Shown here: positions 1-64,000 of the stretch, piece by piece
Layout of the letters: each line of letters starts with the position of its first letter
Numbering within the stretch: the stretch's first letter is position 1
Source of the DNA: Lepidurus packardi
Taxonomy: Eukaryota > Arthropoda > Branchiopoda > Notostraca > Triopsidae
Assembly: GCA_023053545.1 (NCBI GenBank)
Contig: JAKZAN010000004.1
Location: forward strand, 8,928,001-8,992,000
Length of the DNA stretch: 64,000 nucleotides
Direction: 5' to 3'
Position numbers and translations under genes: made by a program
The notes under the pieces: model-generated
Database searches by the model: none
The model's input: the letters and a program-made list of their open reading frames with translations, nothing else
What the model was told of the DNA's origin: nothing

Positions 1-2181
1 TTTGGCCACACGTCTGCGACCTAACCAAATTGAGTTTCTCAACTTTGTTATCAAGCAAGTTCGACACTAATTTCAATTTTTCAACAAAAGAAAGAAAGCA
101 AAGAAATTACTTAAATCGCCATCTTCCCCCCGCCGGGCCACGCCCATAAAATAAACGCTGCCATCTTCAGCCAATAAAAGGGCGTGTTGGCCTTCATGTC
201 CTACAGCAACTTGCAATATTCGCCCATGTTTGGATCCGGTGAGCTCTGACCATGCAGCACTCGCTTTCAAGCCCAGAACTGCGCCTTTTCCGAACCAATA
301 CACCTTCATTTCGAAATAAAAATAAAGTATGCCACACGACTTGTCGATTACATGCATCTGCTAAGAAAGTAGTACCTTTCCAGCTGACGTTCGAGCTAAA
401 GCAAATTCTTTCCCGCCCATGACAGCACAAACGTCGCTAGGACAGTCTGGTAAGACATGCGCAGTTTGATCTTGATCCCATTGGGCCCAGCCAAAAGCTT
501 CGATACACTGACGGGACACGTTGATAGGAAATTCGTTGAGGATCCTAGATGGATGTTCTACATTGTGCCACTGAACGACAAATCCCTCCTATGGAAGAAA
601 AATTCAGCGTTAATCGTCTATTTTTGAAAGAGAAACATGAATTGTTTGATTAGAATACCTGCGTTAGACAGACGGAAGCTAAATGGGCGCCATCAGCAAA
701 CACTTGGTCTGGACAAGACCAAGGAATCCGTTTTTGAACCCTTAAATTGGTCTTATCCAAAACAAGAAGCTCTTCGAATGTCTTTAAAAGCAGGCGACCC
801 TGGGCAAAAAAAGACAAAGTTAACTTGAGCATACATTTCCTGTTCCAATTCATTTCGCCTACGTTAACGTGCAAAAGTGCGCGGATTGGGTGAGAAGGCA
901 AGGCTTGTTGTATTACCACCTGACCAGCCATTGTCCCTCCGTATCCCGATCCAATTTTCCAAACTTCTGGGCCCACAATTAAGTACAAATACGGCCCATC
1001 ACTCACCACTATACTTCCAATAAGTTTAGCTACACACAAAAACAAAAAGAATCAAAAATTTGTACATGTGGATAACTATAAAGCTTACAAGAAGTGGCCA
1101 TCAAATCGAAGGAATGTACTAAAGCGTTCTGCAGAATGCCTCCGTTAAGAAAGTCCAATTTACTGGCTGATTCACCCAGTAACAAATGATGGATACTGCG
1201 CTGCAAACTACACATAATGCCTGGCATCTGGAACAAAACGAAGGATTAGAACTTGGAAAAAATGGGGGGGAGAACTCGAAAAAGTTAGAAGAAAAGACTT
1301 ACAGGTAATGGAGTGGAAATAGCAGGAGACATAACTAATGCGGACGCAGCTTGCAGAAGTTTGCCAGTTTGGCCCCAGGCCACGGTTAAACTTAACAGAC
1401 AAGCAGCAGCGAGACTTGTCACGGACAAGGAATGTTCTTCATGGTCCTTTTTCTCGCCCGTAGCAAAATCCAGTAGCGTATCAAATAAGGGTTCTGCTCC
1501 CCCGATTAGAAATTATATTTATAATTAGAAAATGATTGCAATATTTAGTTGGATCAGTTGAATACCGATAATATCTTTGGGTTCGTGGCGCAGACTTTCC
1601 GGTTGTTGACATTGAATCATATCCAATAAAGCTTGGAGGACTTTATGGCATAAGGCAGGGTGTAAAATCCGCGTTTCTCGTATGAGTTCAAAGGTGCTTT
1701 TGAGACCAATCACCATCATCTGTTACAATTAGGAATAAAATGGGATCAGTAAAATCAGTTGGATGGAGCTTGAGGGATTTACCTGAGGGACATGAACATG
1801 ATCTACTTTATCAGACCCAACGTCTTCTTCACTGTAGAGGCTAGAAGGACTAGGAATATTAGACTGATGTTGACGGAGCTCCAAGGCCAATTTGCGAATG
1901 CTTGCAAAGACTGCAAAGGCTGAAGGATTACAATCCAAGTGGAGTTCGGTTACTGAATGGCTTGCTAACTCAACATCCAAGGATTTCTGCTTGACCAAGG
2001 AACATAAAAGATTAGTTTCAGTTATATGAACATCAAGATGTATGGTTACGAATACTTTATTAGGACTGGAGCATTTAGAAGCTTTTTTCTTGTTGCCGGA
2101 CAAGATGTTGACACTTTTGGAAGGCACCAAATTGGGTTTCCATAGCTCATGGAATGTTCTACTGAGGAGCGAAGCCTCCAT
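1..2181 (-). CDS. MYCBP2: MYCBP2/Highwire (PAM/Hiw/RPM-1) E3 ubiquitin ligase, N-terminal exons (partial)
   Basis: This is the start of the giant RING-type E3 ligase that controls synapse growth and axon stability in animals. Exons, all on the minus strand and all frame-consistent, are 2181-1783, 1719-1566, 1496-1303, 1227-1089, 1029-659, 588-376, 303-111 and 20-1. The gene continues off the left edge. Motifs that match the family in order are NPSAF near 1920, FELIRETR and QALLDMIQCQQPE in exon 2, GSGYGGT in exon 5, GKEFAL at the end of exon 6, and the RCC1-like VGHEGQHALLLAEDGSV followed by ARRGEDGD in exon 7. The RCC1 domain, RING and C-terminal zinc region are outside the window or only begun. 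The ATG at 2181 is the first in-frame Met, with no obvious upstream exon. Introns are 59-90 bases. Identification is firm; the exact start is inferred. Confidence 0.92.
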
Positions 2182-2841
2182 CACAGGAAAAAATGTTCAC
2201 TCCTAAAACCTTCTCCTTGACTAAAACTCATACAAGAATGCGCTTAATGACGGTTTATCGATTAATTCTGTTCACATCTCCTGTAAATCCTTTAAGAGGC
2301 GTGGCTTAACTTGGATTGTTTGTAAATAGAAAATAAGGACATCTAGTGCAATCCGGAAAAGCTCAGTTCGTTCCGTTCAAGGTTCCGTTCGGGTGCACTT
2401 AGATCATAAACACTACACGTACTCCTGTATGAACGGCTGTGCGCGACTTAACTCAAACTCAGCAACCATTGTTGTGGGAAAATAGGCGCGCTTTGTGAAT
2501 CTTTGCTAGAGAGACGCATGCCGCACAATTTATTTCGTGTTATAAGCTACTTCGTAGTTTAAACCTATTTGACAAACTGATCGGAAACTGTATAGTTTTA
2601 CTGGCCTTTGAATTTTATTGTTTCGGTTACTCTGTTCGACTTCTTTGAATTATGTTTTTTTTTTTAATTTGCTCTTTACAATGGTGGTAATTAACAAACT
2701 TTTATGTAATACTCCAGTACTAGTTTTACCAGTTTTAACTTTTATAGCCTTAACAGTCCTGAGAAACCTTTGAAAGGAGTTTAAGTCGAAATGAGCACTG
2801 CTACAACAGTCATTCTCATGGAAGTTTAAACCTCGTTTTGT
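2182..2841. other. Intergenic region upstream of MYCBP2
   Basis: I see no convincing coding exon or RNA gene here. It probably contains the MYCBP2 promoter and 5' UTR. No clear TATA box or repeat was recognised, and the left flank of the accessory block begins at about 2842. Confidence 0.4.
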
Positions 2842-2908
2842 TTGAAACAAAAAATAAAAGTCGACTAGCTAAATAAAACGCTTATAAGCCCGAAGTCTAT
2901 GGAAGTCT
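2842..2908 (+). repeat. 67-base direct repeat, left flank of the accessory block
   Basis: This stretch recurs in the same orientation at 16759-16827 with a handful of mismatches. It includes the shared core GTCGACTAGCTAAA and AACGCTTATAAGCCCGAAGTC. The two copies bracket the whole 2.9-16.8 kb block of Harbinger-like ends and duplicated Q-rich genes, so they may be an ancestral target or segmental duplication. Confidence 0.75.
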
Positions 2909-2993
2909 GTTCTTGTACAAAATAAACAAAAGCAATGTATGAATCGTTCGATATCGACAAAGGAGATAAATAAACAAGGGACGGAGTTAAGTT

Positions 2994-3022
2994 TAAGTCT
3001 GGGCACTAGAGTACTCGCTTTA
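2994..3022 (+). repeat. 29-base junction repeat, copy 1
   Basis: A 29-base sequence begins TAAGTCTGGGCAC and ends ACTCGCTTTA. It directly precedes the left end of the first Harbinger-like element. It recurs exactly at 4620-4648, between the two elements, and with one mismatch at 16718-16746, just outside the right end of the second element. Confidence 0.8.
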
Positions 3023-3225
3023 TACCGATTTTCACTGGCTACTCTGGAGTACTCTTTTTCACTCCGAGTAGCGACGGCGTCTTTCACTGAGCCAGCCATT
3101 AGTTACTCTTGTTGACGCCCTTCACTGGAAATCTCACTCCGTTTCGAGTCAAAAAGAGTACCCTCGGCTACCCCGTCTTTGAAGTCGGAGTAGGATATCC
3201 AGAGTGCGTTCGTTTGGCGGGAAAC

Positions 3226-3450
3226 ATGGATCCAAATAGAGAGAAATTGTTGATTGCTTTGCTTGAAGAAACGTCTTCAAGTTCCAGTGGTGATAGTGAC
3301 GAAGAAAATTATGGAAGAATGATGTGTATGCTTTTAGCAGAAAGATCCGAAGAGTCAAAACCCAGAATTCCAGATTGTATATCGAATGTGCACAAGTACT
3401 CAGATTGGGAAGTATGTAGCATATCTGTTCCACACAGAGGCACAGTTTAA
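3226..3450 (+). pseudogene. Harbinger-like transposase N-terminal fragment, copy 1
   Basis: This 74-residue open stretch starts MDPNREKLLIALLEE and is followed by a Ser/Asp/Glu-rich segment. It is almost identical to the copy at 4853-5077. The reading frame probably splices after DWE, where the sequence reads GTATGT, so the last few codons are likely intronic. It is a fragment because no complete catalytic domain follows in this element. Confidence 0.6.
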
Positions 3451-4397
3451 TAATAATTTTGTTAACAGTTTAAACGAAACTTTAGGATTACTCGGCAAGT
3501 TTCAGAGCTGCTAATTGACATGTTTACAAACTCCCAGCACTTCCCAAAGTGTTCATCGCATGGAGGGAGTCCTGTAAAGTCGGCCGAATGCCATATCCTT
3601 TCGTTTCTTTGGTAAAACTATTTCTTCTTTAGCCTAACTCAAATCTTTGTAGGTTTGCTGCGAATAAAGCGTGTTTGCGCGACACGGCTGACCGATTTGA
3701 TATATGTGAAGCAACCATGTCCCGCCTAATGGATAGAGCCCTTCTTTTCTAATGGAAGGAGCCCTTCTTAAACGAAGTGGCTCCAAAATTTATTTGTTTT
3801 CCGTGTACAGTAGAAGAACAAGAAAAAGTATCGCATGATTTCTACAGAGTAAGCATTAGAGCATTATGTATTTGAAGCAAGTTTCCAAAGCAAGTCTTTG
3901 GTTCAGCTCGCCTTCATACTCGACGTGAGCTCGGGTATTTCCAGTTCTTCTGTTGTTGTCTATAGCTGCCTTCTTTCGCCTCACTACGGTCTTATACCGG
4001 CTTTCTTCCAGGTTCGTGTTGATGATAATACTGTAGCCAGGTCATTCGAAATCGGTTCCCACATATTTGTTTTCCTTCGGAACTTTTTCATCGGGCCTAC
4101 TTGTTCTATATATTGATTGTACTTATCCAATACAAATTTCGTCTCGCTTTCCGACCACTCGCATGCCGCCGGTTTTTTAGTCAGTTCAGGACTTCTGCTG
4201 TGGCTTCTTCTTCTCGTTCAATGATTCCTTGTTCTTCAAGGCATTTTCTTGACACAACCTGCCCTTTGATTTCTCCTAACATATTTCCGAATCAATGTAG
4301 AGGATTTTTGCAAAACAAATACAGAATACCTTCAGCTAGCATTGAGCAAAGAAAATCGCTTCCTATCATTGCTAAACCACCTTCACTTGTATGTATA

Positions 4398-4619
4398 AAT
4401 TCCTGAAAAACCGCCATTTATTTCAGTAAAAACTTCTAAGAAAAAACGTAAGTTGCGCGGGCAAAAAGCATAAACAAGTATGGCTGCGGTTTACCCCTAA
4501 AGTTACCAGCGCTCTCCACTGGGAGTAGCGAATCCGAGATCTCACGGCGAATCTGCAGTTTCGGAGTACGCTTTGCCAGAGTAGAGTGACACTCTCAGAG
4601 TGGCCAGTGAAAATCGGTA
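4398..4619 (+). repeat. Right end of Harbinger-like element 1
   Basis: About 220 bases, beginning AAATTCCTGAAAAACCGCC, recur nearly identically and in the same orientation at 16491-16712. Both copies end in the inverted complement of the left terminus found at 3023 and 4649. This marks them as right termini of one transposon family. Confidence 0.8.
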
Positions 4620-4648
4620 TAAGTCTGGGCACTAGAGTACTCGCTTTA
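4620..4648 (+). repeat. 29-base junction repeat, copy 2
   Basis: Identical to 2994-3022. It is the whole spacer between the right end of element 1 and the left end of element 2. Confidence 0.85.
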
Positions 4649-4852
4649 TACCGATTTTCACTGGCTACTCTGGAGTACTCTTTTTCACTCCGAGTAGCGA
4701 CGGCGTCTTTCACTGAGCCAGCCATTAGTTACTCTTGTTGACGCCCTTCACTGGAAATCTCACTCCGTTTCGAGTCAAAAAGAGTACCCTCGGCTACCCC
4801 GTCTTTGAAGTCGGAGTAGGATATCCAGAGTTCGTTCGTTTGCGCGGGAAAC

Positions 4853-5077
4853 ATGGATCCAAATAGAGAGAAATTGTTGCTTGCTTTGCTTGAAGAAACG
4901 TCTTCAAGTTCCAGTAGTGATAGTGACGAAGAAAATTATGGAAGCATGATGTGTATGCTTTTAGCAGAAAGATCCGAAGAGTCAAAACCCAGAATTCCAG
5001 ATTTTATATCGAATGTCCACAAGTACTCAGATTGGGAAGTATGTAGCATATCTGTTCCACACAGAGGCACATTTTAA
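4853..5077 (+). pseudogene. Harbinger-like transposase N-terminal fragment, copy 2
   Basis: This is a near-identical copy of 3226-3450, opening MDPNREKLLLALLEE with the same Ser-rich and acidic stretch. It is part of a 535-base direct repeat (4620-5154 versus 2994-3527) that ends abruptly at GTTTAC in both copies. A likely splice donor GTATGT follows the DWE codons. Confidence 0.6.
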
Positions 5078-5156
5078 TAATAATTTTGTTAACAGTTTAA
5101 ACGAAACTTTAGGATTACTCGGCAAGTTTCAGAGCTGCTAATTGACATGTTTACTA

Positions 5157-5617
5157 CCAGCGCTTTGCGGCAGTGATTTCCACGTACTTGGTAAGTTGAG
5201 TTTACTAAGTGAGCATTGAAACTGTAGACGTGAACCTTTCATGCTTAGGGGATTCTGCCTATCCATTAACCGAATGGCTCTTAACGCCCTACAAAGATTA
5301 CGGAAAATTAACACCCCGACAGCGTGTATTCAACCAGAAGCTCAGTTCTAACTAGGGTGAAAATTGAACATGCATTCGGGTACCTTAAGCAAAGATTCCG
5401 TCAGCTTATTCGTTTAGACTTTCACACGGTGGATAAAGCTTCACAGTTCATCATTGCGTGCTGCGTACTGCATAATCTGTGCATCCGTCACAATGACTTC
5501 GGTAGTGACCTTTTCAATGAGGCTAATGTTGATGTACCCGAAAATGACCAAGGCCCTCTAGAAGATCGCCAACTGAATTTAGGGGTTGCCGGTGAGGCTC
5601 GGACATGCCCAGACTGA
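5157..5617 (+). pseudogene. HARBI1-type (DDE_Tnp_4) transposase C-terminal fragment, frameshifted
   Basis: An exon piece ends at 5190 on FHVL, followed by a 58-base GT-AG intron (5191-5248). It then continues with GDSAYPLTEWLLTPY and, after a frame break near 5340, IEHAFGYLKQRF and CVLHNLCIRHND. GDSAYPL and the Glu of the EHAFGxLKxRF motif are the second and third acidic positions of the Harbinger DDE catalytic triad. The frame changes between FNQKLSS and TRVKIEH, so the gene is broken. The first catalytic Asp region is not present nearby. Confidence 0.75.
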
Positions 5618-6721
5618 GGTTAGGTTAGGTTTAAGCAACGATATACTGCTGCTCTTCAACAAAACTGCCGCACTCTTTCACCCCTGCTCTACCGACCTCT
5701 TTTTCATCGACTATCTCTCTACTCTTCTCAAAACGGACTCCACTCTCCTCACCCCCCGAAAAACATCACAAAACGGGGAAAAGAAAAAGTAAAACTAACA
5801 AACTGAAAACGTGACGTAGTCCAGTTCCCCGTACACATAACACTTGTATTTTTCTTAAATTTGGTGCCTCGGCCAACTATATTATTTATAGGCCTTAGGA
5901 ACGGCGTTATAATGACCGTCGAAGCTGTGGTAACGACGGAGTAGTTTAGGATCAAGGGTTTCTTTCAGAAAACTTAACAAATCAGTAATTATCTGTTTGT
6001 GCCAGGTTTTTTGTCCGCATGCAGGACATCACATTCCATATTATATAAGTTAGGAAAGACATAGCAGCTACTGTTGATTAGTCGACTTGGTCAACGTCGC
6101 AATCGTCTGGAACTTGAGCCCTTTCTTTCGGACATTTTCTTTGGTGGGTGTTTTTCTCATAATACTTTTGACATAATACTGATGCTTGTCTCTTTTGTTC
6201 TAGAATTCTCAGCGAAAACGAAGTGAAAGGCTTTCAACTGGATTCACTGCGTTACTACCCAAGATTAGCTTCATGGGAAGCCTTTATGACGCTAAACTCC
6301 GCCCACTTTCGAAGAAGCCGAAGATACTTGTGAGCCGCAGTTACCAGATTCGTCTTTGGTGTTCATTACGCAAGGTACTTTTTTTTATTTCAATAAACTC
6401 GATCTTTTTTTTACTAATATTTGCCTTGTCATTGTCTAATAGACTTGAGATAGAGCTCCGTTTGGCTACTATCAACATTCCGTATTGGGGAATACCGCGA
6501 GCAGGCCCGTTCAGTCTGCGTGGTCGTCTGGGGTTTGGTGGACGTGGTTGTGGGGCCGGTGGAAGACCAGCAGGCAAGGGACGGTATTGCGTGTGTGGTG
6601 TTGAAGAGGGTTGGACTAAGTTTGAATTCTTTTTTTAAAAGTGTATACTAATATTGTTGCTTTTATTCACTTAGGCTATCTATGGGATCTCCTGCGTTAT
6701 TAGTTAACAACATCTCCATGA
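5618..6721. other. Unassigned sequence between transposase fragment and minisatellite
   Basis: An open stretch at 6273-6638 encodes a Gly/Arg-rich tail (near RGRLGFGGRGCGAGGRP), but it has no recognisable homology and no convincing gene structure. I see no other feature. The sequence lies inside candidate element 2. Confidence 0.3.
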
Positions 6722-6894
6722 CATTGTGCCTTTATCCCCTTTGTATTGTGCCTTTGTATTGTATTGTATTGTGTTGTGCTTTGTATTGTATTTGCTTTTG
6801 TATTGTACTTTTGTATTTTGTACTGTATTTGTATTGTATGTGCTTTGTATTGTATTGTGCTTATATTGTGCTTTGTATTGTATTGTGCCTCTGT
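6722..6894 (+). repeat. Low-complexity TTGTATTGTG-type tract
   Basis: About 170 bases are built of irregular repeats of CTTTGTATTGTATTGTG. The tract abuts the outer boundary of inverted-repeat arm 1 at 6895 and has no counterpart beyond arm 2. Confidence 0.8.
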
Positions 6895-6955
6895 ACCCGA
6901 TCGGAGACCCGATCAGAGACCAGATCAGAGACCCGATTAGAGACCCGATCAGAGA
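6895..6955 (+). repeat. 12-base minisatellite, arm 1 edge
   Basis: About five copies of the unit GATCAGAGACCC with point changes. The array sits at the outer end of arm 1. The corresponding array at 16270-16490 is several times longer and extends past the arm boundary. Confidence 0.85.
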
Positions 6956-7752
6956 TTAATAATAATTAATTTTAATAAATAAATTATAATTACTTAATAA
7001 TAATAAATTAACAATATGCAAAAGAGTTCGATTTGCCATGAACAGGCAGAGAACGAGTAGCCACAAGTCGAATACAACTCGGTAAAAATGGCTAAATTCA
7101 GACACGACATTCGACAATATTTCATCGTTTTTTTATCCGTTGTTAAAGCAGTGAAAAGTTGTCAAATTCCCGTATTTCCTCCCACGTTTCGTGTTTATTA
7201 CTGGTAATAGTGCGCTGTTTTTGGAATAGGTAGTATCTACGCTTAATTCTCAGGACGCCTCAAAGGTAACAGAGAAATAAAAAAAATAATGCTAAATAAT
7301 ACTAAGAAAACAGTTAACCCTGATGATTCACTTTCATTAAGTCTAACTAGTTAAAAAATTGTACGGAGAAACGACTACGAAGTATGTGGGCCACGATCGA
7401 TTTTTGAAGCACGTAGTTGTTTGGGATGTAGTGAACGCATTTCTCCCGAATCTTGAAGCACATACGCAGCTTGAAGTCTGGATTCAAAGAATTGTATTGT
7501 TCGAACCCTCTTTTACCCATATTAGCAATATAAATATTTTAATATAATAGTGCCCTTGAAGTAAAAAAGGGGAAAGACAATACACTCATAAAAGGTTGGC
7601 AGTAAGTAAGAAAAAGAAGCAAGAAGAAGCTGAGCTACTGTGACAGGCCGAACATGGAATGCGCCGATACAGGTCTCTTGATGGCGCCTTAGCTGATCTG
7701 AAACGAAGAATTCAAGCTTTTGAGTTATTCATGTAAGAAGACAAGTATTTAC

Positions 7753-9246
7753 CTATGGATCAATGTATTGACCCTGCTGCTGGGCTTGAGCTTGGTATTG
7801 ACTCTGGTATTGCGCATTGCAGGGTTTAGGCTTTCCGCAGGGTGTTTCAGGCTTGGCAGCGACCTAAGAAAGAAACTTGGTTAATGAAACGAAAGAAACA
7901 AAATTTAAAAACTAACCTGTACTTGATCCTGTGACTGTTGCTGAGCTTGCCATTGGGTTTGAGCCTGAGCCTGTGCTTGTTGCTGAGCTTGTACCTGTGC
8001 CTGTTGCTGAGCTTGCCATTGGATTTGAGCCTGTTCCTGTGCCTGTTGCTGAGCTTGCCATTGGGCTTGAGCCTGTGCCTGTGCCTGTTGCTGAGCTTGT
8101 GCCTGTGCCTGTTGCTGAGCTTGCCATTGGGTTTGAGCCTGTGTCTGTGCCTGTTCCTGTTGCTGAGCTTGCCATTGGGTTTGCGTTTGCTGTTGGGTCT
8201 GGGTCTGACTTTGAGATTGTTGCTGAACCTGCTGTTGAACGTGGTCTTGGCATGGCCTTACGCAAGGCTTTCGGCAAGGCTTGATGCAGAGTTTTACGCA
8301 AGGCTGTCCGCATGGCTTAGGCGGATGAACTTGCTGTTGGGTTTGCGATTGTTGCTGTGTTTGCGATTGACTTTGCTCTTGCGATTTGGTTTGAGTTTGG
8401 GATTGTTGCTGAGTCTGCTGTTGAACTTGCGTCTGTGCTTGTTCGGCACATGGTATCCCGCAAGGGTTTTCGTGGTTCACTTGTACTTGCTGCTGTTGTT
8501 GAGCTTGCGATTGGGCTTGGACATTTTCACGTCCGACTTGGGCTTGAGTTTGCTCTTGAGTCTGTTGTTGAAATTGGTATTGCTGCTCTTCCGTACAAGG
8601 CTTGCATGGGGTGCAAGGTTTTTCGCAGGGCTTCTGTCCTTGAGTCTGAGCTTGAGTCTGAGTTTGCGATTGGGATTCGGATTGCTCCTTGGATTGCGCC
8701 TGGGATTGTTGCTGCGTCTGCTGTTGAACTTGGGTTTGTTGTGACTGCTCGCATGGCTTGTAGCAGGGTGTCTGGCAAAGTTTATAACAGGGCTCGTAAC
8801 AGGGCACATAGCAGGGCGTTGGACAAGGCTTTTGTGCTTGGTCCTGACTTTGTGTCTGGGCCTGGCTTTGGTGCTGAAATTGCGATTGCTCCTGGTATTG
8901 TTCCTGGTATTGTTCCTGGTATTGACCCTCATCATCTGGGTGGTAAGAGCCATCGTCTTCTACCTGGTATTGAGCCTGCGCCTGGACTTGCGCCTGCGCT
9001 TGACTTTGCGTAGGATAGTACCACAATGCCGATCTTCCTTCTCTGGCAGTCTGACCGAATTCGATGGAAGCAGCAGCAACTTCTTGTGCTTTATCCTGAG
9101 AAATACAGGAAAGATACAAATGTAATTATATTTATCTTATCCTGCACTAGAAGTAAAAATTGTAAACTTACGTTGGCTACCGGAAGGGAAAGGCATCTTT
9201 CAACACAGGCCAATACGGCCAGGAGAAGAACGGCTTTGGATACCAT
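7753..9246 (-). CDS. Secreted glutamine-rich Pro-Cys-module protein, short copy (454 aa)
   Basis: Three coding exons: 9246-9172, 9095-7917 and 7863-7753. The first encodes a cleavable signal peptide, MVSKAVLLLAVLACVERCLS. The mature chain opens DKAQEVAAASIEFGQTAREGR and then alternates long QxQ stretches (QAQ, QSQ, QTQ) with short Pro-Cys modules such as PCYVPCYEPCY, KPCTPCKPC and KPCRKPCVRPC. It ends GQYIDP. This copy is the mirror image of 13425-15473 but lacks 185 residues, including three Pro-Cys modules. The loss lies between two direct repeats of the coding sequence. A TATA box sits at 9354-9347. I do not recognise a family. Secretion, cysteine clusters and low complexity suggest an extracellular structural, adhesive or coating protein, which is inference only. 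Confidence 0.85.
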
Positions 9247-9346
9247 GGTCTCTCTCGCAAGATGTATACCACTCAGAAAAGTTGCTTCTTGTTAGTTAGA
9301 AGACAAGCTACTGAGCTGGAATGATTATCAGGTGTTCGCGGCGAAG

Positions 9347-9354
9347 TATTTATA
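9347..9354 (-). promoter_or_regulatory. TATA box of short Q-rich gene
   Basis: TATAAATA on the minus strand lies 101 bases upstream of the ATG at 9246. It mirrors the element at 13317-13324, so both gene copies keep the same core promoter. Confidence 0.7.
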
Positions 9355-9529
9355 CCCAAGAATGTCTTGGGCTTCTTACCTGTACTTGACATTACCAGCG
9401 TCCTTGCCCCAACATTGCGACCTTTGTCCTTGGGTCTATACGCTATAACCTAGAGATGCGGTTTTTTTTCTTATTAACTAGAGGATGACCCAGGTTTTCT
9501 GCGAAGGGCACCACTACAAGTTCACCTAA

Positions 9530-9683
9530 AACTGACTTCGCGACATTACTTGCGGGCTCCACTGTACGCCAAGCGTTACCCGCGCTGTCCAAACCGCCTC
9601 GTATGGTCTCATTGCAAGGAGAAAGCCCACGTCGGTTGGGCAGCGTCCTTTAATGGCGCCATAAAAAAAACGGTATTTTTTTA
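9530..9683 (+). repeat. SINE-like interspersed repeat, truncated copy
   Basis: Shares blocks with 53228-53575: ACTTGCGGGC, CTGTACGCC, ACCCGC and a CCAAACCGCCTCGT-type segment. It shares the ATGGCGCC segment with 20327-20640. Only the 5' half is present, and it ends in an A-rich then poly-C tract. It lies just 18 bases from the inner edge of arm 1. Confidence 0.55.
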
Positions 9684-9850
9684 CCCCCCCCCCCCCCCCT
9701 TCGGTCATTAACCGTCACTTTTGGCTTCACCCCTCCCCACGAAATGGCGTCAGCACCAGATTGAACCCCCCATGTAATAAATATAAGTTGTTGTTTTTTT
9801 TTATAAAAAAAAATCCGTTGTAATAAGCTCCGAGACTTCTTAACGAAGTT

Positions 9851-10360
9851 CTAAACACATGTAAAATTCTTCAACTCCGACTCCGACCTCCATGTGATAA
9901 GCCAGTCCTCCATAACATGTTTGTCATCCAGATCAATTACAGGGAAACGACCCTCAGGGTTTAGGAAAGTACTGGCCTGAAACGGTATTCCTGCTGTTTC
10001 AGGCCCTACGTCTGCTTCAGGCCACCACTCAACCTCTTCAAGCTCCCCATCTTGGGACCTGGCTTGAACCAATATCTCGTCGGCACGAGCATCTATAATC
10101 ATTCTTGGGGTAAGACCTCCCATGAACTCGGTTTGCTTAGTTATTCGGTTATTTTTCTGGTGAATTGCAGCTAAATGAGACTGCAAGCTTTTCCTGGTCG
10201 CAAAATATAACCCAGAAAATCAAAACACAAAAGTACGATAAAAGACAGATTAAGAAAACGAAATGTTTTTCACATACCTGCAAGTTCGTTTACTCACGGA
10301 AGAGCCTTGGGATGGGCAGAACCAATCGTACGGAGCACAGTATAGAGGTTTCACAGTATG
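9851..10360 (-). CDS. Possible gene fragment with zinc-finger-like residues (orphan)
   Basis: Two minus-strand exons can be joined in frame, 10360-10278 and 10193-9851. They give a stretch containing YCAPYDWFCPSQG, then RKSLQSHLAAIH, then an acidic tail with EEVEWWPEADVGPE and a stop. The RKSLQSHLAAIH segment resembles the second half of a C2H2 zinc finger, and Cys residues precede it, but the spacing is not canonical. The 5' part is not found. It could be a remnant of a transposon gene or a real orphan; the splice sites (AG before 10360, GT after 10278) are plausible only. Confidence 0.3.
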
Positions 10361-11449
10361 CTAACAGGGCTATCTTCCAATGTTGAGGTTTTCTGACGAC
10401 CTTCTCGGTCCCCCGAGTAATATTCAGGTAAAAGGCCAGAAAATGAAAGGGTACATTCGCAAACCTCCCAGTGCAGTTCAAAAAAGGTCACGACGGTTTA
10501 CAAAGCGCATAATTTAAATCTATTGCTTTGAACTATGTGAGCTTAAAATAAAAGATGAATTAACTAGGTCAAAGCACAACACGTATACACATTATAGACT
10601 ATTTCGCTTTACCCAGGTTGCACCACGAGGAGGCAGTCTATTTTTCAACCCATACATAGGTGTTTTATAGTATACAGGTTTAACCCCATATGCTATAAAA
10701 TACCCATGTATATTAATGTCTATATGTGTTGTTATGACTATTTATGTCTATATACGAGTTATCCATTACATTGGTACTTTACAACTATTGGTACTTTACA
10801 ACTATTCCTAAATGTTACTAACTTTTGCAAGTTTAGTATTTTTCTTAACACGTTTAACTACGGCTCTTTCTGCTACAGCTACATTTTCTTCTTTAAGTGT
10901 ATAGTAAATCCTAACTCGAACGAATAAATTAAAAAAATAATCAACTGGAAAAGCTTCGCATGTCAATTCAGATAAACCAAGCAGTTTAAGTTTAGCAACA
11001 ATAACACTAACTATCCCTGGCTCACAAAGGGATTCCTGATAAACGGACTCACTTTGTGAACGTGAAAAACGGACTCACACAATGTGAACGTGAAAGAGAT
11101 TACCGTAAGACTTTAATACCAAGATCCATCATAATCATTTCTGGGAGAAAAACTTTCGAATTCGCGCAATGCTAGTCGAATCGTACGTCAGCCCCAAACT
11201 CCCTAGAGAGAAAGGTCACCAATCCCCGTTTTGTGAATGTTTTGTTCTCTTTTCGAACCCTTTTTGTAGTAGATTTGGAATGCCTACTTCTGGGGTAGGA
11301 TGGGCAAGTCTGTGAATCCATCCCTCCTATGTTCCTTGTTACCCCCACATCCTCTTGAGACCGAGAAAGTCGTCTTAATCCCTTTACATTGGAAGATACC
11401 CCCAGTTACCATACTGTGAAAACCTTTATACTGTGGTTAAGACGAGCAC

Positions 11450-11788
11450 AATTTTTTTTTTTTTTATCAAATTTTGACTCGATATTCGAGCGATATCTTA
11501 ATATACGAGCAGTACATGCTGTATAGTACCGTGAATACGCTGCATTACTCATATAGTGCACCACCAAATAAGGCTGTAGCAGTGCGAGCGATGAATCTAT
11601 CTAGCGACAATGCAATGTCAAATTTGAGCGCAATCGTTTTTATGTAGAAATTTTTGGGTTTTGGAACGAATTATCTGAGTTTCCTTTGTTTCTTATGGGG
11701 AAATTCGCTTTGATGTAAGAGTGATTTGGATTGCGAGCACGTTTGCGGAACGAATTAAGCTCACAAACCGAGGTTGACTGTAGATATA
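11450..11788 (-). mobile_element. DNA transposon terminal relic (Tigger/mariner-like)
   Basis: The stretch near 11670-11785 has the look of a Tigger- or mariner-type terminus: GGAACGAATTA, then TTTGATGTAAGAG, a repeated GCGGAACGAATTAAG, and a terminal GACTGTA. It has no coding capacity. Its left limit is unclear. Confidence 0.4.
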
Positions 11789-12538
11789 CAGTGGTGCTTC
11801 GCATAGCGAACGTTCCGCATTACGAGCGCGCGCGCGGGACGGAAAATAAACGCTCTGTTTAAATAAAGGCACGCGCGCGTGTTTAAACGCACGCGCACGT
11901 GTTTAAATAAACGCACGCGAGGTGTTTTTTTTTTTTTTTTAACTTTCAAATTTATGGAAAATTCAGTTCTTTTTTAGTGTTGTCAAAATGGCACCTAAGA
12001 GGACCGTTAGTGGGAAGAGTAGAAAGGCACTTATTACTGAAATGAAACAAGAAATCATAGATAAAAATGATCAGGAGCTAGAGTTATAGATCTTGCAGCT
12101 GAATATGGAGTGATCAAGTCAACCACAGGAATAATTTTAGCCGATAGAGTCTCAAGAGTTTGTTTTCTCAGGTGTACATAAAATCGGTTACTGATGAAAT
12201 GAAGAGGTCTTTGTTAGTTTGGATTAATGAAAGTAGTTTTAATCACGCAGGAAATAATTTGTGAGAAAGCTAGGGTCATATATGGAGAGCTTAAAAGATC
12301 CACTCCAGGAACAAACTCACAAACCTTATAACAGGAGGAAGAGTCATTACGGGCTGGTTTCATAGGTTTAAGAAAATAAGTGGCATCGAAAGTGTCATAA
12401 CGCGAAATTACGTTTTTTCGCGATTTTGGACCGGCCTCGCAGGGAACGGATCAAAATTAGTCCCATCGTAACTCATGGGAAACGGCGTCCCACATAACGA
12501 GCGATTCGCAAAACGAACGACGTCCTACAGCACGACTG
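11789..12538 (+). mobile_element. Tigger/pogo-like transposon relic
   Basis: The ends are CAGTGGTGCT at 11789 and the complement of CAGTCGTGCT at 12538. From an ATG at 11988 the sequence reads MAPKRTVSGKSRKAL, followed after frame breaks by a helix-turn-helix-like segment resembling DLAAEYGVIKSTTGIIL. That is the start typical of Tigger (CENP-B type) transposases. The catalytic domain is absent. A TA dinucleotide precedes the left end but is not duplicated on the right. Confidence 0.6.
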
Positions 12539-13316
12539 TTCTACAGCATGTATTTTTTCAATTCAAAACCTTACTCTCCCTTTAATCAACTTTCGTAATA
12601 TAAAATTATTTTTATTTTCCTGATCATTCATACAAGCTCATGGGAAAACTAAAAGAATCAAGAAAACACGTTGGGGATTACAGGCAGTAGTGAGTTTACC
12701 CAGTTTGGGTCAAGTTCGCTGAAAGAAAAGAATTTCTCTGCAGCTTTGGTACTCTTGATTTCGGTAAGTCCTTCGTCACCTACAAGGGCCGTCGGGAGAT
12801 ACTTCCAGGCAACTTAGCTTAGGATACCCAACATTCTGGAGGGGCTACAGTCACACGTTTTTTATTTATTTCGTAATCCTTCCTGGCATTTCACTCATTG
12901 AAAAATTTGCCTCTCTGAGCTTACACATTTGCCCAAACAGAGATGCGGCCAGCCCAGACCCCTTGCATGAATCCACAGCAGAATCATAGCCTGCTTTCTA
13001 GCATTCTGTTCAAGGGTCATAATCTGCCGTCTGCCGAGCTGCAGATTATGACTCCTATCACGTAAGATCTGTTCGATCAAATCTGGCTTTCTGAAATTTC
13101 AACAGGGCCAAATGAGACAACCTTTGCCACAAATATGCTACAAAGTCAGACATATCACGGTGCCCTTCGCAGAAAACCTGGGTCATCCTCTAGTTAATAA
13201 GAAAAAAAAACGCATCTCTAGGTTATAGCGTATAGACCCAAGGACAAAGGTCGCAATGTTGGGGCAAGGACGCTGGTAATGTCAAGTACAGGTAAGAAGC
13301 CCAAGACATTCTTGGG

Positions 13317-13324
13317 TATAAATA
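13317..13324 (+). promoter_or_regulatory. TATA box of long Q-rich gene
   Basis: TATAAATA lies 101 bases upstream of the ATG at 13425. An initiator-like ATCATTC follows about 30 bases downstream. A strong TATA box would suit a gene expressed at high level in one tissue, which is inference. Confidence 0.7.
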
Positions 13325-13424
13325 CTTCGCCGCGAACACCTGATAATCATTCCAGCTCAGTAGCTTGTCTTCTAACTAACAAGAAGCAACTTTTCTGAGT
13401 GGTATACATCTTGCGAGAGAGACC

Positions 13425-15473
13425 ATGGTATCCAAAGCCGTTCTTCTCCTGGCCGTATTGGCCTGTGTTGAAAGATGCCTTTCCCTTCCGGTAGCCAACG
13501 TAAGTTTACAATTTTTACTTCTAGTGCAGGATAAGATAAATATAATTACATTTGTATCTTTCCTGTATTTCTCAGGATAAAGCGCAAGAAGTTGCTGCTG
13601 CTTCCATCGAATTCGGTCAGACTGCCAGAGAAGGAAGATCGGCATTGTGGTACTATCCTACGCAAAGTCAAGCGCAGGCGCAAGTCCAGGCGCAGGCTCA
13701 ATACCAGGTAGAAGACGATGGCTCTTACCACCCAGATGATGAGGGTCAATACCAGGAACAATACCAGGAACAATACCAGGAACAATCGCAATTTCAGCAC
13801 CAAAGCCAGGCCCAGACACAAAGTCAGGACCAAGCACAAAAGCCTTGTCCAACGCCCTGCTATGTGCCCTGTTACGAGCCCTGTTATAAACTTTGCCAGA
13901 CACCCTGCTACAAGCCATGCGAGCAGTCACAACAATCCCAAGTTCAACAGCAGACGCAGCAACAATCCCAGGCGCAATCCAAGGAGCAATCCGAATCCCA
14001 ATCGCAAACTCAGACTCAAGCTCAGACTCAAGGACAGAAGCCCTGCGAAAAACCTTGCACCCCATGCAAGCCTTGTACGGAAGAGCAGCAATACCAATTT
14101 CAACAACAGACTCAAGAGCAAACTCAAGCCCAAGTCGGACGTGAAAATGTCCAAGCCCAATCGCAAGCTCAACAACAGCAGCAAGTACAAGTGAACCACG
14201 AAAACCCTTGCGGGATACCATGTGCCGAACAAGCACAGACGCAAGTTCAACAGCAGAGTCAGCAACAGTCTCAAAACCAAACTCAATCGCAATCCCAATC
14301 TCAAACCCAATCCCAATCTCAAACCCAATCACAAGAACAAATCCAGACTGAAAAACCCTGCGAAACTTGCTACCAACCTTGCTATGAACTCTGCTACGAA
14401 CTGTATTACGAACCCTGCTATGAACCCTGCTATCACACTCAGCAACAATCCCAGGCGCAATCCCAGACGCAATCCCAGACGCAATCCCAGACGCAATCCC
14501 AGGAGCAATCCCAGGAGCAATACCAAGCGCAATCGCAATCGCAAACCCAAGTTCAGACTCACACTAAAGAACAGAAGCCCTGCGAGAGACCTTGCACCCC
14601 ATGCAAGCCTTGTAAAGAAGAGCATCAATTCCAATTTCAACAACAATCCCAGGAACAAGCGCAAGCCCAATTAGGACGCGGAAATTTCCAAGCCCAATCA
14701 CAAGCTCAGCAGCAGCAGCAAGTCCAAGGGAGCAGACCTTGTGTTCCTACATGCGGAATTCCGTGCTGGGTACCGTGCTCCGAACAAGCGCAGACGCAAG
14801 TTCAACAGCAGACTCAGCAACAATCCCAAACTCAAACCAAATCGCAAGAGCAAAGTCAATCGCAAACACAGCAACAATCGCAAACCCAACAGCAAGTTCA
14901 TCCGCCTAAGCCATGCGGACAGCCTTGCGTAAAACTCTGCATCAAGCCTTGCCGAAAGCCTTGCGTAAGGCCATGCCAAGACCACGTTCAACAGCAGGTT
15001 CAGCAACAATCTCAAAGTCAGACCCAGACCCAACAGCAAACGCAAACCCAATGGCAAGCTCAGCAACAGGAACAGGCACAGACACAGGCTCAAACCCAAT
15101 GGCAAGCTCAGCAACAGGCACAGGCACAAGCTCAGCAACAGGCACAGGCACAGGCTCAAGCCCAATGGCAAGCTCAGCAACAGGCACAGGAACAGGCTCA
15201 AATCCAATGGCAAGCTCAGCAACAGGCACAGGTACAAGCTCAGCAACAAGCACAGGCTCAGGCTCAAACCCAATGGCAAGCTCAGCAACAGTCACAGGAT
15301 CAAGTACAGGTTAGTTTTTAAATTTTGTTTCTTTCGTTTCATTAACCAAGTTTCTTTCTTAGGTCGCTGCCAAGCCTGAAACACCCTGCGGAAAGCCTAA
15401 ACCCTGCAATGCGCAATACCAGAGTCAATACCAAGCTCAAGCCCAGCAGCAGGGTCAATACATTGATCCATAG
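13425..15473 (+). CDS. Secreted glutamine-rich Pro-Cys-module protein, long copy (639 aa)
   Basis: Coding exons are 13425-13499, 13576-15309 and 15363-15473, all phase 0. Exon 1 encodes a signal peptide (residues 1-20, core VLLLAVLAC) ending near CLS. After a short leader with YYPTQSQ, QxQ-rich segments alternate with Pro-Cys modules at about residues 114-142, 180-195, 234-241, 284-312, 358-372, 411-426, 469-496 and 609-618. Tyr accompanies Cys in modules 1 and 4, and Lys/Arg in module 7. The protein ends GQYIDP. The stop codon is immediately followed by a donor-like GTAAAT, with an acceptor near 15528, so the 3' UTR may be spliced. No known family is recognised. The pattern fits a disulfide-cross-linked extracellular material, but that is inference. 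Confidence 0.88.
14236..14790 (+). repeat. 555-base segment present only in the long copy
   Basis: The sequence starting at 14236 (CAGACGCAAGTTCAACAGCA) recurs at 14791, exactly 555 bases later. Arm 1 retains only one copy of that repeat and lacks the 185 codons between. This is the signature of an in-frame deletion by recombination or slippage between direct repeats, or of a duplication gain in arm 2. Confidence 0.85.
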
Positions 15474-16269
15474 GTAAATACTTGTCTTCTTACATGAATA
15501 ACTCAAAAGCTTGAATTCTTCGTTTCAGATCAGCTAAGGCGCCATCAAGAGACCTGTATCGGCGCATTCCATGTTCGGCCTGTCACAGTAGCTCAGCTTC
15601 TTCTTGCTTCTTTTTCTTACTTACTGCCAACCTTTTATGAGTGTATTGTCTTTCCCCTTTTTTACTTCAAGGGCACTATTATATTAAAATATTTATATTG
15701 CTAATATGGGTAAAAGAGGGTTCGAACAATACAATTCTTTGAATCCAGACTTCAAGCTGCGTATGTGCTTCAAGATTCGGGAGAAATGCGTTCACTACAT
15801 CCCAAACAACTACGTGCTTCAAAAATCGATCGTGGCCCACATACTTCGTAGTCGTTTCTCCGTACAATTTTTTAACTAGTTAGACTTAATGAAAGTGAAT
15901 CATCAGGGTTAACTGTTTTCTTAGTATTATTTAGCATTATTTTTTTTATTTCTCTGTTACCTTTGAGGCGTCCTGAGAATTAAGCGTAGATACTACCTAT
16001 TCCAAAAACAGCGCACTATTACCAGTAATAAACACGAAACGTGGGAGGAAATACGGGAATTTGACAACTTTTCACTGCTTTAACAACGGATAAAAAAACG
16101 ATGAAATATTGTCGAATGTCGTGTCTGAATTTAGCCATTTTTACCGAGTTGTATTCGACTTGTGGCTACTCGTTCTCTGCCTGTTCATGGCAAATCGAAC
16201 TCTTTTGCATATTGTTAATTTATTATTATTAAGTAATTATAATTTATTTATTAAAATTAATTATTATTA

Positions 16270-16490
16270 ATCTCTGATCGGGTCTCTAATCGGGTCTCTG
16301 ATCTGGTCTCTGATCGAGTCTCTGATCGGGTCTCTGATCGGGTTAACAGACGTGCACTTTGATCGGTCTCTGATCGGGTCTCTAATCGGGTCTCTGAACG
16401 GGTCTCAGATCGGGCCTCTGAACGGGTCTCAGATCGGGTCTCTGATCGTGTCTCTAATAGGGTCTCTAATCGTGTCTCTGATCGGGTCTT
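16270..16490 (-). repeat. 12-base minisatellite, arm 2 edge (expanded)
   Basis: Roughly eighteen irregular units of the complement of GATCAGAGACCC. The first five match the array at 6895-6955. The remainder extends beyond the inverted duplication and abuts the right-end repeat at 16491. Confidence 0.85.
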
Positions 16491-16712
16491 AAATTCCTGA
16501 AAAACCGCCATTTATTTCAGTAAAAACTTCTAAAAAATCCGTAAGTTGAGCGGGCAAAAAGCATAAACAAGTATGGCTGCGGTTTACCCCTAAAATTACC
16601 AGCGCCCTCTACTGGGAGTAGCGAATCCGAGATCTCACGGCGAATCTGCAGTTTCGGAGTACGCTTTGCCAGAGTAGAGTGACACTTTCAGAGTGGCCAG
16701 TGAAAATCGGTA
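16491..16712 (+). repeat. Right end of Harbinger-like element 2
   Basis: Nearly identical to 4398-4619 and in the same orientation. It ends in the inverted complement of the 4649 terminus. Confidence 0.8.
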
Positions 16713-16717
16713 AAATT

Positions 16718-16746
16718 TAAGTCTGGGCACAAGAGTACTCGCTTTA
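16718..16746 (+). repeat. 29-base junction repeat, copy 3
   Basis: Matches 2994-3022 and 4620-4648 with a single T to A change. Here it lies five bases outside the right terminus of element 2 and continues into GACTTGCC rather than into a new element end. Confidence 0.8.
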
Positions 16747-16758
16747 GACTTGCCTGAC

Positions 16759-16827
16759 TTGAGACCAAAAACTAAAAGTCGACTAGCTAAAGGAAACGCT
16801 TATAAGCCCGAAGTCTTATGGAAGTCT
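16759..16827 (+). repeat. 67-base direct repeat, right flank of the accessory block
   Basis: Second copy of 2842-2908 in the same orientation, with a few substitutions and an extra base. It marks the right limit of the accessory block. The sequence from 16828 to 17315 is intergenic, probably the 3' side of the PCM1 homologue, with no further feature seen. Confidence 0.75.
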
Positions 16828-17315
16828 ACATAAGGCGTCCGTCCACATTGCAAGTTCTAGCGAAAGCTCCTTCCAGGTTCAAATTCCAATGTGTAAGCGC
16901 TGTCAGGATCCTGCAAAAAATGCCTTACACATTAGACTCTCAATCGAGAAGGAAGTTCCGGGAATGAGCTTGCCCTAAAACTTTTTGCACTTTCCTGCAT
17001 TTCTGAATTACTTTCCGCAATTCCTGAGTTTTGTCTTCTCCGGGTTTCCATAACCACCATCCTCACATATGGAATTAAAAACACGCTCCTAGGGAGTTCC
17101 ACATTGGATTAAAGGGAGGTAGTACAGTAACGAACGGAGTCTACGCGGTCACTAAATGCAAAAGGCAGCAAATGTGAACATAATTTTAATTAATCATCCA
17201 GCAAAATAACTTAAAGATTCAAATGTATGGGTAAATACTCGAAAAAATTTGCCCAATTTAGCTTTACAGTAAGCAAATACAAAGAAATAGGAATTAGACT
17301 CCAGTCAAACACAAA

Positions 17316-19988
17316 TTAATCAATTGGAAGACGACCCAGCGGCTCTTCTTCTTGCGGTTTAAGGACAACCGGCGAATCTTCCCCATCTTCCGGAGTATCC
17401 AAGCTTCCTCCCACCGCTCCTTGCTCGGAAAGCGGCGAATCCTCTTGCACTTGGTCTGTTCGTAGTTTCTGAAGAGCCAATAATGCCCCTCGACGCGAAT
17501 CTTCCGAGTTGAGCTCCTCCAACTGCTTCAGAACTTGAAGCAAAAAGCCCGGTCGGGACAAATGTCCTTGTAGGGCGTCTTGCAAGGCTAATTGGACTTT
17601 GACTTCCTCGGCCATCTCTCGTGCCGGCTGTTCAATTAAGGGATATTTTGGCGGGATCTTGGATCGGACACTTGGATTGCTATGAAGAGATTCGTTAACC
17701 GAATCACGGTGATCAGTTCCAGTCAAATTTCCCGCCAACTGCGACACTTGAAAACCTGAAGCTGTTTCGAGAAAAACAAATTAGATGACAAGTTTATAAG
17801 CTTAATTAATTTATACATCTTCCTCAAACAAATCTTTCAAAAGAGCAATCATAAGCAAAATAAACTAAATCTCACCTAAAGTACGGTTATCAGCATGTGG
17901 AGATACATATAACGTATCTACGTGAACTTGACCCTTGTTTACTTTGCGTTTGCAGCGCCTAGTAACAGTTCTAAATTTGAAAGTAAATAGAGTGTATGAA
18001 GTACTGAAAGAAAATGAACTTAAAGTACCTATCTGCAGATCTTTGTTCATTCAACAAGCCTGGAAGAGTCAACGCCGACAATAAAGGCACTTCGCCTGGG
18101 TCTGAATCTTGACCGGGCTCATCGCCCGTCTTCTGGGAGGAAGTAGAGAGTAGATTCTGCCTCGAATAGCTGCGGAAATTGTCCCAATAATTATTCGTAC
18201 GTGTACCAGGAGGTACTTGGTTGTTTAGCGTGGGAAGATGAGACACTTCTGTGTGTTGATTTCCTCCATGGACTACTCCGTTTAACAATGACGAAGCACG
18301 ATTACCCTTAACAAAAAATACAGTGTTAGGAAAAATCAAGGGAAATTAGGGAAATTATATAAAAAGTTCATTTGAAATACTGGACAAAGTAACTTACTTG
18401 TGAGGATAAAAGGCGCTGGACTTTCTCCAAATCCTTCTGCAAATGATATAGCATAGTGTAGCATTGGTTCAAAGCCAAGAGCATCTGTTGCTGGGATAAT
18501 TGGTTTGCAGTAGCAGATTCCGCATGACTGGGTAAAACGCTCTGTACGATCCATTCCAACGTCGATTCCAGTAACTGGACAATGCTCTTTTGCTCACTGT
18601 TTAGGGAGCGGCAGAATTCTTGCAAACTGTTCACTTTACCTTCCAACTAGTACAAGAAATTTGATTTCTTGGTGGATTTTTTTTTTAAATTGCTTAAACT
18701 AGGAGCTTAAAAAGACAAAACTCACGTTGCTAAAACGAGCTTCCCATGCAGAATTCGCCGTCGATCTGCCATTGGGTAAATGAAGTGATTCGTCATCGCG
18801 GAAGACCGCCAAATCCGGTTGGGAAGTCCTAAAGCCCAAAATGTTTAGAGCTTCTATTAAGAACGAAGAATGATTACCTTATTTCGTGGTCGTTTAAATT
18901 GGAGCGGAAATTGCCCCGCATTTGATTGTCAGTGGATCGAGGGCGGAGAGGGAATTGTTCGTTCAAAGATTGATTTCGCTCGGGTTTTTGGGCATTCTGG
19001 ACCAATTTCTTCAAAGAACTCAGGTCTTTCTTTCTTGCAGCGGAATCCGCCCACAAGGAGAGCAGATTCTAGTTAAAAAGGACAAGAATTTCTAGGTTGA
19101 GAAAGAAATTTAGGAGATAGAAAAACGAACCTGGCTTTGAGTTTGAGCTTTATTCTTGTAGACTTTGGAGGGTCCATTGGCAATTCGGGTGTTGCTTTCC
19201 AACACGGGAAGATTGGAAGGAGGTTTCTGAAGGAAAATGTGCATGGCACTAGTTGAAGCTTCCTAAGAATCACAACGCTTTATAGTCGAGTAAAATATAG
19301 ATTAGTTAAGGTTAAAAAAAAATACGCTGTCGAGATAGCTGGGCAGATAAGATTGTTTCGGGCGTACTCCTTGGAAAGTTGACCCGTTCCTAGGAGGACT
19401 GACTTCCAAGTTCGCAGTCATGGCAGCCATGATTTCTTGTAAATGATTCAAGCGTTGAGTCGCGTTAGCCAATTCCAAATGCGTTGCTGAAGAAGTGGTA
19501 GTGTTTAATTCGGGGTTTTCCATGTTCTGGAACGCTAGGAAGCTTTCCATCGGTAGTTTTTTTTCAGCTAGCTTGTCTGACGTTACAGAACAGTCCGATG
19601 ACACAAGTCCGTGCGAGGAATCGGACAAAAGGCGCAAATTTTCGAAACGCTGGTGCAAGCGGTGCAACGTAGTTCGACTAGCGTCTTCTTCTGGCATATG
19701 TGAAGACGGAGCTGATGCAAACATCCCATTCAAATCCTTAAAACAGAATATATTTAACTTATTGCTACGAAGAATTAACAAGGGGATAGTTACTTCGGTG
19801 AAAGCTGCGGGAGTTTCACGAAAATAATTTGGGTTCGATCCCATCGCTGTTAAATAATCCCGTCGAGAAACGTTCGTTTCTTTGTTGCCTCCTTCATCGC
19901 TACTTGTAGATTCCGTGCTAGACACCGAAATTGTGCTAGGTTGATTACGACCACCAGCACGATCTTTTCCGTTGTGAATATTATCCAT
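17316..19988 (-). CDS. PCM1: PCM1-like pericentriolar material protein (699 aa)
   Basis: PCM1 is the scaffold of centriolar satellites, which deliver proteins to centrosomes and cilia. Nine exons splice in frame: 19988-19794, 19736-19326, 19262-19131, 19068-18878, 18828-18726, 18646-18398, 18306-18029, 17970-17876 and 17761-17316. Two segments identify it. One is the coiled-coil-type stretch with VLPSHAES and LNQCYTMLYHLQKDLEKVQ in exon 6, like the vertebrate LNQCYTQL region. The other is RPGFLLQVLKQLEELN followed by RRGALLALQKL in exon 9, like the vertebrate segment that reads RPHFL and ALYALQ. The rest is Ser/Asn/Gln-rich. At 699 residues it is about a third of the human protein, mainly through loss of the long N-terminal coiled-coil region. 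An earlier in-frame start is not excluded. Confidence 0.8.
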
Positions 19989-20748
19989 TTTTGAAGGAGA
20001 AAGAAGCACTAGAAGTTTTCAATCATTCTACTCGAATTTTATTTATTTTTCTGTAGTTGTAAAGTTTGTATTTTATTCAATAGATGGCGTAGTCAAACTT
20101 AACTGTCACAGAGATTAAAGATAGATATAGAGGGCTGTTTCGCGGAAGCTTTTAAATAAGTTTTTTGGCGCGAGAACACACGCGTTAGTTTAGAAGACAA
20201 AAAAGAAACAATATACAAGGACTTATATATAATTAATATATAATACATAATTAACTATGGAACTACTATCTAATTAAATAGTTCATATAGTCCATAATTA
20301 CATATAAAAACCACACTTGTTAAGAACTTAAGAACGCCACGTAGGAAGCGTTACTCCCATAGTGGGAACCGCGACGTTCGGTCCCATTGCGAGGGGATAG
20401 GCTCTAGACTGCGAAGCCAACCCGAAACCTGCCCACAGGCTCTCAGGCGCGGATCTCGGCCCGGCGGGACGGGGATCGCGTGATGGCGCCAAGAAAACGT
20501 CATATTTTGTGATTGAGCTTGTAAATTAATCCAAACACCTAAAGACTTGTTTAAGCATTCAAAAGAAAAACAAGGATGCCACCCCTATGAGATCAGGGAT
20601 TGATTTTCAATGCGCTCATAGATAAAGTCGCTAGCCCCCCTAGGCCTCCATTTTTTTGCACCTTACCCCCCCTTTAACGCAAGCTTAAAGCTAGCTTTAG
20701 CTCAGGTTTTGAATAATGAGAAGCAAAATAAAGAAAAATCTAATTTAA
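19989..20748. promoter_or_regulatory. Divergent intergenic region between PCM1 and RMI2
   Basis: The two genes are transcribed away from each other, so this 760-base interval probably holds both promoters. Part of it (20327-20640) is occupied by a GC-rich interspersed repeat. No TATA box is obvious. Confidence 0.45.
20327..20640 (+). repeat. SINE-like interspersed repeat, long copy
   Basis: Shares ordered blocks with 53228-53575: a TCTCGGCCCG segment, GAAGAAAACGT, AAAGACTTGTT then AGCATT, and GATTTTCA then GCGCTCA. It shares a GTGATGGCGCC-like block with 9530-9683. The copies have the same orientation. No tRNA-like A and B boxes could be confirmed, so the class is open. Confidence 0.55.
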
Positions 20749-21241
20749 ATGGATCAAGACTTTCTCTCATTTCCTGCCGTTAAAGTACTTGTAAATTTTT
20801 TACTTAATGGAGAGTTTAATGAGAAAAAGCAAGTTTGGAGTATATTGTTACCAAACACAAAAAAAAGAATTGATCTAAATCTCGTGTGGTTACAAGGCAA
20901 AGTCCAAGCCACTCTTCAAGAAGGAGTTTTTATTCTGAGTGATGAAACCGGGACGGTTAAGCTATTTGGTTGCAATAAAATACCTGATGGCTGTGACTGG
21001 CTCAAACCAAGTAATTTTTAACCACTTTAAATTGACATTTAAACTTAATTTTCGTCCTTATTCTGTAATTTACTTAGATGAATATTGCTTAACGGTGGGA
21101 AAAATCCGATCGATTAGCCCAAACGGTGTCGAAATTAAAGTTATAAAGATGTCCAGCCTGGAAGAAAAACTAATCCATCGTCAAATGTGGCGCCGAGAAG
21201 TCGAAGATTTGGCTCAATTCCTCTGCCAAGAGCCAGGTTGA
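20749..21241 (+). CDS. RMI2: RMI2, RecQ-mediated genome instability protein 2 (141 aa)
   Basis: RMI2 is an OB-fold subunit of the BLM-TOP3A-RMI1-RMI2 dissolvasome, which resolves double Holliday junctions without crossover. Exons are 20749-21010 and 21078-21241, joined within an Asn codon. Matching segments are RIDLNLVWLQGKV (vertebrate AVWMQGRV), the strand before KIPDGCDWLKP, YCLTVGKI, IKVIKMSSLEEKLIH and MWRREVEDL near the end. The length of 141 residues is close to the human 147. Drosophila lacks RMI1 and RMI2, so the gene argues against a close fly relative. It ends 151 bases before the convergent ZFAND2-like gene. Confidence 0.87.
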
Positions 21242-21392
21242 CAAACTTATTTTACTTTTTTCGTTCAGTGTAATCTATTCACTCTATTATGTTGTGGGAC
21301 GAGTAAGGGATTACACGTATAAGACCATAGAAGGGAGCAAAATGTGATAAAACGGAATGCCAGCACCAATATTTCGAAAAAGCAATAAAAAC

Positions 21393-22334
21393 CTAGGTTA
21401 TACAACATCTGTCAGAACTTTCATTCGAACTCGGAGCAATCTGGGCCTGGGAGCGTTGATTTCTTTGTCGTTGTAACTCTTCCCGCTCACTCTGCTCCAA
21501 TGCTAAGGCCAACTGTCGGTCTGCTTCTTCCTGGTCCATAGCGATAGTGGAAGCTTGCAATGCTCTTGCTAAAGATTCATCTTCGCTCTAAAAGAATATT
21601 TGTTACGTCCAATCCTTCTCCAAATGGTTTAATCCTTTTTTTTTTTACCAGAGTGCCTTGGTAGGAGGAGACTTTGGCCCTCGGAAGATGCTGTTGGTGG
21701 GTAGATTTTGGTGGGATACTCGAAGCTTGCAATCTTGCTAAGGCACTTGCTCTAGCTCTATCTGCAGGGCGGTTTCCCGTGCACTGATGGTCAGCTGTGT
21801 GTCGGTGTCTTAGGCAGAAGTTGCTCTTGCATTCATTGCAGATGACTGGAACGACTTCTTTTGTCTTGCAGCCTTTAAGGGAGCAACGATTGGTGAAAAC
21901 CTATTGGGAAATCATTTTTTTTTCTAAGAATAAGGAAACTGAATATGGTAGGGTAAAGTTTACTTTTCGCTTAGCTTTCGCTGGATCAGATTGGCAGTCT
22001 CGGTCTATGTGGTCTCCTACAGCCAAATCTGGGGCTTCTCCTCTTCTTCCGGGTACAGGTTGGCTGCAAAGCGGACATACAGGTACTTGGACATTTTTCT
22101 TGTACACAGAAGTGCAGTTATGGGATTCGTAGTTGGTGTGATCCTTGCAAAAGACTTCGTTACAAGCATCACACTGAACAGGCAGGAAATCTAAACGAAA
22201 TTGCAAACATTGTAAATTATGTTCGTGATTGAATGTTTCGAAAAAGTCGTTCTTATCTTAGATTCGATATGAAATTTACCTAATTGATTGCACGATTTTT
22301 CACTACAATGCTTCCCAAGATGAGGTAACTCCAT
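21393..22334 (-). CDS. ZFAND2B: ZFAND2/AIRAPL-type double AN1 zinc-finger protein with UIMs (242 aa)
   Basis: The family links the 26S proteasome and p97/VCP to stress responses and ER quality control. Exons are 22334-22280, 22190-21964, 21900-21649 and 21587-21393. AN1 finger 1 spans about residues 4-50 (CNQLDFLPVQCDACNEVFC), and finger 2 about 95-140 (CKTKEVVPVICNECKSNFC then HHTADHQC-like ligands). Two ubiquitin-interacting motifs follow: EDESLARALQAS at about 180-191, and EEADRQLALALEQSE at about 199-213. The C-terminus is CCIT, which fits a CaaX-like prenylation signal as in vertebrate ZFAND2B, whereas ZFAND2A lacks the UIMs and CaaX. The ATG at 22334 gives the family start MELPHLGKHC-like. 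It is divergent from GBE1. Confidence 0.88.
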
Positions 22335-22621
22335 GTTCGGGATAGGATTTCCAACAGCTTTCTACGAATCTGAGTACGCAAACCTCCGTTTTTATGTTGA
22401 GGAATGACTCAACATTAGATTCTCAAGGAGGTTCTAGACTACGCCTCCTGTTTCCTTGTTTTCCTAATAGTCATGTTTTAACTGAAGGCGGGGCCTAAGA
22501 CTCACCTGAGTAGCTCCTCCTTTGCTGGACTCTTGTGACGTGCCCAGGGTAAGACTCTTCAGTCTCCAACGTTGATCTGTCGTGAAGAAGTCAACAGTGA
22601 ACGTATTACTTTTCCGTGATA
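22335..22621. promoter_or_regulatory. Short bidirectional promoter region, ZFAND2-like and GBE1
   Basis: Only 287 bases separate the two divergent start codons, so the core promoters and 5' UTRs must overlap or abut. No TATA box is obvious. Confidence 0.6.
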
Positions 22622-25600
22622 ATGAGTGTAACGAGTATAAAAGACGATTATATGCAAATTAGGGTACCTGAAATACAGAAATTATTGGACAGAGATCAGT
22701 ACTTGAAGCCTTTCGAGAAAGAAATTCGTCGGAGGTGGGTATTTTCGTTTTTTTTTGCTTATCCTCGTCCTTCGCACTCGATGACGTAGGACGTACACTG
22801 TATTCCTTGTTTGTAAAAATAGGTACGGATTGTTCCGGAACTTTGTGATTCAAATTGATGGTTGTGAGGGGGGCCTGGATCAGTTTACACGAGCTTACGA
22901 CTATTATGGATTCCACGTGAACCCAGATAAAAGCGTAACTTGGAGGGAATGGGCTCCCGGAGCTGCTGCTGTTTACCTCCGAGGCGATTTTAGTACGAAT
23001 TTACTTACAAACAATTAAGCTAGTAAGTCTAAGAAATTATTTTAATTAGACGGATGGAATCAGACGTCCCATGCATTTGACAAGTTATTATTTGGCAAAT
23101 GGGAATTGCAAATCCCTGCCTTGGCCGATGGATCTTGTCCAATCAAACACGGATCAAAGGTCAAGATTGTGGTCAAGACAGCTCAAGGGGAACTCGTGGA
23201 TCGCATTTCGCCGTGGGCTTCTTATGTTGTGAAGCCCCCAGTAAATGAAGGCATTGCTTACCAGCACCAAATCTGGAATCCACCATCAGAGGAAGTAATT
23301 TCTGTTATTAAATTCGTCTTCTTTTACGTATAAAAAGCGACTTTTTTTCTGTAGACGTATAGTTTTAAGCATGCAAGTCCTGCCAGACCGGAGAGTCTTC
23401 GCATATATGAGTGCCATGTAGGCATTGCTTCGTCAGAGCCCAAAGTCTGTTCGTACAACGAATTTAGCCAGAATGTCCTACCACGCATTGCCAGATTAGG
23501 CTATAATGCCATCCAAGTGATGGCCATCCAAGAACACGTCTATTATGCTAGTTTTGGGTATCAAGTTACAAATTTCTACGCAGCTTCGAGGTGAAAAACT
23601 CTCTATTATGTTCCTTGGACTAAGTTTACAAGTTATTTAACGTTTTTAGTCGTTATGGAACGCCAGAAGAACTCAAAGCTCTAGTAGATCACGCTCACTC
23701 CTTGGGATTGTATGTTATGTTGGACGTGGTCCATTCCCATGCTTCCAAGAACGTCCTAGACGGGCTCAACCAATTTGATGGGACCAAGTCCTGCTTTTTT
23801 CATGATGGACCACGTGGAGAGCACCCTTTGTGGGATAGTCGGCTGTTTAACTATTCGGAATGGGAAACTGTACGTTTCCTGCTATCTAATCTGCGCTGGT
23901 ATATGGATAAATACCGTTTCGATGGCTTCAGGCAAGTTTATACACCCCTGGTCTACAAAATAATTACATTTCCTTATATGTTTAGGTTTGACGGAGTAAC
24001 TTCCATGTTATATCATCATCACGGTATTGGGACAGGTTTTAGTGGAGATTATAACGAATACTTTGGCTTGGCAACTGACACTGAAGCCCTCGTCTACTTA
24101 ATGTTGGCGAATCATTGCCTCCATACTCTAAATCCCAATACTATAACAGTTGCAGAGGTAAAACGTCGCTTTTCTTCGATTTTTTCGATTTTTTTCTCTG
24201 ATTTTTTTCGAATAGGGCATAGTAATCCATTTTTGATGGTTCTATAGGATGTTTCAGGAATGCCTGCCATGTGCAGGCCAGTAGAGGAAGGAGGCAATGG
24301 CTTTGACTATCGTTTGGCCATGGCCATACCCGATAAATGGATCCAGCTCTTAAAAGAGTTTAAAGACGAAGAATGGGATTTGGGCAATCTGATATTCACG
24401 TTGACTAACCGTCGTTGGATGGAAAAAACCATCGCATATGCCGAATCCCACGACCAAGTAAAGGAACTTGCACCATTCGGTTGTTCTGTGTTTTAAATAA
24501 TTTGTGTACAAGTACGTTTTGTATGTAGTTTCTATTGGTTATAACATTGTGTTTTAGATAATTTTTATGTGTTTTTTGTTTATCTTAGTTTGTTTTTTAT
24601 GTATACTATTTTTTTAAGAATAGTTTTGTTTCATTTTTTAAGCTTTATTATTATTTGACATTATTTTGTCCTTTTGTTTTCAGGCTCTGGTGGGGGACAA
24701 GAGCATCGCGTTTTGGCTCATGGACAAGGAAATGTATACGCACATGTCATTGCTATCCGAACCTTCGCCTGTCGTCGACCGTGGCATTGCGTTGCACAAA
24801 ATGATACGCTTAATTACCCACGCCTTGGGTGGCGAAGGCTACTTAAATTTCATAGGTATCCATTATTGTTCTTAAATTTCTTAAAACATTGGAAGCTCTT
24901 TCTAAATTTACTTTGGGATTTAATCATTGCAGGCAACGAGTTTGGACATCCAGAATGGCTTGACTTTCCTCGCATAGGCAATAACGAATCTTTCCACTAT
25001 GCCCGGAGACAATGGAACCTGGTAGACGATCCATCTCTCAAATACAAGTTCTTGGCTGCATTTGACGCTGCTATGAATGTTACCGAAGATAAATATGGTT
25101 GGCTTCACAAGGATTCTGTAAACATGAGCATTAAATTATAGCTTTTTTTTACAAAATATTTTATATTGTTAGGGATATGTGAGCACAAAGCATCAGGAGG
25201 ACAAAGTGGTCGTGTTTGAGCGAGCAGGATTGGTTTTCGTCTTCAACTTCCACGCCAACAAGAGTTATACTGACTATCGTGTGGGCGTCCATACCGCTGG
25301 CAAGTACCAGATCGTCTTGGACACTGATACTGCTGAATTTGGCGGCCATGGCCGCTTGGATCACAAAACGGACTTCTTTACTTCCGATCAAGGTTTCGCT
25401 GGACGCCAGCACTCGCTCATGGTACGTATAAACCCTGGTTTTGTGGCTTTAATTTTGTGAGTTTTGGTCGAGAATATTATAGGATCCATTGGGATTAACC
25501 TTGGGCGATTATTTCGCTTTGCATGAAGGCTACCTGGCGGGCTTCAACCCGCCAGAATTAAGTCGTTACGCACCTAAACATTCCGTTCGGGTATGTTTTG

Positions 25601-26050
25601 CTATTTTATTCCCTTTTTGGGATTCACAGTTTCGGTTTCCTGCACGGGAAGGTTATTTTTCTTTTGAATTGAATTAATTAAGCTACTTTTAACTACGCAA
25701 TGTTTACTTCTTTATTGAAACCGATCATTGGGAGTATAAAATTATTCCACTAAATATTTGGAGAGTAGTTGATTACGATGTGCTGCACCGGAGGGTCTAT
25801 TCATTTGGAATAATTTAATTAAGACGTTGACTTAGTTAAGATTTGTTATTAATTAATTGAAACGGTGGATTAATTTATTTTATAGTTAAATAAGACATCT
25901 GATGAATCCAAAACGTTTAGATGAGTTGTGATGTTGGGTTAACTACTTACGTGAAGAGTGTTGTCTGCTTTACCTGCCAATTGTTTTCTTTTCGTCTCGT
26001 AGGTCTATGCCCCTTGTCGCACAGCTTTTGTATTGGCTCGCGTAAATTAA
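22622..26050 (+). CDS. GBE1: 1,4-alpha-glucan (glycogen) branching enzyme (729 aa)
   Basis: A cytosolic GH13 enzyme that makes alpha-1,6 branches in glycogen. Exons are 22622-22734, 22823-22992, 23051-23295, 23355-23590, 23650-23931, 23986-24157, 24248-24457, 24684-24855, 24933-25117, 25173-25421, 25483-25590 and 26003-26050, all in frame. Order of domains: N-terminal helix and CBM48 ([19 protein letters not shown]), then the catalytic barrel. The latter has [26 protein letters not shown] (nucleophile Asp about 351), TITVAEDVSGMP (acid Glu 406), AESHDQALVGDK and [16 protein letters not shown]-terminal beta domain with [12 protein letters not shown] and SYTDYRVG follows. The intron after 23931 uses a GC donor. 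Exon 11 adds 36 residues not seen in the human enzyme (702 residues). Confidence 0.94.
25483..25590 (+). other. Extra 108-base in-frame exon of GBE1
   Basis: The exon encodes 36 residues ([20 protein letters not shown] through APKHSVR), is bounded by AG and GTATGT, and is phase 0 on both sides. Joining exon 10 directly to exon 12 would give HSLMVYAPCR, which mirrors the human YSLLVYIPSR. So it looks like a cassette exon or a lineage-specific insertion near the C-terminal strand. Confidence 0.7.
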
Positions 26051-26757
26051 CCAAGGAGTCACGTTATCCAGAGCAGCGCCAATTAAGCAGAAGTATAAGG
26101 GCAATGTAGTCCGTTGAAGTTGAATTTAGTTTCTAGTAATTCCAGTACTAGTTTATATGGATTAGAGCAATATATACGAGGCCTGTTTATGTTAGGCGAA
26201 AGAGAGCAGCGCCATTTAGTGCCAAGATCTGATATTAGTCCTTCTTCAGTTTCAAATAATTTTCTCCAAAGGGGAAAAAAAGAAAATTACGTCTTTCTCC
26301 AAAGTTGTTTACGTTTCTTGTTTCGTTACGTTATTTGTTACAATGGAATTGTGTCTTTGAAAACAACTTGTATTAGATTTTTTCTGTACAAGTGCAATTA
26401 CAAAGAAATAAAACGGGTAGGCAAAAAAACAAACAAGTCTTGGTAAAAGAGGGCGAGGTCAAACAATGAATAAAACCTGGCAAAAATTCGTTAGCTGCAT
26501 TTCAATTGTTACGTTTTCTTTAAACTTCCCAAGGGGAAAAAAGAGATTGCACTTGGGCTTGAGGCGTCCAATACTAAATTTGTGTCTTGGTCCTCGCTTC
26601 AAAAACGATATTTTCCCTTTCTTTTGCTTTGTAGTCAAAATAATTAGGCTAATTAAGGCTGATATGGAACAACTCACGTCTTAAAATCTTGTTAAGGAAT
26701 CAAACGCTCAAAAATGGGACCAAATCAAAGATTACGATTCTTTGCTTTTGTTTTAAA
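26051..26757. other. Tail-to-tail intergenic region, GBE1 and adenylate cyclase
   Basis: Contains AATAAA signals for GBE1 at 26407-26412 and 26468-26473. I see no further gene. The adenylate cyclase 3' UTR must lie at the right end on the minus strand. Confidence 0.5.
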
Positions 26758-29700
26758 TTAAGTCGTTATTAGTAAGTAAACGTTCATGTCATCTTTGCCT
26801 TTGACGTAAACCGTTCCCCGCTTTTCGAACGAATACTCAGGCTCCAAGTACGTAAGACAAGCCTCCGCCGTCTGGATCCGTCCGTTAACGCCCGTGGAAT
26901 CCATTCGACTAGCGATATTCACCGCGTCGCCCCAAATGTCGTAATACAGCTTGGTGGTACCAATAACACCTGCGGTGACGTCACCAATGTTGATTCCGAT
27001 GCGCAGAATGAGATTAAACTCGAGCAGATCTTGGTTGAAATCTTGGATAGCTTTTTGCATATTCAGCGCGAACTCGACGAGCTCGTAGAGGTGCTGATGC
27101 GAATGCACATTGGTAGCCCGTACTTCTGGATTGAGTCCCGATGCCGCCATGAAAGTAGAACCGATTGTCTTAATCTTATCCACATTTCTGAACTCGGGCC
27201 GTGCCAAAAGCTCATCGAAATCACTAATGAGCTCATTGAGTACCCTTAAGTACTCTTTCCCTCCCAAGTAGGACTCGTCGTACATCTCGTTGAAGTTGAC
27301 AATGCTCGCAAAGAGAATCCCTACGTCCTTGTAGTTCTCCGAGTACTTTGCCGTGGCTTTCAGCTGCTCGACCACATGTCTCGGGATTATATTGTTGAGC
27401 AGCCAATCCGCTTGGTCTTTGAGCGTCTGAACCTTGGCCTTGCCCCTCGCGGCCACGGTATTGCAGTGGAAACTGAGCCTAAAACTGATTTCTGACTCCC
27501 GATTCAGAAATACGACTAAAAGGAGCAATAATAACAGATGCAGGATGAATTCATAACAGGAACGCCATTCCCAGAGGTCGTCTTCTTCTTCTGATTGGTT
27601 TAAACCCTGCATTTGGAGCGTGAAATTCGAATCGGCGGAATCACTGAAGGAAACGAGTCCATCCAAGCTAGTTTTGATGACGCAGGGACAAACTGGCACA
27701 GAAACCAGAACCATAAGGATCATCGCAGCCAAGGCAGCCAAACCGGACTTCATCCAACAATTCAGCTGCGTAAAATTGCAGAAATGGACCACGCCCAGCG
27801 TTACCAAATACCAGAAGACCCGCGGAAGCTCTTGGTCGTCCGTCTGGACGACTTGGCAGGAGAAATTGGCCAAAACAGCCACGATGGGCCAAGCTAGCAT
27901 GACCGCTCCGCAGACGTGCCAAGGATACCACTTCATGAAGCGATTGTGTAGTCGATCAAGCCAATGTACGGCTGGTAGGCCGTGACGTAGTGCCCAGAGC
28001 TGACGTAAGCAAATAACTGACATGGCTAAGTGGCCGAGGACGGCGACAGTAAAGATGACGAGCCAGTGGATCGAGAGCTGAAAGTGCAGGAAACAAGCCA
28101 GAGAGACTACCAAGAAGACGAAATAGGACACGAAAATGTCCAAATACGTGTTATACGCAGGAGAAACGAGGGTTAAAGGACTGCCGGGTACGTCAGGCTG
28201 GTACGCTTTGGCGCGGTACTCATTTTCCATGTCCTGATCGACGAAAAAGAGCGTTAGTTGGCTCAATGGCGGTTTCATGAAGTACACGCGGTGCGATTCG
28301 TCCTCTTGAATGCAGCGAATGAGCTGCAGATCCGATTGTTTCCTTAATTGATGGAATCGGGAGAGACTTTCGTGTAGAGGCATCTCGTTTTCCTCGTCGA
28401 CTTGTACGATTTCGATGCTGCTCTCTGGAGACAATGATTCTAAGCGAAGAAAAGATCAAAACGAGGCTTCTTTTGAAAGGTTTTGCATAATTACTACTAT
28501 CTTCAAGTTCCATCGAGTTGTGACTGGCACTTATGCCCCGCCCATTGAGCTGGCTGCCTAAGGTACTGCGTTTACAAGACTCCATTGAGGGAAACAAGCT
28601 CAATTCATCCAGGATTCCATCTTTGCTAGCTGAATAAACCCGGGGCAGGTGAATCCTCCCTACAAAAACACACAGTTCTTAAATTCTAAGGATTTTGGCA
28701 GATAAAATGAGTGAAAACCTTCACGATCTTGGGTTAAAGGATGCGATTCATCCACTTCTGTATGGCAGCCCGATCGTTTCCGGCTTTTTTCTTGACTAAT
28801 GGAGCGACTGCGTAAGTTAGAAGGACTGGCATCATCTTCTACTATATTTGGCATCGAAGAACACTTCTTGGGATTAGATTCGCTCGAGGATAAGGACGAA
28901 TGAGGCCTGGAATTTAAAGGCATGGTTTCTGCATTGGAATCGTAATCCAAATGATGGCCCAATATAAAGTATGTCCGGAAACCTACAAATAAAACCGACA
29001 TAAAACGAGGAAAATTAAATTAGCTAAAATAAGCCAATCAAAAAGGGAGAACAACGGAATAAACTCAAATAAATCAATTAAAAATCAGGAAAATAGGGGA
29101 AAAAAATCACTAACCATGATATAGTTCACCAAGTTCCACCAAGTATTGGGAAGGTTGTAGGAACTTATACGTCCATTCCGTGACGTGGACTTGTCCAGGT
29201 CGTCCCGTCGATTCCATTTGATTAGCTAAGGTGACGTCATTAGACCAGACGTCGAACTTGAACCGTTTGCTGCCGACGATTCCACATAATACAGTACCAG
29301 TATGGACTCCGACGCGCATGGAGACGTTTTCTTTGCGATCTCGGTCAAATTGGTGGATCGCCTCAATCATGCTCAAGCCCATGTTAACGCAGCAGGTGGC
29401 GTGATCCGCCCGAGGCTCCGGGCAACCAGAAACGCAATAATAGCAGTCGCCCAATGTGGAAATCTTCTCGCAACCGTTTTGACCGCAAAGAAGATCAAAA
29501 CGGCCGAAAAGATCATTCAAAAGACCCACGAGCTGCTCCGCAGTCTTGTTGGAGCTCATCCGCGTGAATCCGACGATATCCGCGAATAAAATGCTCACGT
29601 TTTCCATCCGGTGCATGTTAAAGGGCCGGAAGATGGAGCGCAGGTCACCAGTGTGCGAAGTACGCGGGGACGAGATCTTCCGCCCACTATTGTGCCGTTC

Positions 29701-30537
29701 GCTGCTCTCTTCGTGTCCTTCATTCATAAGCCAGTCTGCGACCTTGGGGGGCATGACTGAGTGGATCATCTTCTCTTTCAGCTGCTTTTCGAGCTCCAGT
29801 TCGCGTCGGACCATAAGCAGCAGACCTACTTTCATAAAAGTGCAGCGCATGCGCACTTGGGTCATAATATAGATATGGATGCCGATCATATGAACGCAAA
29901 CTTGGAGCAAAACGCGAGTGACTAAGGAAGAAGGTAGCGTATCGCAGGCAAAAGTGTCTGAAATGGCTTCGACTGCAATTGAATACAAAAGACCCATGGT
30001 TAGACACATGTAGAGTGGTAAGGGGATTACGGTGTAGATGAGAAGCAGGACTTCAGTGGCGAGTGCAAAGAGGCCAGCTGAAGAGACGTCACCCATGTGG
30101 GCGGTGCCTCGATTGCATGTGAAGAAGGCGGGAATGGTGGCGACACATAAGGCTGTGGCTACCGTGAGCGAGAGAGGGAAATGATAGCGTTCGTAGTGCC
30201 GGGTTAAGGTGACGAGGAAAATGAGCAGCGAGAGGAGTAGGACTAAGGCGGAGGCGGAGCTAAAGGCAATCCAGTGGTCGTCGTCGGAAGGCGCGACGCT
30301 ATAGTAGACGCACCAGGCGAGTGAGACGAGGCAGATGTAGGCTAAGGCGTACTGGAACCGGAGATGAATCTGAGGGAATGTGCTACGCCAGTATTGACCT
30401 TCCAAGATGTCCGAGTCGAACTTGGGAACCCACCAAGACTTGGAAGCGCGCTCGAAGAGCAGAGATTGACTGGTCCCGCTCCGAGTTCGACACGACGAGC
30501 GTCTCATATTGTAATGAGGAGCAGAGGTTTCTTCCAT
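26758..30537 (-). CDS. ADCY9: Membrane adenylate cyclase type 9 (Ac13E-like, 1177 aa)
   Basis: Makes cAMP from ATP downstream of G proteins at the plasma membrane. Exons are 30537-29115, 28982-28719, 28659-28495 and 28439-26758, in frame. The N-terminal [16 protein letters not shown] is the ADCY9 hallmark. Six membrane segments lie at about residues 60-240. The C1 domain is at about 310-475, with metal-binding Asp in FADIVGF (320) and TLGDCYYC (364). A variable Ser-rich linker spans exons 2 and 3. The second membrane bundle runs from about 680-900, and the C2 domain from about 985, with [25 protein letters not shown] and [17 protein letters not shown]. It lacks the long human C-terminal tail and ends soon after [11 protein letters not shown]. 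The start is the first ATG in a good context. It is divergent from the CBP gene. Confidence 0.95.
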
Positions 30538-32155
30538 CCTGGTTTTACGTAAAGCGGTTTGAGATTATTTGTTGATCTTGACAGTCATAGAGCTATGCCA
30601 AAAGAAAGAAGAGATTTTCTGATTAAATTAAAGCATAGGTGTAGCTGTTGCGTGTTGGATTTTAGGAGATTTCTTTGATTAGATTAGATTTACTTACGCA
30701 GAGTTGGAAGGTAAATAGCGGGATAGGGTTTTTGGTTTTTAGAGTAGCAACTCATAAAACTGAGCAACCCGTCCCACATCCCATGGCTTAATTCGAGCTC
30801 AAATTTAACGTTTAATCGGAAATTATTGTTATTGTTGACACCCAACTACAGCTGCCAGGGAGAGTGGGCAGGCATTACACATGGGGGAGGGCTCATTTGG
30901 AGATTGTTCGCTTCGTTTCTTCGACGAAGTTCAATTTTTATTCGTGTGTCTCATCTGAGGTTTCCGTTTTGTATTTCCCTCGCTAGAATAAGATATAATT
31001 TCAAGAAGTATAAGAATTAAGAAAGATAGCGAGAGGATAAGAATGCGAACAATGAACTCCGAAATTTATTCATTTATACGCGACAAATACAAAGTCTTAA
31101 CCTCAACAAATTATTTCCATTTCACAACATACAGATTTAATATCAGATAAGAAAAGAATATTTGGAAATATGGGGAAGAAACACGACATTCTTTTGTAAT
31201 AATGTCTAATTCGAATTTTTTGAATCCCCAGAGGGATCTAGAGTTTGCTCATACGTTCGCCAGATTTCGCTAGGAGGCAAACAACCGAACTACAACGCCA
31301 ATGAAGGAATTTTAAACCGTCACGTGCTACTGGTAGGCCAATGGCCGCTTCGCTTTCCTCCCCCTGCTGAGGGGGTTACGCGGCCTGGGCCGAGAGTAAT
31401 GGGCAGGTTTTCCATCAACAGCCGCCATCTTGACCGAGTCGGTTTTGGCCTGAAAATAAAGATTGTGTAGTCTTGACGTAAGATTTAACCCTACTTTTTC
31501 ATGTCAAGAACGCTGTGTAAAGTGCAATTTACTTAATAAAATGTATTGACGAGCCTTTGGGTGCGAAAAAAAAATCAATGGTCTTATATGTATATGCGAT
31601 GGCTTGGTGAAGCAAGCCAAAAAGGGGAACATTTACAGACCTGGTGTGTATGTGTGTAGATTACGCGGACTGCATATATCTTGGAAAAGTACGAAATAAC
31701 GATGGCAAGCGAAGCTTGACTAAAGGTAAATCACATTTATTTTATTTCTTAAAAATATACAAAGGTAATTTTTATTAGGTAAAAGCCAATTGGGCTTTTT
31801 CTGAGTGGTGAAAAAGAGCTTGGTGAACTTGTAACTGTCACACCAAACGGGTTATTAAGTTATACCGGGACTTTTACCTTCTCGTGTTTCAGTACGAAAA
31901 TTAAAATTATAGGTATTAATCCAAGTTTGCATTTGAATTTCCTTTTTGCTTTTAGGTTAAGTTTGGGGCTAGATGAAGCAGGTCTGTGGAATGGCTGCAG
32001 TTATCGTGTGTCCAGCCAAGACACAGCTTTGCATTGGTTTAGTTTGCATCTCTTCCTTACTGTCTCTTGGACTGCTAGGGTGATTCTTCGTTTTACCCTG
32101 CTTTCCTTCAGCGTCCGTCTTTTAAGAAAATACATCATTATAAACCAAGTTGACT
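30538..32155. promoter_or_regulatory. Divergent promoter region of adenylate cyclase and CBP
   Basis: This 1.6 kb region separates two divergent genes. A CpG-rich patch at about 31310-31450 probably marks the CBP transcription start. An acceptor-like pyrimidine tract before 31955 suggests a spliced 5' UTR. No coding exon was recognised here. Confidence 0.5.
31421..31432 (-). promoter_or_regulatory. YY1/Pho-type motif in CBP promoter region
   Basis: GCCGCCATCTTG is the complement of the AAGATGGCGGC core of YY1-family sites. These sites commonly occur near start sites of TATA-less housekeeping genes. It lies in the CpG-rich patch upstream of the CBP coding start. Confidence 0.5.
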
Positions 32156-35100
32156 ATGGCGGACCACTTGGTAGATGGTCCCCCTAACAAACGTCCCAAG
32201 TTGACTGATGCTTTCGGAAATGCTTCGGATAATTCAGGTAAACTGTTGTGCTCAATCAACTCCTATTCTTTCTAGGACTCTCCCAGAGATTTTAGTTAAT
32301 TTAAACTGTATTTTGTTACCTTTCAGACATTCTCGGGAGTGAACTCTTTGATATTGAAAATGACTTACCGGACGAACTTATGCTTCCAAGCTCAGCGTCC
32401 AGCTCTTGGGCGTCAGATACTCCTCGTTCAATGGTCTCTTCCTTGGGGCCCGGTCCTCGGCCAACTGGTGCGCCGGGCAATATGGGCATGGGCTTACAAC
32501 CTACCCAGAATGGTTCCATGGACAACAACAGTTTGGGCGGGCTTCATCCTAACTTTGGTCCTGGGCCCAGTCAAGCCCAACAGCAGCAGCAACAACAGCA
32601 ACAAGCTTCCCAACATCAGTTGTTGCTCCAGAACAAGAACCTGATGGGCGCGATGGGCGGAGGAGGCCCGCCCAATGGTGGTAGTGGTGGTGGCAATGTG
32701 GTAACGCCCATTATGGGCACAACTAAAAGTCCGTTGGGCAACAAACTGGGCTCGCCTCCTCTGGTGGTCAAGAGCGAAGGAACAATGATGTCCTTGTCCA
32801 ACGTGATGAACGCCATGGCGTCAGTGAACAATGTAGTGAATAGTGGCGGGAACATGTCCACGCTCTCCATGGCAGGAGGAGGCGGGACTAGTAGTGGTGC
32901 TATGACCAATACTACCAACAATTTAAGCAACGTTATGAGCGTCGGAGCCCCCGGCGCCATGAGTATGGGCGTGCTTAACGTGGCTGGAATGAGTGCGATG
33001 AAGGGACCGATGCATAATGGACCCCAACAGCAGCAGCAACAGCATGGCCCACGTGGTGTCATGCTACCGCAAGCCAACAATAGTCCTTTAAGAGGGCAAA
33101 TGATGCAACAAATGGGGGCGGGTCCTGCACCGCGTTTGCAGGTACTGTGTATAACAGAAATCATTTTGTATTTCTGTTAAATTTTAAGTTGATTCAAGAC
33201 TAGAATAATTCAGGAAACCAACTAGATTGTATGATCAGATCAGTTTATTTGCGTTATAATATAGATGGATTTTTGAAAGGATTATTTTTAGTCTATTTTA
33301 AATTTTCAGATTATTTTCGGATTATTATTGAAATATTTTTATTGCGCTAATTATTTTGTATAATTTCCATGTTTTGTTGGAAACGGTGTTTTAATTTTTG
33401 TTAATTAATTGAGGGTCCCTTGTCGTGAGAATAGCTGTCATTTCTTCAAGTTCTAAGATCTAAATTTTTCTAAAATTGCATACTTACATACGTGGGTTTT
33501 CCATTTTCTATAAACAATATTCCTCATTGGTTTCCCATTATTTACAATGAATAAATTTTCTATGCTTATTTTTTTTCTTTATTCTAATTTTTTAAACATG
33601 TTTTCTTTGAAAGTTGCATGAGATATTATAGAAAATAATTAAGAAACACTAAAAAAATTTCAACTACTTTTCTTATTAAGTGATTCAAAAATTAATTATA
33701 CCTTTGAAGTTTTCGGGCTTTTAGTTTTTGAAGATCATTTTTAGTTTTTAGAATTTTTTGGTTTAATTTATGAATTGTTTTAGAATAAATCTTAAAGCTT
33801 TAATTTGTAAAGAGCTGTGTGGCAAGGATTTTGTGGAGCTTTCTGTAATTTTGTTTATGTTTGTTTCCTAGAACCCGAATATGGGAGGAGCCATGAATAT
33901 TGGTGGGTCTCCTTATCCTTTCAATAACATGGGCAACAATATGATGAGCATGGGTCCAGGAGGAGGAGGAGGTCCCAGAGGCGCTCCTATGCAACAGATT
34001 CCTCTCCAACGCTTTCCCAGTCATGCCAATGAAGCTGCTGCCCTCCAACAACAACAGCAACAACAGCAGCAGCAGCAACAACAACAAAGAGCTCAGCTTA
34101 TGGCAGGCGGGACAGTTTTGGGCGCCAATATGGGAGCAAATCAGCCACCTGGACCTGGCGTACTTCAACAGCAGCAACAACAACCACAGCAGCAACAACC
34201 TCAACCAGGGCTTCATAATAACGCAATGATGCCGATGGTGGGCGGAGCAAGTGGCTCAGCAGGTCCCTCAGCACCGGGTCAAGGTCCAGGCCCCACTGCA
34301 GCTGATCCTGAGAAAAGGAAGCTCATCCAACAGCAGTTGGTGTTGCTCCTGCATGCACATAAATGCCAACGAAGGGAGAACCAAGCGAATGGCGAGGTAC
34401 CAATACGGTTTTTTGCTTAAGAAAGTGGACTCAAAATATGCCAGATTAACTTTGAGAGACTAATTTGAGCTTCTTTACATCCGATTTTAGTGTACCTTAC
34501 CGCATTGCCGGACGATGAAGAACGTGTTGAACCATATGACCACTTGTCAAGCGGGAAAGGCATGCCCCGTCCCCCATTGCTCTTCCTCGCGCCAGATTAT
34601 CGCCCATTGGAAGAACTGCAATCGTTCGGATTGCCCCGTCTGTCTGCCTTTAAAGCAAGCTGATCGAAACCGCAACAACCCCAATGGTAACCTCTTTTAG
34701 TACAACCCAAAATTTATCGCGTTTTAATTTCAGCTCTTGAAAGAATCTTGAAAGATTTTGCGTACTTGGGTAAATATTAAAGACTTGGATCTGTTTTTGT
34801 AGGAAATCCTGGTTCGGTGAATCCACAGGCGAGTCCTACCACGAACGATATGGCGAATTTGGCTGGTTTAGCGTGTGGTCCTTCCCAAAACTCGAATTCC
34901 CTCAACTCCGGCAACGCGAATGCCCTAAGCCAGCAGCAGCAACAAGTGGCTCCCAATAGCCATTTGGTGAGTCAAGGACCCCATTCTGGGCCTATGGCTG
35001 GTGCTGGCGGAAATCCACCACCGCCTTTTCCTTTAGGAGGACCAGGAGGTCTGTTGCAGAATCGCTCCAGAGGCCCCGCCCCTCCCCAACCCTCCCAGCA

Positions 35101-38100
35101 GCAGCAACAAACCGTTAATGGACCCATGATGGGACCAGATAACAGCGGCTTTGCGAGAAGAATGCCAGGACCTCCTGGCAACTGCCAAGGCCAAGCTGGC
35201 TCCATGGCGCAGGCGCAGTTGGCCGCCAATGCAGCTGCCAATGCGGCGAGTCAACAGCAGCAACAACAGCAGCAACAAGCCCCAATCCCGCAGCAACAAC
35301 AGCAGCCTTCACCAGTAGGAGGAGCCAATATGGTGGCTTTTGGGGACGGTCAAGCCGCCTTAGCTTCTGTGGTAAGTCTTGCAGTAGCTTTTGGGGGGGT
35401 GGGGGGGGTGTCTGGGATATGTTTTATGGCCTTTGTCACACTTCTCCTGTAGTGTTTCTCTTTGGTTTCGTGGTTTGGGATAAGTTTCTATTTTTCTTAA
35501 AATGGAGTGACACTAAAAAGCGTAATTTTAATTTGTGTATTTTTTTTTTGTCTGGCGTTTAAAAAAGGACAAAGAAGCCCCAGAAGCTCTTCACACGGTA
35601 CTTTCCGGTGTTATCCTGTTTTAATTTTCCTGTCTTAATTTATTTATTTCCGTACAAAAAAAGAATCATTTTAGTTCTTTTGGATTTCACTTTTTTTACC
35701 GTAATTTAAGTGTTTTTTTTTTTCCTAAGGAGTACTTTCAACGTTGCAAAAGAGCTTGACGCATGATTTCTATTTTTTATTTATTTATTTTTTTTTGTTA
35801 GTCGTAGGAGATTATTAAGTGTGCGGCTTTCTTGGGGGAATGATCTGCTTTATGTCAGCTTTCCAGGCATTTTTTTTTCCCTTTTGTTGAGGTTATTTTT
35901 TGTTGTATTTTTTTGGTTTGACTTTCAAACTTTCGGTGGCTAGGAAAATGTTTGGCTGGGATCGTTAGGATAGAAAGGAGGTAATTAAAGAAGATGGCTA
36001 ATGAATGTTGTTTTCTTTGTTGTGTTTCTTTTGTTAGTGCGGAACTGGGCCTGTCCAATTACCTGGTGGTTTGCAACCCAGTCAAGTGACGGCAGACCCC
36101 GTCCAAGGAACCAAAGAATGGCATCAATCTGTCTCTCCGGACCTCAGGAATCATCTCGTCCAAAAGCTGTACGTGTTAAGGATTATTTTTTTGCCAATGG
36201 CTACTTTTAATTTTGGGGGAATTTTGGATTAATCTGTATGTTTTATTTGTCTAGAGTGCAAGCAATCTTCCCCACGCCCAATCGAGAAGCGATGCTAGAC
36301 CGGCGAATGCACAATTTAGTAGCTTATGCACGGAAAGTGGAAGGAGACATGTACCGAGCTGCAAATTCGAGGGTAATTTATTGAACTTGAAGCTCAAAAT
36401 GGAGGACGATTTCAAGTGGAAGAAGGAAACTAAATGTCGTTTTTCGTGGCTTCTGGCGATTTTGTAGTCGGAATACTACCATCTACTAGCAGAAAAGATC
36501 TATAAGATCCAGAAGGAGCTGGACGAGAAGAGACAGAAGCGGAAAGAACAAGCGATTCTGCAGCAACAGCAGCAAGATCCTACCACGCCAATCAGCAGCA
36601 ATGTTCCTGCACCCAACAATCCTTTAGCAGCCCCTCTTCCACAACAGCAACCTCCGCAGCCAGGAATGGGTGGTGCTAGACTGCCTAACATGATGTCCAC
36701 GCCCATTTCTGGTCCTCGAGGCCCTGGAGTGCCTCTCATGAACCAAAACGCCATGATGCGAGGTCCTTCTCCTGGTAAAACACTCGTCTTTTCTATAATA
36801 CTATCGAAAAAAAGTCAAAGCACACTAGTTAGTCCAAAACATAAATAATTAAGTTAGCAATAAAAAATGGGGAAAAGTTATAAATATAATTTGAAAAGAA
36901 AAAACAGTAATGCACTGCGGAGGGTTTTTAAAGACCTGTTTTTTTAATTAGGAATGGGAATGGGACCCAGTATGGGCAACAATATGATGGGAGGCATGGG
37001 CGGAGCTACCGGACAGCCTCGATTACCTTTACCGCAGCAAGTACGACCGGAAATGTCCGGTCCCCCCAACCAAACGGTGCCCTTACCAGGCCTCTCGCCT
37101 TATTCAGTCGGTAATCCCTTGAGCGCAGGCGCCATGGTAGTCAACTCCCCTTTCCCGAGTCCCAATCTGAACCAACAGCAGCAGCAGCTGAATGACATGC
37201 TCAAATCCCAACAGCAACAAACCCATCCTTCCCACGGCCAGCAACAGCAGCAGCAGCAAACTCCCCAGCAACAGCCTGGCAACTTAATGCACCGGAATCA
37301 AGGCCCACTTCCACCTTACTCCATGTCCCAGCAACAGCAAACCAACCCCACTCAACAGCAACCCCAATACATGAATGCCTTAATGCGCCAGCAACACGTC
37401 CAACACCAGCAGCAGCAACAGCAGCACAATATGGGCATGGGCAACGATCTCATGGACCGAATGACGCCCAATGGATCTATGATGAACTCCTCCCATATGG
37501 GACAACAACCTCCGCAGCAACAGCAGACAAATAAAGGATCTGGTGAGCTGCATAGCATGCTGGCCAACACTCCATCATCTGATATGCCTCCGTCTCTGTC
37601 TCACCATTCTCAACAGGTTTGTTTTGAATATTTATTTGTCAAATTTGTGCTGTATTTATTTTCGATTGTTTATGAGGAAACTAATACCGACTCTTTGTTT
37701 GCCTTTTTAATAGAATGGGACGAGTACACCAACGATGGGCAATGAATTCCATGAGCTGAAACAGGAAATGAAGCAGGAGTCGTCTTTAAGCATGGGATAT
37801 GGCATTAAAAGGGAAGAAGATGACAGTTTGGAAGGAGTGGGTGGAGATAACTCCTCCCAAGATTACAATTCAGGCTTCTTGACGCCGTCGACCAATACCA
37901 ATGCTGGGAAATCCATGTACATGTCTGGGGACGCTGCCGCAGATAGCATGGACATGAAAACGGAGGATTGCAAAAGCGAAATCAAGACGGAACCTATGGA
38001 TGACATGCCTTGCCATTCTAGTAGCAGCAACCACGCGCCCGAGACGCATGTGAAAGAAGAGCCTCAGGGAACTTCCGTCAAAGAAGAACCGGTTTCACCC

Positions 38101-41100
38101 ATGTCGAGTGCAGGAGAAAACAGCAGCAGTGCCACGACGACTTCCACTGCTGATATCAAGCCGACTATGAAGAGCGAGGCAGTGGCGTCGACGCCTGCGG
38201 GACACTTTGGCAGCTCCTTGTCGGTCCCGTACATGCCCAGGCCGAGGAGCGCCATAGCAGCAGCGAGCGCTTTAGCTGCCAGTAATCATAGCAACGTGTC
38301 GGCAGGATCCGGAGCAGGGAAAGTCGTGTTCACGCCAGATGAACTCCGACAAGCGCTTATGTCGACCTTGGAGAAGCTTTACCGGCTGGATCCCGAATCG
38401 TTGCCCTTCCGCGAACCGGTGGATCCCCAGAAATTGGGCATTCCAGACTATTTCGATATCATCAAGAAGCCCATGGATCTCTCGACCATCAAGCGGAAGC
38501 TGGACACTGGCCAATACAAAGATCCCTGGGAGTACTGCGATGATGTCTGGCTCATGTTCGATAACGCTTGGGTCTATAATCGGAAAACATCGCGAGTTTA
38601 CCGCTGTTGCACCAAGGTATGTTTTTTCCCTACTTTCATTTAATAAGGATTGGAAGTTTTTTTTTTTTTTTAAAAAGTCTTGTTAAGTAGTTCGGATTTT
38701 TTCATTTATGGCTTAACTATGTATCCTTTAAATTACTTACTAGTTATCTTAAGAGTGCTTTTTTAAACTCCATTTTAGTTAAACTGTAATTTCTTGTTAG
38801 TTAATAGATTCTAAAAATCTTTAAGGTTTTTTTCTTTTTTTTTTAATTCTCATTACCTTAGGTGATGGAATTTTTTAATGACTCCGGGAATTCTTCAGAT
38901 TTTCTATTAATCTTAGCTGTTTAATGACCTTATTTTGAATTTTTTGGAGTTGGAAACTAAATATTCTGTAATTTTTTTCGATTAAAACAGTTGTCGGAAA
39001 TATTTGAGCAAGAAATTGATCCTGTGATGCAATCCTTGGGATATTGCTGTGGCCGAAAGTATACTTTTAACCCACAAGTGCTTTGCTGTTACGGCAAGCA
39101 GCTTTGTTCCATCCCTCGTGATGCCAAGTACTGGTGCTACCACCGATACACGTACTGCCAAAAGTGCTTCAGCGAAATACCGGGCGATACCGTGACCTTG
39201 GGAGATGAACCTGGCCAACCCACCACGTAAATAGCTCTTCTTTTGTCCTTCTCTTCTTACTTCTTCCTCCTTTTTTACATCTTTTACGTATTTAAAGAAG
39301 TTAATACCAAGGCTTAATCAAATGGTTCTTGTTTCTCTCCCCGAATAGGACGATTCGCAAAGACCAATTTATGGAATTGAAAAACGATGCCTTGGACTTG
39401 GAGCCGTTTGTGGATTGCATGGAATGTGGCCGAAAACTGCACCAGATCTGCGTCCTCCATATGGACTGCATCTGGCCCAACGGTTTTACCTGTGATAATT
39501 GCCTCAAGGGACGGGGCGACAAGAGAAAAGACAACAAATTTGTAGCCAAACGTCTCCAGCCGACCAAACTTGGCACTTACATCGAAACCCGAGTCAACAA
39601 TTACCTGAAAAAGAAGGAAGCAGGCGCTGGAGACGTCATCGTTCGCGTCGTGGCATCCTCCGAAAAGATTACCGAAGTCAAATCTGGGATGAAGACCAAG
39701 TAAAATCCTTTCTCTTTCTACCGAATTTCAATCAAATAGTCGGTTTTATCGCATTGTTTTATTCGAGTCATCATCTCTTTTTTAACTTAAATAATTAAAA
39801 GTCCCTCAGTTTTAACTCACATACATGCTTTCCCGTTTTCAGAATGATTTGTATTTAAAATAACTACTTTTACTGAAATAGTTTCTCTCATTTTTTTTAC
39901 AATAATAATCAATTATATTTTCTGATAGGTTCGTGGACACGGGAGAGATGCCGGAAGTCTATCCTTACCGCGCCAAAGCCTTGTTTGCGTTCGAAGAGAT
40001 TGACGGAACGGATGTCTGCTTCTTTGGCATGCACGTCCAAGAATACGGATCGGATGCGCCTCAACCCAACTCACGGCGCGTTTACCTGGCTTATTTAGAC
40101 TCGGTTCACTTCTTCCGACCCAAACAATTTCGAACGGCCGTTTACCACGAGATCCTCCTCGCCTACTTAGACTACGTCAAGCAACTTGGCTACTGCATGG
40201 CCCATATTTGGGCGTGTCCACCCTCTGAGGGTGACGATTACATTTTCCACTGCCATCCACCCGAGCAGAAGATCCCCAAGCCCAAACGCTTGCAAGAGTG
40301 GTACAAGAAAATGCTGGATCGGGGCATTATCGAAAGGATCGTCTTGGATTACAAGGACATCCTCAAACAAGCCATGGAAGACAACTTGACCTCTGCGGCG
40401 GAATTGCCTTACTTTGAAGGGGATTTCTGGCCGAACGTCCTCGAAGAAGCGATTAAGGAGCTGGATCAAGAAGAGGAAGAGAAACGGAAGCAGGAAGCAG
40501 CCGCTGAAGCTGCTGCAGCGGCCGCAGCAGCTGCTTCCACCGAAGAAACCGAGGTTGGTCTGGACGGCAAGAAAAAGGGCCAGAAAAAGGCGAAGAAATC
40601 CAGCAAAGCCAAAGCTAATCAACGGAAGAACAACAAAAAATCCAATGCGCCCCAAACCGGCAACGATTTGTCCGCTAAAATCTTTGCCACCATGGAAAAA
40701 CACAAAGAAGTCTTCTTTGTCATCAGATTACACTCGGCGCAGTCCGCAGCGAGTCTCGGACCAGTCCTCGATCCCGATCCGTACATCGCCTGCGATATCA
40801 TGGACGGACGAGACGCGTTCTTGACCCTCGCCCGAGACAAACACTTTGAATTTTCCTCCTTGAGAAGAGCCAAGTACTCCAGCATGGCCATGCTCTACGA
40901 GCTCCACAACCAAGGCAACGATCGGTTTGTCTATACCTGCAATAACTGTAAAGCGCATGTGGAGACGCGGTACCATTGCACGTGTTGCGATGATTTCGAT
41001 CTTTGCGTACCGTGCTACGAAAAAGACGGACATCCGCATAAAATGGAGCGGTTGGGCTTTGATTTGGACGACGGATCGTCACCATCTGACAGCAAACAGA

Positions 41101-43104
41101 CGAATCCTCAAGAGGCGAGAAAGTTGTCGATCCAGCGCTGCATTCAGAGCTTAGTCCATGCCTGCCAGTGTCGAGATGCTAATTGTAGACTCCCCAGCTG
41201 CCAGAAGATGAAGAGGGTGGTCACCCATACACGCTCTTGCAAGAGGAAAACCAATGGAGGATGCCCTATTTGCAAGCAACTCATCGCCTTATGTTGTTAC
41301 CACGCCAAACACTGTCAGGTAGTGGCTTTGGATTGTCTTTGCGAGGATTTTAATGGGGTTTGGTCCATTTTTTGATTTTAGGAAACCAAGTGTCCTGTAC
41401 CGTTCTGTCCTAATATCAAGCAGAAGTTGAGACAGCAACAGTTACAACAGAGATTGCAGCAAGCGCAACTCATGCGAAGAAGAATGGCAGCCATGTCCAC
41501 TATGGGAACTCGAGCGCCTGGACCTGGGACGCCTGGAGGCAGTTTAGGAGGGCCTGGTGGCATGGGAGGGGGACCAGGATCACCTTTAGATAACACCTCG
41601 CCTTCGGAATTACTGCCCATTGCCCATCAACCAGGCGTAGGCATGAAACCTGCCACCCAAACTCCCCCTGCCAACGTCTTACAAGTCGTCAAACAGGTAT
41701 GAAAACGTTAATTTCTTAGATGTTGTTTGATTTCTTTGTTCTCCTAGCGAAACTTTTATTTAGCGTATCGTTTTAGTTGGCATTATTGTTAATTAAACCT
41801 AGTATAGTCTCGTTATCAAATTGTTGAACATTTTGGAGATTTGTGGTCAATATTTGTCAACTTATTTGCAACTTTGCAACTTATTGCAACTTTTACACGC
41901 CTAATTTATAACCAAAATCTTACGGTACGAAATCCTTGTAGGTGCATTTGACTTATGTTTGCATTTTGTCATCAGATGCTATCTTTTTCTATTTTGGTAT
42001 TAGGATGTTTGCTTTAAACCTGATTTACTTATAGGATATTCTAATAACGAGAGTTTGGATTCAAATTAACATTGTTTTGTAATGAAAAAGGTGCAAGAAG
42101 AAGCGGCGAGACAGCAAGTGCCACAGTCCTTTGGAAAAGGCGGCATGAACATGATGAGTATAGGGAGCGTAGCTGGACCCGGAAACCCGAACATGGGCAA
42201 TATGCCCCCGCCACAAATGCCCCAAATTGGCATGCAGCGACAACCTATCGGCGTCGTGAACACTATGATGGGCATGTCTTCACCGGGCGTGGGCAATCCA
42301 CAAGCCGGGGGAGTTGGACTCGGTCCAGGTGGCGGAATGAACCAAATGATGGGCAATATTGGCATGGGCAACCCGGGTGGACAAGGCAATCCGCGTGTTC
42401 TACCCGGCATGGATCAGTGGGGCAACCGCTTCGCCGCGCCCGGAGGAGGAGGAGGAGGCGTGACCATGTGCCAGCCAAACAACCCCGGCCTCCGCCAACC
42501 GGCTCCGGGTCCTCAGAATGCCATGCTTGTGGGCAGAAATCCCATGCCCATGCAGCCCAACTTGGTACCGAGCAACGAACACCCTAATCAAGCTGGAGTA
42601 GGCGTGGCACCAGGACAAGTACCTTCTGCTTCCGCGGCAGCCGGAGCAGCTGGCGGTATCCAACGACCACTCCCTCAAGCCTTACAGCAATTACTGCAAA
42701 CGTTGAAATCACCCACGACACCCCAGCAGCAACAGCAAGTTCTGTCGATCCTGAAAAGCAATCCGCAGCTCATGGCCGCCTTCATCAAACAGCGAGCGTT
42801 GCTCCAACAAGGACAATCGGGCACCGCCGGAGGAGCTCCTGGTCAAGTCCCCGGAAATCCTCAGCAACAGCAGCAACAAGGTCAGCAACAACAACAACAA
42901 CAGCAGCAGCAGCAACAACAGCAGCAGCAGCAAAATCCGATGGGCATGCCGGGGCAGAATATGGGCGGGGCTATGATGGCTCCCATGAACATGATGCCAA
43001 ATCAGGGCAACCAAGGCGGAGGAGGAGGGACGCCTGGCCAAGCGATGAACAACCAGCAGCAGCAACAATGGTTTCGGACGCAGCAAATGATGGCCATGCA
43101 GCGT

Positions 43105-43135
<31 letters not shown>

Positions 43136-43815
43136 AGCAAGGATTCCAGCAACCTCAAGTCCCGCCTTACAACCAGCGACCCAGACAGCCGCATAACATG
43201 TATAACCCTCAGCAGCAGCAACAATCGCAGCAGCAAGGCAACCCAGGCGGACAGTTTGTCTCAGCGGACCAGTTTAACCCGGCGGCGCAGTCCCCACAGA
43301 TGCAGCAGCTCCTCCAGCAGCAGCAACAGCAAATGAAGCACACACCCCCTCCCATGTCACCCAGTCAACAAGTCATGATGGGGGGACATGTCCAGCCGAA
43401 TGTGTCGCCGCAACATAACCTCATGCACACGGTGAGGTCACCGCCACCGACATCCTTACCTCAAACCGTGCGGTCACCCCAACCAAACCCTTCGCCACGC
43501 CCCGGAATGGGCGTGCCGGGCTTGTCGCCTTCGCCCCGCCCTCCTGCTCCTTCGCCACGGAGTCAGAGTACCGGGCCACCCCCCAATATGGGTCAACCCA
43601 CCGCGCCGTCACCCCACCACCCACCTTCCCAGTCCCCGAGACCGGGAGCGAGCATGGACCCAGGGGAGATGCTGCTTCATTCGAACGTGAATCAACTCCT
43701 CACGAACCAATTAGGCAACGCGGGACAACAAACAGTTACCATGGGCGGAGATCATGACGGGGGAGCACCTTTAACCCCCCAGGATCAACTGTCCAAGTTT
43801 GTTGAGACCTTATGA
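32156..43815 (+). CDS. CREBBP: CBP/p300 histone acetyltransferase coactivator (nejire-like, 2775 aa)
   Basis: A nuclear lysine acetyltransferase that links transcription factors to chromatin. Fifteen exons join in frame: 32156-32237, 32327-33141, 33872-34396, 34491-34686, 34803-35371, 36038-36168, 36255-36372, 36468-36774, 36952-37616, 37714-38616, 38991-39226, 39349-39699, 39929-41318, 41382-41696 and 42091-43815. Domains: TAZ1 about 444-531, KIX about 751-835, bromodomain about 1340-1450, RING/PHD about 1460-1590, and HAT about 1590-1950 with [20 protein letters not shown] and [10 protein letters not shown] (the conserved catalytic Trp and Tyr segments). ZZ follows at about 1965-2010, TAZ2 at about 2029-2120, and the nuclear-coactivator-binding helix bundle at about 2390-2440 ([20 protein letters not shown]). 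Linkers are Gln/Gly/Met/Pro-rich with several poly-Q runs. An Ala-rich autoregulatory loop precedes a Lys-rich stretch in the HAT domain. Compared with human, TAZ1 lacks about three residues at the exon 3/4 junction. Confidence 0.97.
42901..42945 (+). repeat. Poly-Gln (CAG/CAA) tract in CBP exon 15
   Basis: An uninterrupted run of Gln codons, mixing CAG and CAA, starts near 42882 and is the longest of several in the gene. Others lie near 34048, 43108 and 37152. Mixed codons make slippage less likely than in a pure CAG tract. Confidence 0.8.
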
Positions 43816-45535
43816 AAGTGACTTTTTTTTTTTGTTCGAATGGAAGATAAACTCCGGAGCGTTCTTTTTTTTTAAGAAAAAAAAAGTAAAAAAAGAAAAC
43901 AGTATTAAATCATCCCCCCTTCCCTTTCCTTTTTTATAACAAGATATGGTGAGCAAATGAACGAAAATGAAAGAATCCACGAATTGGGGAGAGATCTCAT
44001 TGGAGTCGGGGAATTTTTTTTTTTATTTTTTCAAAAAAAGAAAACAAAAAAACTGAACGTCATCCCCGGATGCCCGCCCCCCTCAAATGGCAGCTTGCGA
44101 TTAGTAGGCGTGATGATTTTTTTGCGGGAAGTTGGCGGCAATTTTCTATAGTTTATTTTGTTTTAACACTGTTAATGGTGTGAGTGGGCGTGTTCTCAGT
44201 GGAAATTGTGTGAAAAAAAGCTCGCTTCCAAAGAACTTTTATGACGAGAAAGACTTGCTTTTGAGATTTCTGATCCGTAAACACAAAAGAAAGAATAAAG
44301 AGGGAGAAAGACAACGTATGAAATTACGCCAAAAATCACATTCCAAGTTAAAGACGGATTTACACAAATAAAAACAGGAATTGGCGAAAAGAAGAGAATG
44401 GGACATTCTTTCTTTTCACTTTTTCCAACGGTGCTCAAGTCCTTTGGTTTTCTTTTCTGCTGTTGGGAGGAAAACGAAAGGATTTGTGCCAACAGAGAGA
44501 TAACTTGGGATTGGACCAGAATATTGCGGGAATGTAATAGCAGTAAAATAAGAAAAAATTACCTTGGATTGACCTTTTTGACGCCTGGGTTAGAAAAGTT
44601 GATGACGAAGAGACAGCGAATTTTTTGGAGCGGAATTTGCCGTGCTCAATGTACAGTGTATAGAAATTTTTCTCCCTGCGAAATTTTTTGCAAGACTTCT
44701 GAGAAGGACTTGCAATGAAAACCAGGGGAAACGTTAAAGACAATAGGCGGAAGGTTCATTTTTTGTGAAACGATTTATTTGGGGGGAAAAGGGAGACGAA
44801 GAAGCTGTTCCTATAAACTATTTTGAAGACAAATGGAAAAACACTCGCCACCAATAAATGAAAGTGAAAAGAACAGCTGAGATTTGTAATTAAAACCAGC
44901 CGTTTCGGTCACCCCCTCCCCAGCCCCAAACTTTCGTATACTTTTGTGTCGATGACTTTTTTTTTTTACTATTTATATTATTTTTTTCAAATAAAAAAAC
45001 ACCACGTTATTGTGTCCTACCCCTCCTGTTACCAACGCCAGCAACTTGTGTTGATTTTTTGAATTTTTTGTTGGGTACGACAGTTGAATCAAAAGCGTGG
45101 TCATCTGATGCTAATTTTTACAGTTCAAATGAATCTTTTCTGGAAGACTGGGAAAAGAGAAAAGTGTTGATTTTTTAAAACAAAAGATAAGAAAAAGGGG
45201 GTTTAAAAACTGTACAAAGAGAAAAAATAACGTGTTTTTGTTTCTTTTTTGCTGATGATGATAAATGATAATGCGTCCGAGTTATTTATCCCCAAGTCGA
45301 AATAGCTAAAATCTCATGGTGTTGGTCATGTGCATGAGTTTTGTGAATAGAAAAAACGAAGACAAGACAAAGACATCTGGAGATTAGCCAAGTCGGGGGT
45401 TGAATGTGTACTACTAGTATAGAGACAAATTGTGAGAAAAATATTGAAAAAAATGAGAAAGAGAGAGGAAGTCCTGACTGAAAAAATCTGCGATTTTTCT
45501 ATGTACAAGGGTTTATGCAGGACATTGTAAATAAA
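43816..45535 (+). other. CBP 3' UTR and polyadenylation region
   Basis: The CBP stop codon at 43813-43815 is followed by T- and A-rich sequence without coding features. AATAAA signals are at several points, the most distal plausible one at 45530-45535. The opposite-strand TOMM5 gene begins its stop codon at 45919, so the two genes converge. The length of the UTR is inferred. Confidence 0.5.
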
Positions 45536-45918
45536 TTGTTACCATTTCAAATTTAAACCATGCTTTGAACTTTTACTTCAGCTTTCAGTACTTTAATTGC
45601 TCGTTTGAATTTTATTGATAATTTAATTGTGTATTATTTAATTCTTAATTTTATCATATTTTTTATTTTAATAGTGTTATATTTCATTACTTCATTTTAG
45701 TTTATTTAATTATGTAGCTCTTCCTTGTTCAATTTCTTATTTTGCTTAGTTGTTATTATAAGTATCTTTCGTAATTAGCATTTCTAGTTTTGGGGCTACA
45801 TTTTAAATATATAGTCCTTTTTAAGTGACTACTGTATTTATTACAAAGTTCTCTCGGTACACTCCAGTGACTTTATTTTTAACTCCATTCCTTTGATTGG
45901 TGGAAATACCAATAGCTT

Positions 45919-46143
45919 CTAGCCGGCCAGATGGGATAAGATATTTGGAGCTAGAAATAGACCATGACGATTTAATATGAAGAACATTAGACAACAGGAT
46001 ATATCATAGAACTTACTGACTCTAATGAGGGCAACTATAGCAAAAAATGTGGCAAAGGTGGCTACTGCTTCGTTCCTGGCTATTCTGTACTCATCATCAG
46101 GGTCAACTTTGGGGTTTTCGCCTTGGGGAGTGATCCTTATCAT
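45919..46143 (-). CDS. TOMM5: TOMM5-like small subunit of the mitochondrial TOM complex (52 aa)
   Basis: TOMM5 is a tail-anchored small subunit that stabilises the outer-membrane import pore around TOM40. Coding exons are 46143-46017 and 45950-45919, split within a Thr codon. The spliced product reads PKVDPDDE, then a helix with FATFFAIVALIRVTP, and ends NILSHLAG. Human TOMM5 (51 residues) has the same order of an Asp/Glu-rich start, a single membrane segment, and LLRVTPFIL near the end. The 66-base intron has GTAAGT and TTTCTAG ends. It is a multiple of three without a stop, so unspliced RNA would still encode a 74-residue protein. The gene is so short that annotation pipelines may miss it. 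Confidence 0.85.
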   Translation of the reverse strand: MIRITPQGENPKVDPDDEYRIARNEAVATFATFFAIVALIRVSKFYDISCCLMFFILNRHGLFLAPNILSHLAG

Positions 46144-46473
46144 TGTAATCTATAAAGAAGCTTAGGATTATTAGACCGACAACAGAAAATTGGGGTTTTA
46201 CGTCCAATTTTACCTTATTTACGGCACAAAATACGGCTTAGTTTTGTTTACGAGCGCAGTCACGTTGCGATCCTAAGAATCGATTTGGCGTGGCGGGAAT
46301 AATCAAGTTGATGTTACTCGATTGTAAACGTAACGATACTAATAGTTACTATAGCAAACGTTTCTCATGTGTGTAGTGCCCAGCAATGGCCCGGGGAAAA
46401 CGCTTGTTTTACATGCATTAGAGCGTACTATGACTGTTTAAAGTGTAAGACTAGAGTTCAGTGAGTGCTCAAG
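46144..46473. promoter_or_regulatory. Probable promoter region upstream of TOMM5
   Basis: This 330-base interval is relatively CpG-rich (CGTTGCGATCC, ATCGATTTGGCGTGGCGGG). It may serve TOMM5 and a rightward transcript. No TATA box is seen. Confidence 0.4.
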
Positions 46474-47344
46474 ATGATTTGCCAAATATTTAACCGTTTA
46501 CTGACCGGTAAGTCTTTATTTTCTGTTTCATTAAAATCACTGTGAAGGATATCTTGCATCAATTGCCTAGAATGCAGGGGCAAAACTGTCGACAAGTAGC
46601 TTTTATTTTTGTTTATGAACAAGTCTGTCATTTTACTTCCATCCTACTAATGATAATGACAAAATCCAAGACTAAAAACTAGTTCATCGTTATCCGCGAA
46701 CATTGTTATTTTCTCCAAAGTAAGCCATTTACCCAAACAGCTTAAAAAGCTGTTGGAAGCCTGAGAAACAAGGCTTTATACTTCCCAGAGTTCACTTGAT
46801 GGCCTGGCTAATAGCGGTTTCAGCAGCAGTTTAAGCACCCGCAAAGTAATGTCTCTCCTACTATTACTTTTTATGCGAAATTCATTACCATAAGCCCAAG
46901 CTTATCACATATAGACGTTTAATTGTCTCTTTACTCTCAAGGAAGCTTTCAACAAGGAAATCCAGTTATGACAGTTGAAACTGCAGAGTCTCTCAGACTC
47001 ACTAAGACTTGAATTAAGGTGAGGGCAGCGTGTTTTTTTTACGTCCCCACATTGTTGCTTCTACGAGAGAACAGCTTTATGTCCGTCTTAATTTAATCTT
47101 CTCCTGTGTGCGAGAGAGACGGGATAGAGACAGAGATGCTGCTTGTCAAAGCAGATGCCAACAGAAAGCTCGTCTTTTAGTATTCCGTGCTCAAGACCAA
47201 GAGGGTTTTGTGGACAAGCATTCTAAAGCTATGATATTCGCTTTTCTAAGCTGGGGCAAGAGTTTAATTACGAGTTTAGGCAACACATGGCGTCCTACAC
47301 CCAGCACTGAACCCCCATCTAGTTGGGATGAATATCAAATCTAA
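46474..47344 (+). CDS. Candidate small two-exon gene (87 aa), unrecognised
   Basis: An ATG at 46474 in the context CAAGATGA opens MICQIFNRLLT and reaches a strong donor GTAAGT at 46508. A pyrimidine-rich acceptor ends at 47114. The joined frame continues ERRDRDRDAACQS, then a hydrophobic stretch around AMIFAFLSWGKSLITSLG, and stops after SSWDEYQI. I do not recognise the product. The frame match across good splice signals and the TOMM5-divergent position argue for a gene, but chance is not excluded. Confidence 0.3.
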
Positions 47345-49329
47345 AAGCAAGTCCTTGTGCTTTTACATAGGAACATGTTGCATTTAACTAGCCTTCCACT
47401 GCTGCAGCTTAATTCTCATTCATCTTACTTTAAATGTCTGCTTCCATTCCCCAGAACGTTCAGAGTTTACTTGACTGTTTTCCGTCTAAGAAGCAAGAGC
47501 TACCGAACAAACGGAATATAGAGTCGTAAGCCGGAGTTAACGCTAGGAATCGCGGTTAGAAGCTCACCCTCTTCGCTCTTTTGTCTGCTGTTATTCATTC
47601 TTGCCCCCCGAGTGCGGTCCTCTCCGAAGGCAGGCCGGAGTAACGCGATAAGTGTCCGCTTGACTTTGGGAAATCGTCGGTTGCCTTTTGCCTGCCGACC
47701 GTCCAAATTTCCCACGATTTTGAGAAAATTTCTAAAATTCTTCACACAGTTCGTAAAAGCTAATATTAATTAAAAAGCATCAGGAAATGGAAAATTAAAA
47801 GTTCACGCTTTTTATCCAAACTCCCACGGTAGAGTGACGTAATAAAACCATTTACACAAATGGTTCAAACCCTGAACTTTGCTCTTTGTTGAGTGTCTTC
47901 TTCGTCGTTATCAACTTACGTTATAGGTCACCCAATGCCGTATGCTATCCTTTAAATGACTGAAAAGGTCAACGGTTTATGGTATTGATTCAAACGTCTA
48001 GAGAGGAAAGAGGTAACAAGTCTGGCGCTTAGTTTTAGATTCCCAACGACAAATCTGCTTTTCATTTCCAGGCTTTTAAAAGCGTTTAAAACTTTGGAAC
48101 GTTGGAAAGGTGGTAAGAAGCTTGTCCACTTCATTAAATGGAGTTTGAATAATTCCAACAGTTTGGTCCCACTTTGGCTAAGCCTGAAACTTGGTACTTT
48201 GGGAAAACGCAACAGGTTAAAATAATAAAAAAAAAAAAAAAGATTCTCTTTAGGTTCCTAAAAGGAATCCCACTTTTCAAATTGTTGATATGCATACGGG
48301 ATTTTTTGGGAGGTGGGGAGGGATAGAGCTAAGCTGTATTTTATTTCTTTTGTTAGTTATTGCGCACTGTTGCTGTCCCGGAGGATAAAAGCTGATTAAA
48401 TTTAGGCTTTTATCAGCATCCTTGGAGGCATCGCTAACGTTCTTGTCAATCACGAGGGCTTCTTATGCTAAAGAAAAGGAAGAAATTCTCCCAAATTCGG
48501 CTTCTTTTGGGGAGGGGTTTCGAAAAGCTTTGGCTTTTAGTCTTAGAACGTTTCTTACATACTTTATGTATCATTGAACTGTAAAAAGGACAACAAGTGG
48601 TGAAAAAAGAGGAAGACAAGACGGAGAAACAGTTTCCAGTAGGATTTGCTAATATTAGCAAGATCTTTTGAGCTCCTCTTGCTTTTTTTGGACTTTGCTC
48701 CTCTAGGAGCTCGAGAAACTCTTGTTTCTTAACATCTGGGGATTATGCAGGAATTATTTAGGTTTTTTGGTGAACAATTTTGTAATTTTAACATTTTTGT
48801 GTGTGTGTTGGTGATTCGGCCACGATGGGTTTAATTAATGTCGCTATTTTTAATGATTGTATGGATTTTGTTTTTATTTTTTCAGAGGCAGTTTTGTTAG
48901 TAGAATGCAGAGGAAATTCATTTGGGACGTCAATTTTGCTTTTACTCCGGTATTTTATTAATCAATTCTTAATGGGAAAGTAAAGGAGATTTATGACGCT
49001 GAGACGTCTCTTGTAAGCTGCCCTAAATATGACAGGCTTATTTGGTTGTGTTGGGAGTTGTGAGTTATGTTTCTAACGTTTGCACCGACAGGAAACATAG
49101 TTGGCTTTTCCTTTGTTTTATTTTTTTATGAGTTTTCGGAGAAGAAATGAAACAAAATAATTAACACTTTGAGAACTTAGACAACAGAGATTTTCGAGAA
49201 ACAAGTTCAAAAGTCAACGGATACAAAGCCTGGATTGAAGTTGTTTTTAGTTTAGTCTTTAAGAAAGTAAAAGAAGGTACTATACACTATGTAGTAAACA
49301 CTTTTGTAAGGGAAGGTTGCGAGGAAAGT

Positions 49330-49900
49330 CATTGGAACACCCAAAGAAATTCGCATATTACTGCAGTTATTACTGTCCAAATGTGCACGTTACTGCAGTT
49401 GTGTTCAAATTATTGTAGCTATGTGCACATTACGGGCTATTTATATTTCAATTAAAACGAATAGCTGATTTGTCGCATAAATAATGCACATTACTCCAAG
49501 AAAACGCATATTACTCCAAAATTTCAGAAATTAACTGCCTCGTTATACTCTAGGAAAAACAACTAACTTACCCAATACATACGCGCATTACTGTAGCAAT
49601 ACACGTGTCGCCTCAGAAATAACGCACATTTACTTCCTGTTTTACTACACTTCAAGAGAAGCCGTTGGAATTCTGCCGAAATAGACAACTACTACTGAAA
49701 GTACGGTTATTGTTACCGTAACTACCCTGAGTGTCGCAGCAGTACCCACATCACTACAAGAACAATGCGCTTTACTGCCTATCCGTTGGAACAATGGACA
49801 TGAAGCTGATAACGAAGTGCTATAGAAATATTAGTTTTACTACAGAAATGCGTTCGGCAGCATTGTTTAGGAGGATGTACGAATAGTATGGGTTGAAGAC
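49330..49900 (-). repeat. Cluster of degenerate GCACATTACTGCAG motifs
   Basis: Irregularly spaced variants of CATTACTGCAG and CATATTACTCC recur over about 570 bases. They are the complement of the motif seen at 58500-59900 and 62030-62460. The units are not tandem, so this is not a simple satellite. Confidence 0.45.
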
Positions 49901-52900
49901 AGAAATTTCTACGGATTAGATGAAAAGTTAAAAGGAAATTTGTATAAGTTGCGTACCCTACCTGCGGTTTTGAGAAAAGCTATAACAAAGGAAATGAGAT
50001 TTTTTTGCGAAAAGGACCGACCGGAAATGAAAGCTGTCAGCCATTTCTCAGTTTAGTTCTCAGTCTAAGACAGCGAGTTCTCAGTTTATGTAGATTTTCA
50101 CCCTTTTCCTTTTTTTTCTTTCTTCGTTCTTTCTGAGCATGCCAATTGCCTTTTAAATCGTCTTTGCGGATTTGCCGTCCATTTAAAACTTAGTTTGGAT
50201 TACGTGGGCGTGGATTCAATTTTGCCAATCTTGTAAATTGACTCGAGTCACGTTTTCAAGACGGTTTTGACATGTTAATCATTATATTTTCCTTCTTTTT
50301 TTTTTCGTTTTGCAGGAAACGCCTGGAATTCATTTGCTTTAATTGTGTCTATGTAAATCGCTCTAGTTGGGTTAAACTCGTTTTAATGAAATCGCCTCAT
50401 TAAGGATCTGTCTTACTTTTTTTTCTTGGGGGTGGGGTATACGAGGCAAGGGAAGGGGTAACCATTTAGCATAATGAGAATCTTGGATGTATCAAGTCGC
50501 AGCCGTTTTCGTTAGACAAGCAATAAGTCGTAAGTCGTCCGCGGGAGAAGTTTTATGGACGAGACGCAACATTTTGTTCCAGAAGAGCCGTTCGTGTGTT
50601 GGGACTCGCCTGGGGCGTGCTTTGGCTTAATGAGAATGTCTTCTGCGTCAGATCTTGGTGTGCACGCCAGAATTATTTTATTGCGCGAGGGTGTAAATTG
50701 GAAAAAAAAACTCTTTAGACGTGTGTTACCAAGTTATGAAAGAGGGCGGAGCTTCAGGATTTCATGTTTATTTGCATCGTACCAGCCCGTACCATCGTTA
50801 AGACGGGGAGAGGGTACTTTAGGTCATATATTATTAGTTGAATTAAAAAAAGTGGGTGGAGCTTTAGCTCCTGAACGGTCATCCATGAAATGCACCTCGC
50901 GGGGTATTTAATTATAAAGTAAAGCGTGTATTTGCTTCTAGTTGGGCTGGCGGAAAAAGTGTCAGCTTAAAGCGACATCGTCCCGCACACACGCCAAGTA
51001 TCAGACAGATTAGTTTAGAATTATAGAACAGTTTTCCGAAAGGGCAAAAGTTGGGGAACATGTCGTGACGTCACGGCAAATTGGTTTTCACCATTTCTAG
51101 GTCCGTTTTCTAGTTTTGGACTCCCTTGTTATGTCTGGCGAAGATTTAAGGTGGGATTGAAAAGTACCCTGCCTGTTTAAAGCCACGCCCAAGGCTAGGG
51201 GGGAGGAATATTGTTAAGAGAAGTACGCCATTTCCAGTAGGCGTTCCGGTTCCGTAGTTTGGAGCACAGTATTGCTGTACCGGGTTAGGGGAGCAAGTAG
51301 CGGGAGGAAAGGGGAGGCGCCAAGGCAGTAATCTGTGCTTGGGATGGTACTGCTGTGTGGGGAAAAAGGATTAAAAAGAACGCGTAGAGATGGAATATAC
51401 CGAGATTATAATTTGAGTCGAAGTTGGGGAGAAGTACGACTTGGACTTGACATAAAAAGTTATATATCCGGATGTAAGGAAGCTCTCTCTATAACGTTCT
51501 TGACTACGTATTGAAACGCCTCTTCTCGACTTCTCATATCACTTATTGACTTGTCTCCCCTTTCCCGCACCAGCCAAGGGATCATATCCAAGAGCTTTCA
51601 CATACATTAAGCGGCCCACCCACTCTTTTTCTCCCGTCCCTTTTTATTCTTTTATTATTATTTTTTTTTCTTCTTTTGGCTGCTGCGTTTACTTCCCACA
51701 AAAGAGCTAACTGATGGACGGACGTACGTAGCCCTACATAACCCTCCGCTCTGTTAAGAGCGTGTATGGCTTTTTCTCCCTCGTTTTCTTGAGAAATATT
51801 ATGCTCGTGGACATTTTCGTTTACTTTCTTTTTATGCCTTATGATGCCTGACATAGTGGCAATTCTTCGGTTCCTCGAAAGGAATAATAAAAAGAAAAAA
51901 GATACAGCGAGAGACAAAGTTATAAGAGTTCCCGTCATTCCATGCCAGATGATTCTCAAATGAGATGCAAAAAGGTTGTGTGGCGCGAGGGAAATGGGGA
52001 GCCAAATCCCATCTTATGTTTCCGTATTACTGTAGCGTAATGGCAAAAGCTGAAGGCCCCAAAACGCTTTTCCCCGAGTCAGGGAATAGCTCACAATCCT
52101 TTATTTTCCCTCATGGTGTTCTACACCCAACACCTTGGCAAGAAATGTCATGTTATGATAGCATATTCTTTTTAACGCTTTTTTTCTTTTTTATTATTTT
52201 TTATGTTGTAGGGGAAAAGCTTTTTAGAACGCAGATAGCCAGCCATTTCCTATTCCGAAAAGCGTTGGAATTTTCGTTCTAGCGCGTTCTTTCCGAGAGT
52301 CAGGGTCACAAAACTGCTGATTGGCTTACGACGCCACGCGCTTTAGGCCGCCAATAGCGACATCTAGCGTAACCACGCGTGACGTCATCGGCCAAAACGT
52401 TCGATGTGCAATATCTCAGGAACTAGGCGTCATACAAACATCTGTGACAGGTTGTTGGAACCCCTTCCTCAAGCGGAATCCGATTATAAGTTCTACGACA
52501 AGCCGATTTGACTATCTGAACGTTTTTTTCTCCTTCTGACTATTTTTGCCGGGAATAAAAGGGCTTCGGAAATGTAGGATCTGTTTACTTTGTTGTGGCC
52601 GAAAGGAAGCCATTCTAGGGACCAAACGTGAGGTTTCCTCATCTGCTTAGCAAGATTACTTTTCCTTTGACACCGTTTTAACACCCTACCCTTCTTTTTT
52701 ATATATCACAAAAGGATATGTATACACTTCCAAGTTTCTAGCAACAACATGGACGGACACAGGGGAGAGAGGCAAAGTCTGCGGCCAAAGGTATATATAT
52801 GATATCGATTTCCCATGGTCTTATATAGCAGAGCTTCTCTCCCGTGTGTTTTCGGGCCGGCCTAAGACCCCTGTATATGTAGTATCACACATGTGATCAC

Positions 52901-53034
52901 ATTATTATTGATATGTGTGTGGCTTCCCAAGGGGTTCGCAACTCGTGTCTAACTTCGTACACCCTGACCACTCAGTTAGAAAAATGTTAAACTTTTTAAC
53001 AGTTTAATTAAGTTTAACATTTTAACCCTTGCAA

Positions 53035-53115
53035 CTCTGTGTTTAAGTCTGTTTAGCTGTGTTTAACTCTGTTTAGCTGTGTTTAACCGTAAAACCCTGT
53101 GTTTAACCCTGAACT
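53035..53115 (+). repeat. TGTTTAA-type minisatellite
   Basis: About eight irregular units of roughly ten bases alternate CTGTGTTTAA and CTCTGTTTAG. Confidence 0.7.
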
Positions 53116-53227
53116 GTATACCTATTGGCTTTAGAGAAACAAAGTAAAAAGGGTCTAACTTCCTGAGCGAGGGCTCTCCTTCAGAACATCCGGTACCGCG
53201 TCTGCTGAAACAAGTTTGTATAGTACT

Positions 53228-53575
53228 CAATCACAAAAACTTACTTCTCTTTCGCGCCGTGACTTGCGGGCCCGCTGTACGCCGTGCAGGAAGACTTACC
53301 CGCATAGTCCGAACCGCCTCGTGCGGATTGCGATTCGGATGGGTTCTCGGTTGCTAAGACGAACCGAAACTAACCCAAACGCTCTCAGATTCGGGTCTCG
53401 GCCCGCCAGACGGCAAGCTCCGGCGCTTGCACGGTGGCGCGAAGAAAACGTAACTATTTTATGAACAAGTTTTAACCAAAGACTTGTTCGAGCATTAAAA
53501 AGAAAGGTAATGGTGCTGTCCCTATGATTCGCATGATCGATTTTCATCGCGCTCACGGGTAAAGGCGCTTTCCCT
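53228..53575 (+). repeat. SINE-like interspersed repeat, longest copy
   Basis: GC-rich, about 350 bases, sharing ordered blocks with both 9530-9683 (5' part) and 20327-20640 (middle and 3' parts). It links those two otherwise weakly overlapping copies. It has no coding capacity. Confidence 0.6.
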
Positions 53576-54561
53576 CCGGCCAGCAGTCCCCCAATGGTAT
53601 AAAGGAAAGGGAATTTGAAATTTGGAAGAAAGGGAGGGGCCTATTCCGCTAAATAATTAATTACGCAGTTAATATGTATAATTGACACAGGAATTCTTCA
53701 GCCAGAACACTTGATTTGGTCTGTTCTATGACATTTTTTCGTTTTTAAACCTTAATCCCCCTTTAAACTTTTAAAGATTTGTGTGGTGTGACTTTTTCGC
53801 AAGGGTTTGAGTACGCGGTACCGGCTGGTCTGACGGGGAGCCCTAACGCAAGAAGTTAGACCTTTTTTACTGCTCACGAATACGTTAGCTTATTGATGGG
53901 AAAGAGTCACAAATGGCACCGATGTTTGTTATTGTTTTGCGAAAGCCTTGCGTAAGAACGCGAGAAAAGAAATAGATGGCTAATTGTCGGCAAAGTTACT
54001 ACGTTTTGTTTTGCTTCTCAAAAGTACAATGTGTCACCACAGTTTGCTGTAGTAGCACCGTGTCCCAAATCAAGTCGAACTTTCGGAACAAGATTTCTCG
54101 GAAACGGCTTGTCAGATTGGAAAGCAAACTAAACCAGAAGTTTTATTTTGTTAGCAGCTAGTGCACAACCAACCAGACAGACTTTAGGAATCGTATTTCT
54201 CATAGTTGCAAACTTCATTTGCACGTTGATAATTTATTATTCATTAGAAAAATAATTGCATTTACTGTGCACTACCTGTTAGCGAGCTCAAGATGACAGT
54301 AAAATAATTTGTTCATTAAATGCACTGGTTTTATCAAAAAGTTGTTCCGAAATTTTCCATGCTACTCGCCTATACCGAGCTAAGGTATACGGAAGCTTTA
54401 AACCAAAGTTTTAACTTTTCAACTGGATTTTAACAGTTTAACCCTAAGATTTCTTTGGGTTAAAAAAAAAGTTTAAAAAATTTACAAATACAAAAATAAA
54501 CAAAAATTTTTTTACAAATACCAACCGAGTTACGAACCTCTTGTGGCTTTCAATCCCCTTG

Positions 54562-54946
54562 GGGTGCGTTCCAATTGGCGACTCAACCCGGGTTGAAGTG
54601 GGTTTTCAACTCGGGTTCCAGAACTCGCCTGTTTCAAGTGGCCAAACTCGGGTTCAAAGCGGAGTTTGGGGAAGGGTTGTTCGACTCCACTTTGGATCAG
54701 GGTTGAACACAGCAGAAGCGAGTTGGGGGACGTTTCGCGTCTGGGTGCTAGGTGGAGTCGTGGTTCCATGTAAACAAAACAAAGCTTCATTGATTCAAAC
54801 TAAGATTCATTGTCTCTGATTACAAGTTATATCGATTCCAACCATAACCCGATTGAATAGTACAAGTGCCTATTGGGACGCGGGTTTACTCAACCCGAGT
54901 TCAGAAAACTCAACTCCCTAGTCGAGTTCGCAATTGAAACGCACCC
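54562..54946 (+). mobile_element. MITE with 3-base target duplication
   Basis: The inverted ends GGGTGCGTTCCAATTG (54562) and the complement GGGTGCGTTTCAATTG (ending 54946) enclose 385 bases. The flanks are TTG on both sides (54559-54561 and 54947-54949). Inside are further inverted pieces built around ACTCAACCCGAGTT and a palindromic CTCAACCCGGGTTGA. No transposase is encoded. The 3-base duplication fits a PIF/Harbinger-like origin but the class is not certain. Confidence 0.7.
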
Positions 54947-57900
54947 TTGATCACACTGAATTTTTTTATTTTGGTTTCATCGGTAGTTTTTGTTTTTACC
55001 TCTATAGATGTACTATTAAGAGTCGTGATATGATGTTTCACTGGAGAATCAAGTGAAATTTTCAACATTAGTAAAATTTAACTTGTATTTACATACGTAT
55101 GCGTGTATAAGAACCCACACTTTTTTGTCCAATAAAGAGGAATTTACGCTCTAAATGGAACGTGACTTTTGTCAGTTTGTACACGGTTGTTTTGGTTCAG
55201 TTCATTTTTCCTTAAATAAAACACTTTCTCTGTTCCTTAAAGCGTCTCTACTTTAATCCCTACTAATCTCTCAAGCGACTGTTTTTGGTCTCTAATGGAG
55301 CAATTTTGCACCCAAGCAGAACTTTACTGTTTTCAATGCAAATATTATGTTAGTGTTTATTTTTGTTGATATAACGCTTTTTTGCTCACTAAATGCTCAT
55401 ATTTTAATATATTTTAATACATATATGGCGCTCTATTTTAGAGTGAATACTTAAGTTGCTCTAAAGTAGAGCTTCTTTGTATTACTGTATGAAATTTTGT
55501 TTAAAAAAATCTAGAACGAAAACGTTTTTCGCACTCTAAAATTGCACTTTTTCAGTCGCCCTAAATTGCTCTTTTTTTTTGGAGTGAGCCTTTTTTCGCC
55601 CTAAACTAGAGCACTTTTCATTCTAAAAGAACCCCCTATTCGTTGGTACTGTACAGCTACTTGTTTTCGTTCAGTTTTTCATACGTTTTTCCCCTCTAGG
55701 TTATTTTTTCTACTAGAATAGTGAAAACGAGATAGAACCAAAAACAATCTCGGTTGTTTTAATTGCTGCGGGTCTGGAAACCCTGTCTAACATCGTTTGT
55801 TAACTGTTTGTGTCACAAGGACAAAGTCGTGAAATCCCTCCAGTCCTCTTCAAGTTTCGGGGGGCTGGCGTAAAGGCGTATCAAGATATTTCTCGGCACC
55901 TCATTAGCCTAAAGTTTGGGGGGCCTGGGCTGTTTTCGAGGGTGTGACAAGCCCCAGTTTCTAAGAGCAACAACTCTCTCACCCCAGAAACCCGCTAATT
56001 AAGTTCGCATCCGTCTTGTTGCTGGCGCTGGCATGGACGGAGACTTTCCTAAAGAGACGCTAAGGCGAGTAGAGGGGGAGAGAGAGAGAAAAGCGAAAGA
56101 GGTACAGAGAGAGAGAGAGAACTTACTTTGGGGGTGTCGCAGGTTTATATAAGACTCATTTCTCGTTACTCTCCTGAATCCCAGAGCGAGCTAAAAGGCG
56201 ACAGAGACAGAAGAGGCTTTGTTTCGGTGGCTAGCTTTTGGTGGTCTACCCCCCCAACTTGACATGTATATCAGAATGGATTCCTGCGACATGAGCAAGA
56301 GGCTTTAGAGTAACGCCACACAGAAAGGAAAGAAAAAATGGAGAAAAAGATGGAAAATTTCTGCCATGTTCATTTCTCTTAACCTTTTTTTTTTCTTGTG
56401 TAGCGCTGAAGACAGGGAAGCTTGCTTGGCAAGTCTCGACGTCACTGCGAGTTTCCCGAAGATTTAAAAGCCGAACTTCCTAGAAAGGGAAGACGATGCT
56501 GAGGAAATTCTAAGGAACATTTGAAGCTCGAATGTAAATGGAAGTCAAATGTAAATGGAAGTAATAGAATGGAATTCTTGTGAAACGGACAGGATTGAGG
56601 TATGGTTTGCTTATAGAAGAGGCCACGAAAACGCAAAGAGCCACGGATTAGATCGAGTACTGGAAAAGGAGCGGTTAGCTATCCTAATGTAGTAGTTTGG
56701 ATTGCCTTTTAGGGTTGTCTAAATACCTCAAGAAGGGTTGAATTGATGGTAACGTTTCAGGGAAACTTGGAGAAGATTGTAAGGTTGGTGAAGAGGGCCA
56801 ATTCATTGGGAAAGCTGTCGGACGCCATCCGTGGTCCCTTTGATCTGTAGGAGCTCAAGCACATGAAGATTCCGCCCCTTCTTTCTTAAGATAGTTTGGT
56901 TGAAAGCAAGAGAGACAGAGGGAGATAAGACACGACACGACAAGCAGGCTAATTGAAGTGACGTGTTTGACAAGTCGCATGGCAATGAGTGGAGCAACTT
57001 ACAAATGGGACAGTAATGACTGTATTGCTGCAGTCTTCAAACGATGCGCAGTCTTTAGACGTGATCTATAGCGGAAAAAAACTGTGGAAAAAAACTCGAG
57101 TAGCTATTCGGCGTCCTTTATAGATCGTGGGGAGATTAAAGGGAAGACGAACTGGGGACGATTCGTTTTTAAAATGAAGTTTTCCAAGTTCCCGAAAAGG
57201 CCTCCTTGTTCTAAAGGCTACGTTCTATATTACTACGGTTGAACGAGAAGAAATAAGTAGAACTGTTTGGTACAGTTTCTTTCCTAACTTCTTTTTGATT
57301 AGTTATTTCCTTTTTCGTTTTCTTTATTCTTATGGAGGATTAGGGAAAAAGAGTTTTTGACAGAAGAACGGAAAGACCATTGTAGGGAGCCATGTACAGA
57401 TAGACGAAGGAAAAACAAATGGGATTTCACCTTAATCTTGGACTGTGATTGCAAATTTTCCACCTCGAAATGGACTCAACTTGTCTTCATCTCCGGCCTA
57501 ATGTCCCGTACGAGAATTGAGGGAGGAGGGGAATTGCGGTGCTAAATTGGGAAGTGAAGAAAAGAGACAATTTTTGAAGATTTCAAGGACGGGCAGAATT
57601 GGGTTCGGGGGGGAAATAAATTTAGTGGGTGGTTAAAAAAGGGGAAAAAGAGTTTCTCGGGGAGTAGGAGTGAGAGAGAAAGAGAGAAGAAATATTTTGC
57701 GTGAAAATGCTGCGGGAGGCTGGATGTAGGATACTCGCCTAGGCAACAAGTTGGAACTACGTTCGCTTCATCCTGTAGCTCGCACTTCTTTTTGTTTCTT
57801 CCGTTTGTGCGGGGAGCGATGCGCTCCTCCCCCTTCTCCTGCTATCCATTCTGATCGGTCAAGGAACCGAGAAAGAAAAAAAAGCTTCAATCCTTTCGTT

Positions 57901-58499
57901 TTTCCCTTCCGCATCGTTGGTTTCCAATTGTTGCAGCCGACTCGATCCCTTTTCCTTCGTTCTAGTGTCTTTTGGAGGAAAGGGGGGAGCTATTGAGGTG
58001 AGTGGGACGATCATAACAAGAATCCGTCGTTGATGATCCCTTCCATACATTGATGGTTTGATGGAAGGCGTGGTCGCAAGTGCAGGCGGATCTACAGAAC
58101 ATTTTGCAGAAATGCTCCTGGAGTGAAGAATGAAGAGTCAGGGATTTCTTAAGAGGACGGCCCATAGATAAGCGAGTTTGTGGAGAGGAGAGAGAGTGAA
58201 ACTGCTTGAGGATAATGTAGTGCTACGATGTACTACATGGATATGGATAAGGATGACGGTGGGAAAATTGGGAAGAAAGAACCGCGGTGCTGTTGCCTTT
58301 TGCTTCCGCTCCTTCTTTTGTTGCCGTTTATTGATAATCTATAATTTTTCCGGGGCGGAACGATGTGTATAAGCTGGTGGTTTCGCTGTTTGCGGGCAAG
58401 AGAAGACCCTTCGTGTCCCTAAGCTCTTAACGCTTTTAGTCTAGTCATGCTAGTCTTTGATCTATTAATCTTGGAAACTGTCCATACCGTTTTGGCGTA

Positions 58500-59900
58500 T
58501 TTTCCCACTTCAGAAAAACGGGTCCGCAACTACACCTTTACGTGAGTTTATCTGTGAATAGTTAATGAGCAGTAATGTCAAGATGTCTGAGAATACCTCA
58601 TGAGGCTTTTCTCTCGTTTTTATTATTAGTATGTAGTTGTTTTATTCTCGCAGTAATATCGGTAATTCTGTCACCTTTTTCGGGATTCTCCCGACGAGCG
58701 ATATAGTTAGCGAGGAATATACATTATTTCTTCAGAAATGTGTGTTGTTCTGCGATGCCTTGGAGCTTTTTCCGGAGTAGTCATGTAAATAGTCCAGACT
58801 GTGTATTATTGCTGAAACAATACCCCTCTTTCTTCAGTAATACGAGTATTTATGAGACCTATCACGAGCTTCTCCTACAGGGTTGTAAGAAGCCGGTATT
58901 CGTGAGTATTTATGCAGTAATATCTTATTTCTGTGACCTCTTGAGCTTTCCTAGAGTTGTATGCAAGAAGATGTTGCGTAATCGAAGCAGTAGTTTCGTA
59001 CTTCTGCCATAGTAACCGTATTTGGTGTCTCAAGTAGCAATATATACATATATTACTCCGTAGTGTATTACTCTACAGTAATATGATTATTTCTAAACCC
59101 ACTACGAACTTAAACTTTCACGGTAATAAACAAAATTAGTATATTTCTGCAGGCACATGTTATTTCGAGAACATGTCACCGCCTTCTTATGAATCTTAGT
59201 ATAAAATAGGCGGTATTGTGCATTATTCCTGCAGATATTTCAATTTATGCAATAGTGTACATATTTCACGAGTAACGTATGAATTTCTGCAGTACTTTAT
59301 TATTGCTACGACATCTTAGACCTTTTACTGAGCGAAAAAAGGCAATAATGCGCATTACTTCCACAGTAATTATTTCTGCAGTAACATCTGATATTCCCGA
59401 AATTGTATTAGTTATCTGCTAGTTTTCATATAAATAGACTGTAATGTTTCTTATTTCTTCCATAATATACATTTTTGCTGCCTTCCAATTCGTATTTCTG
59501 CAGAATTATATCGTTTATAGAACGCTTCGTGACTAATGCCGGAAAGGTTTATGAGGTTCCCGAAGTAATGTACGTATTTCTGTACGGCAAGTTGCCTATT
59601 TCTCCAAACATCTCGCAAATAAGTTATCTGGCCCTGTAATACAAATCAGACTATTTCTGTATTTCTGCATTTCTGTGATACCTTAAAAAAAAATTTCTGT
59701 GATACCTTGCAAAGTACCCTCCAATTGTTCCGAAGGAGTAAGCAATGGCAGCCGAGTAAGCATTTCCCCACATAAATACATATATTTATGCAGTAATGAG
59801 TGTTTATGCAGCAATATGCGTCCGTAGCTGAGAACTTAGCGAACTACCGGATTCTTCCGTTCGCGCAGCAATTTGATTAACACCGATAAATCACAACTTT
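58500..59900 (+). repeat. Cluster of degenerate TTTCTGCAGTAATAT motifs
   Basis: Many dispersed variants of ATTTCTGCAGTAATAT, TTCTTCAGAAAT and GCAGTAATAT recur over 1.4 kb with spacings of roughly 25-60 bases. The orientation is mostly opposite to the cluster at 49330-49900. Confidence 0.5.
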
Positions 59901-62029
59901 GCCGAGCTGTTCGAGCATATAGGAAGCAATAGCTGTGGGCGTTTCCGTATCATACAAAAAAAGCCCTTAAAGCCTTTTTTACACACGCTTAGTTTTGACA
60001 ATTTCTGTCCCTCTCTCTTTCTCCCTTCTTTATAGCGACATAAACGTATATATGCTTGGGTGGACTTGATGAGCCTGAGCTAATACTTCGTTTCAGCTTT
60101 GAAAAATTCAGCGATAGGCCCATAGTCCGAATTGCCTTTTTTTTCTGTATTTTCTTTTTTTTCTTCTTCTTTTTATGGGTCCCATCTCCTCGCCTCCTTC
60201 GCTTTGCCCACTGAATTGCTGTGGGTTTTGTGGTTTTTTTTTTTTTTTTTTTTGCTTCCCCCTCCCTTCATCCTCTTGGCAACTTCTTTTTTAACACCCT
60301 AAGACCCTTCGGTTACTTTTACTACGCCTTCTCTGTGATTCTTTTTTATATCCCAGCCTGGTTTTCTTTTCGTTTCTCGTTTTTCGTTTTGCGCCACTCG
60401 AAGAAAAGAAAGAAGGAAAAACACTGGCATATAAAAGAGATGGGCCCCGAGACCTAATTTTAATCAATATGGCTCCAGCGCAGTTGAGTGCATCAGAGAA
60501 AAATTAATCTGGGAAATTGGATGTTTTTTTTTTTTGTTGTGTGAGGGTAATACTTTTGTTTATTTCGATCTTTTTATTTCCCCAAAGTCACTCCAGCCTC
60601 GGAGCCACATCACAAAAATGTATCCGTATACAAAAAGAGACTTTGGGTTATGCAGAGCAAGTAGAAACATAAACAAGTTTCTGGATTTGTGTCAAGTTTC
60701 TTTTCCTCTTTTCGTTTGAAGACAACAAATGAAATAAGACAAAAAGAAACAAGCCGAGTTCAAGAAATTGCTGCGGAGCAAAAGTTCCTTTGGGGGTGGG
60801 GATCCCTCTAAAAGTAGCCTTGCTTTGAGTTACGTGGGCGTGGCTTTAGCTACCCAACTTTATACTTATAAGCAGAGTTTATTAGCTAATTCCCTTTCCT
60901 TTCCTGAACATTACTGCGTTCCGTTTCTTTCTTCTTTTTTTTTATTGGGGAGGGCATTGGGAAGTGGATTTTCTTTCCATGTAATTCATGAAGTACGATT
61001 CCTTGTTGATACACCCGTGAAGATTATTTCTTGTTATACAAAATGACTTATTTTGATCAAAGAGAGAAGTAAACCAAAAGCCCAGTATTATTCAAAGTGC
61101 TCTGAGAAGGGCAATATGGACAGGGAATTAGAAACTTGAAGCTCGGGACGCTTTTGTAATATGTTTTAGATTGGGAAAGAAATCAAGAGAAATCATGTGC
61201 AGAGGTAGAAATGTAGAGCGCCAGGAGGGGAAAAGAAGGAACGGTAAGGGTTTGTGGGCATGGCCGCGAAAAATGGGGCAGATAAACGCGGGCGTGGTCG
61301 AGCATGCAGGACAAGCACGGGTCAATCAACACGTCGGTCGACAAGCAAGTGTAAGAGCACAAAGCAAGCGTCCAAAACGGGCCCCCCCACCCCGTAGAAA
61401 GAACGCTTTTTCAAAGCGCAGGCGTCGAGGCGGCCACCGGAGTGCGACGCCGCCGCCCCGGGAATCGGCCGATCCCTTGGCCAGCATCAAAAGTTTCGAT
61501 TAGTCAACTTTCGCCTTTAACTAAACTAGTAGTCGTACAAACAGCTTCAGTTTGAACCCCGAGGTCTAACCGAGTTCTCGAAACCGCTCCTTATCCATGC
61601 GAGTTTGTGTAGTATTCGTATTTGCTTGCAAAACAGACATTCTCTAAGGTTCCTTTCAAGGAAACTCGGGAGTTTGGGGCAATAATGCCATTGGGTTTGC
61701 ATTCAGTTTGTATTGCCTGCGAGTTTTTCATCCTAGTGGAGAAGAGCAGAGGCGCTGAAGCATAGGTGGTTTTTGGAAATATGCTTCAGGCCCAAGTTTT
61801 GCATTGACTTTAGAGAACATTTTAAGCTTCTAGCAAACAGAATTACGGTGCAGAAATACAAAAGTGCAGGAAGTGGTGCTATTGAAACTGGATTTCTGGA
61901 GAGCAGGATTTTTTTTGAAAGTGGCAACAGCTTTTTAAATTATTCTTAGGTGGGAACGGTGTTTGAACATTTCAAATATCTTAAGCTATTTTTGTTTGTT
62001 TTAATGTCGGGGAGAAATATAGACGTCTG

Positions 62030-62460
62030 CACGTTTAGCATAACTAATCCACACAAAAGTTTTCGTATATTTCTGCAATAATATGTACCTACGAAAACTT
62101 TGCCGCCGATAAGTTTGTCAATATTGTGCAAAAATGTGCTGCAGGAGTGTGTCGATATAATTCCGCAGAAATATATTTCTGCAAATAGTCTTTCTGCGTA
62201 AACTTTTTTTCTGGAGTATTTCTGCAGAAACGTTGTCGAATTGTACTCCTGACCAAATGTATGAAAACTTTCTGCAGTAATTGCGTTTCCCATAGACATG
62301 AATTTCAACGTTCTTGCAGAAATACTTGTGAAAGTTTGTCTGCAGAAAGGTATTTTTGAAACTTTTACTGCAGAAATGTACTCGCAAAGTAAAAGGATCG
62401 CGCAGGAAATAACTCCTCTGATACTACAAATCCACTTCTATTTCTTCAGAAATGGATTCC
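62030..62460 (+). repeat. Third cluster of TTTCTGCAG motifs next to TMTC3
   Basis: About ten variants of TTTCTGCAGAAA and TTTCTGCAATAATAT lie within 430 bases, ending about 150 bases before the TMTC3 exon. Many are near-palindromic around CTGCAG. Confidence 0.5.
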
Positions 62461-62612
62461 CGTATAGACATTCTGTTATCGAAATTTATTGTATTGGAAG
62501 AGTTTGAAGAACTGATTTTGTTGCTTTTTTCTTTTTGGGCCATGTGCCTGGGTGTCATTCAACAGGTTTGTCACCGGTCGGCGGATCACTGCAGCCGCAG
62601 AAAGCCATCAAC

Positions 62613-62804
62613 ATGTCTGGCTCATCTTGGACAGTGCAGGCGATAGTTTTGGCCTTCTTGAGTTTGACAGTGTATTGGAACGCTCTGCAGTGCGGATTCG
62701 TGTTTGACGACATCAGCGCTATCAAAGATAACAAGGATTTGAGGCCACACACGCCCATTGCCAACTTGTTCTTCAACGACTTTTGGGGAACCCTCTTAGT
62801 CAAG
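62613..62804 (+). CDS. TMTC3: TMTC3-like O-mannosyltransferase, first coding exon (partial)
   Basis: TMTC proteins are ER multi-pass membrane O-mannosyltransferases with TPR repeats that modify cadherins. The exon encodes a hydrophobic N-terminus ([18 protein letters not shown]) followed by [20 protein letters not shown] and NDFWGT. The FDD and DNKD motifs are the conserved luminal loop of the family, and the spacing fits TMTC3 best. It ends at a GTAGAA donor, phase 0. A pyrimidine tract and AG at 62564-62565 suggest that the exon starts with 48 bases of 5' UTR, so an upstream noncoding exon should exist. The remaining exons lie beyond the window. Confidence 0.82.
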
Positions 62805-64000
62805 GTAGAAAGAAATAAATTTCTTCCTCCTTTTTTTTCCTTCCTATTTCTTTTTCCTCTCTCGCTGTCGCTTTCTCTCTTACCCTTTAGAGTCGGCAAT
62901 TCGACATCTTTTATCTATGTCGCTCCCTTTTACGGTTATCTTCTCCCTCCCCCCGCCTTAAAAAAAAAGAAGAAAAATTTAGAATGACCACTCACGAGCT
63001 TCAGCCACCCTAGACGAGTTGAAGAAGAAGCAGAAGAAAAGGAAAAAGAAAGAGAAAAAAACTGTCTTTGACGATTCTTTATTTCATCAGAATTGAAGCA
63101 GAACACGGGCCAGGCGGAGATGGAGGCAAGAAAAGTCCATTTTGATAGCTAACGAGTAGCAATTGAGTTCGACAGCCCATCAGGTCTGTCTTCCAGGGGT
63201 TGTGGGTGGTTTTCAAGGGTTGTGAGATTCTAAGCATTCAAGGTTCACTGTTTCAATAGTATAATAAAGGAAGAACTTTTTATCACCCGATTTATTGATT
63301 TGTTTACTACTTATTTTTGCAAATGTTTATGTTTGCCATTTTTTAGGGGTGGGGCAGAGAACTAAAGGGGGGGAATCGACTGTCGCCTCGAGAGTGTCGG
63401 AATGAGGTTGGAGCAGTTTACGACGTACTTGGGCATGGCCAACGTAATATGCAATATGCGTGTGTTTATAGACTGTGTGAACTTCGGTTCAAGCTGGGGG
63501 TATGGGCTTTGCTCTTCTCAGTGTCTCGCCAAGTTTCCACGGAGTATAGTCAGTTTAACTTTGGAGAGTTTATGTTTCCGGGCACGAGCACAACTTTAGA
63601 GTAAGAAGGACACAGAATGGCCCCTGGTTTTGTGTCTTGGAGCGCAAAACCAGCTTTTCATTGAACTGGGACCAGCCGTGAATAGGTTTCCCAAGTTATC
63701 TTTCCCCGGAAAGGAAACGAACTTAAATATTGTTTAAAGAGAGAGGAACGGCGAGATAACAGAGAGAGATGTTTTGGGGTGAGGAATTAGGTAGCTCGTA
63801 GTTGTTGTGATGGTGGTTCTGCAGGAGTTGGTTGCAGTTTGTTAAGGTCGAGCGGGGGCCTTCGTATATTGAAAGCGATGCTTTTGGGAAGGCTTTCTGT
63901 ATTGGATTGCCGGACGCGATTAGTGTTCTGTGGAGCACAGCAAAGCTTTTCCAAAGTTAGGGCCGTGCTGCTCTTGCGGAATTTCGAACGAAATCTCTTA
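62805..64000 (+). other. Intron 1 of the TMTC3-like gene (partial)
   Basis: T-rich and A-rich low-complexity sequence with no recognised exon continuing the TMTC frame before the window ends. The next exon should encode the ERSHKSYRPL-like region and was not seen. Confidence 0.55.

Follow-up and report, generated by a model that had tools for sequence, protein, structure and literature searches.

Gene conversion maintains the likeness of some palindromic gene pairs, those of the human Y palindromes among them. In Drosophila, the pairs Hsp70Aa/Ab, Hsp70Ba/Bb and Amy-p/Amy-d are close paralogues in mirror-image orientation that have undergone long-term ectopic gene conversion (PMC3924832; this paper and those below are cited from excerpts of their texts). 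In Caenorhabditis elegans, the majority of the youngest intrachromosomal duplicates (KS = 0) are adjacent and inverted (PMC4546093, citing its ref. 13), and for the palindromes of the arthropod Folsomia candida a wide range of Ks was taken to argue against concerted evolution (PMC5490193).

Regarding the encoded protein, the louse nit-sheath glue proteins LNSP1 and LNSP2 offer, in their polyQA domain, the nearest analogue that we found in the open-licence literature. These proteins carry a signal peptide and an alternating Gln-Ala domain, are expressed in the female accessory gland and go back to a recent duplication; according to their authors, the polyQA domain is expected to adopt strands whose Gln residues lie on one side (PMC6328571). 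A study of the tsetse spermatophore names, in its excerpted form, just one Gln-rich protein, in a table. Here we describe an inverted gene pair of the branchiopod Lepidurus packardi, found within a window of 64,000 nucleotides (the whole stretch analysed; contig JAKZAN010000004.1, positions 8,928,001 to 8,992,000). We consider it likely that this pair arose by a recent inverted duplication of a gene for a secreted Gln-rich protein, followed by a deletion in the left copy, and that it provides two size variants of an extracellular protein.

Arms and gene models of the inverted repeat

The sequence-only reading of the window had described two reverse-complement arms with a spacer of 3646 bases, head-to-head gene copies and one indel of 555 bases, all of which were confirmed by alignment (Table 1). 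More specifically, every base of the left arm (2618/2618), taken as its reverse complement, was placed against the right arm in a global alignment with a single gap, the 555 bases missing from the left arm, and six substitutions (right/left positions 13210/9461, 13584/9087, 13782/8889, 13936/8735, 16317/6909 and 16323/6903). The self-alignment that had been proposed as a check on arm identity accordingly gives 99.77% over 2618 bases. Two of the six substitutions (16317/6909 and 16323/6903) lie within the terminal 12-mer array, outside which the arms are 99.84% identical (4 substitutions over 2557 bases); the longest run without any difference measures 1526 bases. When the window was compared with itself by BLAST, the inverted match was returned in two pieces, 14494-16331 against 8708-6895 (96.1%) and 13159-14292 against 9512-8379 (99.0%), and both identities are underestimates because each piece extends beyond the 555-base gap. 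These pieces scored 2979 and 2034 bits. By comparison, the window was shuffled 10 times at the mononucleotide level, a control that does not preserve dinucleotides, and the top inverted match per shuffle reached 28.8-38.1 bits.

The near-identity spans coding and non-coding sequence alike, up to sharp edges. Counted from the alignment and outside the array, differences are found at 3 of 1365 coding positions and at 1 of 1192 non-coding positions. The three coding substitutions are Ala/Ala, Glu/Glu and Ser/Thr (two synonymous, one replacement) and the fourth lies upstream of the gene, while both introns and the 3' flank preceding the array are free of differences. At the inner edges, the arms agree from their very first base onward, with no match in the positions immediately before. 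The outer surroundings are different on the two sides, with a TTGTA-type microsatellite next to the left arm and more of the 12-mer array, followed by a transposon-like end, next to the right arm.

Each arm contains one complete open gene with a TATA box, three coding exons and a 3' flank, and the predicted products are 639 aa (right gene) and 454 aa (left gene) long. Splice signals, TATA box and reading frames are unbroken in both copies. The correspondence of exon, intron, TATA box and 3' flank coordinates between the arms, noted in the sequence-only reading, was found again in the gene models, in which the exon ends, the TATA box, a putative 3'UTR intron and the ATTAAA site occupy mirror positions. 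The two start codons are 4179 bp apart, and on the upstream side each arm extends about 190 bp beyond the likely start site, so that both genes face one common spacer. Both genes are predicted to be expressed.

Table 1. Positions of the arms, genes and internal modules within the window
Feature	Position	Strand	Details
Left arm, shorter gene copy	6895-9512	-	2618 bp; self-BLAST and global alignment
Right arm, longer gene copy	13159-16331	+	3173 bp; self-BLAST and global alignment
Unique spacer	9513-13158		3646 bp; upstream of both genes, with transposon-like stretches
12-mer tandem array, outer end of left arm	6895-6955		about 5 copies
12-mer tandem array, outer end of right arm	16271-16489		about 18 copies; continues beyond the arm end at 16331
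Left gene, TATAAATA box	9347-9354	-	initiator-like motif starts at 9324
Left gene, exon 1	9172-9246	-	
Left gene, exon 2	7917-9095	-	
Left gene, exon 3	7753-7863	-	with stop codon
Left gene, putative 3'UTR intron	7752-7698	-	counterpart of that in the right gene; splice signals only
Right gene, TATAAATA box	13317-13324	+	initiator-like TCATTC at 13347-13352
Right gene, exon 1	13425-13499	+	signal-peptide-like
Right gene, exon 2	13576-15309	+	Q-X repeats and Pro-Cys clusters
Right gene, exon 3	15363-15473	+	with stop codon
Right gene, putative 3'UTR intron	15474-15528	+	55 bp, GT...CAG, just after the stop; splice signals only
Right gene, ATTAAA site	15684	+	counterpart at the mirror position on the left
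Segment absent from left copy	14236-14790	+	555 bp (185 codons)
Internal repeat module A, right gene	13963-14292	+	
Internal repeat module B, right gene	14494-14847	+	78.5% identical to A
Deletion junction, left gene	8414-8435	-	22 bp; coordinates derived from the arm alignment

Repeats and transposon relics are present around and between the arms. A direct repeat of 538 bp (2991-3527 and 4617-5154, 98.3% identical) is located beside a transposon relic with a DDE_Tnp_4 piece at 5315-5614 (Pfam) and, on the minus strand at 3987-4217, a Myb/SANT-like piece that is weak and falls under the curated cut-off; we take this relic to be of the Harbinger kind. A transposon-like end is found in two copies of the same orientation and 94.6% identity, one to the left of the left arm (4396-4648) and one abutting the 12-mer array of the right arm (16490-16746), and may have helped local rearrangement. 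Within the spacer, an inverted-repeat pair at 10336-11435 (84 columns, 81%) flanks 1.1 kb that is probably a small DNA transposon. Additionally, terminal-repeat-like ends and a short open stretch were recognized by eye at 11790-12540, presumably a Tigger/pogo-like relic, for which the two pieces scanned gave no Pfam match.

Elsewhere in the window, the annotation includes an alpha-amylase-domain exon (23624-24247; by eye, of a glycogen branching enzyme), an adenylate cyclase gene on the minus strand (26758-30564), whose two open stretches encode two catalytic domains, and a CBP/p300-like gene on the plus strand (32305-43815). The extent and the Q-rich stretches of the latter were judged from open reading frames, and its bromodomain, HAT_KAT11, ZZ and TAZ domains are placed by Pfam at 37.7-41.4 kb. 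Together with the introns and the TATA-plus-initiator promoter of the gene pair, the CBP/p300-like and adenylate cyclase domains point to an animal, and the promoter motif and overall appearance of the sequence suggest an arthropod. A dispersed repeat (20334-20640 and 53279-53577) is weak, with 64% identity over 308 columns. Over the whole window, searches for RNA genes gave no Rfam match at the gathering score and no tRNA.

The 555-base difference between the copies

The 555-base event is an in-frame deletion of 185 codons in the left copy that took place after the arms had split. The right gene contains two internal repeat modules, A and B, and the left gene corresponds to module A as far as a 22-bp stretch common to both modules and to module B from there on. 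This 22-bp junction sequence occurs twice in the right gene, at 14236-14257 and at 14791-14812. Because identity is 78.5% between A and B but 99.8% between the arms, the two modules were present before the duplication, and the deletion in the left copy came after it. An insertion of 555 bp into the right copy was rejected on the same comparison, as the module pair predates the split. After the copies had separated, the left one would have lost its 555 bp by recombination or slippage between these older, diverged repeats. When the two modules were compared codon by codon (136 aligned, of which 63 are identical, 28 differ synonymously and 45 non-synonymously), dN was 0.22 and dS 1.20 (NG86). These values are rough given the loose alignment at the end, and their ratio suggests constraint at the protein level over longer times.

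The encoded Gln-rich protein

Gln makes up 36.6% of the right product and 37.6% of the left product. The N-terminus is hydrophobic and signal-peptide-like, as judged by eye from the translation, and the product is predicted to be secreted. In the right product, a Gln is followed two residues later by another Gln with a frequency of 0.79, compared with 0.36 in shuffled sequences (z 15.8, 1000 shuffles), and one residue later with a frequency of 0.24 compared with 0.36 (z -5.0). Of 178 Q-X-Q triplets, 132 have Ala, Ser, Gln or Thr in the middle. The Gln codons are mixed (138 CAA and 88 CAG), and the composition is therefore not that of a fresh CAG expansion. The right product also contains 35 Cys, 30 of them in Pro-Cys, which within clusters follow each other in steps of mostly 3 or 4 residues. 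Gaps between the Cys clusters are near-regular, measuring 42-51 residues in six of seven cases in the right product and 42-46 residues in three of four cases in the left product, with a last gap of 120 residues in both. By analogy, the (Q-X)n stretches may fold into strands that present Gln on a single face, and the spaced Pro-Cys clusters could cross-link chains through disulphides. By the same kind of analogy, the product may be an extracellular material protein such as a glue, silk, sheath or similar.

Searches for relatives were conducted at several levels. The 578-residue product of exon 2 had no Pfam match at E 0.01, and the first 150 of the 639 residues had no match in PDB at E 0.1. No relative of these 150 residues was found in prokaryote genome contigs (122 pattern matches, none confirmed), nor of the N-terminal 59 residues in a viral contig collection (18 pattern matches, none confirmed); both collections are without animal genomes and their null matches therefore mean little. 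In the rest of the window with the arms masked, no further paralogue was found by tblastn (4 rows, best E 0.59) or by blastn (17 rows of at most 34 bp, best E 0.048). A search of the open-licence literature for exact occurrences of five peptide motifs from the protein found none. We propose, only tentatively, that the protein represents an undescribed arthropod family of extracellular materials, in which (Q-X)n strands would be stapled by Pro-Cys clusters spaced at 42-51 residues. The length and copy number of its founding gene would now be changing by inverted duplication and block deletion, giving two size variants of a bioadhesive or silk with one common upstream region.

Origin of the pair and comparison with known systems

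In the explanation that we prefer, a recent event would have copied the whole gene, along with roughly 190 bp of sequence preceding its likely start site, to a place about 4 kb away and in inverted orientation. The two resulting genes would be transcribed divergently, away from the common 3.6-kb spacer. With both copies open, the pair would most likely supply an extracellular material protein in two sizes. The sequence-only reading had likewise proposed that a single secreted Q-rich gene was duplicated head to head in inverted orientation, and the arms and open gene models support this. All parts of the arms are about equally alike, which fits a young duplicate, and the duplication appears to be recent. 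Without conversion, a divergence of 0.16% (4/2557; 95% Poisson range 0.04-0.40%) would place it at about 0.28 million generations (0.08-0.72 million), assuming a mutation rate of 2.8e-9 per site per generation. The shorter of the two 12-mer arrays, a kind of sequence that changes length easily, may point to the left arm as the inserted copy.

For maintenance by gene conversion, raised in the sequence-only reading as something that can happen to such pairs, little at this locus speaks positively. We consider it unlikely that the pair is an older palindrome whose arms are held alike through continuing conversion, as in Drosophila Hsp70 or Amy. Selected gene amplification was named in the sequence-only reading as another setting in which such pairs arise. 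Inverted close paralogues do convert elsewhere, sometimes including introns or non-coding sequence (PMC3924832, PMC3966223). Conversion in Caenorhabditis extends into introns, and for the C. elegans hsp16 inverted repeat the authors favoured conversion over recent duplication (PMC3966223); in Drosophila kikkawai, Amy3 and Amy4 are alike in non-coding sequence as well, which was read as conversion or duplication (PMC3924832). At the present locus, all four substitutions outside the array fall within the first 778 of 2557 bases counted from the inner edge (P 0.009 one-ended and 0.017 two-ended, post hoc), a clustering that could reflect a conversion tract over the outer part. However, homogenisation in the melanogaster-group Amy genes is confined to coding sequence while the flanks evolve independently (PMC3924832), whereas here the likeness of the exons is equalled in the introns, the promoter and some 800 bp of the 3' flank, up to the sharp edges. 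By the counts given above, coding sequence is not more alike than its flanks, and the 555-bp difference between the arms persists without having been homogenised.

An artefact of assembly or amplification, be it a fold-back chimera, a missing-adapter read or two alleles joined inversely, is in our estimate very improbable. The locus is represented by one assembled sequence only, and a divergence of 0.16% between the paralogues falls within the range expected of alleles. A fold-back chimera would, however, mirror everything outward from its loop, and here the homology ends on both sides with flanks that differ. Moreover, 3.6 kb of unique spacer separates the arms, and the difference between them is a clean deletion with older repeats at its ends and not random error. 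The argument made earlier, that unequal arms oppose a simple artefact, is upheld and is joined by the spacer and the different outer flanks, on which a fold-back or missing-adapter origin was rejected. It is hardly credible that the arms are the terminal inverted repeats of a gene-carrying mobile element in the style of foldback elements or giant transposons, even with 12-mer arrays at both outer ends, inverted-repeat pairs within the spacer and transposon-like sequence nearby, namely the DDE_Tnp_4 relic left of the left arm with its end recurring beside the right arm. The scan of one arm piece and three spacer pieces gave no Pfam transposase, and no target-site duplication was seen by eye at the arm edges, of which the outer ones are blurred by the 12-mer array; on these two grounds the arms were rejected as transposon ends. 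In addition, the outer end of the right arm falls inside a continuing array, and the cargo is a host-like gene with introns and its own promoter. The locus looks like a real, ordinary, young inverted gene duplicate, and its protein is the more interesting part.

Compared by description, not by alignment, LNSP1, LNSP2 and the present protein have in common a signal peptide or signal-peptide-like start, alternating Gln-X repeats (two-residue Gln-Ala/Ser repeats in the LNSPs), indels from copy to copy and a duplicated gene, and only the louse system has a Gly-Ala domain, a polyQ domain and genes in a tandem array (PMC6328571). In our translation, neither a Gly-Ala middle domain nor a C-terminal polyQ domain (runs of 5-10 Gln) is found; instead, unlike in the LNSPs, regular Pro-Cys clusters stand between the Q-X blocks. 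The protein looks like an unfamiliar secreted repetitive design of alternating Gln stretches and regularly placed Pro-Cys clusters.

With the Drosophila Hsp70 and Amy pairs, the present genes share close paralogy and mirror-image orientation (PMC3924832). Those pairs are under long-term ectopic conversion, whereas here flanks and introns are as alike as coding sequence, so that the likeness can be explained without conversion. A nearer match than the melanogaster-group Amy pair is D. kikkawai Amy3/Amy4, in which the resemblance extends to non-coding sequence (PMC3924832). Folsomia candida is likewise an arthropod with inverted duplicated gene blocks, in 11 palindromes, but its blocks hold several genes each and can be far more diverged, with a Ks of 0.2 in the Dscam2 palindrome (PMC5490193). 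In some animals, such as C. elegans, duplicate genes commonly originate as inverted adjacent copies. Like the young duplicates of that species, the present pair is adjacent and inverted, and here one copy is already without an internal block (PMC4546093 for C. elegans); the pair looks young enough for the in-frame loss of this block, the first large change that it underwent, to be read directly.
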